From assembly GCA_013792135.1 (NCBI GenBank), contig VMSP01000099.1, positions 1-64,000 on the forward strand: DNA of 64,000 nucleotides. The letters run 5' to 3'. The stretch comes from Desulfocapsa sp. (GTDB lineage Bacteria; Desulfobacterota; Desulfobulbia; Desulfobulbales; Desulfocapsaceae). Positions 1-64,000 of this stretch are shown in pieces (the stretch's first letter is position 1; each line of letters opens with the position of its first letter). The notes under the pieces were generated by a model. The model was not told the origin of the DNA and ran no database searches. It saw nothing but the letters and a program-made list of their open reading frames with translations. Made by a program: the position numbers and the translations under genes.

Positions 1-207
1 GCTTCAACAGGCAGCTGAGGTACGGCCCCCCGTAACGATACAAGAAATCCATGGGCGAAAAGCCAGCCAGGCTGCAATATTCGGCTAATGGTGACCACAC
101 AACATATGGTATGCGCTTGAGTCAAGTGCATACCCACATAAAAAAAATATATATAATGTTCTGAATGAGGTTGAGTAAAATTTAGGTTTCACTGGGGAGG
201 CCGCCCA

Positions 208-233
208 CCCCCTCCTTGAAAAGAAGGAGGGGG
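208..233. terminator. Hairpin downstream of the SHOCT lipoprotein gene
   Basis: A perfect 10-bp inverted repeat (208-217 pairs with 224-233, 6-nt loop) lies just beyond the stop codon of the minus-strand lipoprotein gene. No clear T-run follows on either strand, so intrinsic termination is uncertain. The remaining first 200 bases show no gene that I can support. Confidence 0.35.
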
Positions 234-244
234 ACTAATACCGA

Positions 245-454
245 TCAATCCTTATCCAGGATCTTTTCACGTTCCCGGTCATATTCATCCCTGGTCATCG
301 CGCCAATATCCAGGGCTTTTTTCAGATCCATGAGCTGCTGTCCCGTGGTGACACTCGTCACCTCACTGCGAACTTCAGCTCCACCGCCACCACATCCGGA
401 AAGCACCGGGACCATAGCTATAACCAGTATCCACATGACGAGACGTAGTTTCAT
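245..454 (-). CDS. Small SHOCT-domain lipoprotein
   Basis: This 69-residue protein has a lipoprotein signal peptide with lipobox VLSGC (Cys21) followed by a Gly run. Its C-terminal half (about residues 41-67) reads LMDLKKALDIGAMTRDEYDR, the short helical SHOCT motif seen at the C-terminus of many membrane-associated proteins. It is probably a small lipid-anchored periplasmic protein. SHOCT is thought to mediate oligomerisation or interaction, and no specific function can be assigned. It is 63 bp downstream of the 5'-nucleotidase gene on the same strand and may be co-transcribed with it. Confidence 0.75.
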   Translation of the reverse strand: MKLRLVMWILVIAMVPVLSGCGGGGAEVRSEVTSVTTGQQLMDLKKALDIGAMTRDEYDREREKILDKD

Positions 455-517
455 TATGTCCTCATTAAAGTAAAGGTTTGTTGATAGAATAGATCATTTC
501 ATACAAAGTCCGGATAA

Positions 518-2122
518 TTATTTTTCCTCGACAATCCGGCCCTCAACAGCAGGTGCCACAGGTGAATCCTTGGCCAGGGCATCGAGCACCACATCCCGCA
601 GGAATTGACCGGGATCATTGTACACCAGTCGACTACTGCGCATGGCCCCGCCAATTTCGACAAAATCTCCACCACTTCTGATCGCCTGGCCAAAGGCAGT
701 GTAGCCATCACCGCCGGCCGCTATAAAATCAAGGGTGGCCAGGCTATATTCCTGCTGCGGATCAATGGGAAGGCCACCGACCGTGACTGACACAATTCGC
801 TGCCCCACCGGTCGGCGACGATCAAAGACAAAAGTCATCCCAGAGACCTGAGGGAAACGCCCTTCTCCCCGTTCCACCCCTGAAACCCCATGTTCCAGCG
901 TCTCCAGCAGGAGTTTGCCGCTCATCTTTACTGCCACCAGATAACTATTGAAAGGGAGGGCGGCATAGATCTGACGGAAGGTCAGCTCACCCTTGTTCAA
1001 ACCGGTACGCAAACTGCCGCCGTTGACCAGGGCCGCCTGAGCTCCTGTGGTGCTGCGGACGATATCGGCCACCAGATCCCCCAGATTAGTCTCCTGTTGA
1101 CGTACCCCTTCCTGGATCAGATCAACATCGGTTACCCCAGCTTTCTGATTCAAGACGATATCAACCTGGCCATTATATCGCTTCACCAGCGCCGCTATTT
1201 CCGGATCACCCCCTCCAGGGGTGGGAACAATTTCATCCAATCGGCCATCGACCGCCACTAATTGTCCCTGCTCCACGGTCATATCAACAACACCCAGAAA
1301 TCTGCCGTGATCTCCCGCCTGCACCACCACTGCACAATTGCCGATCCGCACCGGTGCTTTCACCTCGGTATGGGAATGCCCACCCACAATCAGGATCGGC
1401 ACATCAAGAGCATCCGGCCCTTGGCAGAGGTTCTTCGCCAGCGCCAAATCCTGTTCATAACCGATATGGGTCAACAGCACGAAAAAGCTGGAATTTTTTT
1501 TCATGGCAGCTATCTGCTCCCGCGCAACCTGCAAGGGTGAAGAAAAACTCAATCCCTTGGTATTCCGGGGATGAGAGCTCTGAGGCACGTCATCGGTCAC
1601 CAGACCAATCACCGTAACTTTCCCACCCGGAAGGCTGAAAGACACTTGGGGATGTACCCCCGGCAGACCCTTTACGTTGGCGGCCAAAACCGGAAAATTA
1701 GCCTCACTGATCCGCTTTTTAAGCACATCCTGGCCAAAATCATACTCATGATTGCCAGTCACCATGGCATCAAGGTGCAACTGATTCAGCAGGGCAATAG
1801 TGGCATAACCCTGTGAGAAATTTGTCCAGGTATCTCCCTGAATCATATCTCCCGCTACCAGAAAAAGACCCGGCTGTTCGATTCTAAGTTGTTTTAAACG
1901 GGAAGCCAGCCAGGCAATACCCCCCTGTTGACCTTTTTCTCCTGGTGGCTGAGTAGGATTGGCAAAGCCATGAAAGTCGTTGATATAATAAATCCGAAAA
2001 GTGGCAGGTGAGGTAGCGGCCAGCATTGGCTTACTGTCAGGAGAACCGGGGACAACGGGTGCAGACCAGCTTGTCACTGTAACAGTCAAAACCAGAAGCA
2101 GACCAAGAGCTATGGATTTCAT
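518..2122 (-). CDS. Secreted 5'-nucleotidase / UshA-family metallophosphoesterase
   Basis: The protein has about 534 residues and the two-domain UshA architecture. A signal peptide (residues 1-20) is followed by a calcineurin-like metallophosphatase domain with its metal-binding motifs in order: NDFHG (about 48-52), GDMIQGD, GNHEYDFG, LTHIGYEQD and GGHSHT. The C-terminal 5_nucleotid_C domain contains TNLGDLVAD and the substrate-binding stretch NGGSLRTGL. It should hydrolyse nucleotides or related phosphoesters in the periplasm. An upstream in-frame ATG at 2161 lacks a Shine-Dalgarno and overlaps the protease stop. The ATG at 2122 has GAGGG at proper distance and begins a clean signal peptide, so it was chosen. 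Substrate specificity cannot be read from sequence. Confidence 0.88.
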   Translation of the reverse strand: MKSIALGLLLVLTVTVTSWSAPVVPGSPDSKPMLAATSPATFRIYYINDFHGFANPTQPPGEKGQQGGIAWLASRLKQLRIEQPGLFLVAGDMIQGDTWTNFSQGYATIALLNQLHLDAMVTGNHEYDFGQDVLKKRISEANFPVLAANVKGLPGVHPQVSFSLPGGKVTVIGLVTDDVPQSSHPRNTKGLSFSSPLQVAREQIAAMKKNSSFFVLLTHIGYEQDLALAKNLCQGPDALDVPILIVGGHSHTEVKAPVRIGNCAVVVQAGDHGRFLGVVDMTVEQGQLVAVDGRLDEIVPTPGGGDPEIAALVKRYNGQVDIVLNQKAGVTDVDLIQEGVRQQETNLGDLVADIVRSTTGAQAALVNGGSLRTGLNKGELTFRQIYAALPFNSYLVAVKMSGKLLLETLEHGVSGVERGEGRFPQVSGMTFVFDRRRPVGQRIVSVTVGGLPIDPQQEYSLATLDFIAAGGDGYTAFGQAIRSGGDFVEIGGAMRSSRLVYNDPGQFLRDVVLDALAKDSPVAPAVEGRIVEEK

Positions 2123-2157
2123 GATACCCTCATATCGTTGTAAGATAAAGAGACTCA

Positions 2158-3075
2158 TCAATTTTTATGCAGCAAGAGCATGAGCCAGGGCAGAGCTTTG
2201 GAATTTGTTGTTATTGGAAGAGGCGTTGCCCCTGCCGTAAACTTAGCAGCCGGCACATACTGCTTGATAAAATCCACGTACGCCGAGCTACGGGTATAAA
2301 CCCCATAATTGCCGTTTGACGTCGCGCAATCGGCACCATAGGAGACAAGCCCCACATGCACCCACTGCCCATCGACCATCAGCATAAGGGGACTGCCACT
2401 ATCGCCACTACAGGCATCCTTATTCGCTGCCGCAGCATATCCGGCACAGAGTTGCGAGCTTAACAAGGTGACCCCATACGTGCTGTTACAGTAGGAATCA
2501 GCAACAACCGGCAGATTGATCTGCTGCAACGTCGAGGGATACGTTGCCGGCAAATCATAAACTCCCCAGCCAATCAGGGTGCTTAGCTGATTCAGGAGTT
2601 TCGGGTCAATATTCTGTACGGAAGCACCGAAGAATATAGTGATGGGTTGCTGGACTGACGCCGAGCTTAGTTCAAGCAAAGCAAGATCATTTTGTAAGAG
2701 AAAAGAGGAATACGCCGGATGCCTGACAATCCTTTTCACATTAATCCTTGTTCCGTTCCAGTTGCTCAGGTCATAGACACCAACCGCCACCTGAATATCA
2801 CCGGCTACCTTCCCTTCAGTACAATGTCCAGCAGTCAGTACCCAGTTGGAAGCAATCAAGACACCGCCACAATACTGAGCCTGAAAGAGATCAGAGACAC
2901 TGGAAGATAAGATGGCTGTCATCCATGGATAGGCCACAGGCGCATCATAACCACCAATAATCTGAGGGACATCCGGCAACAAACTTGATGATTCAGCTAC
3001 TTGCTCAGCAGCATAAAGCACTTGGTTGAAAAGACTGAAAAAGAGCACCAAAAAAATCAATACCTGTTTTTTCAT
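2158..3075 (-). CDS. Secreted trypsin-like serine protease (S1 family)
   Basis: This 305-residue protein has a signal peptide (1-22) and a short propeptide, then the activation sequence IIGGYDAP (39-46). The full S1 catalytic triad is present: His84 in TAGHC, Asp130 in NDLALLEL and Ser226 in GDSGSP. Asp220, six residues before the serine, predicts trypsin-like cleavage after Lys/Arg. Several Cys residues could form the usual disulfides. After the domain comes a short hydrophobic tail, ALPWLMLLLHKN, which may be a reduced C-terminal sorting or anchor segment. The start has GAGGTGG as ribosome binding site. Chymotrypsin-fold proteases are uncommon in anaerobic Desulfobacterota, so acquisition by transfer is possible. 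Confidence 0.9.
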   Translation of the reverse strand: MKKQVLIFLVLFFSLFNQVLYAAEQVAESSSLLPDVPQIIGGYDAPVAYPWMTAILSSSVSDLFQAQYCGGVLIASNWVLTAGHCTEGKVAGDIQVAVGVYDLSNWNGTRINVKRIVRHPAYSSFLLQNDLALLELSSASVQQPITIFFGASVQNIDPKLLNQLSTLIGWGVYDLPATYPSTLQQINLPVVADSYCNSTYGVTLLSSQLCAGYAAAANKDACSGDSGSPLMLMVDGQWVHVGLVSYGADCATSNGNYGVYTRSSAYVDFIKQYVPAAKFTAGATPLPITTNSKALPWLMLLLHKN

Positions 3076-3313
3076 TGTCCACCTCTTTGTTAAAAAAATA
3101 CTACCAGTACAGCAAATTAATTAATAACTACAACGAAATACCCATTACACTTCTAACAATTTCGTTACAACACCCATAGCAAGAGTTTTTGCTTCGTTTA
3201 CCTGGCTGAGTGTCGTTTGTTCCAGAAATGGACGCCCCGCAAAAAGTGAACTTGGGAATAGAGCGACTGCTGGTCATACCATTTCACGATTACGGTTATC
3301 TTTGAATGACGGC

Positions 3314-3880
3314 CTACTGCAACAGGGTATGTTCAAGCAGGATCTTCACCCCAATACCACACAATACTATACCGCCGAAAACCTCCACCCGCTGGCCCCA
3401 GATACCGCTGATGCGCCGCCCCAGCAGCATTCCAACCACCGTCAACACACCGGCCACAAGTCCAATCACCAGCGAGGGCACCCAGACACTGATACTGAGC
3501 ATGGCCAGGGTCAGGCCAACTGCCAGGGCATCGATACTGGTGGCCACCGACAGCATGATCAACGACCAGCCACGTGTAGGGTCACGGCCCAAGTCATCTT
3601 CATCATGGTCGGCAAAGGCCTCGAAGATCATCTTGCCGCCGACAAAGGCCAGGAGTGAAAAAGCAATCCAGTGATCATAGGCAGCAATCCATTTCTGAAT
3701 GGTCATCCCCGCCATCCAACCGATCACCGGCATCAATGCCTGAAACAGACCAAAATGAAAACTAAGACGGAACATGTGCCGTCCATTCATGACCGACAAA
3801 GCAAGTCCGGTGGCCAGGGCCACCGCAAAGGCATCCATGGCCAGGGCCACCGCAATGCCCAATAAGGTAATTGTGTCCAT
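3314..3880 (-). CDS. mntP: Manganese efflux pump MntP
   Basis: This 188-residue protein consists almost entirely of six hydrophobic helices and matches the MntP (YebN) family in length and pattern. The family's repeated small and acidic intramembrane signature appears twice, as ALAMDAFAVALATG near the N-terminus and SVATSIDALAVGLTLAM in the second half. These Asp residues line the Mn2+ path in characterised homologues. It exports Mn2+ from the cytoplasm. It lies 67 bp downstream of the PP-loop gene, leaving no room for a yybP-ykoY Mn riboswitch. The DtxR-family regulator 3 kb away is a candidate controller, but this is inference. Confidence 0.9.
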   Translation of the reverse strand: MDTITLLGIAVALAMDAFAVALATGLALSVMNGRHMFRLSFHFGLFQALMPVIGWMAGMTIQKWIAAYDHWIAFSLLAFVGGKMIFEAFADHDEDDLGRDPTRGWSLIMLSVATSIDALAVGLTLAMLSISVWVPSLVIGLVAGVLTVVGMLLGRRISGIWGQRVEVFGGIVLCGIGVKILLEHTLLQ

Positions 3881-3947
3881 GATCTTTTTTCTTCAGGAAC
3901 TCTTCAACTCGGTAGCAGACACGGCAACACCCCTACTCTCCAACCTG

Positions 3948-5009
3948 TCATTTTTCGACCTTTTCGAGCGCCCACTCCTTAAATATTTTGTCAGCAAGGG
4001 GCTGAATAGTCAAGATCTGTATTTCTTTTCTCACAGAAACTTGAACCTCTCCCTCCGGAGGACCATCTTTTATTTTCTTACCAAAGCGTACCACCAGCGC
4101 TGCCGCCAGCTGCAATGCCTCCTGCAACTGAACGTCATTCTCATAACAGATCGCCGCCCGCCTGAGGATAGCAGAAGGCCCGGGCCGGACCGGCATGAAA
4201 AGCACAGCATCCTCTTCCTGAGCCATGGTCAGCAAGCGCGCGTTTTCCTGTTCATTGCGACCAAGGATCAGCCAACCGCCGCCGGGAAGCAGAAACTGTC
4301 GGCCCAGCAGCAGCAGACAGATATCCGGCACCGTGATATCTTCGGCCCTGACAACAAAATTTCCTTGATATATCCGGGCAATCCGGCGGCTGAGAATGGG
4401 ATCGGCCAGGATACAGCCCCCTGCCGGAGAGGGAAAATCAACAATGCCAAACTCTCTGGCCAAAGCAATCTGACGGGAGCGGCCACGTCCGCTCATATTC
4501 AGCAGTTTGCTCCGATCAATCCAGCCTTGCGCTTCCGCTTCTGTCTCCGGGAGCAGTCTGGCTGAAAGGGGCCGCAGCAGGGAACGCTGAGCACCGGAAT
4601 CACGTTCAATCACCTGCAGGGTATCACGACGCTGAGACATGGGCCGCTGCCCCAACACCTCACCGGTAACCAGAAAAGAGGCACCAAGAGACGTCATCAT
4701 CGCTCTGGCCCGGGTGATCATGAGGATCTTGCAATCTATACAGGGGTTGAAATTCTTGCCGAATCCATGCTGGGGATTATGGAGCAGATCAAGATAGCCA
4801 TCGCTGAGATCCTCGATAAGCACCTCAATCCCATACTTTTTAAAGACCTCCTCCTGATAGGCATCACGTGAAGCCAGGAGCTCATAATCAAAAAAAGGGG
4901 TCACAAATTTGACGGCCACCACCCGGATGCCCTGCGCCGCCACCACCCGGCAGGCAAGGATAGAGTCAAGACCTCCTGAAAAAAGGGCCAGGGCCGTTAT
5001 CTGGGACAC
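3948..5009 (-). CDS. PP-loop ATPase, thiouridylase (ThiI/MnmA-like) family protein
   Basis: The protein has 353 residues. Its N-terminus carries the PP-loop ATP-pyrophosphatase signature LFSGGLDSILA (residues 8-18), followed by a PCIDCKI motif typical of tRNA thiolation enzymes and related proteins. A further Cys sits in PAGGCILADP. It probably adenylates a tRNA base, or another substrate, for sulfur insertion. It is not classical ThiI because the THUMP domain is absent. It is shorter than, and different from, MnmA at the C-terminus, which is a separate domain of about 120 residues. Its start overlaps the end of recN by 13 bp, so the two are translationally coupled. The exact modified substrate is unknown. 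Confidence 0.75.
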   Translation of the reverse strand: MSQITALALFSGGLDSILACRVVAAQGIRVVAVKFVTPFFDYELLASRDAYQEEVFKKYGIEVLIEDLSDGYLDLLHNPQHGFGKNFNPCIDCKILMITRARAMMTSLGASFLVTGEVLGQRPMSQRRDTLQVIERDSGAQRSLLRPLSARLLPETEAEAQGWIDRSKLLNMSGRGRSRQIALAREFGIVDFPSPAGGCILADPILSRRIARIYQGNFVVRAEDITVPDICLLLLGRQFLLPGGGWLILGRNEQENARLLTMAQEEDAVLFMPVRPGPSAILRRAAICYENDVQLQEALQLAAALVVRFGKKIKDGPPEGEVQVSVRKEIQILTIQPLADKIFKEWALEKVEK

Positions 5010-6736
5010 TGATTCTCCTTTTCCTGCTGCTCTTTTTCCTTCTGCCCCTGGACTCCCTGACCACCTTTAGCCAACAGCTCCAGGGCCCAGGCACGGGTCT
5101 GGTCCGAGACCGAATCACCCGCCAACATCCGCGCCAGTTCATCCACCCTCTGTTCAGGGGTAAGCAGGGAAAAAGAAGAGAGAGTGCGCCCCTGCTCCAT
5201 CTGCTTGGCTACCCGAAAATGGGCGCTTCCTCTGGCGGCAATCTGGGGCAGATGGGTGACACAGAATACCTGATGATGGGTAGCCAGCTCCTGAATCTTA
5301 CGGGCCACCGCCTCTGCCGCCTCACCGCCAATGCCGGCGTCCACCTCGTCAAAGATGACGGTCTCCACCATATCTTTCCTGGCCAGCAGACATTTGAGGG
5401 CCAGCATCAGACGAGAGAGTTCACCGCCGGATGCCACCTTGGCAAGGGGCCTGGCCGGTTCCCCCGGGTTGGCCGAGAAAAAGAATTCCACCCTATCCCA
5501 GCCATTACTTCGTACCATCTCCATGCCCAGTTCCTGTTCCTGAAAACGGACCTCAAAGCCGGAACGGTTAAAGGCAAGAGAATCCAGTTCCGCTGCCATG
5601 GACATGGTCAACTGTTCTGCTGTCAGACGACGCCCGTCAGAGAGGACGGCCACCTGACGTAAGGTCTCTTCTTCAAGAGCAGTGACAACGGCCTCCAGCT
5701 CACTCATATTTTTATCCATATTGTCAATGAGCAGAAGTTCATCTTCCGCTGAAGCGGCATATTCGAGAACCGTCTGCAGAGTCTCGCCATATTTACGTTT
5801 CAGATGCTGAAGGTTGTTGATCCGCTCATTCACCTGCTCAAGACGGGAAGGATTATGGACCAGCGCATCCTTATAACTGCGCAGTTGGCTGACAAGATCC
5901 TCCGCCTGATAGCTGTAGGCGGTAAGCTCGGCCGCCAGCCCTTCCGCTTCCGGGTCAAGCTGCACCATCTGCTCCATGTCTCGCCGCACCTCAAACATCC
6001 CATCCACCAGGGTGGAAGAAAGAAAACGATACGACTTCTGGCTGAGCATAATCAGGGTATCCGCATTCTTGAGCCGCTTTCGCTCGGCGGCCAGCTCCTC
6101 ATCTTCACCCGGCACCGGCCCAATCTGGCGGATCTCTTCCAGCTGATACTGGAGAAAATCACGCCGCTGCTCTTTATCCCGCTCCTGTTGACGGAGCTGA
6201 GTCAGCTCATCTCTCTTTTGCTGCCACTGTGAAAAAACATGGGAAACCTGCCCTCGGGCCTCCCAATGTTCACCAAGGGCATCAAGGAAATCAAGATGTA
6301 GTGCCGGCTGCAACAGTTGTTGATGATCATGCTGGCTGGCAATACTGAGCAGATTGGCTGCCAGCATAGAGACCATCTTCACTGTTGCCAGAGAACCATT
6401 CACATAGAGCCTGCTCTTACCACCACTTGTGATCACCCTCTTGAGGATCACCGTGGAATCATCACCAAGCCCCGATTCCTGCAGGGCCTGCAACAAGTCA
6501 CGATGTTTGGCGTTGACCACAAACAGCGCCTCCACCACACACTGCTGTGCACCGTTTCTGATCCAGTCAGATTGCGCCCGGCCGCCCATGAGAAGATGAA
6601 TAGCCCGCAGCATTATGGACTTCCCGGCACCGGTCTCACCAGTCATCACCACCAGCCCGCTCCCCTCATCCTGATCAAAGACAAGGTGCAACGACTCAAT
6701 CAGGGCCAAATTTTCAACCTTCAGCTCACACAGCAT
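4997..6736 (-). CDS. recN: DNA repair protein RecN
   Basis: This 579-residue SMC-like ATPase starts MLCELKVENLALIESL and has Walker A GETGAGKS (about 34-41). Long central coiled coils (about 160-360) follow, then the ABC signature LAKVASGGELSRLMLALK and Walker B TVIFDEVDAGIGG. Length and order match RecN, which acts in recombinational repair of double-strand breaks. The start has a strong GGAAGGA site. The C-terminal residues are unusually Lys/Gln/Glu-rich (about 20 residues), a lineage-specific tail. Confidence 0.95.
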   Translation of the reverse strand: MLCELKVENLALIESLHLVFDQDEGSGLVVMTGETGAGKSIMLRAIHLLMGGRAQSDWIRNGAQQCVVEALFVVNAKHRDLLQALQESGLGDDSTVILKRVITSGGKSRLYVNGSLATVKMVSMLAANLLSIASQHDHQQLLQPALHLDFLDALGEHWEARGQVSHVFSQWQQKRDELTQLRQQERDKEQRRDFLQYQLEEIRQIGPVPGEDEELAAERKRLKNADTLIMLSQKSYRFLSSTLVDGMFEVRRDMEQMVQLDPEAEGLAAELTAYSYQAEDLVSQLRSYKDALVHNPSRLEQVNERINNLQHLKRKYGETLQTVLEYAASAEDELLLIDNMDKNMSELEAVVTALEEETLRQVAVLSDGRRLTAEQLTMSMAAELDSLAFNRSGFEVRFQEQELGMEMVRSNGWDRVEFFFSANPGEPARPLAKVASGGELSRLMLALKCLLARKDMVETVIFDEVDAGIGGEAAEAVARKIQELATHHQVFCVTHLPQIAARGSAHFRVAKQMEQGRTLSSFSLLTPEQRVDELARMLAGDSVSDQTRAWALELLAKGGQGVQGQKEKEQQEKENQCPR

Positions 6737-6864
6737 CTTTTCCTTCCAAACATATACCCATAGTCACCATCCTTCCTTGACTCACCTCACAAACAACGTT
6801 ATTCTGGAAAGGTAAGGTCTTATTCCTCTTTTTTACAGTCCTTAATCGCCATAACAGGCTTAAC

Positions 6865-7374
6865 ATGCCCAAAAAAAACAGCCTCAGCGCCAGCCTCGAA
6901 GATTACCTGGAGGCAATTTACCATATCATTCAAGAAAAAGATGTGGCCAGAAGTAAAGAGATAGCCGCCCGTCTGCAGGTCAGTCGGGCATCGGTCACCG
7001 AAGCACTGCGGGCTCTGTCCAAAAGGGAACTCATCAATTACGCCCCCTATGAAGCCATCACCATGACCACAAAAGGGGAAAAGGCGGCAGAAAATGTCAT
7101 CTTCCGCCACGATGCCCTGAAACAATTCTTCATAGAAGTTCTAGCTGTGGAGCGCAGTGTGGCAGAAGAAGGCGCCTGCAGAGTGGAGCATGCCGCCCCG
7201 CCAGAGGTAATTTCCCACATGATCTCCTTCATCGAATTTTTGAAGATCTGCCCTCGCGGCGGTAACGAACTTCTCCAAGGCTTTGCGGACTACTGCAAAC
7301 GAGGCAAGACACGAAGTAACTGTGACGCCTGTGTTTCAAGCTGTCTTCTTCAGGGGACGACAAAAGCTGATTGA
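6865..7374 (+). CDS. DtxR/MntR-family metal-dependent transcriptional regulator
   Basis: This 169-residue protein has an N-terminal winged helix typical of the family, including SLEDYLEAIYHI and ARLQVSRASVTEALRAL. A dimerisation and metal-binding domain follows, with Glu/His residues in EEGACRVEHAAPPEVISHM. The SH3-like third domain is absent, as in MntR and IdeR-short forms. A Cys-rich tail (RSNCDACVSSCLLQG) is also present. It probably represses Fe or Mn genes when its metal is bound. No FeoAB genes are adjacent; the nearest metal gene is mntP. It converges on the selenoprotein gene, with 18 bp between the stop codons. Confidence 0.85.
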   Translation: MPKKNSLSASLEDYLEAIYHIIQEKDVARSKEIAARLQVSRASVTEALRALSKRELINYAPYEAITMTTKGEKAAENVIFRHDALKQFFIEVLAVERSVAEEGACRVEHAAPPEVISHMISFIEFLKICPRGGNELLQGFADYCKRGKTRSNCDACVSSCLLQGTTKAD

Positions 7375-7392
7375 GCTGGCTCCCCCAAGCAT

Positions 7393-7608
7393 CTATCCCA
7401 GCAATCCTGCAATTTCTCCCTCTTCCGGAAAACGCTTCATCTCCTTCTTGGAGAAGATGCTCTTGCCGTCAGCAGTGATCTCAAAGACTCCACCTGTGGA
7501 GGGAATCAACTCCACCTCAACGCCGGAAATCTTCTTCAAGTCCTCTTCCAACCTGGAAGCACGAGGTTGATAGTTTCACTTTGTGCAATATTCAATTGTA
7601 ATCTTCAC
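7393..7608 (-). CDS. SelW/Rdx-family selenoprotein with in-frame UGA (selenocysteine)
   Basis: Reading the minus strand from GTG at 7608 gives a 71-residue protein if the TGA at 7578-7576 is decoded as selenocysteine. The N-terminus reads VKITIEYCTK-U-NYQPRASRL, matching the thioredoxin-like SelW/SelT/Rdx family, where YCxxC/U-NYxPRA is the redox motif. The rest (residues 20-71, including GVEVELIPSTGGVFEI and a GLLG ending) continues the family fold in frame to a TAG stop. Directly after the UGA, 7569-7564 pairs perfectly with 7554-7549 around a 9-nt loop, a bacterial SECIS-like hairpin. GAGAGG lies 6 bases before the GTG. Standard gene calling would miss this gene. It is probably a small redox protein. 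Confidence 0.88.
7549..7578 (-). promoter_or_regulatory. Bacterial SECIS-like hairpin at the UGA codon
   Basis: Six bases after the UGA, a perfect 6-bp stem (CAACCT with AGGTTG) closes a 9-nt loop inside the coding sequence. Bacterial SECIS elements occupy this position and are bound by SelB. The stem encodes QP and RL of the conserved motif, so coding and RNA constraints overlap. Confidence 0.7.
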
Positions 7609-7782
7609 AGGTATCCTCTCAATAATAATCTTCTCAACTTTTATTCATAAAGCAGCAATAATATATCCAAAAAGGATGTAAAGCAATTTAATCGACACAA
7701 GCAAGACAGACAACCTTTAAACTGGTCTTAACTCATTTGCAGAATCAAGACATGGCACCACAAGCAATTATCTCAAACCACT

Positions 7783-7815
7783 CCATGTCATACTGTATTT
7801 TTCAGAGAGACATGG
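7783..7815. repeat. Inverted repeat upstream of dgt
   Basis: Two 7-bp arms (CCATGTC at 7783-7789 and GACATGG at 7809-7815) flank 19 bases in the 270-bp gap before the dGTPase gene. This could be an operator or a leader hairpin. No protein was matched to it. Confidence 0.3.
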
Positions 7816-7878
7816 TATAGTCATTTTTGGTAAAATTTTTTCTGCCTCCCTTACCAGGCTCAATTCAAAAAAGATCTT

Positions 7879-9075
7879 ATGTCAGAGTCAGACCCACATG
7901 CAGTCCTTTTTGCCATTCTTGACGACCTCAATCAGGAAGAGCAACGACGCCTTTCTCCTGCCGCCAGCCTGAGTGTTCAGGCCAAAAGAAGAACGACTGA
8001 GACGAGAAGGGGTCATCGTCAGGCCTATGCCCTCGATGCCGACCGCATCCTCCATTCTCGGGCATACACCCGCTACATCGACAAGACACAGGTGTTCTGC
8101 CTGATTGCAAACGACCACATCACCCACCGGGTTCTGCATGTGCAATTGGTCTCCCGCATTGCCAGAACAATCGGCCGCTTCCTCCATCTCAACGAGGATC
8201 TCATTGAAGCCATCGCCCTTGGCCATGATATCGGCCACCCCCCTTTTGGTCACGATGGTGAGCATTTCCTGGCCACACTTTGCACAAAGCATGGACTCCC
8301 CCCTTTTCAGCACAATATCCAATCGATACGTTTTCTCGATCAGCTGGAACGCAAAGGGCAAGGCTGGAATCTCAGTTTGCAGACCTTGGATGGCATTCTC
8401 TGTCACGATGGAGAACTGCATGCCCATCAGTTAACTCCTCTGCCCATAGACGATTTCACTGACTTTGACCGAAAGATGGCCGCCAAGCAGGCAGACCCTT
8501 CACTCAATCTATGCCCGGCCACACTCGAAGGATGCGTGGTCCGTATGGCCGACACCATCGCTTATATCGGCCGCGATATTGAGGACGCTATCACCCTGGG
8601 ACTGATCCAACGAACAGATATCCCTGAGCCCTGTCGTCAAACTTTAGGGGAGGGCAACGGTTCCATTGTCTACACCCTGGTTACAGATCTGATTACGAAC
8701 AGCAAAATAGCCGCTCCAGGAGCACAGCACAATATTGCCAGCAATCACATCGGATTCAGTAACGAAATCGCCGATGCCCTGCAAGAACTCAAGCAGTTCA
8801 ATTACACCCATATCTACCTCCACCCCCAGACAAAAAGCAGTATGCCCCTCATACAAAAATGCTATGAGACCCTCTTTGAGGCCTGTCTGGGCTGCCTGGA
8901 AAAGAACGACACAGATATCTCGCCACCCGCTGACCTTCTGATCGCCATGACAGACTCCCCCCTGGCCAATCAAACCCCAGCCACCATGGCCCGGGATTAT
9001 ATCGCCGGCATGACTGATGACTTTTTCCTGAAACAAGCCAAGGCTGCCGGCTGCACGGTGCCAGAAAAACGATGA
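7879..9075 (+). CDS. dgt: dGTP triphosphohydrolase (dGTPase), HD superfamily
   Basis: This 398-residue protein hydrolyses dGTP or other dNTPs to nucleoside and triphosphate. The N-terminal RRGHRQAYALDADRILHS segment and the HD metal-binding residues (His in ITHRVLHVQLVSR, then GHDIGHPPFGHDGEHFL) are diagnostic of the deoxyguanosinetriphosphate triphosphohydrolase-like family. A later Asp in MADTIAYIGRDIEDA completes the HD site. The stop overlaps the ClC start in an ATGA junction, indicating coupled translation. Confidence 0.92.
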   Translation: MSESDPHAVLFAILDDLNQEEQRRLSPAASLSVQAKRRTTETRRGHRQAYALDADRILHSRAYTRYIDKTQVFCLIANDHITHRVLHVQLVSRIARTIGRFLHLNEDLIEAIALGHDIGHPPFGHDGEHFLATLCTKHGLPPFQHNIQSIRFLDQLERKGQGWNLSLQTLDGILCHDGELHAHQLTPLPIDDFTDFDRKMAAKQADPSLNLCPATLEGCVVRMADTIAYIGRDIEDAITLGLIQRTDIPEPCRQTLGEGNGSIVYTLVTDLITNSKIAAPGAQHNIASNHIGFSNEIADALQELKQFNYTHIYLHPQTKSSMPLIQKCYETLFEACLGCLEKNDTDISPPADLLIAMTDSPLANQTPATMARDYIAGMTDDFFLKQAKAAGCTVPEKR

Positions 9076-10853
9076 AGATCTCCCTGCAAAAATTTGTCCC
9101 CGGAGAGAATGTGCGGATGATGGTCATTGCCACCTTTATTGGCCTGATGGCCGGCATCAGCATTATTGTCTTTCGGACCGTGGTTGAAGGGATGGAAAAG
9201 TTTGTCTTTGAAGGCGGCAAAGAGCTATTGGGCATCAACAAGGGTGGATGGCACTTGCTGCTCCTGCCCCTGATCCCCATGGCCGGCATGGTCCTGCTGA
9301 TTCCACTCTCTCTGCTTTTCCCTGGAGAGGTAAACGGCTACACCTTCACCAAATTCCTGCGCAAAGTGAACCTGGAAGGCGGATACATCAAGGCCAGGAC
9401 CATCTCGCTCAAACTCATATCCACCGCCCTGACCATCGGCACAGGAAACTCCGCCGGCGTCGAGGGGCCCATTGCCGCCATCGGCGGGGCCATTGGCTCA
9501 CAGATTGGGCAAGTTTCCAAAGTATCCGGCGCCCGCATGAAGGTCTATATTGCCGCCGGTTGCGCCGGGGGTATTGCCGGTATCTTCAACGCCCCTTTGG
9601 CCGGCATCTTTTTTGCCTCAGAAATTGTCCTGCTGGGCACCTTTGAGATCTCATCTTTTTCCGCCCTGGTCATTGCCTCGGCCATATCCACGGTGGTCAC
9701 CAGGGCCTGGTATGGTGAAAACCCGGTTTTTTCCATACCGGCTTACCACATGGTCAACCCCTTTGTCGAGCTGCCACTCTACACCATCATGGCGGTGGTC
9801 ACCGGTCTGGTCGCCGTCTTTCATATCCGCATCTTTTACTTTATCCGCGACAAATACCAGGCCCTGCCCATCCATCCCCAGCTCAAGCCGCTGACCGGCG
9901 CCTTTATCATCGGATGCATAGGCATGGCTTATCCTCAGATCATGGGCAGTGGCTATCAGTTTATCGAGTCGGTTATGAATGGAAAAGGGACACTCTTCCT
10001 ACTCCTGGCCCTTATTTTCTTCAAGATTATAGCCACCGCCATCACCCTTGGCTCAGGCGGGGCCGGCGGTGTCTTTGCCCCTGCCCTGTTTATCGGGGCG
10101 ATGATCGGCGGCGCCTTCGGCCACGTAGCCAATATGATCTCTCCCACCATGACGGCTGACCCTGGCGCCTACGCCACCGTAGGCATCGGCACTTTTCTGG
10201 CCGCATCCACTCACGCGCCCATGACCGCCATCTTTCTGCTCTTCGAGATGACCGGTAACTACATGATCATCGTGCCGATTATGCTCACTTCCATTATCGC
10301 GACTATTGTCGCCAAGAAATTCAATGAAGACTCCATCGACACGGTGGATTTCACCCGCGAAGGCATTGACATCCATGAGGGCCGCGAAACAGCGATCATG
10401 AAATCGATCCGTGTGGGCAAGGCCATCACCGAAGATGTCGATTTTATCAGTGAAAAAGCGAACATCAATCACCTGCTGGAGATCTTCCGCATGGCCAAGG
10501 GAGGATTTTACTTTCCAGTGGTTGATGACTCAGGGAAGATGGTCGGAATCGTCTCCATGCAGGATGTGAAGAATATCCTGCACAAGGCAGAAGAAGAACG
10601 GGTCTGTTATCTGGTGGGCGGAATATGCAGCCGGGACGTGATCATGCTCACACCCGACGACTCACTCTATACAGCAATGCAACTCTTTGACATTAAAGGA
10701 ATTGAAGAGATCCCAGTGGTTGAAGATCTGAATAATAAATGGGTGGTCGGCATGCTCAAGCGCCGAGACGTGCTTGCGGCCTACAATCATGAAGTCTTGA
10801 AAAAAGGGATCAGTGAAAAGGCAGCTACGATCAGGATAACCTGTGGTGGTTGA
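9072..10853 (+). CDS. ClC-family chloride channel/transporter with two CBS domains
   Basis: This 593-residue protein has a ClC membrane domain (about 10-440) with the anion-binding signatures GTGNSAGVEGP (gating Glu retained) and GSGGAGGVFAPALFIG. A C-terminal cytoplasmic CBS pair follows (about 455-585; FYFPVVDDSGKMVGIV and EEIPVVEDLNNKWVVG). It moves Cl- and perhaps exchanges H+ across the inner membrane, with CBS domains likely sensing adenine nucleotides. Pairing with dgt is unusual, and a functional link is not obvious. Confidence 0.92.
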   Translation: MKISLQKFVPGENVRMMVIATFIGLMAGISIIVFRTVVEGMEKFVFEGGKELLGINKGGWHLLLLPLIPMAGMVLLIPLSLLFPGEVNGYTFTKFLRKVNLEGGYIKARTISLKLISTALTIGTGNSAGVEGPIAAIGGAIGSQIGQVSKVSGARMKVYIAAGCAGGIAGIFNAPLAGIFFASEIVLLGTFEISSFSALVIASAISTVVTRAWYGENPVFSIPAYHMVNPFVELPLYTIMAVVTGLVAVFHIRIFYFIRDKYQALPIHPQLKPLTGAFIIGCIGMAYPQIMGSGYQFIESVMNGKGTLFLLLALIFFKIIATAITLGSGGAGGVFAPALFIGAMIGGAFGHVANMISPTMTADPGAYATVGIGTFLAASTHAPMTAIFLLFEMTGNYMIIVPIMLTSIIATIVAKKFNEDSIDTVDFTREGIDIHEGRETAIMKSIRVGKAITEDVDFISEKANINHLLEIFRMAKGGFYFPVVDDSGKMVGIVSMQDVKNILHKAEEERVCYLVGGICSRDVIMLTPDDSLYTAMQLFDIKGIEEIPVVEDLNNKWVVGMLKRRDVLAAYNHEVLKKGISEKAATIRITCGG

Positions 10854-10971
10854 GCGCTGAGATCTTCTTGCATTCCATCATTTATTTATACAAACAATGG
10901 TAAAATCATGGTAAATGATTATTTGATTTACTGAAGTAACTGCAACGCATTGCATACCCTGTTTACACTAA

Positions 10972-11048
10972 GCGCTCGTAGCTCAGCTGGATAGAGCACT
11001 GGACTTCGAATCCAGGTGTCGGGGGTTCGAATCCCTCCGGGCGCACCA
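10972..11048 (+). tRNA. tRNA-Arg(TCG)
   Basis: This is a complete 77-nt cloverleaf with encoded CCA. Acceptor arm GCGCTCG pairs with CGGGCGC with one wobble. The D-loop is AGCTCAGCTGGATAGAGC. The anticodon loop CTTCGAA gives anticodon TCG at 11006-11008, and the T-arm is GGGGGTTCGAATCCCTC. The integrase lies directly downstream, so its 3' end is the probable attachment site. No second copy of the 3' end was seen near 33 kb. Confidence 0.97.
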
Positions 11049-11058
11049 ATAAAATCAA

Positions 11059-11098
11059 GGGGTTAACCAGAACAATCAACTGGTTAGCCCCTTTTTTT
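11059..11098 (+). terminator. Intrinsic terminator after tRNA-Arg
   Basis: A 12-bp stem (11059-11070 with 11080-11091; one mismatch) is followed by seven T residues at 11092-11098. It ends tRNA transcription and separates the tRNA from the integrase. Confidence 0.9.
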
Positions 11099-11204
11099 AT
11101 GCAATTTGTTCCATTCGCCATTGCTTTTTTCTGCTTTATTATTGTATAGTTTGACATCTAATTGGAACAAAAATGGAACAAAAAAAACGGTGGAAAACTA
11201 TACC

Positions 11205-12264
11205 ATGGCACGCATTCAGACTCGCAAAGGAAAAACCCGAACTACATTTACAGCTACTGTTAGAGTTAAAAACTTTGATCCAATAGCCAGGACATTTGAC
11301 ACTAAGGGAGAAGCAAAAAGCTGGGCTGCTGACATAGAAAGGGAAATGCGGATAGGACGATATCAGGACGTACGTCCTGCTGAAAAAACAATGTTTTCTG
11401 AAGTGTTAATTAGATATCTGGATCAAGTCTCAACTACAAAACGACCAAACTCAGAGCGTCGCGACAGGGACTCGGCCAAGGCGATCCTCACTAGTTTTGG
11501 TTCAGAAATCTCTTTAGCCGATATAAATCCGCAACGGTTGGCAACCTACCGTGATGCTCGGTTAAAAATTGTTTCTCCATCAACGATTCAAAAAGAATTT
11601 GCACTGCTTTCCCATATGTTCAATATAGCACGAAGGGAATGGGGGTTACAAATTAACAACCCAGTACCGGATGTAAATCGACCAAAGGTTCGTAACAGTC
11701 GAACTCGCTTTCTTACCAAAGAAGAGGCTCAAAGATTATTGGATTTCGCCCAAAAAAGTCGTAATAAAAATCTTTATCCTTACCTCTTGATCATGATGCA
11801 CACAGGAATGCGCCCAAGTGAAGCTGCAGGTTTAACATGGGGGGATATTGACTTGGACGCTCGACTCGTTAATCTTAAAATTACAAAAACCGACATGCGA
11901 TATGTCCCGCTTACAGAAATGGCTGAAAAAGCGTTCCGGTCCATTCGCCCAACTGATAGCGGAAGCGATATATATGTATTTCTACCACCGAGTAGTTTGT
12001 TAAAGACGTCTATTATACGTCCTAGTCTTCACTTCCGGCGGTCATTTGATACAGTCAGGGCCAAAGCAGGTCTCGAAGATGTACACCTCCACGACTTGCG
12101 CCATACCGCCGCCAGCCATCTCCTCATGGGCGGGGGTAGATATCAGAACTTTAGCGGAGATTCTGGGGCATAAAACACTACAGATGGTTCATCGCTATAC
12201 CCATCTTCTCAATGATCACAAATTGAAAGCTGTTGATCTGATCAACTCATTAGGACTGGAATAA
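11205..12264 (+). pseudogene. Tyrosine recombinase (integrase), frameshifted
   Basis: This phage/ICE-type integrase should have about 352 residues. The N-terminal arm-binding domain starts MARIQTRKGK at 11205. A core-binding SAM-like domain follows, then the catalytic domain with Arg in HTGMRPSEAAGL and HDLRHTAASHLLMGG. A run of five G at 12132-12136 carries one extra base. The frame closes at 12173, while the true continuation, VDIRTLAEILGHKTLQMVHRYTHL, with the final His and catalytic Tyr, is in another frame up to 12264. The protein is therefore inactive unless slippage or a sequencing error explains the homopolymer. The location beside tRNA-Arg fits site-specific integration. Confidence 0.88.
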
Positions 12265-12314
12265 AAAAATCAAATTGACTTTTCGATGGTGGATATATTC
12301 AAGGGAAATCGAAT

Positions 12315-12859
12315 TCAATCCTTGTTGTATCCGGCACGAACAGCATTTTCTATTCTGGCCACCTCATCATCGGCCAGAAAACTGTAAAAATCAGCCCGCT
12401 TCCGCGCAGAAAGCTGCCCATTGTTGTGCAGACAGAGCTGAATGAAAAGATCAGTGAGACGGTCGGGCATGTCAACAATAGATTGAATTTCCTGTTTCGT
12501 CCTATCGTAGCTTACCAAGAAATCAAGCTCCTCCACCAACTCCTTTTCAATGGTTAGGCGGACAAAATCGCACAGTACCTCCACCTGGGCCGTCATGTCG
12601 ATGTATTGATACCCAGTCTCTCCCTGCACTGTCATCTGCCCGACATCATCTATCGTGTATTCGATAAACTCATAATCGAGCGTGAAAATAATTCCAGAGG
12701 AGAATCGTAGAGTGCCGGATTTTTCAGCATGGCGGCAGAAACAGGGAACATCAACCCTTTCGGAATCAGTCCACGCCGTGACAAAATATCGTGAATGAGA
12801 AACCGATGGATACGGCCGGTTTCAAAACAACGACAGACTATATCCGAAATCTGTATCAC
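12315..12859 (-). pseudogene. Decayed Fic-family protein (C-terminal remnant)
   Basis: Two adjoining minus-strand frames (12650-12859 and 12315-12635) together resemble the C-terminal half of a Fic/Doc-family protein. The first has TGRIHRFLIHDILSRRGLIPKG, like the segment following the Fic active-site loop, but the HPFxxGNGR loop itself is degraded (CRCFETGR). The second continues EYTIDDVGQMTVQGETG after a frame change near 12660-12690. The N-terminal part is missing. No AMP-transferase activity is expected; it is a cargo relic of the element. Confidence 0.65.
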
Positions 12860-12877
12860 TGCATGGCTGATCTGCCA

Positions 12878-13474
12878 TTACCGAAAACCATGCACACATT
12901 TGCGTGACGAACCATTTTCTTTTTCACAATCAGTCTGTTTTTCCAAGATGGCAAGTCGTGCCTCAATCTCTCTTAATTGATTTTTCAACGCCTCATTTTC
13001 TTTCTTGGTGCTAACCATATCATGAACCGCACCAATGAAATCAGACATAAGATTATCATAGCCGCCACCAGCGTTAAGTATCTCAATTACCTGTATGATT
13101 TTATCAGGGATACTTAATGGCGGCAGCTCTTGCTTTGGGGCAAGGTCAAATTTACTGATATCTTTTGTCTGTTCGTTAAGATGGGGGAAACTCGAAAGTA
13201 CCTCTGTCGTCTTATTTGTTTTCAATACAGAAATATATTCCCCACTCAATATGCATCGCCCAAGCGATAGCATCTCCTCAAATGTCATCTTGAAATGATC
13301 GGCAATTCTTTCCCGAATTTTGTCTGACCCAAGCTTTCGTTGTTTGACAATAGCGTTCAAGTAGCCGCGATCGATCTGCTGTTCATTAGCAAGACGAGTT
13401 TGCGCCCCCCTACCCTCCTCACTCAACAAGTGAGTCAATGCGGCATGAAATTGTTTGGCAACGGATTGAATCAT
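12878..13474 (-). CDS. HTH regulator with C-terminal coiled coil (repressor-like)
   Basis: This 198-residue protein has a helix-turn-helix at about residues 20-70 (TRLANEQQIDRGYLNAIVKQRKLGSDKIRE), similar to phage and XRE-type repressors. A linker and a Glu/Lys-rich coiled coil (about 150-185) follow. The final residues may run into the degraded Fic region, so the original C-terminus may be changed. It is divergently arranged with the small HTH gene at 13583, an arrangement like CI/Cro pairs that control element excision or transfer. Confidence 0.6.
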   Translation of the reverse strand: MIQSVAKQFHAALTHLLSEEGRGAQTRLANEQQIDRGYLNAIVKQRKLGSDKIRERIADHFKMTFEEMLSLGRCILSGEYISVLKTNKTTEVLSSFPHLNEQTKDISKFDLAPKQELPPLSIPDKIIQVIEILNAGGGYDNLMSDFIGAVHDMVSTKKENEALKNQLREIEARLAILEKQTDCEKENGSSRKCVHGFR

Positions 13475-13486
13475 GAGTCAATAATA

Positions 13487-13498
13487 GAGCAAATGCTC
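13487..13498. promoter_or_regulatory. Dyad in the divergent regulator intergenic region
   Basis: GAGCA and TGCTC arms with a 2-bp spacer sit 13 bp upstream of the leftward regulator gene, where an autorepressor operator would be expected. On the plus strand, TTGACT (13548-13553) with TAAAAA 16 bp later is a weak promoter for the rightward gene. Assignment is tentative. Confidence 0.35.
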
Positions 13499-13582
13499 AA
13501 GAAATTCAAGAAAAAAATCATTTTTCGCATATTTGGTCAATTTTAATTTGACTTTATTTCTCAAATACATAAAAAATAGACC

Positions 13583-13801
13583 ATGCGCACACCAAAAAAG
13601 AAAACAACAAAAAAGAAAATAGCCATGATGGCCAACATTGGCCCTGACTTTTTCAGTCATATCATACGGGGTCGGCGTCGGTGTCCACCTTCGGTCGCGG
13701 TACGCCTGGAGGAGGTCACTGGTATTGATAGATCTGTTTGGGTGTGGGAATCTCCAGAAGAAATCAGAAAAACTGTTGAGCAATTTATATATTCTAAATG
13801 A
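13583..13801 (+). CDS. Small Cro-like HTH protein
   Basis: This 72-residue basic protein has a Lys-rich N-terminus followed by an HTH reading IGPDFFSHIIRGRRRCPPSVAVRLEEVTG, with the ERLEEATGI-type third and fourth helices common in small XRE regulators. It is divergent from the larger regulator at 13474, and the two are probably the genetic switch of the element. The start codon is close to the inferred promoter, leaving a very short leader. Confidence 0.65.
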   Translation: MRTPKKKTTKKKIAMMANIGPDFFSHIIRGRRRCPPSVAVRLEEVTGIDRSVWVWESPEEIRKTVEQFIYSK

Positions 13802-13808
13802 GACAATT

Positions 13809-14129
13809 ATGGATATTGATATCAGGTTGGCAGCAATAGAAGAAAGTCAAAAACGGATAATTGACCTTTTGGTCAATAAAATAAAATCTCCTGGGATGAT
13901 GAGTCTAAAAGAGGCCGCTCAATATGTTGGTTTTTCGCCGGATCATTTTCGACGGCTTGCCGTAGAACAACGAATAATTCCATATTCAAGACCATCTGAA
14001 CAACAAAAAGGGAAGTTGCTTTTCCGAAGAATTGATCTCGATATTTTTTTAGAAAAATCAATCAAAGGGGAAAAGTCAAAGCAGCAACTTGGCCGCAGAA
14101 GAAAATCGACTGTAATTTTAACACGGTAG
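13809..14129 (+). CDS. HTH_17 (excisionase-like) DNA-binding protein
   Basis: This 106-residue protein starts at the ATG at 13809, as the longer upstream frame overlaps the Cro-like gene. A short coiled coil (IRLAAIEESQKRIIDLL) precedes the MerR-like excisionase helix-turn-helix SLKEAAQYVGFSPDHFRRLA and the FRRIDLDIFLEKS wing. The tail is basic. HTH_17 proteins in integrative elements often act as recombination directionality factors or activators. Either role is inference. Confidence 0.7.
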   Translation: MDIDIRLAAIEESQKRIIDLLVNKIKSPGMMSLKEAAQYVGFSPDHFRRLAVEQRIIPYSRPSEQQKGKLLFRRIDLDIFLEKSIKGEKSKQQLGRRRKSTVILTR

Positions 14130-14133
14130 ATAT

Positions 14134-14676
14134 GTGACTGCAGAAAAAGAAATAATCTGGCAACTGGCTCAATCCTGGGTGCGCTCCAACAGGGTGTTGA
14201 TATGGTGCATAGCCGCACCATATTATCGGTATATGTCATGCGATTCTTACGACTTGGCAGGAGAGGCCCAACTCGTTGCGTACCAGGTAATTTCAGTCTT
14301 AATCGATCAAAACAAGGATTTGTCTTTTACGAGTAAGTATTTTCGTATTGTCTTTCGCACCAGATGCATCCAAATGGCTGCCGGTGTTGCATTAGCAAAC
14401 GAACCAATGACAACCATGTCAATGCATAAAGAGCAATATCCATATTTGGATAAGCCTTCTGATCTGGATGAATCAGTCATTGCCGAAGCATTGTCTGCAC
14501 TGACTAATCGACAAAGGCTGGTTTCCCGGTGGATTCTTTCACAACCAAAACCCGTCAGCTTTAACACAATTGCCGATCATTTTGGCATTCATGTTCAATC
14601 AGTTAGAAGAATTTTATCCCATATTATCAAGAGAATAGAAGGTTATGGACATCAAAGAATATGCGAGGACCTCTAA
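14134..14676 (+). CDS. Sigma-70 region-4-like protein of the element
   Basis: This 180-residue protein starts at GTG. Its C-terminal 60 residues (EALSALTNRQRLVSRWILSQ, then SFNTIADHFGIHVQSVRRIL) have the layout of sigma region 4: an 'RQR' helix, then a helix-turn-helix. The N-terminal half contains a weak region-2-like helical stretch (DLAGEAQLVAYQVISVLIDQ). It may be a divergent sigma factor or sigma-like activator for tra genes. It is the second of three co-directional regulatory genes before the tra operon and overlaps the next gene by 32 bp. Confidence 0.55.
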   Translation: MTAEKEIIWQLAQSWVRSNRVLIWCIAAPYYRYMSCDSYDLAGEAQLVAYQVISVLIDQNKDLSFTSKYFRIVFRTRCIQMAAGVALANEPMTTMSMHKEQYPYLDKPSDLDESVIAEALSALTNRQRLVSRWILSQPKPVSFNTIADHFGIHVQSVRRILSHIIKRIEGYGHQRICEDL

Positions 14677-15118
14677 AATTCCGCTTAAAACACTACGCTG
14701 GATAGCAAAGAAAGAGATTATCAGCGATCCGCTCACGGACAACGAATTGATCGGTCTGGAATTGTTGGAAAACATTTGGGGTAAAAGAGAGGTCATACGC
14801 CCACAAATACGGCAATTGAGCCTAAAAAACAGAAAAGCACTTATTGACACCTGTGATCTGGATACAAAATGGGAACGCTATGCGTATTCCAGGTTCATGA
14901 ACCTGGAATCAGACAAACGTCTTTTCATGAAAACCCTGATACTAGAAATTGAATTAACCTTTCGCTTCAAGTTGTCAATTTTTGAGATTAAAAAACTTTA
15001 TAGAATACGAAAGAGAGTCCATAGAGCCAAAGAAAGACAAGCTCAAAATCTTCAACATGAGATCATGGAAAAGTCGAATAATGACCCTGGAAAAAGTGAA
15101 ATTGTAGCTACAAAATGA
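14645..15118 (+). CDS. Putative MerR-like HTH protein, function unknown
   Basis: This 157-residue basic protein has an N-terminal MDIKEYARTSKIPLKTLRWIAKKEII, which resembles a MerR/HTH_17 recognition module. The rest is helical, with a long C-terminal basic helix (EIKKLYRIRKRVHRAKERQAQN). No enzyme motif was found. Overlap with the sigma-like gene suggests co-translation and a joint regulatory role. Confidence 0.5.
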   Translation: MDIKEYARTSKIPLKTLRWIAKKEIISDPLTDNELIGLELLENIWGKREVIRPQIRQLSLKNRKALIDTCDLDTKWERYAYSRFMNLESDKRLFMKTLILEIELTFRFKLSIFEIKKLYRIRKRVHRAKERQAQNLQHEIMEKSNNDPGKSEIVATK

Positions 15119-15128
15119 CCATGAAAAG

Positions 15129-15713
15129 ATGCGACAAAAACATGAACTAATAAAAAGAAACAGTAGTTTCTTTAATGCGACAGAAATGATGACTCAAGCC
15201 AAAAAACAAGCTCAAAAAATCTTCCTGATTATCGGAATATTTTTTATGCTCACCAGTCCAGTTTTTGGGTTTGAAATCCGGCAGGATTTATACAGCTATT
15301 CGTCCGCCATAAACACATCTATACAAATTCCAATCCATCCAACTTTCATCATTGCCAGGCAACCATCTTTTTACGCCCGCCCAGAAAGCCGGCCGTTTCC
15401 TGTGGTTTATTTTGACCAGGGTAGCGCATGGTTATCACCGGATGCCAGCAATAAACTTCTCATAGACTTGCAGGAGTGTTGTGCATCCTGCCCTCTCTAC
15501 CTCACTGGCTATACCTGTTCGATTGGAATCGAAAACCAGAACATGAAACTTTCCAGGTATCGGGCTGAGGCTGTTGCCGCCCTGCTTCGGAAAAATAGTT
15601 ACAAGGTGGCCTCGGTGGAAGGAAAAGGAATGATTTACGGGAGCAACCTCGAAAAGAACCGCAGGGTGGAGATAAGACTTACGAAAAAACAACCTATAGG
15701 GGCCAAACTTTAA
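15129..15713 (+). CDS. OmpA-like (peptidoglycan-associated) protein
   Basis: The protein has up to 194 residues. The likely mature product begins after a signal peptide IFLIIGIFFMLTSPVFG; an internal start at ATG 15186/15189 would give a more normal signal. The C-terminal half has an OmpA-like fold with VVYFDQGSAWLSPDASNKL, GYTCSIGIENQNMKLSRYRA and NRRVEIRL, the residues that bind diaminopimelate in peptidoglycan. It could anchor the conjugation apparatus to the cell wall. It is directly upstream of the pilin gene. Confidence 0.7.
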   Translation: MRQKHELIKRNSSFFNATEMMTQAKKQAQKIFLIIGIFFMLTSPVFGFEIRQDLYSYSSAINTSIQIPIHPTFIIARQPSFYARPESRPFPVVYFDQGSAWLSPDASNKLLIDLQECCASCPLYLTGYTCSIGIENQNMKLSRYRAEAVAALLRKNSYKVASVEGKGMIYGSNLEKNRRVEIRLTKKQPIGAKL

Positions 15714-15847
15714 CGATTACCTCTCGCAACGCCCCTATGGTCATTCAGACGAAACTTTTCAGCTACAGAGCGAATAGACCCTTTCTGCCAACAGAATTAA
15801 AAAACGCACAAACTCGTGCAACAACTGCAACAAAAGGAGAAGCAATC

Positions 15848-16141
15848 ATGAAAAAAATTACCTTTTTCGCCATGTTAACCGTTTTACTGCTCCAGGCAGT
15901 CAATGTTTTCGCTATGACAACTCCGGCGACTGGTTCCTTTGCCTATGACCTGTACGATATTGCGGTCACTCAGATTTTACTTGGTCCTATTGGATTTGTC
16001 GCGGGTGTCGCCTCTATGGTTTTTGCAGCCATCCTTGCTATCCGGCAGATGATTCTCCCTGCTGCAGGTGTTGTCCTTGGGGGTGCATTTCTGCTTTCCG
16101 CTGATACCGTTGTACAGTCTATCGGCGCTTTAATCCTGTAA
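15848..16141 (+). CDS. traA: F-type pilin precursor TraA
   Basis: This 97-residue protein starts at ATG 15848, with AAAGGAGA seven bases before it. The leader peptide MKKITFFAMLTVLLLQAVNVFA is followed by a mature region with two hydrophobic helices (QILLGPIGFVAGVASMVFAAI and LPAAGVVLGGAFLLSADTVV), the layout of VirB2/TraA pilins. It is the first gene of the secretion operon, immediately before traL, as in F and SXT. The sequence is weakly conserved in this family, and the call rests on size, helices and position. Confidence 0.75.
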   Translation: MKKITFFAMLTVLLLQAVNVFAMTTPATGSFAYDLYDIAVTQILLGPIGFVAGVASMVFAAILAIRQMILPAAGVVLGGAFLLSADTVVQSIGALIL

Positions 16142-16162
16142 TGAGACCATAGAGGTTAAGCA

Positions 16163-16432
16163 ATGATTGCCAGAAAGTTTCCACAATACCTATCTAAACC
16201 GTTTCAAGTGCTGTGGTTTGAGGTGGATGAGCTGGTCTTGTTCCTCTTCTTCCTTACCCTGTCATTGCTCTACGGCAAGTTAATGTGGCTGATTTTCCTG
16301 GTATCTCAGTATTCCTACACCAAGACTAAACGCTCTCAGGCACGGGGATTCTTGAAGCATGTCCTTTATGTCTTTGGCCTGGTCAAGATGAACAACTATC
16401 CCGACTATTTCCAGCAGGAGTTTCACGAGTGA
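16163..16432 (+). CDS. traL: T4SS protein TraL
   Basis: This 89-residue membrane protein starts MIARKFPQYLSKPFQVLWFEVDEL, the usual beginning of F-type TraL. A hydrophobic segment (about 27-50) follows, then a basic region with GLVKMNNYPDYFQQEF, close to the conserved family C-terminus. TraL is the VirB3-like inner-membrane component needed for pilus assembly. Its stop overlaps the GTG start of traE by 4 bp. Confidence 0.88.
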   Translation: MIARKFPQYLSKPFQVLWFEVDELVLFLFFLTLSLLYGKLMWLIFLVSQYSYTKTKRSQARGFLKHVLYVFGLVKMNNYPDYFQQEFHE

Positions 16433-17088
16433 AAGCAGATATTTTCGTACAAAAAACCAGCAATCTATACCTTGAAAACCGACTGCTTAAATTTGCTATC
16501 GGGGCTATGGCTGTAGCCGTCTGCTTCAACTCCTTTATGGTGTATCGGGCTGTTAAATATCAACGTGTTGTGCTGATTCCACCCGCTATGACCGGCACGG
16601 TTGAGTTCGTCCAGGGCAAGCCTACTGAGGCTTACATCAAAGATATGAGCAGAAAGATTGTCAACTTGGCTACTACCTATTCCCCACCCACGGCCAGAGG
16701 GCAGTTTGATGATCTGCTCTCTCTCTATACTTCTGAAGCCTATCCCGAAGCCTCAAAAAGCTGGTACTCCTTGGCGGGTCGCATTGAAGAATCACAAGTA
16801 AGTTCGACATTTTACATGGAGACAATCACTTTAGGTGAAGGCACTATCGAGATGTTTGGGAATTTAGTCCAGTTTGCTGGAGACACAAAACTCGAAACGG
16901 CAGCCAAAACCTTTGTGGTCGCTTATCGCATCCGTGATGGTCGTTTTGAGATTAGCGAGTTCAAGGAGAAGAATCTCAGGGCGGACGCGGACAAACTTAA
17001 AGAGGAAGCAGAAACAGAAGCACAGCTCAAGAAAAACGCAGATGCAAAAATGAAGATTGACAAGCAAGCGGAGATGGAAACGAAATGA
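16429..17088 (+). CDS. traE: T4SS protein TraE (VirB8-like)
   Basis: This 219-residue protein starts at GTG. One transmembrane helix (about 23-45) is followed by a periplasmic domain resembling F TraE/VirB8 (LIPPAMTGTVEFVQGKPTEAY, then SFYMETITLGEGTIEMFGNL). The last 40 residues form a highly charged Lys/Glu/Ala coiled tail (KLKEEAETEAQLKKNADAKM) that extends beyond the usual family end. It forms part of the inner-membrane complex. Confidence 0.85.
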   Translation: MKADIFVQKTSNLYLENRLLKFAIGAMAVAVCFNSFMVYRAVKYQRVVLIPPAMTGTVEFVQGKPTEAYIKDMSRKIVNLATTYSPPTARGQFDDLLSLYTSEAYPEASKSWYSLAGRIEESQVSSTFYMETITLGEGTIEMFGNLVQFAGDTKLETAAKTFVVAYRIRDGRFEISEFKEKNLRADADKLKEEAETEAQLKKNADAKMKIDKQAEMETK

Positions 17089-18038
17089 AGAAAATCGTAC
17101 GAATAAGCCTGTGCCTGCTTTTGGCTGCCTCCTCGGTGCAAGCTAAAGAAACAGCTGTTCCACCCCCACTTGCTACAGCTCCACCTGCTACAACTCATGT
17201 GGCTGATTTGGTGGGGCAAGCAAAACAAGAAGAACAAGCACATGACCTGAAAGACCAGACCTCTATTCTCTCACCACAAGCCCAAGAGTCTCCGGTAATA
17301 AGAGAGCCAAAACCAATCAAGCCTTCAAAAGATTCAACCGCAGCCTTTGATGAACCAGTACCAGTCAACTTCATTGCCCCTGAGATGCCAACAATTGTCC
17401 AGTTGTCCAATCGTGACATCAACCGGATTGTCTGTTCCGGGCCGATGAGCGATCTGATTTATTCTGAAGAAAAAGGCGTTACTGGTCATTTCTCCGGCAA
17501 TAGTGCCTTTATCAAATTCAAGGCCGAGGAGTTCAACGGCCAGCTAAGCTATGCAGAGACTCCCAGCGAGTTGTTTATTGTCTGCAATGGCGCAGTTTAT
17601 ACCCTGATTGCGGAACCTCACGAGATCCCATCTGTGACCCTGCATCTGGCCGCACCAGCAAAGGATGTTTTCAAAAAGAATATCGACCATTACAAAAACA
17701 TGCCTTTGGAAAAGCAGGTCTTGCAAATCATCCGTGAAGGTTACGAAGGCGGCTATCCATCTAGCTACAAGGTATCAAATGCGAACACTCTTATTCCCCT
17801 GTGTGGTGATCTTATGGTCAACCTGTTGCAGACCGTAGATGTGGAAGGGGCAGGATTACGATTGAAGCAATACAAGGTTGCCTCTACCAAGGGAGAAACA
17901 ATGGAATTGCAGGAAAAAACCTTCTTGTCGCTTGGTATCAGTGAATCTATCCTGGCCGTGGCCATAGAAGATCATGTTTTGAATACCGGCGAGGCAACCA
18001 GGGTGTTTGTGGTTGAGAAACGGGAGCAATCGCAATGA
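17085..18038 (+). CDS. traK: T4SS secretin-like protein TraK (VirB9-like)
   Basis: The protein has 317 residues, with a signal peptide (1-20) and a Pro/Ala-rich linker of about 85 residues. The TraK domain starts near VQLSNRDINRIVCSGPMSDLI and continues with ELFIVCNGAVYTLIAEP. The C-terminal domain has the VirB9-type beta fold. TraK, TraB and TraV make the outer-membrane core ring. It overlaps traE and traB by 4 bp each, so the operon is tightly coupled. Confidence 0.88.
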   Translation: MKKIVRISLCLLLAASSVQAKETAVPPPLATAPPATTHVADLVGQAKQEEQAHDLKDQTSILSPQAQESPVIREPKPIKPSKDSTAAFDEPVPVNFIAPEMPTIVQLSNRDINRIVCSGPMSDLIYSEEKGVTGHFSGNSAFIKFKAEEFNGQLSYAETPSELFIVCNGAVYTLIAEPHEIPSVTLHLAAPAKDVFKKNIDHYKNMPLEKQVLQIIREGYEGGYPSSYKVSNANTLIPLCGDLMVNLLQTVDVEGAGLRLKQYKVASTKGETMELQEKTFLSLGISESILAVAIEDHVLNTGEATRVFVVEKREQSQ

Positions 18039-19228
18039 CCCTGAAAGAGAGGTTCAACAACCTGACACCACAAAACAAAAAGGTTTTAGTCTGGTCGGTC
18101 GTCGGTCTCATTATCCTGGGAATCGCTGTTACTGGTTACAACTCCCGCGCCAAAAAAAAGGTAGAGGTTGCGGGGACAGAAAGAAACAAGACCATTCACC
18201 TTGACCCTGACATGATTGAAAAGACCATGCTCAAGGAACAGGGTCGGCAGATTGATGCTCTGAAAAAAGGTCTGAGCGATCTGACAAAAAGCCAGACCGA
18301 TTTTTTGGCTACTGAAGAGAGGAAAAACAAAGACGAAGCAAACAAAAAAATAGTTATCCCCACCCCTGAACAATTATCTCAGGGGAAACCTGTTCTTGAT
18401 GAACATGGAACGCCTGTATTTCACAATAGTCAACCAGCATCAGGTGGCCGCAACCTGGGGCCGCAACCTCAAGGTGGGGGTCGTGGCCAGCAGAAGGAAA
18501 AAAAGATCGTGGGCAAGATTTCGGTGATTTCAAACCAGGCCCCTGCCCTTCCCCAAGATGACGGTAAAAAAAAAGGTCGGACGGTCTATCTTCCACCTTC
18601 CTTCATGGAGGCGAGCCTTTTGACAGGTTTCGATGCTGCTACTTCGAGCGGTGCTAAGGGGGGCAACTCCGAACCTCTTTTGCTCCGTATCCAGACCCCA
18701 GCTGTGCTGCCAAATGACATCAAGGCCAACCTGTCCGGCTGTTTCGTTATTGCCGAGGCCGTTGGCAGGTTGGACAAAGAACGGGCCGATGTTCGTTTGG
18801 TCTCATTGTCCTGCCTATCCAACGAGGGCAGTGCTGTTATTGATACCCAGATCAAGGGCTTTGTAACAGATTCCGACTCCAAGGTTGGCCTATCTGGACG
18901 AGTAGTTTCCCGCATGGGAGCAAGCACTGCCAGGGCGATCATCGCCGGTATTTTCGGTGGAGCGGGTGAAGCATTAAAAGCAGCGGCCACCACAACCTCA
19001 ACATCCACCCTGGGTACGACCAATACTGTTGAGGCGGCAGAAATCGGTAAATATGCTCTCGGTGGTGGATTATCTGAGGGAGCGAACACCCTGCAAGATT
19101 TTTACATGGACCTGGCTAAACAAACGACTCCGGTTATCGAAGTGGCTGCTACCAAAAAGGTTACGGTTATTGTCTCGGAAGGCAAGGATTTGGAAATCAA
19201 AGAAAATAAAAGAGATCAGGAATTATGA
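18035..19228 (+). CDS. traB: T4SS scaffold protein TraB (VirB10-like)
   Basis: The protein has 397 residues. A cytoplasmic N-terminus and one transmembrane helix (about 20-36) are followed by a coiled coil (60-95) and a Gly/Pro-rich linker. The C-terminal beta-barrel domain (about 180-370) has TVYLPPSFMEASLLTGFDA, GCFVIAEAVGRLDKERA and a predicted antenna segment rich in Ala/Thr. TraB spans both membranes and transmits energy state to the outer-membrane pore. Confidence 0.9.
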   Translation: MTLKERFNNLTPQNKKVLVWSVVGLIILGIAVTGYNSRAKKKVEVAGTERNKTIHLDPDMIEKTMLKEQGRQIDALKKGLSDLTKSQTDFLATEERKNKDEANKKIVIPTPEQLSQGKPVLDEHGTPVFHNSQPASGGRNLGPQPQGGGRGQQKEKKIVGKISVISNQAPALPQDDGKKKGRTVYLPPSFMEASLLTGFDAATSSGAKGGNSEPLLLRIQTPAVLPNDIKANLSGCFVIAEAVGRLDKERADVRLVSLSCLSNEGSAVIDTQIKGFVTDSDSKVGLSGRVVSRMGASTARAIIAGIFGGAGEALKAAATTTSTSTLGTTNTVEAAEIGKYALGGGLSEGANTLQDFYMDLAKQTTPVIEVAATKKVTVIVSEGKDLEIKENKRDQEL

Positions 19229-19800
19229 TGAAATCACTGTCTGTTGTTCTCCCTTTACTGCTTCTGTTGCTCCTGTCAGGGTGCAGCGGGTTCAAAAGTG
19301 TTATCAATCCCTACGAAGAAAATTTCAAGTGCCGTACCAGGGATGACGCCGGTAAGTGTATTGATACGCCATCCGCTTACAAGGAAGCCAGATTTCCCGA
19401 TGCTGACAATGCAAGCGATACAACCTGCTCTGACACCAAGGGTAATAAGGTTCCCTGCCCTGATGCAACCAACACCCCCACAACTTGCACAGATGTCGAA
19501 GGCACAGTTGTCCCCTGCCCTCCTGCTACAACCGATGAGTCCAAGATCATTGTCACCAGAGTTTCAAAGACGAACACCAACCAGCTAACCGCTCAAAGCA
19601 ATCGGTACAAGGTACTCACGGAACTCCTGGAGGAACCGGACAAGCCAATGCTTGCGCCACCCAAGATCATGCGGGTACTGATGCTGCCCTACAAAGGAGA
19701 GAGCGATGAACTGTTCATGACCCGCTTCGTTTATTTGAAGCTGAAAGAATCTCAATGGGTGCTGACAGATATAAGTGAAAAGGCAAAGGCAATACAATGA
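19225..19800 (+). CDS. traV: T4SS outer-membrane lipoprotein TraV (VirB7-like)
   Basis: The protein has 191 residues with a lipoprotein signal and lipobox LLLSGC, followed by a motif CRTRDDAGKCIDTPSAY typical of TraV. A short tandem-like Cys-containing section occurs (DTTCSDTKGNKVPCPDA, then PTTCTDVEGTVVPCPPA), two copies of a ~19-residue unit that is not part of standard F TraV. It is the lipid-anchored component of the core ring. Confidence 0.85.
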   Translation: MMKSLSVVLPLLLLLLLSGCSGFKSVINPYEENFKCRTRDDAGKCIDTPSAYKEARFPDADNASDTTCSDTKGNKVPCPDATNTPTTCTDVEGTVVPCPPATTDESKIIVTRVSKTNTNQLTAQSNRYKVLTELLEEPDKPMLAPPKIMRVLMLPYKGESDELFMTRFVYLKLKESQWVLTDISEKAKAIQ

Positions 19801-22343
19801 GTGACTTTTTCCAACGGCTTCTCTACGGCAATACTGAATACCTGAAACACAGCGATCTGGCCAAGTTGACCAGGCGGCATCCCTTTTCTGCCTTCCTGAA
19901 CTATATCGCTTACGATCAGGAGCATGAAATCTATGTGAATCAGGACAGCACCTTTGGGATGATATGGGAGTGTTCCCCGCTTACCTACGCAGGGGAAAAG
20001 GCCATGAACTCACTCGAGGGCATTTTCAGGGCGGGTATGCCTTATGGCACTATTATTCAGTTTGTTTTACATGCTGATTCCCACATAGAACCCATCATAG
20101 AGCGGTATCGAAACAGCCGCACCAGAACAGAACCAATAATTGCCACCAATACCGAACGAGTTACTGAATTTTTACTCGAAGGGAAAAAGGGGCTGGAGGC
20201 CTGTAGCTTTATTCCAGTCAGGAATTTCCGGCTGTTTATAGCGGCTAAAATCCCTGGTAATGCGACCGGTATGCCCAAACCAGAAGAGCTTGATGATAAA
20301 AAGAAGATTGCACCGTTACTCGACATCAAGCGGCAGATCAACGAGACATTGAGAGCAGCCCAGCTTTACCCCAGGAGTCTGCCACCAGGCAACCTTATGG
20401 AATGGTTGCGGCGGTTGCTCAATACTTACCCCAAGGATTATCCAGAGCATAACTTCAATTCCTACAGCCCAAATATTCCAATTCTGAAACAGATTATCAA
20501 TGCGGATACCGTTATCAAGGAAGGTAGCGATTATATTCAAGCTGGAGACAAATACTGGTGTTGCACGACTCCCAAGAGCTTCCCCCGTGAAGTTGACCCG
20601 ATGCAGACCAATTCCCTGTTTGGCGGGATATGGGGCATTATCTCTGATGCTGACCAGATCAAGACTGATTTTCTCTATTCCTTCAATATCGTCTTTCAGA
20701 AGGGGCTGGATGTAACAATCCATGCAAAAACCAATCTGATGCTCAACCAGAAAGGGGTTGGTTCATTATCTACCCTGCTCTACCGTAAACAAGCGGAACA
20801 TATAGAGGCATCCGACGATCTGGAACATGGTGTCAAATTCCTCAAGATCATCCCTGTTTTTTGGGTGTTCTCGGACGATGTAGAAAAGGCCAGAGATTCA
20901 TGTACCCGTGTGAGACGGTTATGGGAGAATAATGGCTATGTGATGCAACGGGACAATATGGTGCTGAAAATCCTGTTTATCTCGTCTTTTCCTCTTTGTA
21001 TGTACGCTGACGGGAAGAACATAGAAAACCTGGAGCGTGATTTTACCGCGCCAGTACCTTCAATCACCCCATTGCTGCCAGTTCAGGGCGATTTTGTTGG
21101 TTCCGGCGGCACCCCGAATCTGATCTTCACTGGCCGGAAAGGGCAGTTGATTTCGTTAGACTTTTTCGCAAAAGGGGCAACCAACTTTAATTGCTTTTGC
21201 TGCGCCACATCTGGTTCCGGCAAGTCGTTTCTGGTCAACTTCATAGCCTTTAATTATTACGCTTGCGGATCCATAATCCGCATCATTGATATTGGTGGTT
21301 CTTACAAAAAAATAGCTGACATGTTGGGGGCGAGGTATCTGGATTTCTGCCCTGATTCAGATATTTGTCTTAATCCCTTCACAAACGTCATTGAGCCGGA
21401 GGAAGAATTAGCTGCGATTGCAACCGTATTCGCGCAAATGGCCTACGCCAATGCGAAAACAGGATGCGATGATGTAGAGGAAATAAATTTGTTTTACTGG
21501 GCGGTAAATTGGGCCTGGCATCAAAAAGGACAGGATGCTGATGCAAATACGGTCATGGAATTTATGAAATTATTTCCCAATGGCCCTGACATGAATCAAC
21601 ATAAAGGATCTGATTCCAACAAAGACCTGATTGCGAAAGCCAGGAAACTAGGCTTTCTCTTGATGAATTACACATCGTATGGCTTTTACGGAAAATTCTT
21701 TTGCGGCCCCAGCACCTTTGATATTCGCAATGATGAGTTTGTTGTTCTTGAGCTGGAAAACCTGAAGGTGAAACCTGATCTATACAAGGTGGTCACCATG
21801 CTCATTATCAATGCCGTGACTCAAGACCTTTACCTTTCAGATCGGTCACGGCATCGGCTTATTATTTTCGATGAAGCATGGCAGTTTCTGGATAAGTCCT
21901 CAATGCTGGCTCCAGTTGTCAACGAAGGTTACCGCAGGGCAAGAAAATACTCCGGTAGTTTTATGATTATTACTCAATCTATTCTTGATCTTGATTTGTT
22001 TGGTGAAGTTGGGACTGTAATCAAAGACAACTCGGCCTTCAAAATCTTTTTGGAATCTCCTGCTTTTGACAAAGCAAAAGACCTGAAATTGATTGATTAC
22101 GATGAGTTTTCCATGAAGCTCTTAAAAAGCATCAAGTCCAACCCTCCGTACTACTCAGAAATCTTCTTTGACACTCCCTTTGGAATTGGCCCGGCTCGTT
22201 TGATAGTCAACGATTATGCCTATTTTATCTACACCTCCAAGGCTTCTGAAATCGCCATGATCGAAGAGCGAGTTAAGTCCGGCATGACCTATCATGAGGC
22301 CATCCTGGAAATGGTCGAGTTACGGAAAGATGGTCAACTGTAA
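19797..22343 (+). CDS. traC: T4SS ATPase TraC (VirB4-like)
   Basis: This 848-residue cytoplasmic ATPase is required for pilus assembly. The N-terminal TraC domain (about 30-400) precedes a motor domain with Walker A ATSGSGKSFLVNF (about residue 470) and Walker B RLIIFDEAWQFLDK (about 690). The TrwB-like motifs after it include FMIITQSILDLD. Length and sequence match F-type TraC. It overlaps traV by 4 bp. Confidence 0.95.
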   Translation: MSDFFQRLLYGNTEYLKHSDLAKLTRRHPFSAFLNYIAYDQEHEIYVNQDSTFGMIWECSPLTYAGEKAMNSLEGIFRAGMPYGTIIQFVLHADSHIEPIIERYRNSRTRTEPIIATNTERVTEFLLEGKKGLEACSFIPVRNFRLFIAAKIPGNATGMPKPEELDDKKKIAPLLDIKRQINETLRAAQLYPRSLPPGNLMEWLRRLLNTYPKDYPEHNFNSYSPNIPILKQIINADTVIKEGSDYIQAGDKYWCCTTPKSFPREVDPMQTNSLFGGIWGIISDADQIKTDFLYSFNIVFQKGLDVTIHAKTNLMLNQKGVGSLSTLLYRKQAEHIEASDDLEHGVKFLKIIPVFWVFSDDVEKARDSCTRVRRLWENNGYVMQRDNMVLKILFISSFPLCMYADGKNIENLERDFTAPVPSITPLLPVQGDFVGSGGTPNLIFTGRKGQLISLDFFAKGATNFNCFCCATSGSGKSFLVNFIAFNYYACGSIIRIIDIGGSYKKIADMLGARYLDFCPDSDICLNPFTNVIEPEEELAAIATVFAQMAYANAKTGCDDVEEINLFYWAVNWAWHQKGQDADANTVMEFMKLFPNGPDMNQHKGSDSNKDLIAKARKLGFLLMNYTSYGFYGKFFCGPSTFDIRNDEFVVLELENLKVKPDLYKVVTMLIINAVTQDLYLSDRSRHRLIIFDEAWQFLDKSSMLAPVVNEGYRRARKYSGSFMIITQSILDLDLFGEVGTVIKDNSAFKIFLESPAFDKAKDLKLIDYDEFSMKLLKSIKSNPPYYSEIFFDTPFGIGPARLIVNDYAYFIYTSKASEIAMIEERVKSGMTYHEAILEMVELRKDGQL

Positions 22344-22932
22344 GTTTTTTATTCTCATCCTCATTTGTGGCCTTCTGCTGGCCTTTCCTGCCTATGCAAT
22401 AAATCTTGGCACCATTGGGACGACCTATCCCATAGTGGAGCCGGACCTGGTTGCAGAGATCAAGGCCAGCATTGACTATGAAAAGCTTGAAAAGGTCATG
22501 GAGGAGCACAGGCAGAATTACCAGGCAAAAGACATCTATGCCCTGCCTACAGCCAAGAGAGCCCGGACCTTTTTAGTTGATATGACCTACACCTTAGATC
22601 ACGACATCCCTGGTGAAAATGGGGAGATCATGTACCAGCGTGGGCTTACCTGGAACCCTTTGGATTATGTCTCTCCACCCGAATTGGTGGTCATCAACAG
22701 TGAGGACGCAAAGCAAGTGGAATGGTTTGAGAAGTCACCCTATTACAAGAATCGTCAAATCAAATTGCTGATCTCCGCAGGATTTGCCGCTTCCTTGATA
22801 AAGCAATTAGACAGGCCAGTCTTTTATCTGACCAAAACCATAGCTGATCGGCTGCAACTCACCGCTGCTCCTTGCGTGATTACCCAGAATGGAAAAAAGA
22901 TGATGGTGCAGGAGGTGAGGATTGATGAATAA
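22330..22932 (+). CDS. traW: T4SS protein TraW
   Basis: This 200-residue protein starts at ATG 22330, giving a signal peptide MVNCKFFILILICGLLLAFPAYA; the longer frame from 22294 would place it inside traC. The mature part contains LGTIGTTYPIVEPDLVAEI, the family N-terminal signature, and a C-terminal VFYLTKTIADRLQLTAAPCVI. TraW works with TraU and TrbC in F pilus assembly. No N-terminal TrbI fusion is present. Confidence 0.88.
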   Translation: MVNCKFFILILICGLLLAFPAYAINLGTIGTTYPIVEPDLVAEIKASIDYEKLEKVMEEHRQNYQAKDIYALPTAKRARTFLVDMTYTLDHDIPGENGEIMYQRGLTWNPLDYVSPPELVVINSEDAKQVEWFEKSPYYKNRQIKLLISAGFAASLIKQLDRPVFYLTKTIADRLQLTAAPCVITQNGKKMMVQEVRIDE

Positions 22933-23848
22933 ATACCTCCTGGCCTTAGTGCTTTTATTTTCTGCGTCTCCAGCCTTTGCTGGTGTCCTTAAATCAGGCG
23001 ATTCATGGAACCCGGGTACGGATATAAACTGGGATGATATGGACTTCAAGTTTTTAGGGATTTGTATCTGCCCAAGACCACCACCAATTTTTTACGAGGA
23101 AGGTGAGATTTACGAATATTGGGATCCGTCTTTATTCATAGATACGGTAACAGTAGCCAATTATTCTCCGTTTACGGGGTCTGGTGGAGACGCCGAGGGT
23201 TCGATTGATGACGTATTAGGCGGAAAGAACAAGTCTTCGGATGCTATATCTATTGCCGATGAGTCAACCTTCTTTCAGGCACATGCGTTTATTTTTTCGA
23301 TGCTGGATGGAAACCCTTGTGAGAATAGCGATGTTGGAGGCTGGTGGACTGAATTTGATTCAATGTGGCAGGATGATGAACTTGCAGTCACTATCACACC
23401 AGAAGCTGCATTATTCGCCAATAAAAACATGCAAATGCTTTGCATGACTGATGCGGCTTATACCAATCTGGGTTTGTCATTTGGTTGGATGCCCTGGTGT
23501 CTTGGGAGCAGCGGGTCAACCTATCCCGTAAGCGGCCATGTGGACAACGACAATATTGTTCAGGCCAGTAATACGGTAGCGGCACGGCTGATTTTCAAGC
23601 TGAATCGTCTATTCATGCTCTGCGACCCGTCTCCTGTTTGTGGCTGCGAATACACGCCGATCTGGAGAAAGGACCATTACAAGATGCACACGGCCCGGCC
23701 CGATCTTCGGGCCACCTATCTCATCGGCACAGCATCCAAGTTTTATGATTCCGGCCTTAATCCGCCATATCAAGGGATGAAGGGCTCAAATGATGAATTT
23801 CTCTGGGTGGTATTCAGGAAGGTACTCTGTTGCACTTGCTGCGAATGA
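22925..23848 (+). CDS. traU: T4SS protein TraU
   Basis: This 307-residue Cys-rich periplasmic protein has a signal peptide (1-20). Family markers include WNPGTDINWDDMDFKFLGICICPRP and MLCMTDAAYTNLGLSFGWMPWCLGSSGSTYP, with more than ten Cys in total, including a terminal CCTCCE. It is needed mainly for DNA transfer in F. ATG 22925 was chosen over the TTG three bases earlier. It overlaps traW by 8 bp. Confidence 0.9.
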   Translation: MNKYLLALVLLFSASPAFAGVLKSGDSWNPGTDINWDDMDFKFLGICICPRPPPIFYEEGEIYEYWDPSLFIDTVTVANYSPFTGSGGDAEGSIDDVLGGKNKSSDAISIADESTFFQAHAFIFSMLDGNPCENSDVGGWWTEFDSMWQDDELAVTITPEAALFANKNMQMLCMTDAAYTNLGLSFGWMPWCLGSSGSTYPVSGHVDNDNIVQASNTVAARLIFKLNRLFMLCDPSPVCGCEYTPIWRKDHYKMHTARPDLRATYLIGTASKFYDSGLNPPYQGMKGSNDEFLWVVFRKVLCCTCCE

Positions 23849-23849
23849 T

Positions 23850-24656
23850 ATGCGAAGACAAATTTCTATCATCATGCTGACCGGATTGGTTGTCGGCTTA
23901 TCGGCCTTATCGGTGCAAGGCGCTGAATCTTGTTCTGACAAGACTGTCCCTGCTTTGCCACCGGCTCTCTTGGAAAAGGCCAGGGAACAGGCTGTAATTG
24001 ACGACGAAGCAATAAAAAATGCTATGGATAAGGCCAGAGAACGGGCCAAAGCCATAACCATCCTTGAAAACAAGCATAGCGCAGCAGGGAAAAAGGCCGC
24101 TGAAGAGACGAATGCCGTTTATCGTTCCCAGGAATTTCAGGACAAGGTGAAATATTACGAACAAGGACAGGAAGACCTTCTGATACCAAGGGCAAAGAAA
24201 GAGATAAAGGAGCAGGAGAAAGGCATCCTTGCTGATTCTGAAAAGATTTATCTTTTCCTGTCGAGTTCCATACCTGAATCGTCTTTTCAGGGGTACATGG
24301 CCTACCTCGATGGAGTGCCGGAGATCGTGCCCGTCATGATGGGAATGGTAGGCGGCAGGGATAAAAAGCACAAAAAAGAGAGGATAAAATGGTGGAGCAA
24401 GGTTCTCAAAAAAGATACCACCTGCGAGGATAAACCAGAAGCACGATGTGACAAGCTCAAAGTTCCCATTACGATCAAGCCGGCCCTTTTTAGACAGTAC
24501 GAGATTACCGAAGTCCCCACCCTGATCTATGCCAGAGGCGATGAAGTTTTTCAGCTTCAAGGCGATGTGGGCATCGTTACCCTCTTGGAAACAGTTAATC
24601 AGGAAGCCAAAAGCCCAAGTCTAACTGCTTTGACAACCAAGATCAGGGAAAGATAA
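23850..24656 (+). CDS. trbC: T4SS protein TrbC (F-type, thioredoxin-like)
   Basis: The protein has about 268 residues from ATG 23850, one base after the traU stop; longer forms lie inside traU. A signal peptide precedes a charged coiled coil (about 40-130). The C-terminal TrbC_Ftype domain contains IYLFLSSSIPESSFQGYMAYL and ITEVPTLIYARGDEVFQLQGDV, with the cis-Pro of a thioredoxin fold but no CxxC. TrbC interacts with TraW in pilus assembly. Confidence 0.85.
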   Translation: MRRQISIIMLTGLVVGLSALSVQGAESCSDKTVPALPPALLEKAREQAVIDDEAIKNAMDKARERAKAITILENKHSAAGKKAAEETNAVYRSQEFQDKVKYYEQGQEDLLIPRAKKEIKEQEKGILADSEKIYLFLSSSIPESSFQGYMAYLDGVPEIVPVMMGMVGGRDKKHKKERIKWWSKVLKKDTTCEDKPEARCDKLKVPITIKPALFRQYEITEVPTLIYARGDEVFQLQGDVGIVTLLETVNQEAKSPSLTALTTKIRER

Positions 24657-25270
24657 TGAGCGACCAGAAGTTTAAAAAAGGCAGCAAGTCAGGCCATGAA
24701 GAGATTTTCAAAGCAGAGACAACTTGGTTTCACATATTCAGAGCTATGATTGTTAACGGAGATATCGCCAAGATAGGGGCGTATGCCTTGACCGTCTACA
24801 TCGTGATCAAGGGATACACCGATTTCAATACAGGTCAGGCCTTTCCATCCTTGGAGTTCATTTGTAAAAAAAGCGGAATTTCTGACAAGCAGGTGCGTCG
24901 ATCTCTGGAGATCCTGGAGGAGCATGGATACATCTCAAAACAAAAGATCGGACGAAACAATATTTATACCTTACGTGAAAAAATCGAGATGTCTGATACT
25001 GCCGGACGTCCGGTAGCTATAGCCACATGGGATTATATTCCAAATTGTATCAATGCTGCCAGGGCGGAGCTTAAGAACTTTCTTATGACCGGCAAATCAT
25101 GCGGTCAGATTGTCCATATTGACACCATAAACATGAACATCCAGATCAATCAGGGAGGCGAGAACACACAGAATAACATTGATTACCATCTTGAGAAAAT
25201 AAATGACCCGAAAACGAGAGAATTTTTGCGGCAACGAATGGCAGAATCTTCAGAAAATGAACCACAATAG
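24656..25270 (+). CDS. HTH (RepA/DnaD-like winged helix) protein inside the tra operon
   Basis: This 204-residue protein has a winged HTH of the HTH_36 type at about 40-105 (AKIGAYALTVYIVIKGYTDF, LEFICKKSGISDKQVRRSLE, LEEHGYISKQKIGRNNIYTL). This module is common in plasmid replication initiators and element regulators. The C-terminal part is polar, with an amphipathic stretch rich in Asn/Ile. It starts in a TAATG junction with trbC, so it is translated from the tra mRNA. It is followed directly by nine dyad repeats that begin at its last codons. It is the natural candidate to bind them, as initiator, partition protein or autoregulator. Confidence 0.65.
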   Translation: MSDQKFKKGSKSGHEEIFKAETTWFHIFRAMIVNGDIAKIGAYALTVYIVIKGYTDFNTGQAFPSLEFICKKSGISDKQVRRSLEILEEHGYISKQKIGRNNIYTLREKIEMSDTAGRPVAIATWDYIPNCINAARAELKNFLMTGKSCGQIVHIDTINMNIQINQGGENTQNNIDYHLEKINDPKTREFLRQRMAESSENEPQ

Positions 25271-25279
25271 CAGTCTCGA

Positions 25280-25540
25280 TCTCGGTCATATTGGCCGGGG
25301 TTTTCTTATAGCGGTCATAATGGTCGGTGTTATATGTACACCGCTCATAGAGACCGGATTCATAATACCGGTCTGTGAGACCGGGAATTTTTATGATAGC
25401 GGTCTATGGGACCGGTATTATGGCAACACCGGTCTGTGGTACCGGTATCAGGATAGCGGTCTGTGCGACCGGCAATGTATCCGATAGCGGTCTATGGGAC
25501 CGGTATTACCCCCGATTACCGGTCTCATAGACCGGTAATC
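25280..25540. repeat. Array of nine ~30-bp-spaced imperfect dyads (iteron-like)
   Basis: Nine CGGTC...GACCG-type dyads have left arms at 25283, 25312, 25342, 25369, 25400, 25430, 25457, 25488 and 25520, spaced 27-32 bp. The typical unit is ATAGCGGTCTATGGGACCGG followed by TATTA. The last copy is a perfect palindrome with 12-bp arms (25514-25525 and 25529-25540) around a 3-base centre. The first two copies are the most degenerate. Regular phasing near three helical turns suggests cooperative protein binding on one face. Iterons of a replication origin, a centromere-like site or multimeric operators are all possible. Confidence 0.85.
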
Positions 25541-25592
25541 TATATATTTAAATATAAAAAATAAAAAAAGCGCGCGCGTGCGTACACACGCG
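25541..25592. other. AT-rich tract and GC hairpin beside the dyad array
   Basis: Directly after the last dyad comes about 30 bp of almost pure A/T (25541-25569), then alternating CG with a perfect hairpin (CGCGTG at 25575-25580 and CACGCG at 25587-25592). An iteron array flanked by an AT-rich unwinding region is the layout of many plasmid origins. Function is inferred from layout only. Confidence 0.5.
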
Positions 25593-25638
25593 GTTGATCG
25601 TCATGACAAAAAAAAAATGAAAGAGCGTGAACACAATC

Positions 25639-25959
25639 ATGTCGGACAGTAACTCTGCAGAAACACCAAAAACAACTCCTGGCTATCTGGAAATAATCGT
25701 CATCACGATTCTGATCGTTGTTGGTGCGATCTGGGGATACGACCAATTCCTTGCCCAGAAGGTTTTGACCTTTGACCTCAAGGGCTATCTGCGGGAGCAA
25801 ACGGCTTTGATAAAAGCAGGTGAAATGACGGAAGAGCAATTCAAATCAAACTTGGACAGGACAGAAGCTATTCTCGATGCGGAAGCAGAAAAAAACAGAC
25901 ATGTCATACTGTTAAAAGATGTAGTGGTCCGAAATGGTAATGAGATTTCTCCCAAATAG
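25639..25959 (+). CDS. trbI: T4SS protein TrbI (F-type)
   Basis: This 106-residue protein (GTG 25627 is an alternative start) has one N-terminal transmembrane helix (IIVITILIVVGAIWGYDQF). The periplasmic part has VLTFDLKGYLREQTALIKAG and MTEEQFKSNLDRTEAILDA, matching the small F-type TrbI family. TrbI influences pilus length. It restarts the tra operon after the dyad array, and no good Shine-Dalgarno is visible. Confidence 0.75.
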   Translation: MSDSNSAETPKTTPGYLEIIVITILIVVGAIWGYDQFLAQKVLTFDLKGYLREQTALIKAGEMTEEQFKSNLDRTEAILDAEAEKNRHVILLKDVVVRNGNEISPK

Positions 25960-26479
25960 CCGGTTGACCAGCCTTCTCTTCCGGTTAACTCGCTGGGAAA
26001 AGACCGTGGCAATGGTTGTTCTGGCTGCCTTGTTGCTGGGGTCATTCCTCCCTGGACGACTCATTGTGGCAATCAGCGATTCACTCGACCATCGCCTTTT
26101 TTTCATGACAGGATTCAATCGTGATAAAATCAAAAATGGGGATTATCTCGTCTTCCAAGGGAACAAAGAGGACGTGGAGAAGCATGCCAAGCCTATGCTG
26201 AACAAAGACCTCGACCGGTTGATAAAAAAAGTAGGCTGCGCTCCCGGTGAAATGCTGACCCGTGATACTCAGGGGCAATTCTTCTGTCAGGGTGTTTTTA
26301 TCGGCAAGGCATTGAAGGCTGACAGCCTCAAGCGTCCTTTGACGCAATTTCAGTTTTCAGGGATTGTGCCAGAAAAAACCTTTTTCATGATCGGCACGAA
26401 CCCCCGCAGTTACGACAGCAAATATTTTGGATTTGTTGATGCAGATAAGATTCTTCACAAGGCATTACCGCTTTGGTAG
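25934..26479 (+). CDS. S26 signal peptidase-like protein (TraF/TrhF type)
   Basis: The protein has 181 residues, with a hydrophobic N-terminus (27-45) and a type I signal peptidase-like fold. The segment around the expected catalytic Ser reads AISDSLDHRLFFMTGF. The catalytic Lys lies in RLIKKVGCAPGEML, and the late NPRSYDSKYFGFVDADKI box is typical (SDSRYFGPV in the family). It probably matures the pilin, as in R27/SXT-type systems. It overlaps trbI by 26 bp. The exact nucleophile should be verified by alignment. Confidence 0.8.
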   Translation: MVMRFLPNSRLTSLLFRLTRWEKTVAMVVLAALLLGSFLPGRLIVAISDSLDHRLFFMTGFNRDKIKNGDYLVFQGNKEDVEKHAKPMLNKDLDRLIKKVGCAPGEMLTRDTQGQFFCQGVFIGKALKADSLKRPLTQFQFSGIVPEKTFFMIGTNPRSYDSKYFGFVDADKILHKALPLW

Positions 26480-27411
26480 CCGGCTTTAGTAACAGGATTA
26501 TTGGCAGCTGGCTGTGTTGCTGGCTTCTGGTCCTCACCATGACGACAAAGGTACTGGCCGAAGAGATCCCTTCGCCGGAACCTGCTTTCTATGAAACCTC
26601 CAAAGAAGGCTGGTTCTGGTATCACGATCCTCCTCCAGAAGTTCCGGAGGAATCTGCTAGCCCAAAAAATTCCACCATAACACGAGAGGCCGGGCCCAAG
26701 GTGTTCGAGACTAAAAACCCGTCGATGGACAAGTACACCATCCACGACATCTGGAATTTACATCCAGACGAATTTCAAGGGCTGTTGAATGGAGTGCAGA
26801 AAAAAGCAGTACAAACCCCGAATGAGAAGAACATCCTGGAATATCTGATTATGCAGGATGTAGCTCGGCGGAAGGCTCTGGCTTATGCCAATGCCACAAA
26901 ATTCGTCACTCAAAAATACAGCGATAAATTCAATATCAATCAGGTTTATCCAACAACAACACCTGGTATATCGGCCAGGGTACAGGAGCAACAAAAGGAA
27001 ATATCCAGCACCATTCTGGCTGCTCGTGAAGATCATGCCTTGCTGTTTTTTGTAGGCCAGGGCTGCGGATTCTGTGACAAGCAAGCGGCAATCCTCACTT
27101 ATTTTGTGGAAAAATACGGCTGGCAAATCAAACCCATTGATATTGGCCAGCACACCACTTTGGCGGCTCGGTTTAACATCACTACCACCCCAACCATGAT
27201 TCTCATCAAAGACGGGACAGAACAATTCATGCCGATATCAGTCGGGGTAGTAGCTCAATCAGATCTGGAGCGGAAACTGTATCAGGCCATCCGCTATCTG
27301 GGCGGAGAAACAAGCATTGATACCTTCCAGACGTATGATTACCAGAAAGGCGGCGCACTTGACCCTAATGCAATTTTAGAGACAGAAGAACAGCCCTGGA
27401 GGGAACGATAA
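26473..27411 (+). CDS. traF: T4SS protein TraF with thioredoxin motif CGFC
   Basis: The protein has 312 residues. TTG start overlaps the peptidase stop; a later ATG would lose the signal sequence (GSWLCCWLLVLTMTTKVLA). The family region includes EGWFWYHDPP, a motif near the start of mature F TraF. The thioredoxin-like C-terminal domain has LLFFVGQGCGFCDKQAAIL and the cis-Pro TTTPTMILI. The CGFC redox pair is the one carried by TrbB in the F plasmid, so one protein may serve both roles, namely assembly and disulfide isomerisation. Confidence 0.87.
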   Translation: MVAGFSNRIIGSWLCCWLLVLTMTTKVLAEEIPSPEPAFYETSKEGWFWYHDPPPEVPEESASPKNSTITREAGPKVFETKNPSMDKYTIHDIWNLHPDEFQGLLNGVQKKAVQTPNEKNILEYLIMQDVARRKALAYANATKFVTQKYSDKFNINQVYPTTTPGISARVQEQQKEISSTILAAREDHALLFFVGQGCGFCDKQAAILTYFVEKYGWQIKPIDIGQHTTLAARFNITTTPTMILIKDGTEQFMPISVGVVAQSDLERKLYQAIRYLGGETSIDTFQTYDYQKGGALDPNAILETEEQPWRER

Positions 27412-28844
27412 TGAAAAAGATGCTCTTCGCTTTATCCGTGAGTTTGTTATGTCCAATTTCGGCTCAAGTTGCTCAAGCTGGTTGGGTGGATGATTGGTTG
27501 CAACAGAGTAACTCAACTCAATCCGGTTATTTTGAAGGGCAACAGCGGGGATATTATTCCGCCGGCAGTTTTTCCGGTCGTTGGAAAAGTACCGCCGATT
27601 ATCCGGTAACTCTTGAAATGCCAAAAGTAAAGAGTGGCTGCGGTGGTATTGATGTGTTTATGGGCGGTTTTTCGTTTATGGATTCTGATTATCTAGTGGA
27701 TAAGCTCCAAGCCATCTTGTCAAATGCCGCGGGGGTGGCCTTCGACCTGGGACTTAAAACTCTCTGTGAGCAATGCTCCAACACGATTAAAAACTTTGAA
27801 GCTCTCTCTGACGCACTCAACCAGATGCAGATTGACGAATGTGCAGCAGCTAAGACCATGGTTGGGATTGTAGCTGACAAGGATGGTTTTCATTCCGGTG
27901 AAGAAATGAAGGAAAGACTCGGTACTGCGGTCAAAGAAAACAAATTGGTCAGCGGTGTATCGGAAATGTGGACGGACTTAACAGCAGAAGAACAGGCAAA
28001 CGGTGGTGCTGTAACATCTGGTGATGTTGGAGGTGTAACTTCAGGATGTAACACAGATGTACGAGATATGTTTTTAACCGGCAATTCGATGCTCGCTAAT
28101 GTCGGATCCAAAATGTCTATACCGGGATCTCATATTGATCTCATCCGTGGGCTGGTTGGTGATCTCAAATTATCGGGAGCGGCTGATGCGTATAAGATTT
28201 CTTACATGCCGCCATGTTCGGAGAATAATGCTGATTCAATCAAGTCCATTGCCAATGGTGATATTTACATCAAAAGCTCTACCGGTCAATGTTCGCAGGT
28301 TACTGATGGCAATAGGGATATGGGAGCGTATGTGAGAACTCAGTTGACCAGTATAGCCGACAAGATACGCACTAAAGGCGCATATACAGCGACAGAACTG
28401 GCTTTTATGGACTCAAATCCCTTGTCTCCATTGCCTATTCTCAAAAGTGCCGTAGGAACCAATACGGACGGTGCAACCATAAGCGGCCTGGCCGACATAA
28501 CCGCCACTGCTTACAGCCTGCAAATGATCTCGGATTTGTACGTTCGAGCTGAAATGATTGCCAGAAAAGCCAGAGAAGTGTTGGAGAAAAAGGCTTCGAG
28601 CTCAAATGGTGGACCGGAAAAATGTGCCGCTGTTATTTTTGCGGATAATGCAAGTCAGGACATTTCCCTCATGTTGGAGAAAATCCAACAGTTAAAAGAA
28701 GGGGCTAAGGCCAGTTATATCGCCTCGACATCAGAAATGAACGCAATTTTAAGCTATCTGGAACACATGCAGACCCTTGAAAGCAAGATGAACCAAGAAC
28801 TTACCCGCAGGTTCGGGAAAGATGTAGTCGCAAGGATTCAATAG
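27411..28844 (+). CDS. traH: T4SS protein TraH
   Basis: This 477-residue periplasmic protein has a signal peptide (1-23). The usual TraH landmarks are the N-terminal GWVDDWLQQSNST, the GCGGIDVFMGGFSFMDSDYLV box (about 83-103) and CEQCSNTIKNFEALSDALNQ. The C-terminal region is helical with predicted coiled coil. It associates with TraF and TraU in outer-membrane assembly. Its start codon overlaps the traF stop by one base. Confidence 0.93.
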   Translation: MKKMLFALSVSLLCPISAQVAQAGWVDDWLQQSNSTQSGYFEGQQRGYYSAGSFSGRWKSTADYPVTLEMPKVKSGCGGIDVFMGGFSFMDSDYLVDKLQAILSNAAGVAFDLGLKTLCEQCSNTIKNFEALSDALNQMQIDECAAAKTMVGIVADKDGFHSGEEMKERLGTAVKENKLVSGVSEMWTDLTAEEQANGGAVTSGDVGGVTSGCNTDVRDMFLTGNSMLANVGSKMSIPGSHIDLIRGLVGDLKLSGAADAYKISYMPPCSENNADSIKSIANGDIYIKSSTGQCSQVTDGNRDMGAYVRTQLTSIADKIRTKGAYTATELAFMDSNPLSPLPILKSAVGTNTDGATISGLADITATAYSLQMISDLYVRAEMIARKAREVLEKKASSSNGGPEKCAAVIFADNASQDISLMLEKIQQLKEGAKASYIASTSEMNAILSYLEHMQTLESKMNQELTRRFGKDVVARIQ

Positions 28845-28878
28845 AATCTGGAAAATGTAATCAAAGGAGAATGGAATT

Positions 28879-29508
28879 ATGTATCGAAAAATTTGTCTTT
28901 TTTTAACTTTAGCATCCACAGTTCCCATCCTTAGTTTTGCGGCAAATCCGAATTTTCAGGAAGGGCAAACGACAGTCCCACAGATGCAGCAGTATTTTGA
29001 AGGTCGAAAGGCTGAATATAATCAATACCTGGCCGACTTAGCGGCATACAATCAAGCTATCGCAGATCAACAAGCATGGGACAACCAAAAAAATCAAGAA
29101 GATCAGACGCAACAACAAACTCAGGCAAGCCTGCAAGCAGCTATAGATCAAAAATACCAGGAATGCTCACAATACCAAGACCCTGCAGAGCAACAGGCAT
29201 GTCAGCAAACTGTGACAGACATGCAAACCCAGATGTACGAACAAGCCGCAGACTATGCAGCATACCGACAAGCCCAGGATGGAACAAGGCCAGTTGTGGG
29301 GCAGCAACCGACCTTTCACGATAATACCGCCGAACTCGACAAGGCGTACATCTTTGATGGAAATCAGGTGCTGGAAGAGAAGGTTAATATCGTTGGTGAA
29401 AGAAATATGAAAGATTCATATACCGGCAGAACGATTAACAACGAGACAGATATACAAGATTACTACCACGGTCATTACGATTACGGGCAAGAAGTTGGTG
29501 AGATGTAA
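28879..29508 (+). CDS. Exported Gln/Tyr-rich protein between traH and traG, unknown
   Basis: This 209-residue protein has a clear signal peptide (1-22) and a strong AAAGGAGA site. The mature part is a long Gln/Ala/Tyr-rich coiled coil (about 30-135; LADLAAYNQAIADQQAWDNQ) and a Tyr/His-rich end (DIQDYYHGHYDYGQEVGEM). Two Cys in the middle could form a disulfide. I recognise no family. Position suggests a periplasmic or surface part of the transfer apparatus, in the place where other systems carry accessory or entry-exclusion genes. Confidence 0.7.
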   Translation: MYRKICLFLTLASTVPILSFAANPNFQEGQTTVPQMQQYFEGRKAEYNQYLADLAAYNQAIADQQAWDNQKNQEDQTQQQTQASLQAAIDQKYQECSQYQDPAEQQACQQTVTDMQTQMYEQAADYAAYRQAQDGTRPVVGQQPTFHDNTAELDKAYIFDGNQVLEEKVNIVGERNMKDSYTGRTINNETDIQDYYHGHYDYGQEVGEM

Positions 29509-29577
29509 AGATCATCTGGGGAAATCAGAGGATGAAACACTATCAAGTCAAATAGCCCCTCACGCTCATTATAAAGC

Positions 29578-32500
29578 ATGAAAAAAACCGCTGTCACATT
29601 ACCGGCCATTCTGTTCCTGGCATTCCTGTTTGTAGCCTTATTTCAGGCTACCCCTGCCTATGCTATGGACATGGAATATTATACCTACGGCGGTTTTGGC
29701 CCGATTACGCAAGCCTTTACACGGCTGGCACTGATCTTCAGTGATGCTGGGTATATAGGTTTGTTTACAGTGGTTACGGTTTTGGGTTTTCTTGCAGGGG
29801 CCATATCTTGGCTTGTCCAGGCCGCTAATGGCGGGAAAGCCACGCCTTTAACCTGGGCCGTCCCTGTGATCTTCGGGGTAGTGCTCTATCTGGGCCTGTT
29901 TGTTCCCAAGGGGAATATCACGGTTTATGACCCAACGCTCAATAGATTTCAGACTATTGGCGGTATCCCTGACGCGGTTGTCTTTACGGCTGGTGTTCTC
30001 AACAAAGTCGAAAGAGGGCTGGTTGAGATTATTGATACAGCCTCCGTTCCCGATTCTGAATACTCCCGAGGTGCTGGCGGCATTGGTTTCAAGACTTTGG
30101 AGTCAGTAAGAAACTCATACATAAAAGACAATCATCTCAGAACAAGCACAATCCGCTACACCAAGGATTGTGTGACTTTTGAACTGATGCGCCCAGGAAC
30201 TACTTTATCCCTTGATACTCTCCGCAATGACACCACTGATTTTCTAACCGAACTTAGCAAAGCAGTAAATCCGGCAATCTATACAGTTTATTATGATTCT
30301 GCTAATCCGGCAGGTGTAACTAAAACCTGTACCGAGGCATGGAACCTTATCCGGCCAATTTTTCAAAATCCCAATAACTATAATGAGGCGCTCAGGAAGA
30401 CATGCGGCAAGGCTTCTTTTAACTCCAACAATAATCTTGAATATAATCGCTGCAAAGAACTCATAACCAGCACCCTTAATTTCACAACGGGTAATACTGT
30501 CATACCAGAGAAGCTCATACAGCAACGACAAATCTCAGAAATTCTTTATACTTTCTACTATCAGGACGATGTGGAAACGGCGATGCTCATGGAAGCAAAC
30601 CGGAAGATCACCTCGCAAGGTGTTGGTGTTGGTATTGCCATGAACGAATGGATACCGATCATCAAGGCGATCATGACTGCTATTGCCATAGGCATGATTC
30701 CATTCCTGGCCTTATTCTTGCCGACACCTGTAGTCGGCAAAGCTCTTTCAGCCATGTTTGGCTTTTTCTGCTTTCTGACCATCTGGGGAATCACTGACGC
30801 AGTGGTTCATGCCGCGGCTATGGATTACGCACAATACGCTTTTGAGGAGGTGCGGCAGTCATCTTTAGGCGTTTACTCAATGGCGGCTTTTCCTTCATTA
30901 TCGGAAAAGATGATGGGCATGTTCGGCATTATCCGCTCGTCGGGTATCATGCTGGCAAGTCTCTTCACTATGATGCTGATTAAATTCGGCGGTCATGCCC
31001 TGGCTATGATGGCAGGGGGCTTGACCGGTCCGGTAAGTGGTGCAGGTGGAGCAGCCGGTAAGTTGATGACCCCGGAAGGCACCGCATCGGCCATGAGCGA
31101 GCAAAAGAAATCGGCTGGGTTGCTTGAGGGAATGCCACAGCATAGCTTCTCCAATCAAGCCTCCGCCGAGGCTTTCAATAGTGTCCATAGTCCGGTTGGT
31201 GGGTACAATTCCTCTATGAACGCCAGAAAAGCATTGGAACAATCAGGGCAAATCCCAAAAGGGACTTCGGATGCTGGCTATGCAGAGATGCAAAAGAACT
31301 TCAACCAGCAAGCTGGAACAGCAGCCGGTCAATCATCGGTTTCTCTTGGCCCAGATGGGCAAGCAACCCAGGGACAAACCAAGTCCGTCAATGCAGACGG
31401 CTCAACCAGTATGACCACTACCAACGGGGCTGGTGGGGTTGGCGTGCAAACGGATAACATGGCATCAGGTCAAGCCACCCATGCTACAGACGGTCATGGT
31501 GGCACAACACTCACGAGGGCGAGTGTCAACGGGATGAGTCCGATTGCAATGGCACATCAGGCCGCATACATAAAGACAAAGGGGGCTGGAGACAGTCTTG
31601 CCACCAATGAGAATTGGGCCAATGGACAGAGTTACATAAAGAATGCTGCCCTGACCAGCAGTGAGGCCCGTACTTATGGCGAAAACGTTAATAATTCTGT
31701 GTCTGCGAAACTGAACAAGGCTGTTAATAGTGGCTCCAGCTTTAAGGATAGTGTGGGCGAAAATACGCAAGCAAAGCTTTCAGCTTTTGCTGAAGCAAGT
31801 GGCGGATTACAAATTTTGGGGACAGGTGCAAAAGGTGGAGGCAGGTATGAAGTAACAGCTACAGGGAGCAATGGTAAAACAGTGAGTTTTGATGTGGATC
31901 AGAAAACATCGGAGGCTATAGGAAATGAAATAACCAAGGCACGATCTGAGGCCCTACAAGAAAGTATGGGGAGTAGCCAGGGGCTTGCTTTTGCCAATAA
32001 TTTGGCGCACAATATTGGCGCAACCAAAGCATCATCATTGATGAATGATGCCAGGGATATGCAGCGTTCGACAGAAACAACGGGAGCCGATCTGAGCACC
32101 GCCTTCGTTGGACACTATGCCACACAACGCTACGGTTCAGATAGTCCTGAAAATGTCCGCAAGGCGACGGATGCTATTAATCATATGGCAACAGGCGGGA
32201 GTGCTGGTGTTGCCCAATTAAATCAGCATATCGATTCGTTTCTTAAAAATGGCGATTACAGTTGGGGTGATGGAAAAGCTCAGGTGGGTGCTGCCATCGG
32301 TGCAGCCGGTGGGCAGGTTGGAAGTCAAGCCTCAAACATCCAGGGACAGGTAGGGCCAGCAGTAGGAGAATCAGCAAGTCATACATCCAGGATTACCACT
32401 GGTGATTTCAGCGGCAATCCTGGTGCCAATCATCCGCCATTGGTCGGGCCAGGAGAAGTTACAGGCCATGTAAATGCTACAGCAGATCAAAGGCTCCATG

Positions 32501-32658
32501 AACACCAAGACGCCAAATTGATGGGGCCAAATGGAGCATTAGTCGATAATTTAACAGGGTTCAATATACCTGCGGAAATCAAAGACGCAGATCAAATGAG
32601 CAGGGATAGAGACGCAGCAAGAACAGCCGCAGGCAAGCCTCCCTTAGAAGGAGATTGA
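29578..32658 (+). CDS. traG: T4SS mating-pair stabilisation protein TraG
   Basis: This 1026-residue protein has an N-terminal membrane domain (about 1-480) with helices around 5-28, 50-85, 90-110, 350-380, 385-420 and 440-475. A long C-terminal periplasmic or cytoplasmic region rich in Gly, Ser, Ala and Gln (480-1026) follows. F-type TraG_N features include YYTYGGFGPITQAFTRLALI at the beginning. In F the N-terminal part is needed for pilus assembly and the C-terminal part for mating-pair stabilisation and exclusion. It is the last tra gene present. Confidence 0.9.
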   Translation: MKKTAVTLPAILFLAFLFVALFQATPAYAMDMEYYTYGGFGPITQAFTRLALIFSDAGYIGLFTVVTVLGFLAGAISWLVQAANGGKATPLTWAVPVIFGVVLYLGLFVPKGNITVYDPTLNRFQTIGGIPDAVVFTAGVLNKVERGLVEIIDTASVPDSEYSRGAGGIGFKTLESVRNSYIKDNHLRTSTIRYTKDCVTFELMRPGTTLSLDTLRNDTTDFLTELSKAVNPAIYTVYYDSANPAGVTKTCTEAWNLIRPIFQNPNNYNEALRKTCGKASFNSNNNLEYNRCKELITSTLNFTTGNTVIPEKLIQQRQISEILYTFYYQDDVETAMLMEANRKITSQGVGVGIAMNEWIPIIKAIMTAIAIGMIPFLALFLPTPVVGKALSAMFGFFCFLTIWGITDAVVHAAAMDYAQYAFEEVRQSSLGVYSMAAFPSLSEKMMGMFGIIRSSGIMLASLFTMMLIKFGGHALAMMAGGLTGPVSGAGGAAGKLMTPEGTASAMSEQKKSAGLLEGMPQHSFSNQASAEAFNSVHSPVGGYNSSMNARKALEQSGQIPKGTSDAGYAEMQKNFNQQAGTAAGQSSVSLGPDGQATQGQTKSVNADGSTSMTTTNGAGGVGVQTDNMASGQATHATDGHGGTTLTRASVNGMSPIAMAHQAAYIKTKGAGDSLATNENWANGQSYIKNAALTSSEARTYGENVNNSVSAKLNKAVNSGSSFKDSVGENTQAKLSAFAEASGGLQILGTGAKGGGRYEVTATGSNGKTVSFDVDQKTSEAIGNEITKARSEALQESMGSSQGLAFANNLAHNIGATKASSLMNDARDMQRSTETTGADLSTAFVGHYATQRYGSDSPENVRKATDAINHMATGGSAGVAQLNQHIDSFLKNGDYSWGDGKAQVGAAIGAAGGQVGSQASNIQGQVGPAVGESASHTSRITTGDFSGNPGANHPPLVGPGEVTGHVNATADQRLHEHQDAKLMGPNGALVDNLTGFNIPAEIKDADQMSRDRDAARTAAGKPPLEGD

Positions 32659-32716
32659 GCAGATAGAGAGAATGTATTCAGTGGCTCGTAAAGTCTTGGC
32701 TGTTTTCAGATAAATC

Positions 32717-32932
32717 TTAATCATCAAGACAATGACTTTCATGCTGGTCAACCCATGACTGATGCCCTACATTATCAGGTAAAAAGGCGTAAGAAAGATC
32801 GCCGGTATAATCTGGTTCATTAGCAAAAAGTTCTTCACCATCCATGAGTTTAATATTCTTTCCAAGCTCGGTGGCAAATATCCGTTTAGTGATAGGCTCA
32901 AGCAACTTATCAATCGCATCTAAAAAACCCAT
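32717..32932 (-). CDS. Small acidic protein, unknown
   Basis: This 71-residue protein is on the strand opposite the tra operon, with GGAG eight bases before its ATG. It starts with an amphipathic helix (MGFLDAIDKLLEPITKRIFA) and ends acidic, with HQSWVDQHESHCLDD. No recognisable domain. It converges with traG and is divergent from the HU-like gene. Confidence 0.5.
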   Translation of the reverse strand: MGFLDAIDKLLEPITKRIFATELGKNIKLMDGEELFANEPDYTGDLSYAFLPDNVGHQSWVDQHESHCLDD

Positions 32933-33034
32933 GATTTATACTCCTGACAATTTTTGAAAAGTAAAACGTCTCTCATAAAATCTGTTATCACGAATCAATA
33001 ACAAAATCAAAACTCTTTCTATGGTGATAGAAAT

Positions 33035-33307
33035 ATGAACAAAAAAGAACTTGTCAATGCCGTTGCGAAAACACCTGGAATCACTGGGACTCAAGCTGAA
33101 AAGATCATCCAAAGTTTCATGGTCTCGATTACCACGGCACTCTCCAAGGGCGAGAAGGTGACTTTAATGGGTTTCGGGTCACTTCAAACTGTCAAAACCA
33201 AGACCAGAATGTATCGGGACATTAATAGCGGAGAGACTAAAAAAGCCCGAGGGAAAACCATAGTGAAATTTCGAACAGGTTCTCATTTATCAGAAAAGAT
33301 AAGGTAG
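33035..33307 (+). CDS. HU/IHF-family DNA-binding protein
   Basis: This 90-residue protein starts MNKKELVNAVAKTPGITGTQA and has the HU beta-arm region GFGSLQTVKTKTRMYRDINSGE followed by IVKFRTGSHL. Length and motif positions are those of HU. In a mobile element it may assist recombination or origin function by bending DNA. It is the last intact gene of the low-GC element. Confidence 0.9.
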   Translation: MNKKELVNAVAKTPGITGTQAEKIIQSFMVSITTALSKGEKVTLMGFGSLQTVKTKTRMYRDINSGETKKARGKTIVKFRTGSHLSEKIR

Positions 33308-33323
33308 CAAACAGCAGGAAGGA

Positions 33324-33370
33324 GCGGCCACTTCCGACGAGCTTTTTTGAGGCCCATTCTCAGTGGCCGC
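33324..33370. repeat. Inverted repeat after the HU-like gene
   Basis: Two perfect 9-bp GC arms (GCGGCCACT at 33324-33332 and AGTGGCCGC at 33362-33370) surround 29 bases with a T-run in the loop. It could be a terminator-like structure or a recombination-related site at the element's right edge. No T-run follows the second arm. Confidence 0.4.
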
Positions 33371-33405
33371 AGATCTTCATTGATATTTCAGCGGGTCAAA
33401 CCAGA

Positions 33406-33678
33406 TTGCAGAAAGTTTTTGTTAAGCCAAATGACACAGCAACCATCAACTGCCTTGATTGCCAATACACCAAAACCATTGTTATAGGCAAGTTTCGTTC
33501 AACTTGGCACACCATGATTGCACGTTGCACCTGCGGCCATACTTTTCCGATCAGCCTTGATTCTCGTAGATGTTGCAGAAAGAAAACTGCATTGCCGTTT
33601 ATTACCCAAATGAGCCAGGCCAGCCCCCTATCGTCCACACAAGGCTGGCGCAGAGCCTACTTCTTTTCCATCGGATAA
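33406..33678 (+). pseudogene. Truncated N-terminus of a PilZ-associated Cys-ribbon protein
   Basis: A TTG-started frame encodes CLDCQYTKTIVIGKF and then CTCGHTFPISLDSRRCCRKKT, a zinc-ribbon-like unit. In Desulfobacterota I recall similar units preceding a PilZ domain. The PilZ domain does not follow: the sequence runs into the 3' end of the oppositely oriented btuF-like gene. It is probably a remnant, perhaps cut by integration or deletion at the element boundary. Confidence 0.4.
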
Positions 33679-34514
33679 ATAAGATGCGCTATCTGTTCCA
33701 GACCCTTGACAAAGGTCCTGGGCGAGGGGCTACAGATGAGATCCGGATCCACGACAAAGACCTGTTTGTTGTGCACAGCTGAGATGGGCGTAAAACGCAA
33801 CCATTCGTCCTTCTCCCTTGCACCTATCCCACCTTCGCTGCCCATGACCGCAATGATAATCACATCCGGGTTCTGGGCCGTCACCTTTTCCCGGTTATAG
33901 CGGCCATCCCGCTGACCAGCGGCAATATTGATGCCGCCGGACAGCACAATAAAGTCATTGGTAAAGGAACTTACAACCGAAGCAAACAGGGGATGAGCGC
34001 CCACCTGCATGAACACCTTCTTGGGCGGCAAGCCCTTCACCCGCTGCTGAATAGCCTGAACTTCCTTCTGCGCTTCGGCAATGATCTCCCGGGCCCTAGC
34101 CTCTAAACCCAGCAACCTTCCGAGCTCCAAAAACTGGTCGCAGATAGCGGCAAAGTTTGACGGCTGCGGAAAATGAACCACCCGTACCCCGGAGGCCGCC
34201 AGTTGAGCCACCTGTTGCGGAGTGGTCAGACCGGTGGCCAAGATCAGATCGGGATGCAGACTCAGGATCTGTTCAATATTGACCTGCATCACCGAGCCAA
34301 TCTTCACCTTGTCACGGGCCGCGGCAGGATGAACGCAATAACTGGTATCGGCCACCAGACGATCCTCCGCCCCCAGCAGAAAGACATTCTCGGTATTGAT
34401 CGGCCCGAGAGAGACAATCCGCTGGGGATATTGCTGTCCATCCTCGCTAAACGCCGAAGCCGGAGACAAGCCAGCCGCTACAACCAGCAGCAGGCAGAGA
34501 AGGAATCGAAACAT
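33657..34514 (-). CDS. Periplasmic corrinoid/siderophore-binding protein (BtuF-like)
   Basis: This 285-residue protein has a signal peptide (1-21) and the helical-backbone substrate-binding fold. Features are PQRIVSLGPINTENVFLLGAEDRLVADTSY, the HPDLILATG strand, and a second lobe with KKVFMQVGAHPLFASVVSS and NPDVIIIAVMG. It is the last gene of the TonB-receptor operon, 3 bp after its stop. A corrinoid ligand is inferred from the B12 riboswitch upstream. No permease or ATPase partner occurs in this window. Confidence 0.85.
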   Translation of the reverse strand: MFRFLLCLLLVVAAGLSPASAFSEDGQQYPQRIVSLGPINTENVFLLGAEDRLVADTSYCVHPAAARDKVKIGSVMQVNIEQILSLHPDLILATGLTTPQQVAQLAASGVRVVHFPQPSNFAAICDQFLELGRLLGLEARAREIIAEAQKEVQAIQQRVKGLPPKKVFMQVGAHPLFASVVSSFTNDFIVLSGGINIAAGQRDGRYNREKVTAQNPDVIIIAVMGSEGGIGAREKDEWLRFTPISAVHNKQVFVVDPDLICSPSPRTFVKGLEQIAHLIYPMEKK

Positions 34515-34517
34515 TCG

Positions 34518-36530
34518 TTAATACTCCCACTTCAGGCCGACATAGATAGAACGTCCGGGCATAGGGTAGCCCTTGACATAGGCATAATCCTCATCAAAGA
34601 GGTTACGCAGCTCCCCGCGGACGGTGAAATCCCCAAGCTTCTCACTTTGGAGGAAACGATAGCTGAGCGTCAGGTCAGTCACTACAAAGCTGTCCAGCTT
34701 CACCACCGTGTAGGTCTCTTCCCAGTCGTCCACCTGCTGCGGCCCAGTATAGGTAACATTGACGCGGCCGGAAAAACCAGCCCCATTGGCAAAGGCCAGG
34801 CCCGTAGACATGGTCAGATCACTCGTATAGGTCAGATCAAGGCCGGTGGCGTCATCCTTATACGTGTTCAGCCAGGTCATATCGACAAAGGGCCGGACCT
34901 CCCAAGCCCAGCGCAATGGAACGCCGATATCATAGGAAAGCGCACCCTCAACTCCACTGAGGGTGGCGCTGCCCAGATTGGTATAACTGGTGATATTACC
35001 CGGCAAACTGCTGCGGACAATCTTGTCCTCAAAATCAGTGGTAAACCAGGTCAATGCTCCGGAAAAACCGGATTTGGTGTAATCGGCGCCACCTTCCCAG
35101 GTCAGGCTTTTTTCTGGATTAAGATTCGGATTGCCGAGAGTGCGACGGCCGGAAGAAACAAAATCAATGGCAAGCTGATCAGCTGAAGGGATGACAAAAC
35201 CCTGTGCCACCTGGCCCCGCAGCTTGAGAGTATCAGTGACCATCCAGGCCAGACCGAACTGAGGTGTGGTATGGGAGGTGTCCTCATTACGACCGACGGG
35301 CTGCTCCACCTCCACAGTGTACCAATCCTGACGGATACCGCCGGAGACAAAAACCCGGTTATCAAACACCCCAACCTTGGCCAGCAGAAACATGGCCGGA
35401 TTGTCATAGCTCGTTTGCTGGGGGCTCCAGCTGTTTTCCACCTTATAATGCAGCCAGTCCAGGCCGGTGGTCAGATTCAACACTCCAAACGCGCCGCTTA
35501 TCTGGGCCTGGGCGCCCTGCTGGTCAGTCTTGTTGCGTGACTCAAGGCCGTCATCCCAGCCCGAGGCATTGGAGATCATGGGATCGACCCAACTGTTTTT
35601 ATCCTGGCCGAAAAAATAGCGGCCCATCCACTGATAGCGACCCGAGCTGTTCTGGCCGTTATAACGGCTATCCACCGAATAGTTGCTCTTGTCATTATAA
35701 TTATCGGTATCATTGGCGCTCAGATAGCCGGGATCGCCAACATGATCGGCATCAAAATCGGTGACAATCACCCCGAAACGGTTGCCGGGGGCCAACTCAT
35801 AGCCCACATTGGCGCTCACCCCGGTCTGAGAATCGATCCCGGTATTGGCAAAGGTGACACCGCCGCCTGTTTTGTAGTCATCCAGGGTGGAACGGGAAAT
35901 GGCCCCGGCGAAATCAAAGCCATGCCCTTTTGCTGTGCCGCCGACATCCACTGCGGCCTCTCCGAAACTGCCGCCCCCACTCTCGACAAAGGCGGAATTG
36001 CTTTTGCCCTGACGGGTGATGATATTGACCACCCCGCCCATGCCGCCGGAGCCATACTGAGCCGCTCCGGGACCGCGGATAATCTCAATCCGCTCCACAT
36101 TTTTGGTCATGATCTTGGCAAGATTACCGGTTCCAGCCCGGCGGCCATCAAGCAAGATCAGCACATGACTCTGAAGATCATTACCCATGGTATCGGTACG
36201 AAAGCCGCGAATGCCGATCGAGGTCAGCGCCCCCGGATACTTTTGGATATGACCGATTCCCTTTTCCGCAATCAGATCAGCCACCGAATCAGCACTACTA
36301 CGTTCAATCTCCTCACGGTCGATCACTGTAAGGTTGGCGCTCACCTCGCTCTTCTTTTCCGGAACACGGCTGGCGGTAATGGTCAGATAGGTCTTGCCGT
36401 TGACGGTCTCAATACCCGGAACGACGTCACCCTCAGGACTTGACGCGGATGCGCCTTCCACGGCCATCGCGCCGCTCACCTCAAAAGTCAACAGCGAACA
36501 CAATGCCAGAAAGGAAACCTGCTTTTTCAT
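34518..36530 (-). CDS. TonB-dependent outer-membrane receptor under B12 riboswitch control
   Basis: The protein has 670 residues from ATG 36530, which has AAGGAG six bases upstream; the longer frame to 36641 lies in the riboswitch terminator. A signal peptide is followed by a plug domain (ITVIDREEIERSSADSVADL, IRGPGAAQYGSGGMGGVVNI), then a 22-strand-type barrel ending SIYVGLKWEY with the terminal aromatic residue. Similar in size and plug to BtuB/CirA relatives. It should import a corrinoid or related tetrapyrrole across the outer membrane. The TonB box was not located with certainty. Confidence 0.9.
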   Translation of the reverse strand: MKKQVSFLALCSLLTFEVSGAMAVEGASASSPEGDVVPGIETVNGKTYLTITASRVPEKKSEVSANLTVIDREEIERSSADSVADLIAEKGIGHIQKYPGALTSIGIRGFRTDTMGNDLQSHVLILLDGRRAGTGNLAKIMTKNVERIEIIRGPGAAQYGSGGMGGVVNIITRQGKSNSAFVESGGGSFGEAAVDVGGTAKGHGFDFAGAISRSTLDDYKTGGGVTFANTGIDSQTGVSANVGYELAPGNRFGVIVTDFDADHVGDPGYLSANDTDNYNDKSNYSVDSRYNGQNSSGRYQWMGRYFFGQDKNSWVDPMISNASGWDDGLESRNKTDQQGAQAQISGAFGVLNLTTGLDWLHYKVENSWSPQQTSYDNPAMFLLAKVGVFDNRVFVSGGIRQDWYTVEVEQPVGRNEDTSHTTPQFGLAWMVTDTLKLRGQVAQGFVIPSADQLAIDFVSSGRRTLGNPNLNPEKSLTWEGGADYTKSGFSGALTWFTTDFEDKIVRSSLPGNITSYTNLGSATLSGVEGALSYDIGVPLRWAWEVRPFVDMTWLNTYKDDATGLDLTYTSDLTMSTGLAFANGAGFSGRVNVTYTGPQQVDDWEETYTVVKLDSFVVTDLTLSYRFLQSEKLGDFTVRGELRNLFDEDYAYVKGYPMPGRSIYVGLKWEY

Positions 36531-36573
36531 TTTTTCTCCTTGAAAAAATTGCAGGTCCGGGGCATGCACAAGG

Positions 36574-36615
36574 CAAAAAAAATCCCCGGACCAATATAAT
36601 ATTGATCCGGGGATT
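36574..36615 (-). terminator. Riboswitch-controlled intrinsic terminator (copy 1)
   Basis: A near-perfect long stem (36581-36615; AATCCCCGG pairing with CCGGGGATT) is followed on the minus strand by seven T (36580-36574), between the cobalamin aptamer and the receptor start. It is the expected expression platform for shutting off transcription when cobalamin binds. Confidence 0.88.
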
Positions 36616-36680
36616 CCCTTATTTATCCACAGATGACACACAGACCTGCCCCTTGTCCACGGGAACAGCCGTTCTTCTTT

Positions 36681-36840
36681 CAGACAGGTCTTCTGACTTC
36701 CGGATCGTCCTCCCTGTTGCGCCTTCCCAACCTGAAAATCCGGTCAGTGGCTTGAATGCAACGGTCGTCCCCGGTCACAGCGGCGGGCCCGTCCCGGATT
36801 GTCACCGGGTTCCCTTTTAAGCTCTGTTATGAGCATCTGA
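36681..36840 (-). promoter_or_regulatory. Cobalamin (AdoCbl-type) riboswitch, copy 1
   Basis: On the minus strand the segment has the conserved cobalamin-riboswitch blocks in order: AAAAGGGAACCCGGTG, AATCCGGGACGGGCCCGCCG, GCCACTG, GGGAAGGCG and the B12 box AAGTCAGAAGACCTGTC. A promoter lies upstream: -35 TTGACT (36883-36878), a 17-bp spacer, and -10 TAAAGA (36860-36855). It controls the TonB receptor and BtuF-like gene. Confidence 0.96.
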
Positions 36841-36969
36841 AATTATTCATTTATTCTTTAATGAAAAAACAGGGACCAGTCAACATTTTTTTGGTTCTAA
36901 TTGTTTGCTGAGGGCCGATGCCAAAATTTTCCCTTCTTTTTTCCTGTTTCCGGCAACAGTGCTGATCAG

Positions 36970-37821
36970 CTAAAAATATTCGGCAAGGATCAGGGCGCGC
37001 CGCAGCCGCTCCATAAAAAACGTGAGGATCTCAGGATAACAGGCGAGGCCCTTAAACGATTGAACGTTGCCGATGCAAGCCATGGAACACTCTACAGTAA
37101 AACCGATATCCGTGAGCGTGGCGCGCCAGCTTTCACTCTCCCCCATAAGGTCTTCTTCGGCGTGCATCCCGGCGAAATACATCATGGGAATGATCCGCAG
37201 CCGGTGGAATTTCCCGGCCAGGCCCTGCCGTTGAATCCGGGCCAGCACCGCCTCATGATCCGGCACCCCTTCAATACTTGCGGCCAGGACATTGGGATAG
37301 AGATCCCCCACCAACCTTTCCAGCCCCAGATAGACGATATTCACCGGGTCGGCGGCCAAGGGCGTCCCGTGCAGGGCAAGCAGGTTCCAACCCTCGGCCG
37401 GCGCCAGAAAATCCTGCTCCAGCACCGCCAGGGTTTCCTTGATAAAATCCCAGCGGTGGAGCAGGGTTTCACTCAGAAAGACCCGCAGACCAGGGAAGAA
37501 GGCGCAGGTCTCGGCCATCTGCTGATACTCGGTGCCGGGAAAGATATGCAGGGGTTGGACCACCACCTTGCGATACCCCGCCGCCTCCACCTGGGCCAGA
37601 GTCTCCTGCAGGCTGGGCAGGCCTGCTTTTTTGCGAATGATCTCCGAGGTGTAAGCCCAATAAGGTTCATACTCCGGAAACTCCTCAGTAAATCGCTCAG
37701 CAAAGAGATCCAGAGCCGCTTTCGCCCGACTGCTGGACCCAAAGACGGCAATGACAATGGCTGGTCTATCTTGTAATTTCGGCAGCCGCATCTTGCGACC
37801 GATATATCCATGTTGATGCAT
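36970..37821 (-). CDS. cbiK: Sirohydrochlorin cobaltochelatase CbiK
   Basis: This 283-residue class II chelatase inserts Co2+ into sirohydrochlorin in the anaerobic B12 pathway. It has the family N-terminal IVIAVFGSSSRAKAALD and both catalytic His regions, LLALHGTPLAADPVN and MYFAGMHAEEDLMGESESW. The conserved C-terminal GNVQSFKGLACYPEI is also present. No signal peptide is visible, so this is a cytoplasmic form, unlike the exported CbiK described in Desulfovibrio. It begins 10 bp after cobN, so the two are co-transcribed. A role in re-metallating salvaged tetrapyrrole is possible. Confidence 0.88.
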   Translation of the reverse strand: MHQHGYIGRKMRLPKLQDRPAIVIAVFGSSSRAKAALDLFAERFTEEFPEYEPYWAYTSEIIRKKAGLPSLQETLAQVEAAGYRKVVVQPLHIFPGTEYQQMAETCAFFPGLRVFLSETLLHRWDFIKETLAVLEQDFLAPAEGWNLLALHGTPLAADPVNIVYLGLERLVGDLYPNVLAASIEGVPDHEAVLARIQRQGLAGKFHRLRIIPMMYFAGMHAEEDLMGESESWRATLTDIGFTVECSMACIGNVQSFKGLACYPEILTFFMERLRRALILAEYF

Positions 37822-37831
37822 TACTTATCCC

Positions 37832-40800
37832 TTATTTTTCTGCCCGTTTCATTCCCCATGCCGCCAGTCCGATGATGGCAAGCACCACCAGTCCGGCCAG
37901 CCACTCGACTCCGGATGAACTCACCTCGGTGGTCTCATCCGTCCTCTCCATCTTTTCCATCTTGTAGCCCTCTATATCGGCTTTCCCTTCTTGTGCCGTG
38001 CCACTTTCCTGCGGTTTCTCCGCCTTGGTCCCGCCCTGTACCTCACTGGGAGCGGCAAGCTGTTGCTGCAAGTCATCCCGCTGGGCCACCTGCTCAGCAA
38101 GGGACTTTTGCGCTGCCTGCTCAATGGCCATCTTGAACTGTTCCACCATCTCCGGGCTCATGACGCCGGGCAGGGAGATGATGGAAACCACCATCTGGTT
38201 GAGCAGCGGGTTGTTGCAGGTATGGTCGCAGCAGGCCACCCCTTTTTCCACCACATTGACGGCGTACTCGGCGGCCAGCTTTTTCCGGGTATTTTCATCC
38301 GCCTGCCAATACCCCTTACGCACCGCCTCCAGCATCCGGGCGGTGAGGGACTGATAGGCCCAGGGGTTGGCCTGGTTAAAAAATTCCTTCAGCTCCAGAC
38401 CGTATTTATCCTCGACATAGACCTCATGGATCTGCTGCCACTGGGCCGCATTCACCTTGTCGGGGGTGGTCACCTGCCAGCCCCAAAGATATTCGACGAA
38501 ATTACTCATCTCCCTGGCCCCGGCGTAATCCTCCCTTTTCATGCCCTCGATCCACTTGGGGTTCAGATATCGGCTGCGCATCTCCCGGCCCAGGGTCGCG
38601 GCCATATCCTCCACCTTGACCTGCCCCGCCTTCTGCTGGCTGGTGATCAGGGTCTCGGGACTCTGGCCCGCCTCATGCCGCACGGCCATGGCCAGCCCTC
38701 CCAGATACTCGAACATGTCGTCATTATCCAGCAATCCGAAGATATTTGAGGAACGGGAATGTACCGCCACATCCACTGCAGCCAATTGTTCTTTCAAAAG
38801 CGCACGGGCCTCTTTTCCCCAGTTACCGCCACCAAAGGCAAAACCCATGCGCTTTTCATAGACATCCACCACCTCGCGCTCCTCCTTCCACAACCCGGAG
38901 GCCCCGGCCATCTCGCTGACCCCGTTGCCGTAGGAGCCCGACTCCTCGGAGAAGATACGCAGACGACTGAGTTCCTCGGCCTGTTTTTCGTCCAGGCCAT
39001 CGGCCATGAGCTTGGTTTTCAGTTTACGACTGTTGCCGGCGACTAGGTTCTCGATATCGGTCTGGAGAATGGCCAGTTGCACCGCCTCATCGAGAAGCTG
39101 CATCTTGTCCGGGAAGAGGTCGCGGTAAAGTCCGGAGGCATTGATCAGGACATCGATACGGGGACGCCCCAGCTCCGTGCCCGGCACCACCTCCAGGCCG
39201 GTTACCTTGCCTGATTTCTGCCATTTGGGCCGAATCCCCATGAGCCAGAGGATGGTGGACTCGTTCACTCCCTCGTTGCGCAGCGTCTCCACGGCCCACA
39301 GCACCACCGCCACCTTGTTTGGATATTTCTGATGCTTTTCCAGATGATTGGCGATGATCTGTTCCGCCGCCTTCTTGCCCAGTTCCCAGGCCGCGGGACT
39401 GGGCAGCCTGGCCGGATTAAAACCATAGAGGTTACGGCCGGTGGGAATGGCCTCCGGAATGCGTAATGGGTCATTGCCCTCACCCGGCTCCACATAGCGG
39501 CCTGAAAGACCATGCAGAAGATTTTTCATCTCCAGATCCGCCGAGGCGCGAATCCGGCCCTCCGCCCCCTGCTGGTTTTCGCCTGGATTCCATTTGACCA
39601 CGGCTGCCGCCATTTCCCCGATCTCGTCTTTGCCCTTATGCCGGCCAAAGGTATGCATGCCATAAGGGATCATCTCTTCCTTGATCTCTTCCAGATAATG
39701 GGCCAGCACCTGAGGCAGCTCCGTATCGCCAATCTCCTTGGATTTATTTTTGGCAAGATCCGTCAAGATCCCTGTTTTCTCAGCCAATATCCGTAATTCC
39801 TTCAGCTTTTCCGGGACCGTGGCGCTGTCGCGGGCCTCTGCCTGTTCGATCTCGCCCGCCAGCTCGGCCATGCGGCCGTACTCCGCATAGAGGCCAGACT
39901 GACGCAGCATGGGCGTAAGGTGAGAAAGCATGACGCCCCGGCCCCGCCGCTTGGCTTGGATGGCCTCACCCACATCATCAACGATATAGGGATACATGTT
40001 GGGGATGTCGCTTATCAGCACTTCGGGCGGACAGGATGGCGATAGCCCGGCCTGCTTGCCCGGCGTCCACTCGTAGGTGGCATGGGTGCCGAGATGAATC
40101 ATGGCGTCGGCGCCAAAGGATTTCTTGAGCCAAAGATAGGCGGCGATATACTGGTGATGGGGATAGAGGGTGGTATCGTGATAGAGCTTCATCGGATCAT
40201 CGCCCCAACCCCGCGCCGGCTCCGGCATCATAATCATATTTCCCCGCCGCACCATGGGGATGACGATCTTGCCGTTATGCATCATCATCTGAAAATCACC
40301 GGGCTTGCCCCACTGAGCAACAACGCCGTCACGGAATGGTTGCGGCAGCTCGGCAAACCACTTCTCATACTCAGCCAGCTCAAGCTGGACGAGATCTCCC
40401 GCCCTCACCATGGCTTCCAGTTCACCCGGCGCCCAGGAACCCACATTACGGGCGCCGCTCAGGATCAACTCCTTCACCTCTTTTTCTCCGAGCGGTTTAC
40501 CGATAGTGTAGCCCGCCCCGGCAAGTCCCGCGAAGATCTCTTCCAACGATGCAAAGACATTGAGATAACTGGCCCCGATATTTTGTTTGCCCTGATGGTG
40601 GTTATAAAAGAGGATGGCGATCTTTTTTTCCTGGTTGGCCTTGCGCTGCAGGTTGATCCAGGCCTGGAGCCGGGGAATGAGGCGGTCAATATTCTCCTTG
40701 ACCGGTTTGCCCAGATACCAGGTCTTGCCGGTGGCCGAATCAACCACCTTTTCCTTGGCCATGAGTACCGTGGGCTCAATCAGGCCCGAGATCTCCGGCC

Positions 40801-41734
40801 CGGCCATGGACCAGGCGACCTCCTGCGCCCCAATACCGACCGGGCTTGCACGCCACTCATCCACCGTCTCCTGATAGAGGCTGATGGCCGAGATGATCGG
40901 CACATCGAGTTTGCGTAAATCCTCCGCCAGTTTCGGAGTGAGGGCGGAAGAAAATTTAAGAGAAAAGGCCAGGACTATATCGACCCGCGCCTTGCCGTCC
41001 GCATCCAGTAAAAAAGACTCAATGGCCTGCTGATCATTACCAAAACAGGGGAGCACGGAAAAACCAGCCGTCTCCAGCCTCCTGATCAGAAAATCTATCG
41101 GCTCCTGCTGGCCGGGAGTGAGGAAGGCGGAGTAAAAGAGCAGGCCCAGACGCGGTCTTTTGGGGTCATGGCCCGGTCTTACGGCCTGCCACTTGAAGAA
41201 CGAGGTCACATCCTGGAAATGATCCGGCGCGTCGGGATGGTAAAGACCAAGCTCCAGCCGGTGCCGCATCGATGTGAAGGAAACAGCCGAATCAAGATGG
41301 CGGTGGATCACCAGCCGCATCATGTTTTCGATATTTTCCCGACTCAGATGGCGATAGTAGATAGCCACCTCCTCATCAAAACGAAAACCCTTTTTTCTCA
41401 ACTCCTGGTCATCCTGAGAGCCGCGTAGGGCGTAGATGGTCTTGCCCTGTAAGTCAATCCGGTCGACGAGATACTCCTCTAGTTCCCGGCCCATGACATC
41501 AACGACAATAACCTTTGCCTGCTCAATCTCCCGGCGCAGCGTCTCCCCGCCGGATACCAGCTCACCGCTGGACACAACCCTGATCCGGCGGCTAAGATCA
41601 GCCTCCATCCCCTCCACCGCCATGTTGGCCAGATAGGAGTTATGGTCGATGACCAGAAAGGCGATATCGGCGGCCAGGGCCGGCAAGGGCAGGAACAGGA
41701 GCAAAAAACCAAGAATAATTCGCATCACACTCAC
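37832..41734 (-). CDS. Exported, membrane-anchored CobN/HmuS-like chelatase
   Basis: This 1300-residue CobN-family protein has an N-terminal signal peptide (MSVMRIILGFLLLFLPLPALAA) and a C-terminal transmembrane helix (WLAGLVVLAIIGLAAWGMK). The large body would therefore be periplasmic, unlike cytoplasmic aerobic CobN. Core motifs include GTHATYEWTPGKQAGLSPSC, PNMYPYIVDDVGEAIQAKRR, VLWAVETLRNEGVNES and GNWGKEARALLKEQ. The tail before the anchor is Gln/Glu/Lys-rich. CobS and CobT are not present. HmuS, a CobN relative, removes metal from haem in Bacteroidetes. By analogy this protein could insert or remove cobalt or iron from an imported tetrapyrrole. This is inference. Confidence 0.85.
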   Translation of the reverse strand: MSVMRIILGFLLLFLPLPALAADIAFLVIDHNSYLANMAVEGMEADLSRRIRVVSSGELVSGGETLRREIEQAKVIVVDVMGRELEEYLVDRIDLQGKTIYALRGSQDDQELRKKGFRFDEEVAIYYRHLSRENIENMMRLVIHRHLDSAVSFTSMRHRLELGLYHPDAPDHFQDVTSFFKWQAVRPGHDPKRPRLGLLFYSAFLTPGQQEPIDFLIRRLETAGFSVLPCFGNDQQAIESFLLDADGKARVDIVLAFSLKFSSALTPKLAEDLRKLDVPIISAISLYQETVDEWRASPVGIGAQEVAWSMAGPEISGLIEPTVLMAKEKVVDSATGKTWYLGKPVKENIDRLIPRLQAWINLQRKANQEKKIAILFYNHHQGKQNIGASYLNVFASLEEIFAGLAGAGYTIGKPLGEKEVKELILSGARNVGSWAPGELEAMVRAGDLVQLELAEYEKWFAELPQPFRDGVVAQWGKPGDFQMMMHNGKIVIPMVRRGNMIMMPEPARGWGDDPMKLYHDTTLYPHHQYIAAYLWLKKSFGADAMIHLGTHATYEWTPGKQAGLSPSCPPEVLISDIPNMYPYIVDDVGEAIQAKRRGRGVMLSHLTPMLRQSGLYAEYGRMAELAGEIEQAEARDSATVPEKLKELRILAEKTGILTDLAKNKSKEIGDTELPQVLAHYLEEIKEEMIPYGMHTFGRHKGKDEIGEMAAAVVKWNPGENQQGAEGRIRASADLEMKNLLHGLSGRYVEPGEGNDPLRIPEAIPTGRNLYGFNPARLPSPAAWELGKKAAEQIIANHLEKHQKYPNKVAVVLWAVETLRNEGVNESTILWLMGIRPKWQKSGKVTGLEVVPGTELGRPRIDVLINASGLYRDLFPDKMQLLDEAVQLAILQTDIENLVAGNSRKLKTKLMADGLDEKQAEELSRLRIFSEESGSYGNGVSEMAGASGLWKEEREVVDVYEKRMGFAFGGGNWGKEARALLKEQLAAVDVAVHSRSSNIFGLLDNDDMFEYLGGLAMAVRHEAGQSPETLITSQQKAGQVKVEDMAATLGREMRSRYLNPKWIEGMKREDYAGAREMSNFVEYLWGWQVTTPDKVNAAQWQQIHEVYVEDKYGLELKEFFNQANPWAYQSLTARMLEAVRKGYWQADENTRKKLAAEYAVNVVEKGVACCDHTCNNPLLNQMVVSIISLPGVMSPEMVEQFKMAIEQAAQKSLAEQVAQRDDLQQQLAAPSEVQGGTKAEKPQESGTAQEGKADIEGYKMEKMERTDETTEVSSSGVEWLAGLVVLAIIGLAAWGMKRAEK

Positions 41735-41744
41735 CTAAACGTTA

Positions 41745-42515
41745 TCAAGCAGCTAAGCTCAACCTGGTTTTTTTGGCCACGGCCATACAATTTTGGTCTC
41801 GGCAGTTCATAATCACCGCATCCAAACCAGCCTCGATCAGTAAATGCAAAAGGCGGCAATGAGAGGCGGAGCGAGCCCCGCCATCCAGAAACTGGCAGGT
41901 ATTATTCAGAGCAACGATGGTGCGCAGACGATGGCCGGACAACTCCCCGACCAGTCTGATAGAATCGAGGATCAAATCAATATCCGGCAAACCGCCGCTT
42001 AAAGACCAGCTTACCGGATCAGGTCGACAGGACATGACCGGATCCAGATAGAGATGCTCCAAAGGGAAACCTGTCTCCTTGGCCACATCCAGCACATCCA
42101 TGGCCAGGTTCAAACGACCCTCCGCATCCACGGGGGTACATGCGCTACTCACCAGCAGAATCACCAGTCTGGCCCCGAAGAAAGAGGCGGTTTTCATGGC
42201 ACTGACCAGTTCAGTCCGATTGGCCGTGACGGCGTTAATGGTAGCAGTTCCCTTATGTATTTCCAGGGCGCGCTGTTGACTCAAGACATAATTGGAAAGA
42301 AAAAGAGGTGCCTCCACAGCCTGCTGAATGGTCTCCACCAGCCACGGAGTAAGGCAACCGAGTTTCCGGTTTTGGCCCAGATTGACATCAAGGGCCGTGG
42401 CTCCGGCCTCTATTTGACGCCGAGCCAGCAATATCACGGCTTGTTTATCCTTTTTTTCCAACGCTTGTAAAAAGGTCTGGTTCATAAGATGCATCTCTTG
42501 ACCGATAATTTCCAT
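41745..42515 (-). CDS. Pterin-binding (AcsE/MetH-like) methyltransferase-family protein
   Basis: This 256-residue TIM-barrel protein matches the methyltetrahydrofolate:corrinoid methyltransferase family. It has IIGQEMH near the N-terminus (usually GExIN), ARRQIEAGATALDVNLGQNR, KGTATINAVTANR and a late LYLDPVMSCRPD. The pterin-binding Asp and Asn of the DVNLG box are retained, but the usual DS after the next strand is replaced by LSNYV. It could bind a corrinoid or transfer a methyl group in corrinoid processing. Location between btuF-cbiZ and cobN is unusual for AcsE, which normally sits with acetyl-CoA synthase genes. Confidence 0.7.
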   Translation of the reverse strand: MEIIGQEMHLMNQTFLQALEKKDKQAVILLARRQIEAGATALDVNLGQNRKLGCLTPWLVETIQQAVEAPLFLSNYVLSQQRALEIHKGTATINAVTANRTELVSAMKTASFFGARLVILLVSSACTPVDAEGRLNLAMDVLDVAKETGFPLEHLYLDPVMSCRPDPVSWSLSGGLPDIDLILDSIRLVGELSGHRLRTIVALNNTCQFLDGGARSASHCRLLHLLIEAGLDAVIMNCRDQNCMAVAKKTRLSLAA

Positions 42516-42527
42516 GATCTTCTCCTG

Positions 42528-44567
42528 TTATTTATTCCGAATTTTTTCCCGAACCCCGGCGAAAACCGCCCCAATCCCCTTGGCCATAACCGTTGGCAGG
42601 CCGTCTACCTTTCGAACAGGGTTCTGCAACTCACTTCCAGCAATCCTTTCAGCCACGCTCCGGAACCAAAGATCCATGGAACTCAAATCCACGACCAGAC
42701 CTCTTTCGTAGTCATCACTAATGGCCATGACTGCTTTCAGGAAATCGGCATACTCCGGCTGGAGCAGAATCGCCTCCACCTCCTTACAAAATTCCTGTTT
42801 TTTTTCCTGTCCGGCGTAAGAAAGACAGAGTTCATGAAGATTGACCTGTCGTTCCTTCAGCCGCTGAAAAATGGAGCGGCCCTTCACCAGCCCGTTCTGC
42901 AGATAAATGGCCCGCTGCACCCCCTCATACACAGCGCTGGCCATGAGTTCTCCCATTTTGGTGTGACCACCGCTGGCATCAATGGGCAGACCAGCCCCCT
43001 CGACCACGATGATATTGTCAGTTCCGGTGCCGGTGGCCTGATGCAGTCCCGCTGAATAACTGGAACGGATATCAAGATCCTGCAACGCGGCGGATTTGGC
43101 CTCGGTGGCGCTGATGATGCCCCGGCTCATGGCCTGGGGCGACAACCGCATATTGGTCAGCAGCAGGATATTGATGGTGCCGGGCTTATGCGTCTTGCCG
43201 CTGCTGTCTGGTTCATAGAAAAGACCGGTATCGGCGCTCATGCGCATGGCATTGCTTTCCACCCCGGCTGTGACCAGGGCTGTGACCTCCATGGCCTTAA
43301 ACGACTTTTTGACCACGGCCAAGTTGTCCATATTGGCGCCGGTAAAAAGCATGGCCGTGGACTCGGGAGCAAATCCCAACGCCTTTAGCGTTGACTCCCG
43401 CAGGGAGGTAAGCCCCTGCTGGTGTCCCAAGCCCCAGGAGGGCGGCGGGAAATAGTGGTTGGCCACCGTACTGATCTTGTCTCTCTGCCCCTCAAGGGTG
43501 GAGATCACGGCCATCGCCTTCTTGAAGGTAACGGCCACGGTCTTATTGCGAAAATCCTTTATATCGCTCTCGATTATTTCGGCCTTGGCCACATAGTCAA
43601 GATCGAGTTGCAAGGGGGTGCGGCTGACCACCTGGTCGGGCTGGACAAAGTTGACCGGATCGCTGAACTCCTTCCCATAGACACTGGCCGCCAGCCAGGA
43701 AACGAAGTATCCGGGATGAGTGGCGACCCGGCAAGTGAGATCACAGGGAAAGAAGAAAACGCGGTTATTCCGTACTGCATCCACCTCTTTCCACCCCGGC
43801 TGGTGGAGGAATGAAAGAACCTGCTTATCGTCGCCGCAGCCGTACAACACCTGTGGATTAAACTTCCGCCATTCATCGAGGCCCACCTGGATAATATTGC
43901 CATTCTTACCAAAGACCGAGGCAATGCCGCCTGCAGCCCGAATATATTCATTCTGAAAGGAATCGTCTCCTGGAGACATTACCGTATCCCTGCCCATGAG
44001 ACGCATGACCCGCTGCCGTTGTCCCGGCGATATTCCCGCAATTTTACGGGCTATCATTGCCAGCTGCCGCTCCTCTTCGGCGATGATCTCGGCGGCTTTG
44101 GCCTCCCTGTTGAAGATCCGGCCAAGAAGCCGGATATGGGCGAAACTTTCCTGAATTGAACGGGGAGCAAGCTGAATCAGGACGACCTTGTCGCGAAAGC
44201 GGTCAGGCACATCCTTTTGCAGATCCGCGTAAAAAATAACATCAGGTCGCAATGCCGCCACCCGGTCAAGATCAGGATTGGCAAAACCGCCGACAATCTC
44301 CTTGCCCGCCGTCTCCGGCGGCAACACCGAATGGTGGGTTATACCCACCACCGCGTCACCGGCCCCAAGACGAAGCAGCATCTCGGTCACTGACGGCACC
44401 AGAGAGACCACCCGTTCAGGCGTCTTGTTCAAAATTATTACCTGACCGCTTGCATCAGTGAAAGGGACAAGAGAATCCCCGGCCCATGCGTGCCGAGTCA
44501 TCAAAAGAAACAGCATGAACAGTACAGGATGCAGTCGTTGCATCACTCCTCGAATCGGTGTTTTCAT
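42528..44567 (-). CDS. BtuF-CbiZ fusion: corrinoid-binding domain plus amidohydrolase
   Basis: The protein has 679 residues. After a signal peptide (to about 29) a BtuF-like binding domain (about 35-320) has RVVSLVPSVTEMLLRLGAGDAVVG and ALRPDVIFYADL. From about 350 it resembles CbiZ adenosylcobinamide amidohydrolase: SWGLGHQQGLTSLRE, FTGANMDNLAVVKKSF, ALVTAGVESNAMRMS and GTGTDNIIVVEGAG. CbiZ cleaves the nucleotide-loop amide of pseudo-corrinoids for salvage. Fusion to an exported binding protein suggests remodelling in the periplasm. About 90 residues of unknown type follow CbiZ. Confidence 0.85.
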   Translation of the reverse strand: MKTPIRGVMQRLHPVLFMLFLLMTRHAWAGDSLVPFTDASGQVIILNKTPERVVSLVPSVTEMLLRLGAGDAVVGITHHSVLPPETAGKEIVGGFANPDLDRVAALRPDVIFYADLQKDVPDRFRDKVVLIQLAPRSIQESFAHIRLLGRIFNREAKAAEIIAEEERQLAMIARKIAGISPGQRQRVMRLMGRDTVMSPGDDSFQNEYIRAAGGIASVFGKNGNIIQVGLDEWRKFNPQVLYGCGDDKQVLSFLHQPGWKEVDAVRNNRVFFFPCDLTCRVATHPGYFVSWLAASVYGKEFSDPVNFVQPDQVVSRTPLQLDLDYVAKAEIIESDIKDFRNKTVAVTFKKAMAVISTLEGQRDKISTVANHYFPPPSWGLGHQQGLTSLRESTLKALGFAPESTAMLFTGANMDNLAVVKKSFKAMEVTALVTAGVESNAMRMSADTGLFYEPDSSGKTHKPGTINILLLTNMRLSPQAMSRGIISATEAKSAALQDLDIRSSYSAGLHQATGTGTDNIIVVEGAGLPIDASGGHTKMGELMASAVYEGVQRAIYLQNGLVKGRSIFQRLKERQVNLHELCLSYAGQEKKQEFCKEVEAILLQPEYADFLKAVMAISDDYERGLVVDLSSMDLWFRSVAERIAGSELQNPVRKVDGLPTVMAKGIGAVFAGVREKIRNK

Positions 44568-44908
44568 TTATTTCCCTCCGGGATATAGACCATGGAACCA
44601 TTTTCAAGCCGGTAAGCAGTACCCAAGCGCTGGCCTTTACCCTTGGCCTGCTCCTTGCTCACTTTCATGGCCTCGATTTTTTTACCGTCCTTGACGATAA
44701 TCTCCATCTCGCCCGTGGCCGACTGTTTGGTGATAGTCACCTGCGAATTTTCTTGCAGCAAATCTTCCATATGTAAGGAGCTGAACAGGGCCAGCAGCAG
44801 CCCAACAATCAAGACCGACCCCAGGTCAAAGAGGTTAGCCACGCCATTCATGGGGTCATTATCCGACAGATCGGTGCCCAAACTGAGTTTTCTGTTGAAA
44901 TATCTCAT
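44564..44908 (-). CDS. DUF2149 protein (ExbD-like partner of the CobN system)
   Basis: This 114-residue protein has one N-terminal transmembrane helix (LGSVLIVGLLLALFSSL) preceded by SDNDPMNGVANLFD, the recognisable DUF2149 signature. The C-terminus is periplasmic and charged. DUF2149, MotA/TolQ/ExbB and DUF2162 proteins recur next to CobN-like genes. The Asp residues before the helix resemble an ExbD-like proton site, but this is inference. It overlaps the ExbB-like gene by 4 bp. Confidence 0.8.
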   Translation of the reverse strand: MRYFNRKLSLGTDLSDNDPMNGVANLFDLGSVLIVGLLLALFSSLHMEDLLQENSQVTITKQSATGEMEIIVKDGKKIEAMKVSKEQAKGKGQRLGTAYRLENGSMVYIPEGNK

Positions 44909-45498
44909 TGTTTTCCGGCCAGAATTTCTGCTGCCAGCTCCATGTTTTTCACATCTTCCTCTACCCAGCGGCGCTGAACGGTAAAGAAAAAATAACTGAC
45001 CAGCCCCAGAGTCATCCCCACCACCGTAGTGGTGAAGGCAACTACCAGATTACTGGAAAGGCGGGTAAAATCCCCACTGCTCAGTGAGGCAAGGCCTGTA
45101 CCCATGGGAATCAGGGTGCCGATAAGACCAAGCCCCGGCCCAATGCGAATAGCCATCTTCAAGTGATCCAGGGATTTCCACAAACGATGTTCGGTCTCGC
45201 GCAGCAGGTTCAAAACTGCAAGCTCGTGATGTTTGTGAGAATCGTGATCCGTCAATTCGACAAGCTGCTGACAAAAACGACGTACCGGAACTGGAAAATC
45301 AGAAAAGGACTGAGTTTTCAGGGAGCGTATCGCATCAAGAGAGCGTGGTAGACGGCTCCGTGACAGATACATACCGGTAAAACTCCCGCTATAGATAACC
45401 AGCCGGACGGTAAGCAGTGATAAGAGAATCGCCATCGGCAGGTGTAGGGATGAGGCAACAAGATAGATAAAGGATTCCAGCAGCGTGATAATATTCAT
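44905..45498 (-). CDS. MotA/TolQ/ExbB-type proton channel protein
   Basis: This 197-residue protein has three predicted helices (about 17-35, 108-135 and 145-170) and the family core LIPMGTGLASLSSGDFTRLSSNLVVAFTTTVVGMTLGL. It is expected to form a pentameric inner-membrane motor that uses the proton gradient. Pairing with DUF2149 and exported CobN suggests it energises the periplasmic chelatase or its receptor. It overlaps its upstream and downstream genes by 4 bp each. Confidence 0.88.
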   Translation of the reverse strand: MNIITLLESFIYLVASSLHLPMAILLSLLTVRLVIYSGSFTGMYLSRSRLPRSLDAIRSLKTQSFSDFPVPVRRFCQQLVELTDHDSHKHHELAVLNLLRETEHRLWKSLDHLKMAIRIGPGLGLIGTLIPMGTGLASLSSGDFTRLSSNLVVAFTTTVVGMTLGLVSYFFFTVQRRWVEEDVKNMELAAEILAGKQ

Positions 45499-46211
45499 GA
45501 TGCCCTCCTCAGGGTTTTCAGAAAACCCAACGAAAAAACCAGGCCCAGGCCAGCCAGAAACAGGGGAAGACGATGATCTACGACGATAACGGTGGACTTG
45601 CTGACCCGATAGATCCGCTCAAGGTCACCAAACTGCGGAACAACGGCAATGGTGACGAGAAAATAGAGGGCGGCCAGCACCATGACCCGGCCCAGTCCCT
45701 GTTCGGCGCTGCTTTTTGCAAACAGGACAAAGACCAGTGCGCTGACCAGACTCACAGCAATAAAACCGGCGAAAAGCCAGGCAAAGATCCAGAGATTTTC
45801 CGGAAAAAGATTGTGGAGAAAAGCACCGCTGCAAAGGATCACCGAAAAACAAACCGGACAAGGCAGGGCCAGCAGGAGCCAGCCGTGACTCCTGCCTCCA
45901 CGATCGCTGCTCTTTTTAAGCAGGGTCACACCCCAGAGAAGCAGGAGCACTGCGAGTAGAAAATGGACTGTCATGCCGCTCTTTGCAACAAGCATGACCG
46001 TTTCCAGATGGGCTCCGATATCTATCCGGCTGACAACAAACCAGGCCAGCACAAACATCAAGCCATAACTGAAGCAAAAACCGCAAAGAGCTGAAAACCG
46101 TTTGCTCAACCTCGACTCCAGCCTGAGCAGGTAAGAAAGACCTGCCCCGCTCTTCACGGCAAAGATACCCACTGAAAAAATGAGCCCGATGACAAGTGAT
46201 TTCAGCTCCAT
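45495..46211 (-). CDS. Predicted transporter, DUF2162-like
   Basis: This 238-residue multi-helix membrane protein is taken from ATG 46211 (GGGGG upstream); the longer frame to 46343 crosses the riboswitch terminator. It has about seven hydrophobic segments, with a Cys-containing motif WLLLALPCPVCFSVILCSGAFL (about 113-134). The pattern and company (ExbB-like, DUF2149, CobN) match DUF2162 predicted transporters. The Cys cluster may bind metal. It is the first gene of the operon controlled by the second cobalamin riboswitch. Confidence 0.7.
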   Translation of the reverse strand: MELKSLVIGLIFSVGIFAVKSGAGLSYLLRLESRLSKRFSALCGFCFSYGLMFVLAWFVVSRIDIGAHLETVMLVAKSGMTVHFLLAVLLLLWGVTLLKKSSDRGGRSHGWLLLALPCPVCFSVILCSGAFLHNLFPENLWIFAWLFAGFIAVSLVSALVFVLFAKSSAEQGLGRVMVLAALYFLVTIAVVPQFGDLERIYRVSKSTVIVVDHRLPLFLAGLGLVFSLGFLKTLRRAS

Positions 46212-46321
46212 GACCAACCCCCATCTTTGAAGCTGCCACAAAAATCCTCTCTTAAAATCCGGATAACCACTTTTCTCCTCTATAAAAAAGGTTGCGGTTC
46301 CGGGGCATGCCAGCAAAAAAG

Positions 46322-46364
46322 CAAAAAAAAATCCCCGGACCAATATAATATTGATCCGGGGATT
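46322..46364 (-). terminator. Riboswitch-controlled intrinsic terminator (copy 2)
   Basis: The same long stem as copy 1 (AATCCCCGG with CCGGGGATT, about 46330-46364) is followed on the minus strand by an eight-base T-run (46329-46322). It lies between the second cobalamin aptamer and the DUF2162-like gene. Confidence 0.88.
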
Positions 46365-46428
46365 GCCTTGTTTTATCCACAGATGACACAGGTCTGCCCC
46401 TTGTCCACGGAGACATCCTTTCTAATTT

Positions 46429-46589
46429 CAGACAGGTCTTCTGACTTCCGGATCGTCCTCCCTGTTGCGCCTTCCCAACCTGAAAAACACGGTCAGTGGC
46501 TTGAATGCAACGGTCGTCCCCGGTCACAGCGGCGGGCCCGTCCCGGATTGTCACCGGGTTCCCTTTTAAGCTCTGTTATGAGCATCTGA
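46429..46589 (-). promoter_or_regulatory. Cobalamin riboswitch, copy 2
   Basis: Nearly identical to copy 1, including the B12 box, the GGGAAGGCG block and flanking bases. The promoter is -35 TTGACG (46632-46627), a 17-bp spacer, and -10 TAAACG (46609-46604). It controls the operon from the DUF2162-like gene towards cobN and cbiK. Confidence 0.96.
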
Positions 46590-46767
46590 AATTTTCTCAT
46601 CAACGTTTACTGAAAAAAACAGCACCCGTCAACATTAAACATGTTCTTTTTCTGTTGATAACAAAACCGCAAAGAAGTGTCCCTGATTTTCTTGAGAACA
46701 GGACTAAAAGCAAGCCCTCTATCTGCCTTGGGCGATCAGGAGCACAATGGAAAACAGGAATAATGTA

Positions 46768-46898
46768 TTGACAGCCGAACTGGGGTGCGGTAAGGAAAAG
46801 AAAATCATGATGTCATGAAGGCATCAACCACCAACACAACATCATTTATTCAGGCCACGAAGGCTTGGGCACACTGGCCTGAGGTTCGTGGTTTTTTT
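46768..46898 (+). promoter_or_regulatory. Leader A: promoter and terminator before DUF3842-cooT
   Basis: TTGACA at 46768-46773, a 17-bp spacer and TAAGGA at 46791-46796 make a promoter. About 90 bases later CCACGAA (46855-46861) pairs with TTCGTGG (46885-46891), ahead of seven T. CAGGCC (46851-46856) can instead pair with GGCCTG (46876-46881), which would break the terminator. This is an attenuator layout. The 5' arm GCCACGAAGGCTT is shared with leaders B and C. Confidence 0.65.
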
Positions 46899-46954
46899 GT
46901 CTGGACGCCAGACAATCGCCATCAGCAGATTCACCACCCAGCAAGAGTAAAGCA

Positions 46955-47380
46955 TTGTTGAAAAAGATATGTATCATTGACGGCCAGGGCGGCGGCATAG
47001 GCGCCACCCTGATCAAATATATCAAAGAGGCCTATGGTGAATCGGTGGAGCTGATCGGCCTTGGCACCAACGCCATCGCCACCGCCCAGATGCTCAAATC
47101 CGGCGCCAATAAAGGGGCATCGGGTGAGAACGCCATCTGCCGCACCGTGTACGAGGTGGACTGCGTCATTGGCCCCATCACCATCACATGGGCTAATTCT
47201 ATGCTGGGCGAGGTGACACCAAGGATGGCCGAAGCGATAACCTCATGCCCAGCCCTGAAAATCTTGTTGCCACTCTCACAGGAACGAATCGAACTGGTAG
47301 GGATCATCAAGGAACCCCTGCCGCACCTGGTGCAGGCAGTAATCGCCGGAAAGCTGAAAGAGGTATTGAACCATGTGTGA
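46955..47380 (+). CDS. DUF3842 family protein
   Basis: This 141-residue protein starts at TTG (46955 or 46958), with an AAGAG site upstream. Its start LKKICIIDGQGGGIGATLIKYI is a Rossmann-like Gly-rich loop typical of DUF3842. Later features include LGTNAIATAQMLKSGANKGASGENAI and VIGPITITWANSMLGEVTP. The biochemical role is unknown. It overlaps cooT by 8 bp, a pairing seen in anaerobes, suggesting joint work in metal or CODH maturation. Confidence 0.82.
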   Translation: MLKKICIIDGQGGGIGATLIKYIKEAYGESVELIGLGTNAIATAQMLKSGANKGASGENAICRTVYEVDCVIGPITITWANSMLGEVTPRMAEAITSCPALKILLPLSQERIELVGIIKEPLPHLVQAVIAGKLKEVLNHV

Positions 47381-47561
47381 AGCAAGCGCATATCTGAGCA
47401 AAGACGGAGAAGAGCAACTACTTATGGAATCGGTGGATATCATCGAACCCCAGGGCGAAAACACCTTCCGCATTGTCGGCATCTTCGGAGATCAGAAGAT
47501 CATCCATGCCCGTATCAAGCTGATGAATCTGGTGGATCACCGCATTATCTTCGAAGAATAG
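47373..47561 (+). CDS. cooT: CooT family nickel-binding protein
   Basis: This 62-residue protein has the family profile: MCEASAYLSKDGEEQLLMESVD at the N-terminus and LMNLVDHRIIFEE at the end. CooT binds Ni2+ through its N-terminal Cys2 as a dimer and assists CODH maturation in Rhodospirillum rubrum. Cys2 is present. Its place in a nickel-type gene cluster supports this assignment. Confidence 0.88.
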   Translation: MCEASAYLSKDGEEQLLMESVDIIEPQGENTFRIVGIFGDQKIIHARIKLMNLVDHRIIFEE

Positions 47562-47602
47562 GTTGTCATCATTTATGGTCTCGCTAAAAGTCAAAAAAGC
47601 CA

Positions 47603-47681
47603 GTCATTTCGAGCGACAGCGAGAAATATTTCTTCTTAGGCACTGGGTATTATTAAGATTTCTCCCGATGGTCGAAATGAC
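47603..47681. repeat. Palindromic dispersed-type repeat (TCATTTCGAGCG family)
   Basis: GTCATTTCGAGCGACAGCGA (47603-47622) and its near-complement ATTTCTCCCGATGGTCGAAA, then TGAC (47658-47681), form a long imperfect palindrome in the gap after cooT. Very similar TCATTTCGAGCG elements are scattered as small repeats in many bacterial genomes. No coding potential. Confidence 0.6.
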
Positions 47682-47796
47682 ATTGTGACAGTCTGGACTT
47701 TTTGCGGGATTATCATCCTTTATACAAAATTAGTCGCTCCTCTTGAAGATTACTGAAGTAATCGACAGAGCCAAAAGTATAAGAAATTGTCACAAA

Positions 47797-47906
47797 ATAA
47801 GTAGAATGCATCAGGAGTTTAACACCTCGATGCGTATAAGTAGTGAAGCCACGAAGGCTTTGGTTCTCCCCCAAAAAGGAACTAAAGACTGTGTGGCTTT
47901 TTTTTT
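47797..47906 (+). promoter_or_regulatory. Leader B: hairpin and terminator before the His-rich gene
   Basis: A hairpin with GCATC/GATGC arms (about 47807-47832) is followed by the shared element GCCACGAAGGCTT (47848-47860) and a terminator. AAGCCAC (47846-47852) pairs with GTGGCTT (47893-47899), with nine T at 47898-47906. The gene starts 139 bp further on. No convincing promoter was found. The rest of the 483-bp gap holds the palindromic repeat. Confidence 0.55.
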
Positions 47907-48044
47907 GAGTGGCTATACCAGAGTACGGTTTATATCGGCAACATAGTGGACGATTCAACAGCAACTTGCTGAAAATACAGGAAGTATATACCACCCCTCA
48001 AAAAGGATGGGAAATAATAAAATAAAACAGGAGGATTCATAAAA

Positions 48045-48332
48045 ATGGAACAAAAAACTACCATCGACAAGCTGCGGATACTACTGCCCCACTGGGTTGA
48101 ACACAATTTTCATCATGGAGAAGATTTCTGGAAATGGGCGGAGCAAGTAAGGCAGGATGGACACCAGGAACTGGCAGCACTGCTCGATCAGGCGATCAGC
48201 AGCATGAAAGTCACTGATGGAATTCTGGAAAAGGCCCTGAACATGATCGGTGGAGCTGATAGCAATCACCACCATCATCACCACGATCATGCCCACGATC
48301 ACGATCATCAGCACTGCCATAAACATGATTGA
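48045..48332 (+). CDS. His-rich, probably nickel-binding small protein
   Basis: This 95-residue protein has AGGAGGA before its ATG. A helical domain (1-72) is followed by a C-terminal tail with about fifteen His among Asp residues (six consecutive His, then DHAHDHDHQHCHKHD). Similar tails occur in HypB, SlyD and CooJ and buffer or deliver nickel. The N-terminal half also has HNFHHGEDFWKWAE. Storage or chaperone function is inferred from composition and neighbours. Confidence 0.75.
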   Translation: MEQKTTIDKLRILLPHWVEHNFHHGEDFWKWAEQVRQDGHQELAALLDQAISSMKVTDGILEKALNMIGGADSNHHHHHHDHAHDHDHQHCHKHD

Positions 48333-48419
48333 CCCCCTGGCAGCAAAGGGAGAAGAAGAGGATTGTCTGTGCAGATGACAGGCATATCATTTCATAAAAG
48401 TTCATAAGAAGAGAAACGG

Positions 48420-49373
48420 ATGTACATCATCACCGGCGGGGCCGGATTTATCGGCAGCAATATGGTCAAGGCGATGAACGGGCGCGGCATCAGCGACATT
48501 CTGGTGGTCGACGATCTTAAACAAGGGGAAAAGTTCCGCAATATTGCTGACTGCGACATTGCCGACTATCTGGACCGCCTCGACTTTCTCAACCGATTGC
48601 GAACCGGCTGGCAACCGGATGCAAAGATCAAGGCCCTGATCCACGAAGGCGCCTGTTCGGCCACCACCGAATGGGACGGCGAGTTTGTCATGGCCAACAA
48701 CTATGAATACTCCAAGGCTCTGCTGCACTGGTGCCAGGCCCGCTCCATACCCTTCATCTATGCGTCTTCCGCCTCGGTGTATGGCATGGGGCCGGTATTC
48801 AAAGAAGAACGGATCCATGAACGACCTCTGAATATGTATGCCTTTTCCAAATTCCAGTTCGACCAGTATGTGCGCCGCTGCCGCGATTCCCTGACCAGCC
48901 AGGTGGTGGGTCTTCGCTATTTCAATGTTTACGGCCCGCGTGAACAGCACAAAGGCGCGATGGCCAGCGTGGCCTTTCACTTGCATAAGCAACTGCTTGC
49001 AGACGGCAGGCTCAAACTGTTTGCAGGAACAGACGGCTACGGCAACGGTGATCAGCTGCGCGATTTCATCCATGTGGACGATACAGTGGCTGTCAAACTG
49101 TGGCTGCTTGACAATCCGGCCGTCTCCGGCATCTTCAATGTGGGCACCGGGCGCGCCCAGAGTTTCAATGAAGTGGCGCAGGCGGTGATCGCCCACCACG
49201 GAAGTGGCACAATCGAGTATATCCCTTTTCCGGAACACCTCAAGGGATGCTACCAGAGCTATACGCAGGCAGATATTACCGCTCTGCGCCAGGCTGGTTA
49301 CCACGCCGATTTCTTGCCGGTGGAGGCGGGCGTCTCCCGCTACCTGAGCTGGCTGGCAAAACATCCAGGCTGA
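48420..49373 (+). CDS. hldD: ADP-L-glycero-D-manno-heptose-6-epimerase
   Basis: This 317-residue SDR epimerase has the nucleotide-binding start [31 protein letters not shown]-type helix, the catalytic [11 protein letters not shown] and [21 protein letters not shown]. It makes the L,D-heptose donor for lipopolysaccharide core. It is flanked by nickel genes but has no evident link to them. It may be carried on the transcript from leader B. Confidence 0.93.
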
Positions 49374-49395
49374 CGGCCTGTCACAGATAAAAAAC

Positions 49396-49610
49396 TTGAC
49401 TTGCTCTCTCAAACAATGTAAAAAAGCATTCATCATTAAATCTGATTACAGTCTTCATTTATTCTGATCACAGAAGTGATCATCCCAGACTGACCAAGAT
49501 ACTCTGGATCCGGTTCCTAAAACCGATCCTCTTATAGCAGCCAAGATATTCAAGCCACGAAGGCTTTTGTTTCCGGAATACGGAACCAAAGCCTTCGTGG
49601 CTTTTTTTTT
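49396..49610 (+). promoter_or_regulatory. Leader C: promoter and terminator before the FmdE-like/CODH-like genes
   Basis: TTGACT (49396-49401), a 17-bp spacer and TAAAAA (49419-49424) make a promoter after hldD. The leader has a GGATC...GATCC hairpin (about 49506-49529). It ends in a strong terminator: AAGCCACGAAGGCTTT (from 49552) pairs with AAAGCCTTCGTGGCTT (to 49603), followed by T-run to 49610. The 5' arm is the same 13-mer as in leaders A and B. The next gene starts at 49655. Having its own promoter argues against simple termination of hldD. Confidence 0.65.
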
Positions 49611-49654
49611 GCTTTTTTACCTGACTGTAACCTGAACCAAACGGAGAAACGAAT

Positions 49655-50242
49655 ATGCTCGTACCTCTTGATCTGGCCGCGCTGGCCTGGAAACAAAGCC
49701 ATCTGAGCCCCGAACTGGCACTTGGCTGGCGGCTGGGTCGTCATGCCCACGACTGTTTCGACGGACTTGACCGGGTGCGGATCGCCGCCACCGGCCATGC
49801 CCATACCCTGGCCGCTCTGGAACGGCTGGCCCGCTTTCCGGAGCCGGGCATGGTGGTCAAACCGGCAGGGTTACGGCCCTGGGACATGCTTTTTTATCAT
49901 GAACCCACCGCCACCGCCCTCAAGGTCGTCTGCATCAGCAGGCGCACCACCCTGTCCCCAACTGCCATAGAACTGGAGGACAAGCTGAACGGAGATGATC
50001 CAACCGTGGCCGACCGCTACCAGGAAGAACTTGATGGACTTGTCAGCAATATCGTCAATGGCAATCTGACCGGACTCTGTTTCGTCCAGGAGATCCGCTG
50101 CCGGGTGCTTGATGTAGAGAAGAGCAAACTCCCGGCAAGTTGCCCCTGGTGTCAGAGTCGATCCTTCACCCGGCTGATCGAGGTGGACGACCACATCTGC
50201 TGCCCGGCCTGCTCCGGACTGGAACCGGACTGGCTTGTTTGA
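49655..50242 (+). CDS. FmdE-like protein with C-terminal zinc ribbon
   Basis: The protein has 195 residues. The N-terminal half follows the FmdE pattern, with QSHLSPELALGWRLGRHAHDC where family members usually have HGHxCPELALGYR, so the usual metal-binding His and Cys are partly lost. The C-terminus is a zinc ribbon: CPWCQSRSF and CCPACSG. FmdE-family proteins bind metals and molybdopterin-related partners in anaerobes. Here it leads the transcript with the CODH-like gene. Function is unclear, but a metal-related role fits the neighbours. Confidence 0.55.
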   Translation: MLVPLDLAALAWKQSHLSPELALGWRLGRHAHDCFDGLDRVRIAATGHAHTLAALERLARFPEPGMVVKPAGLRPWDMLFYHEPTATALKVVCISRRTTLSPTAIELEDKLNGDDPTVADRYQEELDGLVSNIVNGNLTGLCFVQEIRCRVLDVEKSKLPASCPWCQSRSFTRLIEVDDHICCPACSGLEPDWLV

Positions 50243-50295
50243 ACCGGGACAACAACAGCTCCTCAATCAAGAAAACCCTCTGCTTACGAGAAAAA

Positions 50296-52098
50296 ATGAC
50301 ACTTGCCAGATATCAACACGAAAGCATCCCGGCGCTGACAACCGCTCGCGACCGGATCAATGCCCGAGAAATGTCACGATGCACCTTCGGCTCAGGCGGC
50401 ACCTGTTGCCGGGTCTGTAATATGGGCCCCTGCCAGATCATTGATGGGGTCGAGACCATGATAGGGGTCTGCGGCGCCACCTCCGACACCGTGGCCGCGC
50501 GCAATTTCGCCAGGATTGTCGGCGCAGGTGTTGCCCTTCAGGTGGAGGAGGCCAGAGAAATGGTCAGGATCTTCATGGCCACCGCCAAGGGAGAGACACC
50601 CTACGCCCTGGCCGATGAAAATAAGCTCCGGGAACTGGCCCGGCTAATTGAGATCGACCCCGACATCAGCGACCTCAAAACGCTGGCCCTGGAAACGGGC
50701 CGATCGCTTCTCGCCGCATTCGGCAATCAGGATGAGACCCTGGCGCTGATGAAAATCGCCCCGAAAAACCGCCGCCGTATCTGGAAAGATCTGGGCGTCA
50801 CCCCGCGCGGATTTGACCGCGAGGTGGTGGAACTGATGCACCGGACGCACATGGGTGTTGACCAGGAATTTGTCAACATCGTCCGCCAGACCAGTCGCTG
50901 TGCCCTGACGGACGGCTGGGGCGTATCCCGCGTGATCAGCTGGCTGACGGATATCCTGTTTCCGACCCTGCCGGCACCAACCGTGAAGCCGGAAGGGCTG
51001 AGACAGGACATGATCAACATCCTGATCTACAGCCAAGGCCCGCTGGCTATGGAAACACTGAAAGAAGCGGCAATAGACCCTGAAGTCATCAACCTGTGTC
51101 AACGCTCATCGGCCACAGGCATCAACCTGGTGAACGGCTCCATCGGCGATCAGGAGACCGATCTCCTCACCGGTTGCGTGGAAATCATGGTGGTCAGCGG
51201 TTCGTGCATCATGCCTTCTATCTCCAGAATCATCCGATCCCTGCACACCCGACTTGTCACCAGCAGCAATTCCATGAAGATGACTGGGGCAGAACATTTT
51301 GAGCTGACAGGACCGGCTGCCCGCAGCAATGCCATAACCATCTTGAAGATGGCTGTCACCGCTTTTCGTGGCCGTGAAAAAGTGCTCAATCCTGCTGAAG
51401 AGAATAAAACCGAACAAAGGTCACAACCACAATTCGGAATCCACAGCCTTGACCCAGCCCAACTTGCCGGCCGGATCAGCAAAGGTGATATCCGTGGCAT
51501 CGCCCTGATCATGGGCTGCGACAACTACCATCAGCAACAGGACAGTCATGCCGCCATCGCCGAGATTCTGCTGCGAAACGATATTTTCATCATCAGCAAT
51601 GGCTGCGCCGCCAACTCTCTGGCCAGAAGTGAGGAGATGCAAGGAAACAGGGTCTGGGAAATGGCCGGTTCAAAGTTGCAGGCCGCCTGTCAGGAGATGA
51701 ACCTGCCGCCGATACTGCCCATGGGAACCTGCATTAACAGCAGCCAACTGTTGCAGATTGCCGACCTGCTCATCCAGCAGGGGATGGGAAAGGACCTTGC
51801 CGATCTGCCGCTGGTGGCAGCCGCTCCGGCCTGGATCAGCGAAAAAATTGTAACGGCTGGTCAATGCCTTGTTGCAAGCGGGATAGATGTCTTTTTCAGC
51901 GCGTTGCCGGTCACAGGCTCCCGCAAATTGGCCGACTATCTACAACACGGGTGCCGCACTGAATACGAGGCCTGCTGGCAGATTGACAAGGAACCCAACC
52001 AGATGGCGCAAAAAATAATCGCCCGGATAGACAGCAAACGACAGGAGTTGAATCAGGCAAACAGTCTTTTTGTCCTGACAGCAACAACATCGGCATAA
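50296..52098 (+). CDS. CODH (CooS)-family protein lacking C-cluster ligands
   Basis: This 600-residue protein is clearly related to Ni-CODH catalytic subunits. The N-terminal cluster motif RCTFGSGGTCCRVCNMGPC and GVCGAT are intact, giving ligands for the B and D clusters. In the active-site half, Cys333-type (SGSCIMPS), Cys446-type (MGCDNY), Cys476-type (SNGCAANSLA) and Cys526-type (PMGTCINSS) are retained. The HGHEP-type loop is replaced by YSQGP (about 51025-51040). The segment normally holding GICCTGNE is missing: INLVNGSIGDQET follows directly (51121). Thus both ligands of the unique iron are absent. CO oxidation is unlikely. ATG 50296 was chosen; earlier starts lie inside the FmdE-like gene. 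Confidence 0.85.
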   Translation: MTLARYQHESIPALTTARDRINAREMSRCTFGSGGTCCRVCNMGPCQIIDGVETMIGVCGATSDTVAARNFARIVGAGVALQVEEAREMVRIFMATAKGETPYALADENKLRELARLIEIDPDISDLKTLALETGRSLLAAFGNQDETLALMKIAPKNRRRIWKDLGVTPRGFDREVVELMHRTHMGVDQEFVNIVRQTSRCALTDGWGVSRVISWLTDILFPTLPAPTVKPEGLRQDMINILIYSQGPLAMETLKEAAIDPEVINLCQRSSATGINLVNGSIGDQETDLLTGCVEIMVVSGSCIMPSISRIIRSLHTRLVTSSNSMKMTGAEHFELTGPAARSNAITILKMAVTAFRGREKVLNPAEENKTEQRSQPQFGIHSLDPAQLAGRISKGDIRGIALIMGCDNYHQQQDSHAAIAEILLRNDIFIISNGCAANSLARSEEMQGNRVWEMAGSKLQAACQEMNLPPILPMGTCINSSQLLQIADLLIQQGMGKDLADLPLVAAAPAWISEKIVTAGQCLVASGIDVFFSALPVTGSRKLADYLQHGCRTEYEACWQIDKEPNQMAQKIIARIDSKRQELNQANSLFVLTATTSA

Positions 52099-52151
52099 CT
52101 GACAGGCAAAGTCAGACTTTCAATATTTTCACAAACAGAGGGAATCATCAT

Positions 52152-52438
52152 GTGCATGATAAAAAAAGCTGGGACTGTAGCGTCGAATTCCACAGTCACT
52201 CCCGCCCCCAGGTCTTGCCATAGGTGATAGGGACTTCGAGGCCGCCGGGGACCGGGATGTGATCACCCCGGAGAACATCCACGCCGTCTTTCACATTGAG
52301 GCGGCTATTCATGAGATTAACGGGGTGCCGATTGTTGTGCCGTTTCCGCACCACCACACAAGTTATGAAAAAGAGCCACATACCCACAACCATAAAGAGC
52401 TTCGGCCCGGAAAAATATTAAAGCAAGAAAAGGAGTAA
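52152..52438 (+). pseudogene. Frameshifted His-rich FmdE-like fragment
   Basis: A GTG-started frame reads VHDKKSWDCSVEFHSHSRP and then hits a stop. Shifting frame within the C-run near 52210 gives PGLAIGDRDFEAAGDRDVIT, recalling the FmdE box FHGHxCPGLAIG. The shifted frame stays open to TAA at 52436 with a His-rich end (VPFPHHHTSYEKEPHTHNHK). It looks like an internally deleted, frameshifted metal-binding protein. This fills the 344-bp gap before exbB. Confidence 0.4.
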
Positions 52439-52442
52439 GACA

Positions 52443-52865
52443 ATGGATTGGCTGAAATCAGTTATCGAATACGGCGTCATCGGCCTGCTGGGTGCGCTGA
52501 GCGTAATCGCGGTGGCCATTGCCATCGAGCGCTTCCGCTTCTTCAGGGGCCTCTGCCTTGAAGAATTTAACAACCGGCGACTTTTGGAGCTGGCGCTCAC
52601 CCGCCGGTTGCACCTCATCGCCACCATCGGCAGTAATGCCCCCTATGTCGGGCTGCTTGGCACCGTGCTCGGCATCATGCTGATTTTTTATAATATGGGG
52701 CAGGAGGGAATGGTGGATTCAGCCCGGATCATGACCGGGCTTGCCTTGTCGCTGAAAGCCACCGCCGCCGGCCTCCTGGTGGCCATCCCGGCGGTAGTGC
52801 TCTACAACCTGCTTCTGCGACGGGCCAAGGAATTGCTGCTCACCTGGGAGGCGCATCATGAATGA
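52443..52865 (+). CDS. exbB: ExbB/TolQ-type proton channel (short form)
   Basis: This 140-residue protein has helices at about 10-30, 65-85 and 100-125 and the ExbB core APYVGLLGTVLGIMLIFYNMG and LALSLKATAAGLLVAIPAVV. AAGGAG lies eight bases upstream. With ExbD and TonB it forms the motor that powers the outer-membrane receptor encoded just downstream. It overlaps exbD by 8 bp. Confidence 0.92.
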   Translation: MDWLKSVIEYGVIGLLGALSVIAVAIAIERFRFFRGLCLEEFNNRRLLELALTRRLHLIATIGSNAPYVGLLGTVLGIMLIFYNMGQEGMVDSARIMTGLALSLKATAAGLLVAIPAVVLYNLLLRRAKELLLTWEAHHE

Positions 52866-53235
52866 GAAAGGCTTTGACGGCATCAACGTCATCCCTTTTA
52901 TCGACATCATGCTGGTGCTCCTCACTATCGTGCTGACCACAGCGACCTTCATCGCCAACGGCACGATCCCGGTCAACCTGCCCAAGGCTGAAAGCAGTGC
53001 CACTGCAGGCCGAGGCGTGACCGTGGAAATCAACCAGGCTGGAAAGATCTATTTTCGGGGAACTGAATATACCATAGCATCCCTTCGCGCTGCCCTGTCT
53101 GCTGAAGACCGGCAAACACCATTCCTTATCCGGGCCGACCGGGCGGTGGCGTTGCAATCATTTGTCGATGTCATGGGATTGGTCAGGGAGCTTGGCTTTT
53201 CGAAGATGAGCCTGCAAACGGAGGCAACAAAATGA
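52858..53235 (+). CDS. exbD: ExbD biopolymer transport protein
   Basis: This 125-residue protein has a cytoplasmic INVIPFIDIMLVLLTIVLTT start with the conserved proton-carrying Asp in its single transmembrane helix. A periplasmic ExbD domain follows (GRGVTVEINQAGKIYFRGTE; FLIRADRAVALQSFVDVMGL). It overlaps tonB by 4 bp. Confidence 0.93.
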   Translation: MNEKGFDGINVIPFIDIMLVLLTIVLTTATFIANGTIPVNLPKAESSATAGRGVTVEINQAGKIYFRGTEYTIASLRAALSAEDRQTPFLIRADRAVALQSFVDVMGLVRELGFSKMSLQTEATK

Positions 53236-53933
53236 GACGTGATGGACGGGCGCTCACCGAATCGTTTGTGCTGCATGGTTTGCTGACAGGGGCCATAATC
53301 ATCATGGCCGGGGCGCTTACCCCGCCACCACAGACAATACGTCTCGATTTTTCCATGTTGCAGCCGACTGCCTCCCCGAGGCCGGATGAAACCCCGCAGG
53401 CACAGGCAGCGGTGGCAACGCCAACACCTCCAGCGCCACAACCCGAGCCCGTGGCGCTCCCACAAAAACTGGCACCGGTCGCGGCCAAGATCAGGCACTC
53501 TCCACAGCCGATCACACCCGCACCACAACAATCTCAGGAGCAAAACAGTCCGGAAGTTGCCGAAAACCCCGCGCCCGCCCCTGTCGCGGCAAAGCCTGCC
53601 GGCACGGCCTCAAGCACATCTGTGACAGAAGCCCCGGCCGTTCCCGCCGATGAAGAATACAGACGCACCAATTTTGGAGCCATCCGCGACTCAATCCTTG
53701 CCAATCTGCGCTATCCCATGCTTGCCCGCCGCCGGGGCTGGAGCGGTCAGGTGGAGATCGCCTTCAAGATTACCCCGGATGGCAGTGTCAGTGAATTACG
53801 AATCGTGGCCAGCAGCGGCTTCCCTGTACTTGATGACCAGGCGCTGGCCGCAATCCGCCACTCGGCCCCTTTTACACCGCCGCCACGCATAGCCGCAATC
53901 CTGGTCATGCCGGTCAACTTCCAGCTCAACTAA
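53232..53933 (+). CDS. tonB: TonB energy-transducing protein
   Basis: The protein has 233 residues. One N-terminal transmembrane segment (about 10-30) is followed by a long Pro/Ala/Gln-rich periplasmic linker (45-140). The C-terminal TonB domain has LRYPMLARRRGWSGQVEIAFKI, SELRIVASSGFPVLDDQALAA and FTPPPRIAAILVMPVNFQL. It carries proton-motive energy to the receptor encoded downstream. Confidence 0.93.
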   Translation: MRRDGRALTESFVLHGLLTGAIIIMAGALTPPPQTIRLDFSMLQPTASPRPDETPQAQAAVATPTPPAPQPEPVALPQKLAPVAAKIRHSPQPITPAPQQSQEQNSPEVAENPAPAPVAAKPAGTASSTSVTEAPAVPADEEYRRTNFGAIRDSILANLRYPMLARRRGWSGQVEIAFKITPDGSVSELRIVASSGFPVLDDQALAAIRHSAPFTPPPRIAAILVMPVNFQLN

Positions 53934-54158
53934 GGAGTATGCAGAAAGGGAATTGAGAACAAACAACATTTCCCAAATATGCGCTTCCTTGCAAAAGATT
54001 CGATGAAAAATATTTAAACAAACTCACACACCGGGTATTCGGCAAAGGAGGAAAAAGCAGGCAAGAAAAAGTTCATAACGACCTGAACTCAGATCAAGAA
54101 AAGAAAGATTCATTGTCGCTAAATCAACAAACATCAAAATTTTGAAGTGAGAGAAGGA

Positions 54159-56189
54159 ATGAAATTTTTAACCAGAAAAAAAAGTCTGCTCCTGGCAGCA
54201 CTCACCGCCACCATAACCATGCCTCTGGCTGTTCAGGCGGCGGAACCGGTTGTTCTCGACAATATCACGGTCAAGGGTGAGGCCATAACCTCAGCCACCG
54301 AACCTATCACCGTCAATACCGTAACTTCTGAGGATATTGACGGACTCAAACTGCTGCGTCCGGAACAATTGCTGGAACTGGTGCCAGGCGTCGAGATCCA
54401 TAACTACAGCCAGGGTGGCGTAGCCAATGAATTTGAAATGCGCGGTTATAACAACTGCGGTCATGGCGGCGATGCCGCCATCGCTATCGATGGTATCCCT
54501 TTAAATGAAGGGCAGTCCCATGCTGATGGCTATGCAGACATGAATGTTATTATTCCACTGGAAATTGACCATGTCGATGTTTTCAAAGGCCCCTCATCCC
54601 CGCTATTCGGCAATTTCGCCAGGGCAGGCGCCATCTCCTTTAACACAAAAAAAGATGGAGAATACAGCACATTACAGACATCAATCGGTTCCTATGAAAC
54701 CTTTGACACCCAGTATGTCTTTGGTCGTTCCCTAACCGATACTTTCCGTAACAATACCGCCCTGCAGTTTGCGACAACCGACGGCTACCAGGATCACTCA
54801 TCATGGCAACGCGGCAACTTCAGCACTCGCCTTGGCTGGCAGACCACACAAAACCTCGACCTCGCTCTCTCTTTTCGGATGAATAAGTCCATCTGGGATG
54901 CCCCTGGCTATATTCCTGAGTACCAGTTTAAAAACGTCGACGCCTCCTTTCATCAGGCGGTCAATGCCGAGGATGATGGCGGCAACAAGCTCTTTACGAC
55001 CCAGCGACTCGATGCCGGCTACCGTCTGACTACCGACAGCAAACTCCTTGCCTGGACCTATGCAACTGAACAGGATTTCACCCGATTTGCCAAGTTCGGC
55101 TATGATGCGGGAGGTCAGACGGAGAAACATCATGATCGTTTGGTCTATGGTGCCGGGACAAGTTATAACTATGAAAGTAAATTCGCCGGTAAGGATCTGA
55201 ACGGCGTCGCCGGTATCGAATATTTTCATGAAGATACCGACACCGAGATCTACAACACGACAAACCGGGTCCGCACATCGCAGAGCGAGGATCGTAACTT
55301 CATTATCGATACCGTGTCTCTCTTCGGCCAGATTGATTATGCCCTGCATCCGCTGTTCAAACCCTGGCTTGGTTTTCGTTATGACTCATTTGGTGGGGAC
55401 TATACCAACAAAGACCCTGGCTCCACGCCATTTTCCGAAAATATGAATGACTATTCGCATCTCAGCCCTAAAATCGGTTTTCACAGCGAGCTGCACAAGA
55501 CCCTTGATTTTCATACAAGCTTTACCCAGGGCTTTGCCATCCCGGCAGATGCCGATAAGTATAACAGCGCCATTGGCAATGAGGCCCAAACAATCAATCA
55601 GTATGAAGCCGGTCTCAAATATACGCCCTCCAAGCTTTTTACCGGTGACTTGGTGGTCTTCCGGATTGACAACCTGAACGAAATCCAGGAATCCTTTCCC
55701 GGTTCAGGCATCTATCTTGAACTTGGCGAGACCCGACGTGACGGCCTTGAGCTTTCTGCCGTGCTGAAACCCTGGTTTGCCGGTCTTGAGCTGTTCGGTG
55801 ATCTGACCGTTACGGATACGGAAATCATGAAGAATGTTGACCCGACAATAGTGGGCAAGCATGTAACCGGAGTGCCGGATTATACCTCCAATCTGGGTGT
55901 GCGTTACCGGGCCGAATCCGGAATCAATACCCAGATTAAATGGCGGCATACGGATCGTTTCTATATCGACAGCGCCAACCTGGAATCGTATGACGGCTAC
56001 AACGTAACTGATTTTGCCATAAGCTATAATGACAAGACCCAGAATGGCACAAAATGGCGGATAGGGGCTGATATCGACAATCTTTTTGACGAACACTACA
56101 GCCAGGCGATATGGAACGGCTACGGCACCAACAACTATGCGGTGAGCGCGCCCAGAACCTTCTGGCTGCGACTCGGCATTGAGATATAG
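54159..56189 (+). CDS. TonB-dependent receptor (probable nickel/metallophore)
   Basis: The protein has 676 residues from ATG 54159 (GTG 54147 is an alternative). It has a signal peptide (1-28), a TonB box-like LDNITVKGEA and a plug with His-rich loop NNCGHGGDAAIAIDGIPL and NEGQSHADGYADMN. A beta-barrel ends in TFWLRLGIEI. Genes for ExbB, ExbD and TonB precede it and a nickel/peptide ABC importer follows, 7 bp downstream. This order suggests a dedicated import route for nickel or a nickel-chelate. The metal is inferred from context. Confidence 0.88.
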   Translation: MKFLTRKKSLLLAALTATITMPLAVQAAEPVVLDNITVKGEAITSATEPITVNTVTSEDIDGLKLLRPEQLLELVPGVEIHNYSQGGVANEFEMRGYNNCGHGGDAAIAIDGIPLNEGQSHADGYADMNVIIPLEIDHVDVFKGPSSPLFGNFARAGAISFNTKKDGEYSTLQTSIGSYETFDTQYVFGRSLTDTFRNNTALQFATTDGYQDHSSWQRGNFSTRLGWQTTQNLDLALSFRMNKSIWDAPGYIPEYQFKNVDASFHQAVNAEDDGGNKLFTTQRLDAGYRLTTDSKLLAWTYATEQDFTRFAKFGYDAGGQTEKHHDRLVYGAGTSYNYESKFAGKDLNGVAGIEYFHEDTDTEIYNTTNRVRTSQSEDRNFIIDTVSLFGQIDYALHPLFKPWLGFRYDSFGGDYTNKDPGSTPFSENMNDYSHLSPKIGFHSELHKTLDFHTSFTQGFAIPADADKYNSAIGNEAQTINQYEAGLKYTPSKLFTGDLVVFRIDNLNEIQESFPGSGIYLELGETRRDGLELSAVLKPWFAGLELFGDLTVTDTEIMKNVDPTIVGKHVTGVPDYTSNLGVRYRAESGINTQIKWRHTDRFYIDSANLESYDGYNVTDFAISYNDKTQNGTKWRIGADIDNLFDEHYSQAIWNGYGTNNYAVSAPRTFWLRLGIEI

Positions 56190-56196
56190 GTGACTC

Positions 56197-57798
56197 ATGA
56201 ACGTACGCCATTTTCTGATCGGCGTGGCGCTTCCCTTGCTGCTGGTTATTGCCTCAGGCTGTGACCGGCAGCAAAAGGTCTCAGCCGATACGCCCAAGAC
56301 CTTGACCCTGATTTTAGGGGAAGAAAATACCGAAGGGTTTGATCCAACACTTGGCTGGGGCAGTTACGGTAATCCGCTGTTCCAAAGTACCTTGCTCAAA
56401 CGCGATGCCGATCTGAAGATCGTTTCGGATCTGGCCACAAAATGGGAGCTGGGCGATGGACAGCTGGCCTGGACCGTTAAAATTCGTCCAGAAGTCGTTT
56501 TTTCCGACGGCTCACCCCTGACGGCCAGAGATGTCGCCTATACATTCAATACGGCGGCCAAGGCCGGTGGGGTTGTCGATCTCTCAAATCTTCAACTGGC
56601 GGAGGCTATTGATGACAGCACGGTGATCCTGCGCCTCAAGCATCCGGATATCACCTTTATCCAGCACCTCATTACCCTGGGCATCGTTCCGGAAAAGCTC
56701 CATGGCCCCGGTTACGGGCGCAAACCAATCGGCTCGGGGCCGTACAAACTTGTGCGCTGGGATGAAGGGCAGCAGATGATCGTCGAGGCCAACGACCGTT
56801 ACTATGGAATCAAGCCCTCCATCAAGCGACTGGTCTTTCTCTTTTCAACTGAAAATGCGGCCATTGCGGCGGCCATGGCAGGAAAAGTCGATGTCCTGGG
56901 CGTTTCTTCCAACCTTGCCGGGCAAAAAATCCCCGGCATGACACTGCATGTGGTGAAAAGCGTCGACAACCGGGGACTGATGTTTCCGATGGTCCCGGAC
57001 ACCGGTCGGAAGACACCCCGCGGCCTGGCTATCGGCAATAATGTGACCTCGGATATCGCCATCCGTAAGGCCGTCAACTACGCCATCAACCGGCAGGCAC
57101 TGGTCGACGGTGTGCTGGACGGTCATGGACGACCGGCCTTTGGGGCGGTTGATGATCTCCCCTGGGATAATCCGGAGATCCGTTTTAAAGACAATGACCC
57201 GGAAAAGGCCAAGGCCATCCTGGAAGAGGCCGGCTGGCGCGATAGCGATGGCGATGGCGTTCGGGAAAAAGATGGGAAAAAGGCCGAGTTCGAAATCCTC
57301 TACAACACTAAAGACAGCTTGCGACAGGGCCTGGCCCTGGCCGTCTCCGACATGCTCAGGCCGGTCGGCATCAAGGCCGTTCCCCGTGGTGAGAACTGGG
57401 ACCGGATCAAGGACGAGCTGACCCACGCCTTTGTGATTGTCTACGGCTTCGGTGGACATAGCCCTTTAGAGATGTACAAACTATATCACAGCAACGGCCC
57501 CGAGCCGATGTACTGGAACGCCGGATTCTATGTCAATCCGGTGGTGGATAATTATCTGGATCAGGCCCTGCGGGCACCCTCATTCGACGAGGCTATTCCG
57601 CTGTGGAAAAAAGCGCAATGGGATGGAAAGACGGGTATTTCTACACCCGGCGATGCTTCCTGGGCATGGCTGGTCAACCTTGATCATACCTACTTTATCA
57701 ATCAATGCCTGGATGTGGGCAAATCCCAAATGGAGCCTCATGGGCATGGCTGGCCGATCACGGCCAATATCGACCAGTGGCAATGGACCTGTAAATAG
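56197..57798 (+). CDS. Family 5 solute-binding lipoprotein (NikA-like)
   Basis: This 533-residue protein has a lipoprotein signal (lipobox VIASGC). The SBP_bac_5 domain has VFSDGSPLTARDVAYTFN, KLHGPGYGRKPIGSGPYKLV and IRKAVNYAINRQALVDGVL. Family members bind peptides, nickel or nickel chelates. The C-terminus retains the NAGFYVNPVVDNYLDQAL region. In this operon a nickel or metallophore ligand is more likely than peptides. Confidence 0.88.
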   Translation: MNVRHFLIGVALPLLLVIASGCDRQQKVSADTPKTLTLILGEENTEGFDPTLGWGSYGNPLFQSTLLKRDADLKIVSDLATKWELGDGQLAWTVKIRPEVVFSDGSPLTARDVAYTFNTAAKAGGVVDLSNLQLAEAIDDSTVILRLKHPDITFIQHLITLGIVPEKLHGPGYGRKPIGSGPYKLVRWDEGQQMIVEANDRYYGIKPSIKRLVFLFSTENAAIAAAMAGKVDVLGVSSNLAGQKIPGMTLHVVKSVDNRGLMFPMVPDTGRKTPRGLAIGNNVTSDIAIRKAVNYAINRQALVDGVLDGHGRPAFGAVDDLPWDNPEIRFKDNDPEKAKAILEEAGWRDSDGDGVREKDGKKAEFEILYNTKDSLRQGLALAVSDMLRPVGIKAVPRGENWDRIKDELTHAFVIVYGFGGHSPLEMYKLYHSNGPEPMYWNAGFYVNPVVDNYLDQALRAPSFDEAIPLWKKAQWDGKTGISTPGDASWAWLVNLDHTYFINQCLDVGKSQMEPHGHGWPITANIDQWQWTCK

Positions 57799-57819
57799 AA
57801 AGTTGAAGAGAAAGGACTT

Positions 57820-57861
57820 TCACCGACTAATACCCCTCAAGAGTATCTGTCGGTGATTTTT
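57820..57861 (+). terminator. Intrinsic terminator between the binding protein and permease genes
   Basis: TCACCGAC (57820-57827) pairs with GTCGGTGA (57849-57856), with an inner ATAC/GTAT pair. A T-run of five follows (57857-57861). It probably reduces transcription of the permease and ATPase genes relative to the binding protein, giving the usual excess of binding protein. Confidence 0.75.
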
Positions 57862-57870
57862 AGAAATATT

Positions 57871-58866
57871 ATGCACTTAATGATCACTCAGTTTTTATTA
57901 GTAAAGACGTTTCGGCTCATTCTGCTTATCGCCGCAGTAGCAACTCTGTCGTTCGTCCTGGTCAGCAGTTCACCCGTCGATCCGGTTGATGCCTATGTCG
58001 GGGCCGCCATGCTCAGGATCTCCCCGGATCAGCGGGAGGTCATCGCCAAACGTTGGGGGCTGGACAGACCCCCTGTTGAACGTTTCGGCAGATGGGCCGG
58101 GCAAATGGCAACAGGCAACTTTGGCGTCTCGACCATTTTCAACGAACCGGTTCTTTCAGTTATCGGGAAACGTTTTATCACGTCGTTCTGGTTGATGGCA
58201 CTTGCCTGGAGCCTTTCCGGGGCCCTGGGGTTCGGGCTGGGACTCATTGCCGGGGCAAGGGAAGATACGCTTCTGGACCGCAGTATCAGGCTGTATGCCT
58301 ATACCATGGCCTCCACTCCAACCTTCTGGGTCGGGATGATTTTGCTCATGATCTTCTCCGTCTCCCTGGGATGGACCCCGGTCTGCTGCGCCTGGCCTCC
58401 GGGATTGAGCGCCGAACAGGCAACACTCTGGCAACGACTGCATCATCTGCTGCTGCCGGCCATCACCTTGTCTCTTATCGGCATCGCCCAGATCACACTC
58501 CACACCCGTGAAAAAACTATTGAGGCCCTGCGGAGCGATTACTCCATCTTTGCTCGGGCCCAGGGGGAATCAACCATCGGCATCGTTTTCCGGCGCGCCC
58601 TGCGCAATGTGGCCTTGCCCGCCGTCACCCTCCAGTTCGCCTCTCTGGGGGAACTGTTCGGCGGCGCCGTGCTGGCTGAGCAGGTCTTCGCCTATCCGGG
58701 CCTGGGGCGAACCACTGTCGAGGCAGGTATCCGGGGTGACATCCCCCTTCTGCTGGGGATTGTCCTCTTCAGCACGATCTTTGTCTTTACCGGCAACTTC
58801 ATGGCCGATCTCATCTATCATCTGGTGGATCCACGACTACGAAAAGCAACAGGGGCCATATCATGA
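57871..58866 (+). CDS. ABC permease, NikB/DppB type
   Basis: The protein has about 331 residues from ATG 57871; GTG 57853 lies within the terminator stem. It has six predicted helices and the permease motif EALRSDYSIFARAQGESTIGIVFRRALRN (EAA loop). An N-terminal helix (FRLILLIAAVATLSFVLVSS) is followed by a long periplasmic loop, as in DppB. It overlaps the second permease by 4 bp. It forms the importer channel with that protein. Confidence 0.88.
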   Translation: MHLMITQFLLVKTFRLILLIAAVATLSFVLVSSSPVDPVDAYVGAAMLRISPDQREVIAKRWGLDRPPVERFGRWAGQMATGNFGVSTIFNEPVLSVIGKRFITSFWLMALAWSLSGALGFGLGLIAGAREDTLLDRSIRLYAYTMASTPTFWVGMILLMIFSVSLGWTPVCCAWPPGLSAEQATLWQRLHHLLLPAITLSLIGIAQITLHTREKTIEALRSDYSIFARAQGESTIGIVFRRALRNVALPAVTLQFASLGELFGGAVLAEQVFAYPGLGRTTVEAGIRGDIPLLLGIVLFSTIFVFTGNFMADLIYHLVDPRLRKATGAIS

Positions 58867-59699
58867 CGATCAATCCTTTAGCCCTGGATCGCCGGACACG
58901 CACCATGATGGTTATCCTCGGTTGTCTCATTCTCTTCTCCGCGATTTTTCTCGGCGCATGGCTGTATGGCGAACAGGGTCAGGTGACCAATCTGGCCCTG
59001 CGAAAGCTCCCTCCCGGCTGGGATCAGCCATTTGGGACAGACTGGCTGGGCAGGGACATGTTCGCCAGGACCATCAAGGGACTCCGTATCAGCCTGGAGA
59101 TCGGTCTGGCCGCCGCTACCTGTTCGGCAGTCATTGCCCTGCTGCTCGGTTTGGCGGCCGCCACCATGGGTAGGATCGTTGACGTTGCCGTTACCTGGTT
59201 GTGCGATGTTGGAATGGCCACTCCGCATCTGGTTTTACTGATCCTGATATCCTTTGCCTGCGGTGGCGGGGCCAAAGGGGTCATCATCGCAGTGGCCGCA
59301 TCGCATTGGCCTGCGCTCACCAGGGTTATCCGGGCCGAAGTCATGCAGCTCCGTACATCTGATTACATCAAACTCTCCCACCGGCTTGGTAAAAGTCCTG
59401 CCTGGATTGCGCGGCACCATTTCCTGCCCCATGTGGTTCCGCAGTTCCTGGTGGGGTTGCTGCTCCTTTTCCCGCATGCCATCCTGCATGCGGCCGGATT
59501 GACATTCCTGGGTTTCGGCATGTCACCGCACACCCCGGAAATCGGGACACTACTGGCAGAATCAATGCGTTATCTCACAACGGGAATGTGGTGGCTGGCC
59601 GTAGCTCCGGGGCTGGCCCTTGTTCTCTCAGCCATGACCTTTGATGTCCTCGGCAATAACGTCAGGGCACTGCTGGACCCAAAAACCTTACGCGAATAG
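58863..59699 (+). CDS. ABC permease, NikC/DppC type
   Basis: This 278-residue membrane protein has FGTDWLGRDMFARTIKGLRI after the first helix, a hallmark of DppC/NikC. The EAA loop reads EVMQLRTSDYIKLSHRLGKS, and the family C-terminal FLGFGMSPHTPEIGTLLAES is present. It pairs with the NikB-type subunit. Confidence 0.9.
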   Translation: MTINPLALDRRTRTMMVILGCLILFSAIFLGAWLYGEQGQVTNLALRKLPPGWDQPFGTDWLGRDMFARTIKGLRISLEIGLAAATCSAVIALLLGLAAATMGRIVDVAVTWLCDVGMATPHLVLLILISFACGGGAKGVIIAVAASHWPALTRVIRAEVMQLRTSDYIKLSHRLGKSPAWIARHHFLPHVVPQFLVGLLLLFPHAILHAAGLTFLGFGMSPHTPEIGTLLAESMRYLTTGMWWLAVAPGLALVLSAMTFDVLGNNVRALLDPKTLRE

Positions 59700-59710
59700 G
59701 AAGCCCTTCC

Positions 59711-60634
59711 ATGCTTGACATACAAGATCTTTCCATACGGTTTACCCGTTACACCTTTGGTCTTAAGAAAAAGGAGACCTGCGTCGTCCAGGGTCTTGAC
59801 CTGTCGATTGCACCGGGCCAGGTGATGGCTGTGATCGGCCAATCAGGGGCAGGGAAAAGCCTGCTTGCCCACGCCTTACTGGGTATCCTGCCGCGCAATG
59901 CCCAGGTTGAAGGGAGAGTATTCTTCAAAGGGAAACCTTTGACCCCTGAACGGCTCTCAACCTTAAGGGGGCGGGAGATTGCACTGATCCCCCAATCGAT
60001 AACCGCCCTGAACCCGCTTCTGCGAGTAGGGGTACAGGTGGCCAGGGCTGCGCGGCTGAGCGGGATCAGCAAGAAGGATGCGCCGACCACTGTCAACCGT
60101 GCTTTTAGCCGCTACCTTCTCCAGAAAGAGGTTGCAACCTGGTTTCCCTTTCAGCTTTCAGGAGGCATGGCCCGCAGGGTGCTCACCGCCACTGCCACCG
60201 TAGGCATGGCTGACCTGATCCTGGCGGATGAACCTACCAGTGGTCTTGATCCGGCTACGGCCAAGGAAGCCCTTGGTCATCTGCGCGAACTGGCTGACAC
60301 CGGCAAAGCCGTGCTGCTGATCACCCACGATATTGAAGCAGCCCTTAAGATCGCCGATATGGTGACGGTATTCTGTGCCGGTACCACCGTGGAAGTAGCC
60401 AGTGCCGATGATTTTAAAGGCCTTGGCCAACTCCGCCATCCCTACACCAGAGCTCTCTGGAATGCCCTGCCGGCCAACAGTTTTATTGGAACCATGAAAC
60501 CCATCGAAAGGAGCCCCAATACTACCGGCTGTCCTTTCCAGACCTGCTGTAATGAACAGGATGCCGTCTGTGGTCACAGCACTCCCGAACTTAAACACTC
60601 AAGCGCAGGACGGGTGAGGTGTCATCATGCTTGA
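59711..60634 (+). CDS. ABC ATPase, NikD/DppD type
   Basis: The protein has 307 residues. Walker A GQSGAGKSLLAHALLG (about 43-58), signature LSGGMARRVL, Walker B LILADEPTSGLD and the switch His in ITHDIE are all present. A C-terminal Cys-rich tail (CPFQTCCNEQDAVC) is typical of oligopeptide/nickel-type ATPases and may bind a cluster or metal. It overlaps the next ATPase by 8 bp. Confidence 0.9.
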   Translation: MLDIQDLSIRFTRYTFGLKKKETCVVQGLDLSIAPGQVMAVIGQSGAGKSLLAHALLGILPRNAQVEGRVFFKGKPLTPERLSTLRGREIALIPQSITALNPLLRVGVQVARAARLSGISKKDAPTTVNRAFSRYLLQKEVATWFPFQLSGGMARRVLTATATVGMADLILADEPTSGLDPATAKEALGHLRELADTGKAVLLITHDIEAALKIADMVTVFCAGTTVEVASADDFKGLGQLRHPYTRALWNALPANSFIGTMKPIERSPNTTGCPFQTCCNEQDAVCGHSTPELKHSSAGRVRCHHA

Positions 60635-61241
60635 AGCCAAAACCCTCGCGTACCGATATGGAAAACAATGTTCCTGGCTCTTTGACGATCTTGATCTGCA
60701 GATAGCACCGGGGGAGATTGTCGGGATGTCCGGTCCAAGCGGCCGGGGGAAATCTACCTTGGCAAAGGTACTGGCCGGCTATCTGCCCCCTGGTAGAGGG
60801 AGCGTGATGATAGGTGGTCGACCCCTACAAGGTTCCGGCCACTGCCCGGTTCAGCTCCTGTTTCAACACCCGGAGCTGGCCGTCAACCCACGATGGAAAG
60901 TGGGTAAAATCCTGCAGGAGGGGGAGGAGCCCACGGCAGACCTCTGCAAGGATCTCGGTCTTGAACCGGCATGGTTTGATCGTTATCCCCACGAACTCTC
61001 CGGTGGGGAACTGCAACGGATCTGCCTGGCCCGAGCGCTCAGTTCAGGAACCCGATATCTGCTCTGTGATGAGATGACCTCAATGCTCGACGCCCTGACC
61101 CAGGCCCATATCTGGCAGATTATCCTGGACATTGCCCGAAGCCGGAGGCTGGGGCTCTTGGTCATCAGTCATGATACGACACTAATCACCAGACTCTGTA
61201 GCCGCAACATCAGCTACTTTGGGGATACAGTAAATCATTAG
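60627..61241 (+). CDS. ABC ATPase, NikE/DppF type (short)
   Basis: This 204-residue protein has Walker A GPSGRGKSTLAKV, signature LSGGELQRICLARALS, Walker B LLCDEMTSMLDALTQAHIWQ and the switch region VISHDTTL. It lacks the C-terminal oligopeptide extension, as expected for NikE-like subunits. It is the last gene of the import operon. Confidence 0.9.
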   Translation: MLEAKTLAYRYGKQCSWLFDDLDLQIAPGEIVGMSGPSGRGKSTLAKVLAGYLPPGRGSVMIGGRPLQGSGHCPVQLLFQHPELAVNPRWKVGKILQEGEEPTADLCKDLGLEPAWFDRYPHELSGGELQRICLARALSSGTRYLLCDEMTSMLDALTQAHIWQIILDIARSRRLGLLVISHDTTLITRLCSRNISYFGDTVNH

Positions 61242-61680
61242 GAATAATTACTACAATGAACCCTGAAAAATTGTCTTTTTGCCCAATCTCTGCCCTGTTG
61301 ATAAAGCTGCAATTTTTTTTGTGGTTTTTTTCTGGTTGTCATATCAATAGGAATCGAGTTATATATCATTTTTTTAGATTGATGATATTTTGTAACAAAA
61401 TAATCAACCTTATACTTGTCAAAAATTCATTTTATTTCATCTTCACGGAGAGTTATTTTGAAACACAGATCGCCCCACATCTGAGCAATACCCCGGCACA
61501 AGCCGGCCGTCCCGGTTCGGGACGGACGATATTGCGACTCTCCTGCCCCCCATGAATGGTCTCAGGCATTAATCAGGTAGTTTCCCTCCTTGTTTGCTGA
61601 CGTTGTTCGCGGCTGATTGCAGAGAGTCGCAGCAGATCCGGAAATGTTTTTCCGGTATAACGTACAGCAAAGGAGGAGCT
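61242..61680. other. 439-bp gap before hdrA with two hairpins
   Basis: I see no convincing gene. Bases 61300-61460 are AT-rich. A 7-bp hairpin (61507-61513 with 61519-61525) and another (CCGGAAA 61638-61644 with TTTCCGG 61649-61655) lie upstream of the hdrA ribosome site AAGGAGGA. The second could be an attenuator or affect translation. Confidence 0.4.
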
Positions 61681-64000
61681 ATGCACGCTTCTATTTCCAC
61701 TCCTTCCGCCCAAAAGGCGGTCGGTGCGGTTCTTGTAGTAGGTGGCGGGGTGGCCGGAGTCCAGGCCGCCCTCGATCTCACCGAACTCGGTCTCAAGGTC
61801 TATCTGGTCGAAAAGTCCGGCGCCATCGGCGGGGTCATGGCCCGACTGGACAAGACTTTTCCCACCAATGACTGCTCGCTCTGTATCCTCGCCCCCAAGC
61901 TGGTTGAGGCGGGCCGCGATCCCAATATCGAGATCCTGACCAAGTCGGAACTGCTTTCCCTTTCCGGCACCCCCGGCAATTTTACCGCCAAGATCAGAAA
62001 AGAGCCCCGTTACATCGACGAGGAAGTGTGCACCGGCTGCGGCCAGTGTACCCTCTATTGCCTCAAGCAGATCGGCGATGAGTACAACGAGAATCTCGGG
62101 ATCTCCAACGCCGCCCACATCGATTACGCCCAGGCCGTCCCCACCAGCTATTATATCGACGCCAAGGCCTGTCTCATGCTCAACTACCAGACCTGCGGCC
62201 TCTGTGCCGTGGCCTGCCAGGCAAAGGCCATCCGTTTTGACCAGAAGGAGGAAATTCTTGACCTGGCGGTCGGTTCCGTGATCCTGGCGCCGGGTCTGGG
62301 CCGGACCAGCAAGGAGGTGCTCGGCCGCTACGGCTGGGGCAAGTTCGCCGATGTCCTCAGCGCCTTTGAGCACGAGCGGCTGATGTGCGCCTCCGGCCCC
62401 ACCGGCGGGGCGATCCTTCGCCCCTCAGACCACAAGCACCCCCGCAAAATCGCCTTTCTCCAGTGCATCGGCTCCCGCGATCAGACCTGTGGCAACAACT
62501 ACTGCTCCTCGGTCTGCTGCATGTACGCCATCAAGCAGGCAACCCTTGCTCGCGAACACGACCCTAACGCTGAAATCACCCTCTTTTACATGGATATCCG
62601 CACCCACGGCAAGGGCTTTGATGCCGCCCGTGAGCGGGCCACGATTGAAAACAACTTTCGGGTGATCTACGCCCGGCCGCCGCAAGTGGAGGACGTCTTT
62701 AACGGCGGACTGCTGCTCACCTGGGCCACGGATGACGGCAAACATCACTACGAGATGTTCGACATGGTCGTTCTCTCTCAGGGGGTAGAATCGCCGGACG
62801 ACGCCGAACAGCTTGGCCAGGCCGCCGGTATTGATCTGAACAAGTACCTCTTTGCCCGGACGGACACCTACGCGCCCCTTGCCACCAGCCGCCCCGGCGT
62901 CTACGTGATCGGCGCCTTTCAGGGGCCAAAAGATATCCCTGATTCGGTGACCCAGGCGGGCGGTGCCGCGGCCCTCTGTTCGGGACAACTGGTCGCAGCC
63001 CGCGGCACCGAGATGACCAAGGCGGTGTTCCCGGAGGAGCGTGACATCTCCAAGGAAGAACCTCGCATCGGCGTCTTTGTCTGCCATTGCGGCATCAATA
63101 TCGCTGGCGTCGTCGATGTGCGGGCGGTGCGTGACTATGCCCGGGATCTGCCCGGCGTGGTCTATTCCACCGACAACCTCTACTCCTGCTCTCAGGACAC
63201 CCAGCAGCATCTCGTTAACATCATCCGCGAACACCGGCTCAACCGGATCGTTGTCTCCGCCTGCACCCCGCGCACCCATGAACCCCTCTTTCAGGCCACC
63301 CTGCGCGATGCGGGCCTGAACCGTGCCTTATTTGAAATGGCCAATATCCGCGATCAATGTTCCTGGGTTCACATGCACGAACCCGAGGCGGCCACCGCCA
63401 AGGCCAAGGATCTGGTGCGCATGGCCGTGGCCAAGGCGGCCCATCTCACCGCCCTGCCGGAACAACGGCTGCCGGTCACCCCCTCGGCCCTCGTTATCGG
63501 CGGCGGCCTGGCCGGCATGACTGCGGCGCTCACTATTGCCGAACAGGGCTTCCCAACGACCCTGGTCGAGCAGGGGGAGACCATGGGAGGCCGGGCCCTG
63601 TTGCTGACAGCCGACCGTTTTGGCCGCGATCCGCGCCAGGCCATAGCGAATCTGGCCCACAGGGTGAAAACCCATCCGTTGATCAGCGTGCGCACCAGAG
63701 CCACGGTGGCCAGTGTCTCAGGCTATGTGGGCAACTTCACCACCACCATTGCCGGCAAGGCGGGCAGTGAGGTGGTCAATCACGGGGTCATGGTGATCGC
63801 CACCGGCGGCAAGCCCTATGCGCCGAAACAGTATCTGCACGGCGACTCCGAGCGGGTGCTGACCCAACTGGAACTGGAACAGCGGCTGGCGTCAGGCCGT
63901 CCGCTTTCCGCCAAGATGAAACAGGTGGTGATGATCCAGTGCGTGGGCTCGCGGGGTGATGATCTGGCCTACTGCAGCCGCGTTTGCTGCGGACAGGCCC
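61681..64000 (+). CDS. hdrA: HdrA-like protein with tandem flavin modules (partial, 3' end outside)
   Basis: It is open from ATG 61681 to the window end (at least 773 residues). The first module (1-460) has VLVVGGGVAGVQAALDL, a C117-C120-C123-C127 [4Fe-4S] motif (CTGCGQCTLYC), a second Cys set at 164, 172, 175 and 179, and a GSRDQTCGNNYC region (262-280). The second starts at about 461 and is canonical HdrA: VCHCGINIAGVVDV, SACTPRTHEPLFQATL, FEMANIRDQCSWVHMHEPEA and VIGGGLAGMTAAL. HdrA carries FAD and performs flavin-based electron bifurcation with HdrBC and MvhD-type or Flox partners, which may lie beyond the window. No in-frame stop was found. Confidence 0.9.
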   Translation, partial: MHASISTPSAQKAVGAVLVVGGGVAGVQAALDLTELGLKVYLVEKSGAIGGVMARLDKTFPTNDCSLCILAPKLVEAGRDPNIEILTKSELLSLSGTPGNFTAKIRKEPRYIDEEVCTGCGQCTLYCLKQIGDEYNENLGISNAAHIDYAQAVPTSYYIDAKACLMLNYQTCGLCAVACQAKAIRFDQKEEILDLAVGSVILAPGLGRTSKEVLGRYGWGKFADVLSAFEHERLMCASGPTGGAILRPSDHKHPRKIAFLQCIGSRDQTCGNNYCSSVCCMYAIKQATLAREHDPNAEITLFYMDIRTHGKGFDAARERATIENNFRVIYARPPQVEDVFNGGLLLTWATDDGKHHYEMFDMVVLSQGVESPDDAEQLGQAAGIDLNKYLFARTDTYAPLATSRPGVYVIGAFQGPKDIPDSVTQAGGAAALCSGQLVAARGTEMTKAVFPEERDISKEEPRIGVFVCHCGINIAGVVDVRAVRDYARDLPGVVYSTDNLYSCSQDTQQHLVNIIREHRLNRIVVSACTPRTHEPLFQATLRDAGLNRALFEMANIRDQCSWVHMHEPEAATAKAKDLVRMAVAKAAHLTALPEQRLPVTPSALVIGGGLAGMTAALTIAEQGFPTTLVEQGETMGGRALLLTADRFGRDPRQAIANLAHRVKTHPLISVRTRATVASVSGYVGNFTTTIAGKAGSEVVNHGVMVIATGGKPYAPKQYLHGDSERVLTQLELEQRLASGRPLSAKMKQVVMIQCVGSRGDDLAYCSRVCCGQA

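Follow-up and report, generated by a model that had tools for sequence, protein, structure and literature searches.

In the C-cluster of Ni,Fe-carbon monoxide dehydrogenases (CODHs) His261 and Cys295 bind a pendant or unique iron, and Cys333, Cys446, Cys476 and Cys526 bind the cubane (CooS-II numbering). Relatives with altered ligands are already known and include CooS-V (PMC9311411) as well as groups A-4, A-6, D-1, G-1 and clade B (PMC6344411). Among the classified groups in Table 2 of Inoue et al. (PMC6344411), its 21 unclassified sequences aside, there is no CooS-type group without the histidine. In two recent surveys of CODHs any sequence whose C-cluster ligands deviate was set aside (PMC13240472, PMC11338639), and such relatives have thereby been overlooked.

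Here we describe a CODH-like protein encoded in a 64,000-nucleotide stretch of Desulfocapsa sp. DNA (contig VMSP01000099.1, hereafter the window). It resembles CooS-type CODHs and has lost both unique-iron ligands, a combination found in no CooS-type group listed by Inoue et al. (PMC6344411). With the canonical CooS-type Ni,Fe-CODHs of the Desulfobulbales, such as the paralogue on contig C96 of the same genome, it shares the fold, the B- and D-cluster cysteines, the four cubane cysteines and Lys563, but it lacks His261, Cys294, Cys295, His93 and His96 and belongs to another operon. CooS-V of Carboxydothermus (clade D, group D-1; PMC9311411) is a natural, conserved and CO-inactive protein that likewise has a CODH scaffold with altered C-cluster ligands, however its sole change is Glu in place of Cys295, with the histidine still there, whereas here the histidine and the whole cysteine segment are gone; the two are 23% identical in structural alignment. 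Cdh-type groups A-4 and A-6 (Inoue et al., PMC6344411) also lack the histidine and the first cysteine and keep the four other cysteines, but they are archaeal-type CdhA proteins with substitutions (D/P, N/S) and not a CooS-type protein with a deletion. Clade B CODHs (PMC6344411, PMC13056359) resemble our locus in having a non-canonical C-cluster and ABC-transporter neighbours, although most clade B groups alter the second cysteine (to Asp or Glu), keep the histidine and first cysteine, and neighbour NitT/TauT transporters where we find TonB and Nik genes. Hybrid cluster proteins (HCPs, classes I-III) have the superfamily and cysteine positions in common with the protein, but their His and Glu ligands are absent from it and the fold match is much weaker (Z 25 against 50).

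Identity and predicted fold of the CODH-like protein

The 600-residue product (Table 1) matches the prismane/CODH family PF03063 at E=3e-99, with 333 bits against a gathering score of 27, and scores 369.5 bits with the CODH equivalog TIGR01702, below its cut-off of 478. Its AlphaFold model has a mean pLDDT of 78 and is weak over residues 1-44, so that the B/D region lies outside the structural test. CODHs are the best structural matches of the model (Z about 50), the CooS-type CODHs giving Z 44-51 and, for most of them, an rmsd of 2.2-2.6 over 530-565 residues, with weaker matches to CooS-V (Z 45) and class III HCP (Z 25). Judged by its sequence the protein is classed inside the prismane/CODH superfamily and yet outside the CO dehydrogenases. 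Canonical CODHs are also encoded in the window genome and in the L036 genome, the window genome's own paralogue being 46% identical to the CODH-like protein.

Table 1 Features in and around the CODH-like operon, in window coordinates
Feature	Position	Strand	Basis or remark
Cobalt/cobalamin island	33657-46604	-	
Further leader-RNA copies	46811-46902, 47745-47904	+	before DUF3842-CooT and His-rich protein
DUF3842	46955..47380	+	profile match; downstream of leader RNA
CooT (CODH nickel chaperone family)	47373..47561	+	overlaps end of DUF3842
Small protein with His-rich tail	48045..48332	+	behind leader RNA; homologue in L131
Leader RNA, NGAA-loop hairpin and terminator-like hairpin	49463..49608	+	covariance model, folding; upstream of CODH-like operon
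Unclassified 195-aa protein, C-terminal zinc-ribbon Cys, weakly FmdE-like	49655..50242	+	upstream of CODH-like ORF
CODH-derived protein without unique-iron ligands, 600 aa	50296..52098	+	ORF open at exactly these coordinates; profiles, alignment, structure match
Codons covering B- and D-cluster Cys C29-C59	50380..50472	+	alignment; conserved 4/4
Codons Q82-E85, in place of acid-base H93 and H96 of CooS-II	50539..50550	+	alignment; 4/4
Codon Q247, in place of unique-iron ligand H261	51034..51036	+	alignment; 4/4 members
Junction (residues 278/279) of 17-residue deletion taking out C294/C295	51127..51132	+	alignment
Region with four kept C-cluster Cys C304, C408, C437, C479	51205..51732	+	alignment
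ExbB	52443..52865	+	profile match
ExbD-like	52858..53235	+	named by position and sequence
TonB	53232..53933	+	
TonB-dependent outer-membrane receptor	54147..56189	+	profile match
NikA/Opp-type substrate-binding protein	56197..57798	+	profile match
NikB/NikC-type permeases, two ORFs	57853..59699	+	second named by position and sequence
Two ABC ATPases, NikDE-type	59711..61241	+	first named by position and sequence

Loss of the unique-iron site

The CODH-like proteins were aligned with CooS-II, with three CODHs of solved structure and with the canonical paralogue from the window genome; in the CooS-II sequence 17/17 residue positions inspected fit the expected numbering. The initial annotation had proposed an alignment to CooS-II and had claimed that an HGHEP-type loop had become YSQGP with loss of the ligand histidine, that a cysteine-bearing segment was deleted and that the four other active-site cysteines remained together with those of the B and D clusters. 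Our alignment bears this out. Gln247 stands in the place of the unique-iron ligand His261, the ligand loss being evident also against the three solved CODHs and the own paralogue, and a 17-residue segment with C294 and C295, which reads AGVCCTGNEILMRRGIP in that paralogue, is absent after residue 278. The cubane cysteines are kept in 4/4 members of the subfamily as C304, C408, C437 and C479 (C333, C446, C476 and C526 of CooS-II), as are the six B/D-cluster cysteines (C29, C37, C38, C41, C46, C59) and Lys563 (K517). Since only 59 of 115 CODH-invariant positions overall are kept in all four members, the retention of all ten cluster cysteines is selective.

To the losses first noted we add that of the acid-base histidines, H93 being replaced by Q82 and H96 by E85 in every member, which breaks the acid-base pair His93 and Lys563 that marks CooS-type CODHs. 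Cys294, which is needed for Ni insertion in CODH, is deleted in 4/4 members. As to whether His or Cys ligands might be supplied elsewhere, position 261 is Gln throughout, no subfamily-specific conserved His was found in the alignment of the four members, and C553 is a subfamily-specific conserved Cys.

A clade of four members

A search of 258 genomes of the class, 395 of the phylum and a collection of 84,980 genomes found only four members, all within one order. The three relatives, L035/L115 (59% identity), L116/L131 (54%) and L036/L117 (52%), come from families of that order other than that of the window genome, and all other homologues, including the nearest canonical CODHs, reach at most 46% identity over their full length. 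The same 17-residue deletion, Q247, Q82 and E85 are common to all four; being identical in four independent members, these changes did not arise by chance. Placing the protein among the CODHs, as had been suggested initially, gives a separate monophyletic clade of the four members (support 100/100) on a long branch, with a long-branch warning, next to the canonical Desulfobulbales CODHs. The dN/dS of the genes is about 0.25 (0.24-0.29), with dS near saturation. The CODH-like gene is thus neither a singleton, nor decaying, nor an error.

Nickel and metal-uptake genes

All four members lie among genes for metal import, which comprise TonB/ExbBD together with NikABCDE, NikR or nicotianamine synthase. 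NikABCDE-type transporters are found at the window and L131 loci, a NikR gene adjoins the L036 member, with NikR present in all four member genomes, and the L035 locus carries nicotianamine synthase, NikK-like and NikL-like genes. Palindromes resembling the deltaproteobacterial NikR box lie upstream of the operon at the L035 and L131 loci and probably also at L036, two of them scoring at least 12/14 where shuffles give an expectation of 0.0; no NikR box was found upstream of the window operon, which has a leader RNA there instead. The nickel link of the operon is strong, because metal-import neighbours occur at all four loci and because the leader RNA is common to CooT and other nickel genes.

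Directly upstream of the CODH-like gene, at 4/4 loci, lies the gene for a zinc-ribbon protein of 195-200 residues carrying an MLVP-LSPELAIGW motif. This gene is present in 15/258 class genomes (15 further copies besides that of the window), mostly inside TonB/ExbBD, TonB-receptor, NikABCDE, NikKL or NAS islands, the neighbours in which were named largely by reading of their sequences. Comparison with Pfam found no family, the match to FmdE is weak (hhalign probability 1.5%, E 0.034) and a literature search for FmdE with nickel or TonB returned nothing relevant; the AlphaFold model (pLDDT 50) was too poor for a structure search.

Tandem pairs of nicotianamine synthase genes occur in zinc-ribbon/TonB islands (L035 6865-7743; L199 ~4042-5741; G178:C153) and suggest that bacteria of the Desulfobulbales produce nicotianamine-like nickel chelators. 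No nicotianamine synthase was found in the window genome, which would therefore depend on a chelator of another kind or from a foreign source. In L131 the zinc-ribbon and CODH-like genes share an operon whose first gene, at 10962-11894 (minus strand), gives a weak AAA-lid match, looks by eye like that of a Mg-chelatase ATPase and has a NikR-box-like site just upstream. The window also holds a cobalt/cobalamin island with two cobalamin riboswitches, a TonB receptor, CbiK, a 1300-aa CobN, a pterin-binding domain protein and a Peripla_BP_2-CbiZ fusion, together with DUF2149, ExbB-like and DUF2162 genes.

A leader RNA shared with nickel genes

The leader RNA upstream of the operon contains a 13-mer, GCCACGAAGGCTT, that is conserved in its terminator-like hairpin and confined to leader copies in the 4.2 Mb genome. 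A covariance model finds the RNA in 10/258 class genomes from 3 genera, and in related genomes (copies L167-L169, L171-L176, L238-L241) it precedes DUF3842-CooT, ExbB/TonB, TonB receptors, the zinc-ribbon gene, porin/NikK-like genes and a NikM-like gene. In its first hairpin the C-NGAA-G loop is invariant and 5/6 pairs covary, as counted on tetraloop copies only with the hairpins cut out by hand. It is followed by a very stable terminator-like hairpin (z -8.1), the 5' arm of which can refold as a similar ACGAA-loop hairpin. This folding suggests that the leader may act by antitermination, but in copies like that before the CODH-like operon a short terminator could be made by the 3' arm as well. 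An Rfam search gave no match and we regard the RNA as a candidate new element absent from Rfam. CooT could be the regulator of this regulon, as its own gene belongs to it, and a new nickel-responsive RNA regulator may come to light through this leader.

Proposed function and alternative explanations

The best explanation, to which we would give an even chance, is a CO-inactive Fe-S redox protein serving nickel or metallophore acquisition. Its ancestor would have been a canonical Desulfobulbales CODH which, in diverging, lost the unique-iron site and the acid-base histidines and kept the electron wire of the homodimer (B and D clusters) and the four cubane cysteines, and CO dehydrogenase activity would not be expected of it. 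The C301S variant of DvCODH, which corresponds to loss of Cys294, is free of Ni, does not become active when given Ni and has about 30% of its unique iron inside the cubane (PMC6168284). By analogy with that variant (PMC6168284), and since His261, Cys294 and Cys295 are all gone, an all-iron cubane is most likely: a four-Cys cluster, probably [4Fe-4S] and possibly [3Fe-4S] or [Ni-3Fe-4S], beside a pocket that would be more polar and probably larger (Q82, E85, Q247, K517). The same analogy favours the plain [4Fe-4S] cluster and the other redox reaction among the options offered by the initial annotation, and disfavours a Ni-loaded cubane.

As the B and D cysteines are fully conserved electron transfer should still matter, and the metal-uptake context points to a role in nickel acquisition. 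Together with its zinc-ribbon partner the protein may act in the cytoplasm as an accessory to the uptake of nickel (metallophores) by the TonB/ABC system, its most likely job, and our best guess, being to donate electrons with which the imported metal complex, or its ligand, is reduced. No single gene at the four loci points to reduction as the reaction, and no ferredoxin or other electron donor was recognised beside any of the four members. Reduction does not normally release Ni(II) complexes, unlike those of Fe(III) or Co(III). In a fuller and tentative form of the proposal, possible at best, the CODH scaffold would have turned into a dedicated redox enzyme of metallophore nickel uptake that with its zinc-ribbon partner frees or processes a nicotianamine-like Ni complex and is switched, in one genus, by an undescribed nickel-regulon leader RNA. 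If the role is true, the use of nickel metallophores would include a redox step, something for which we know of no precedent. The protein ties the CODH family to nickel acquisition and, with the unique-iron site gone and the rest of the electron wire kept, provides a natural test of the role of the unique iron.

A nickel sensor, buffer or chaperone, in which a [3Fe-4S] core would bind Ni reversibly through the kept Cys526-type ligand, seems to us unlikely. It would suit the uptake genes around all four members, the retention of all four [Ni-3Fe-4S] cubane cysteines and the nearby CooT and His-rich protein behind the same leader RNA, but DvCODH no longer takes in Ni once it is deprived of just its Cys294 counterpart (PMC6168284), and the present protein lacks Cys295 as well as Cys294. 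The B/D electron-transfer clusters are fully conserved though storage has no need of them, and NikR is already there in all four genomes. The nickel role first proposed for the gene thus retains its link to nickel (uptake neighbours at all four loci, NikR beside one, a leader RNA shared with CooT), while sensing or storage is less favoured since a CODH without Cys294 fails to take up Ni.

We consider it improbable that the protein is an HCP- or CooS-V-like hybrid-cluster enzyme reducing hydroxylamine, NO or similar compounds under stress. The superfamily is the same, ligand-deficient CooS-V holds an Fe/S/O cluster and slowly reduces hydroxylamine (PMC9311411), and the H265V variant of R. rubrum CODH shows an increased turnover of hydroxylamine, as cited in PMC9311411; CooS-V however keeps the His and has Glu at 295 and HCPs use His and Glu ligands (PMC10502027), whereas all four members have Gln in place of the His and lack the entire 295 segment, in a gene context of metal uptake and not of nitrogen stress. 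A low probability also attaches to a part in acquiring cobalt instead of nickel, as an electron carrier for, or a partner of, some unknown enzyme, for instance in reducing inert Co(III) complexes. Such a reduction is chemically sensible for Co(III) and the cobalamin/CobN/CbiK/CbiZ island with its two cobalamin riboswitches stands beside the operon in the window, but no such island was seen beside the other three members, and the association with NikR, NikKL and CooT speaks for nickel. A decaying CODH paralogue or an assembly or sequencing artefact is hardly credible and is ruled out in practice by conservation across four genomes: two catalytic ligands and the acid-base His are lost and the branch is long, but the identical deletion recurs in four independent genomes with frames intact, under a dN/dS of about 0.25, with ten cluster Cys kept and the neighbour gene conserved.
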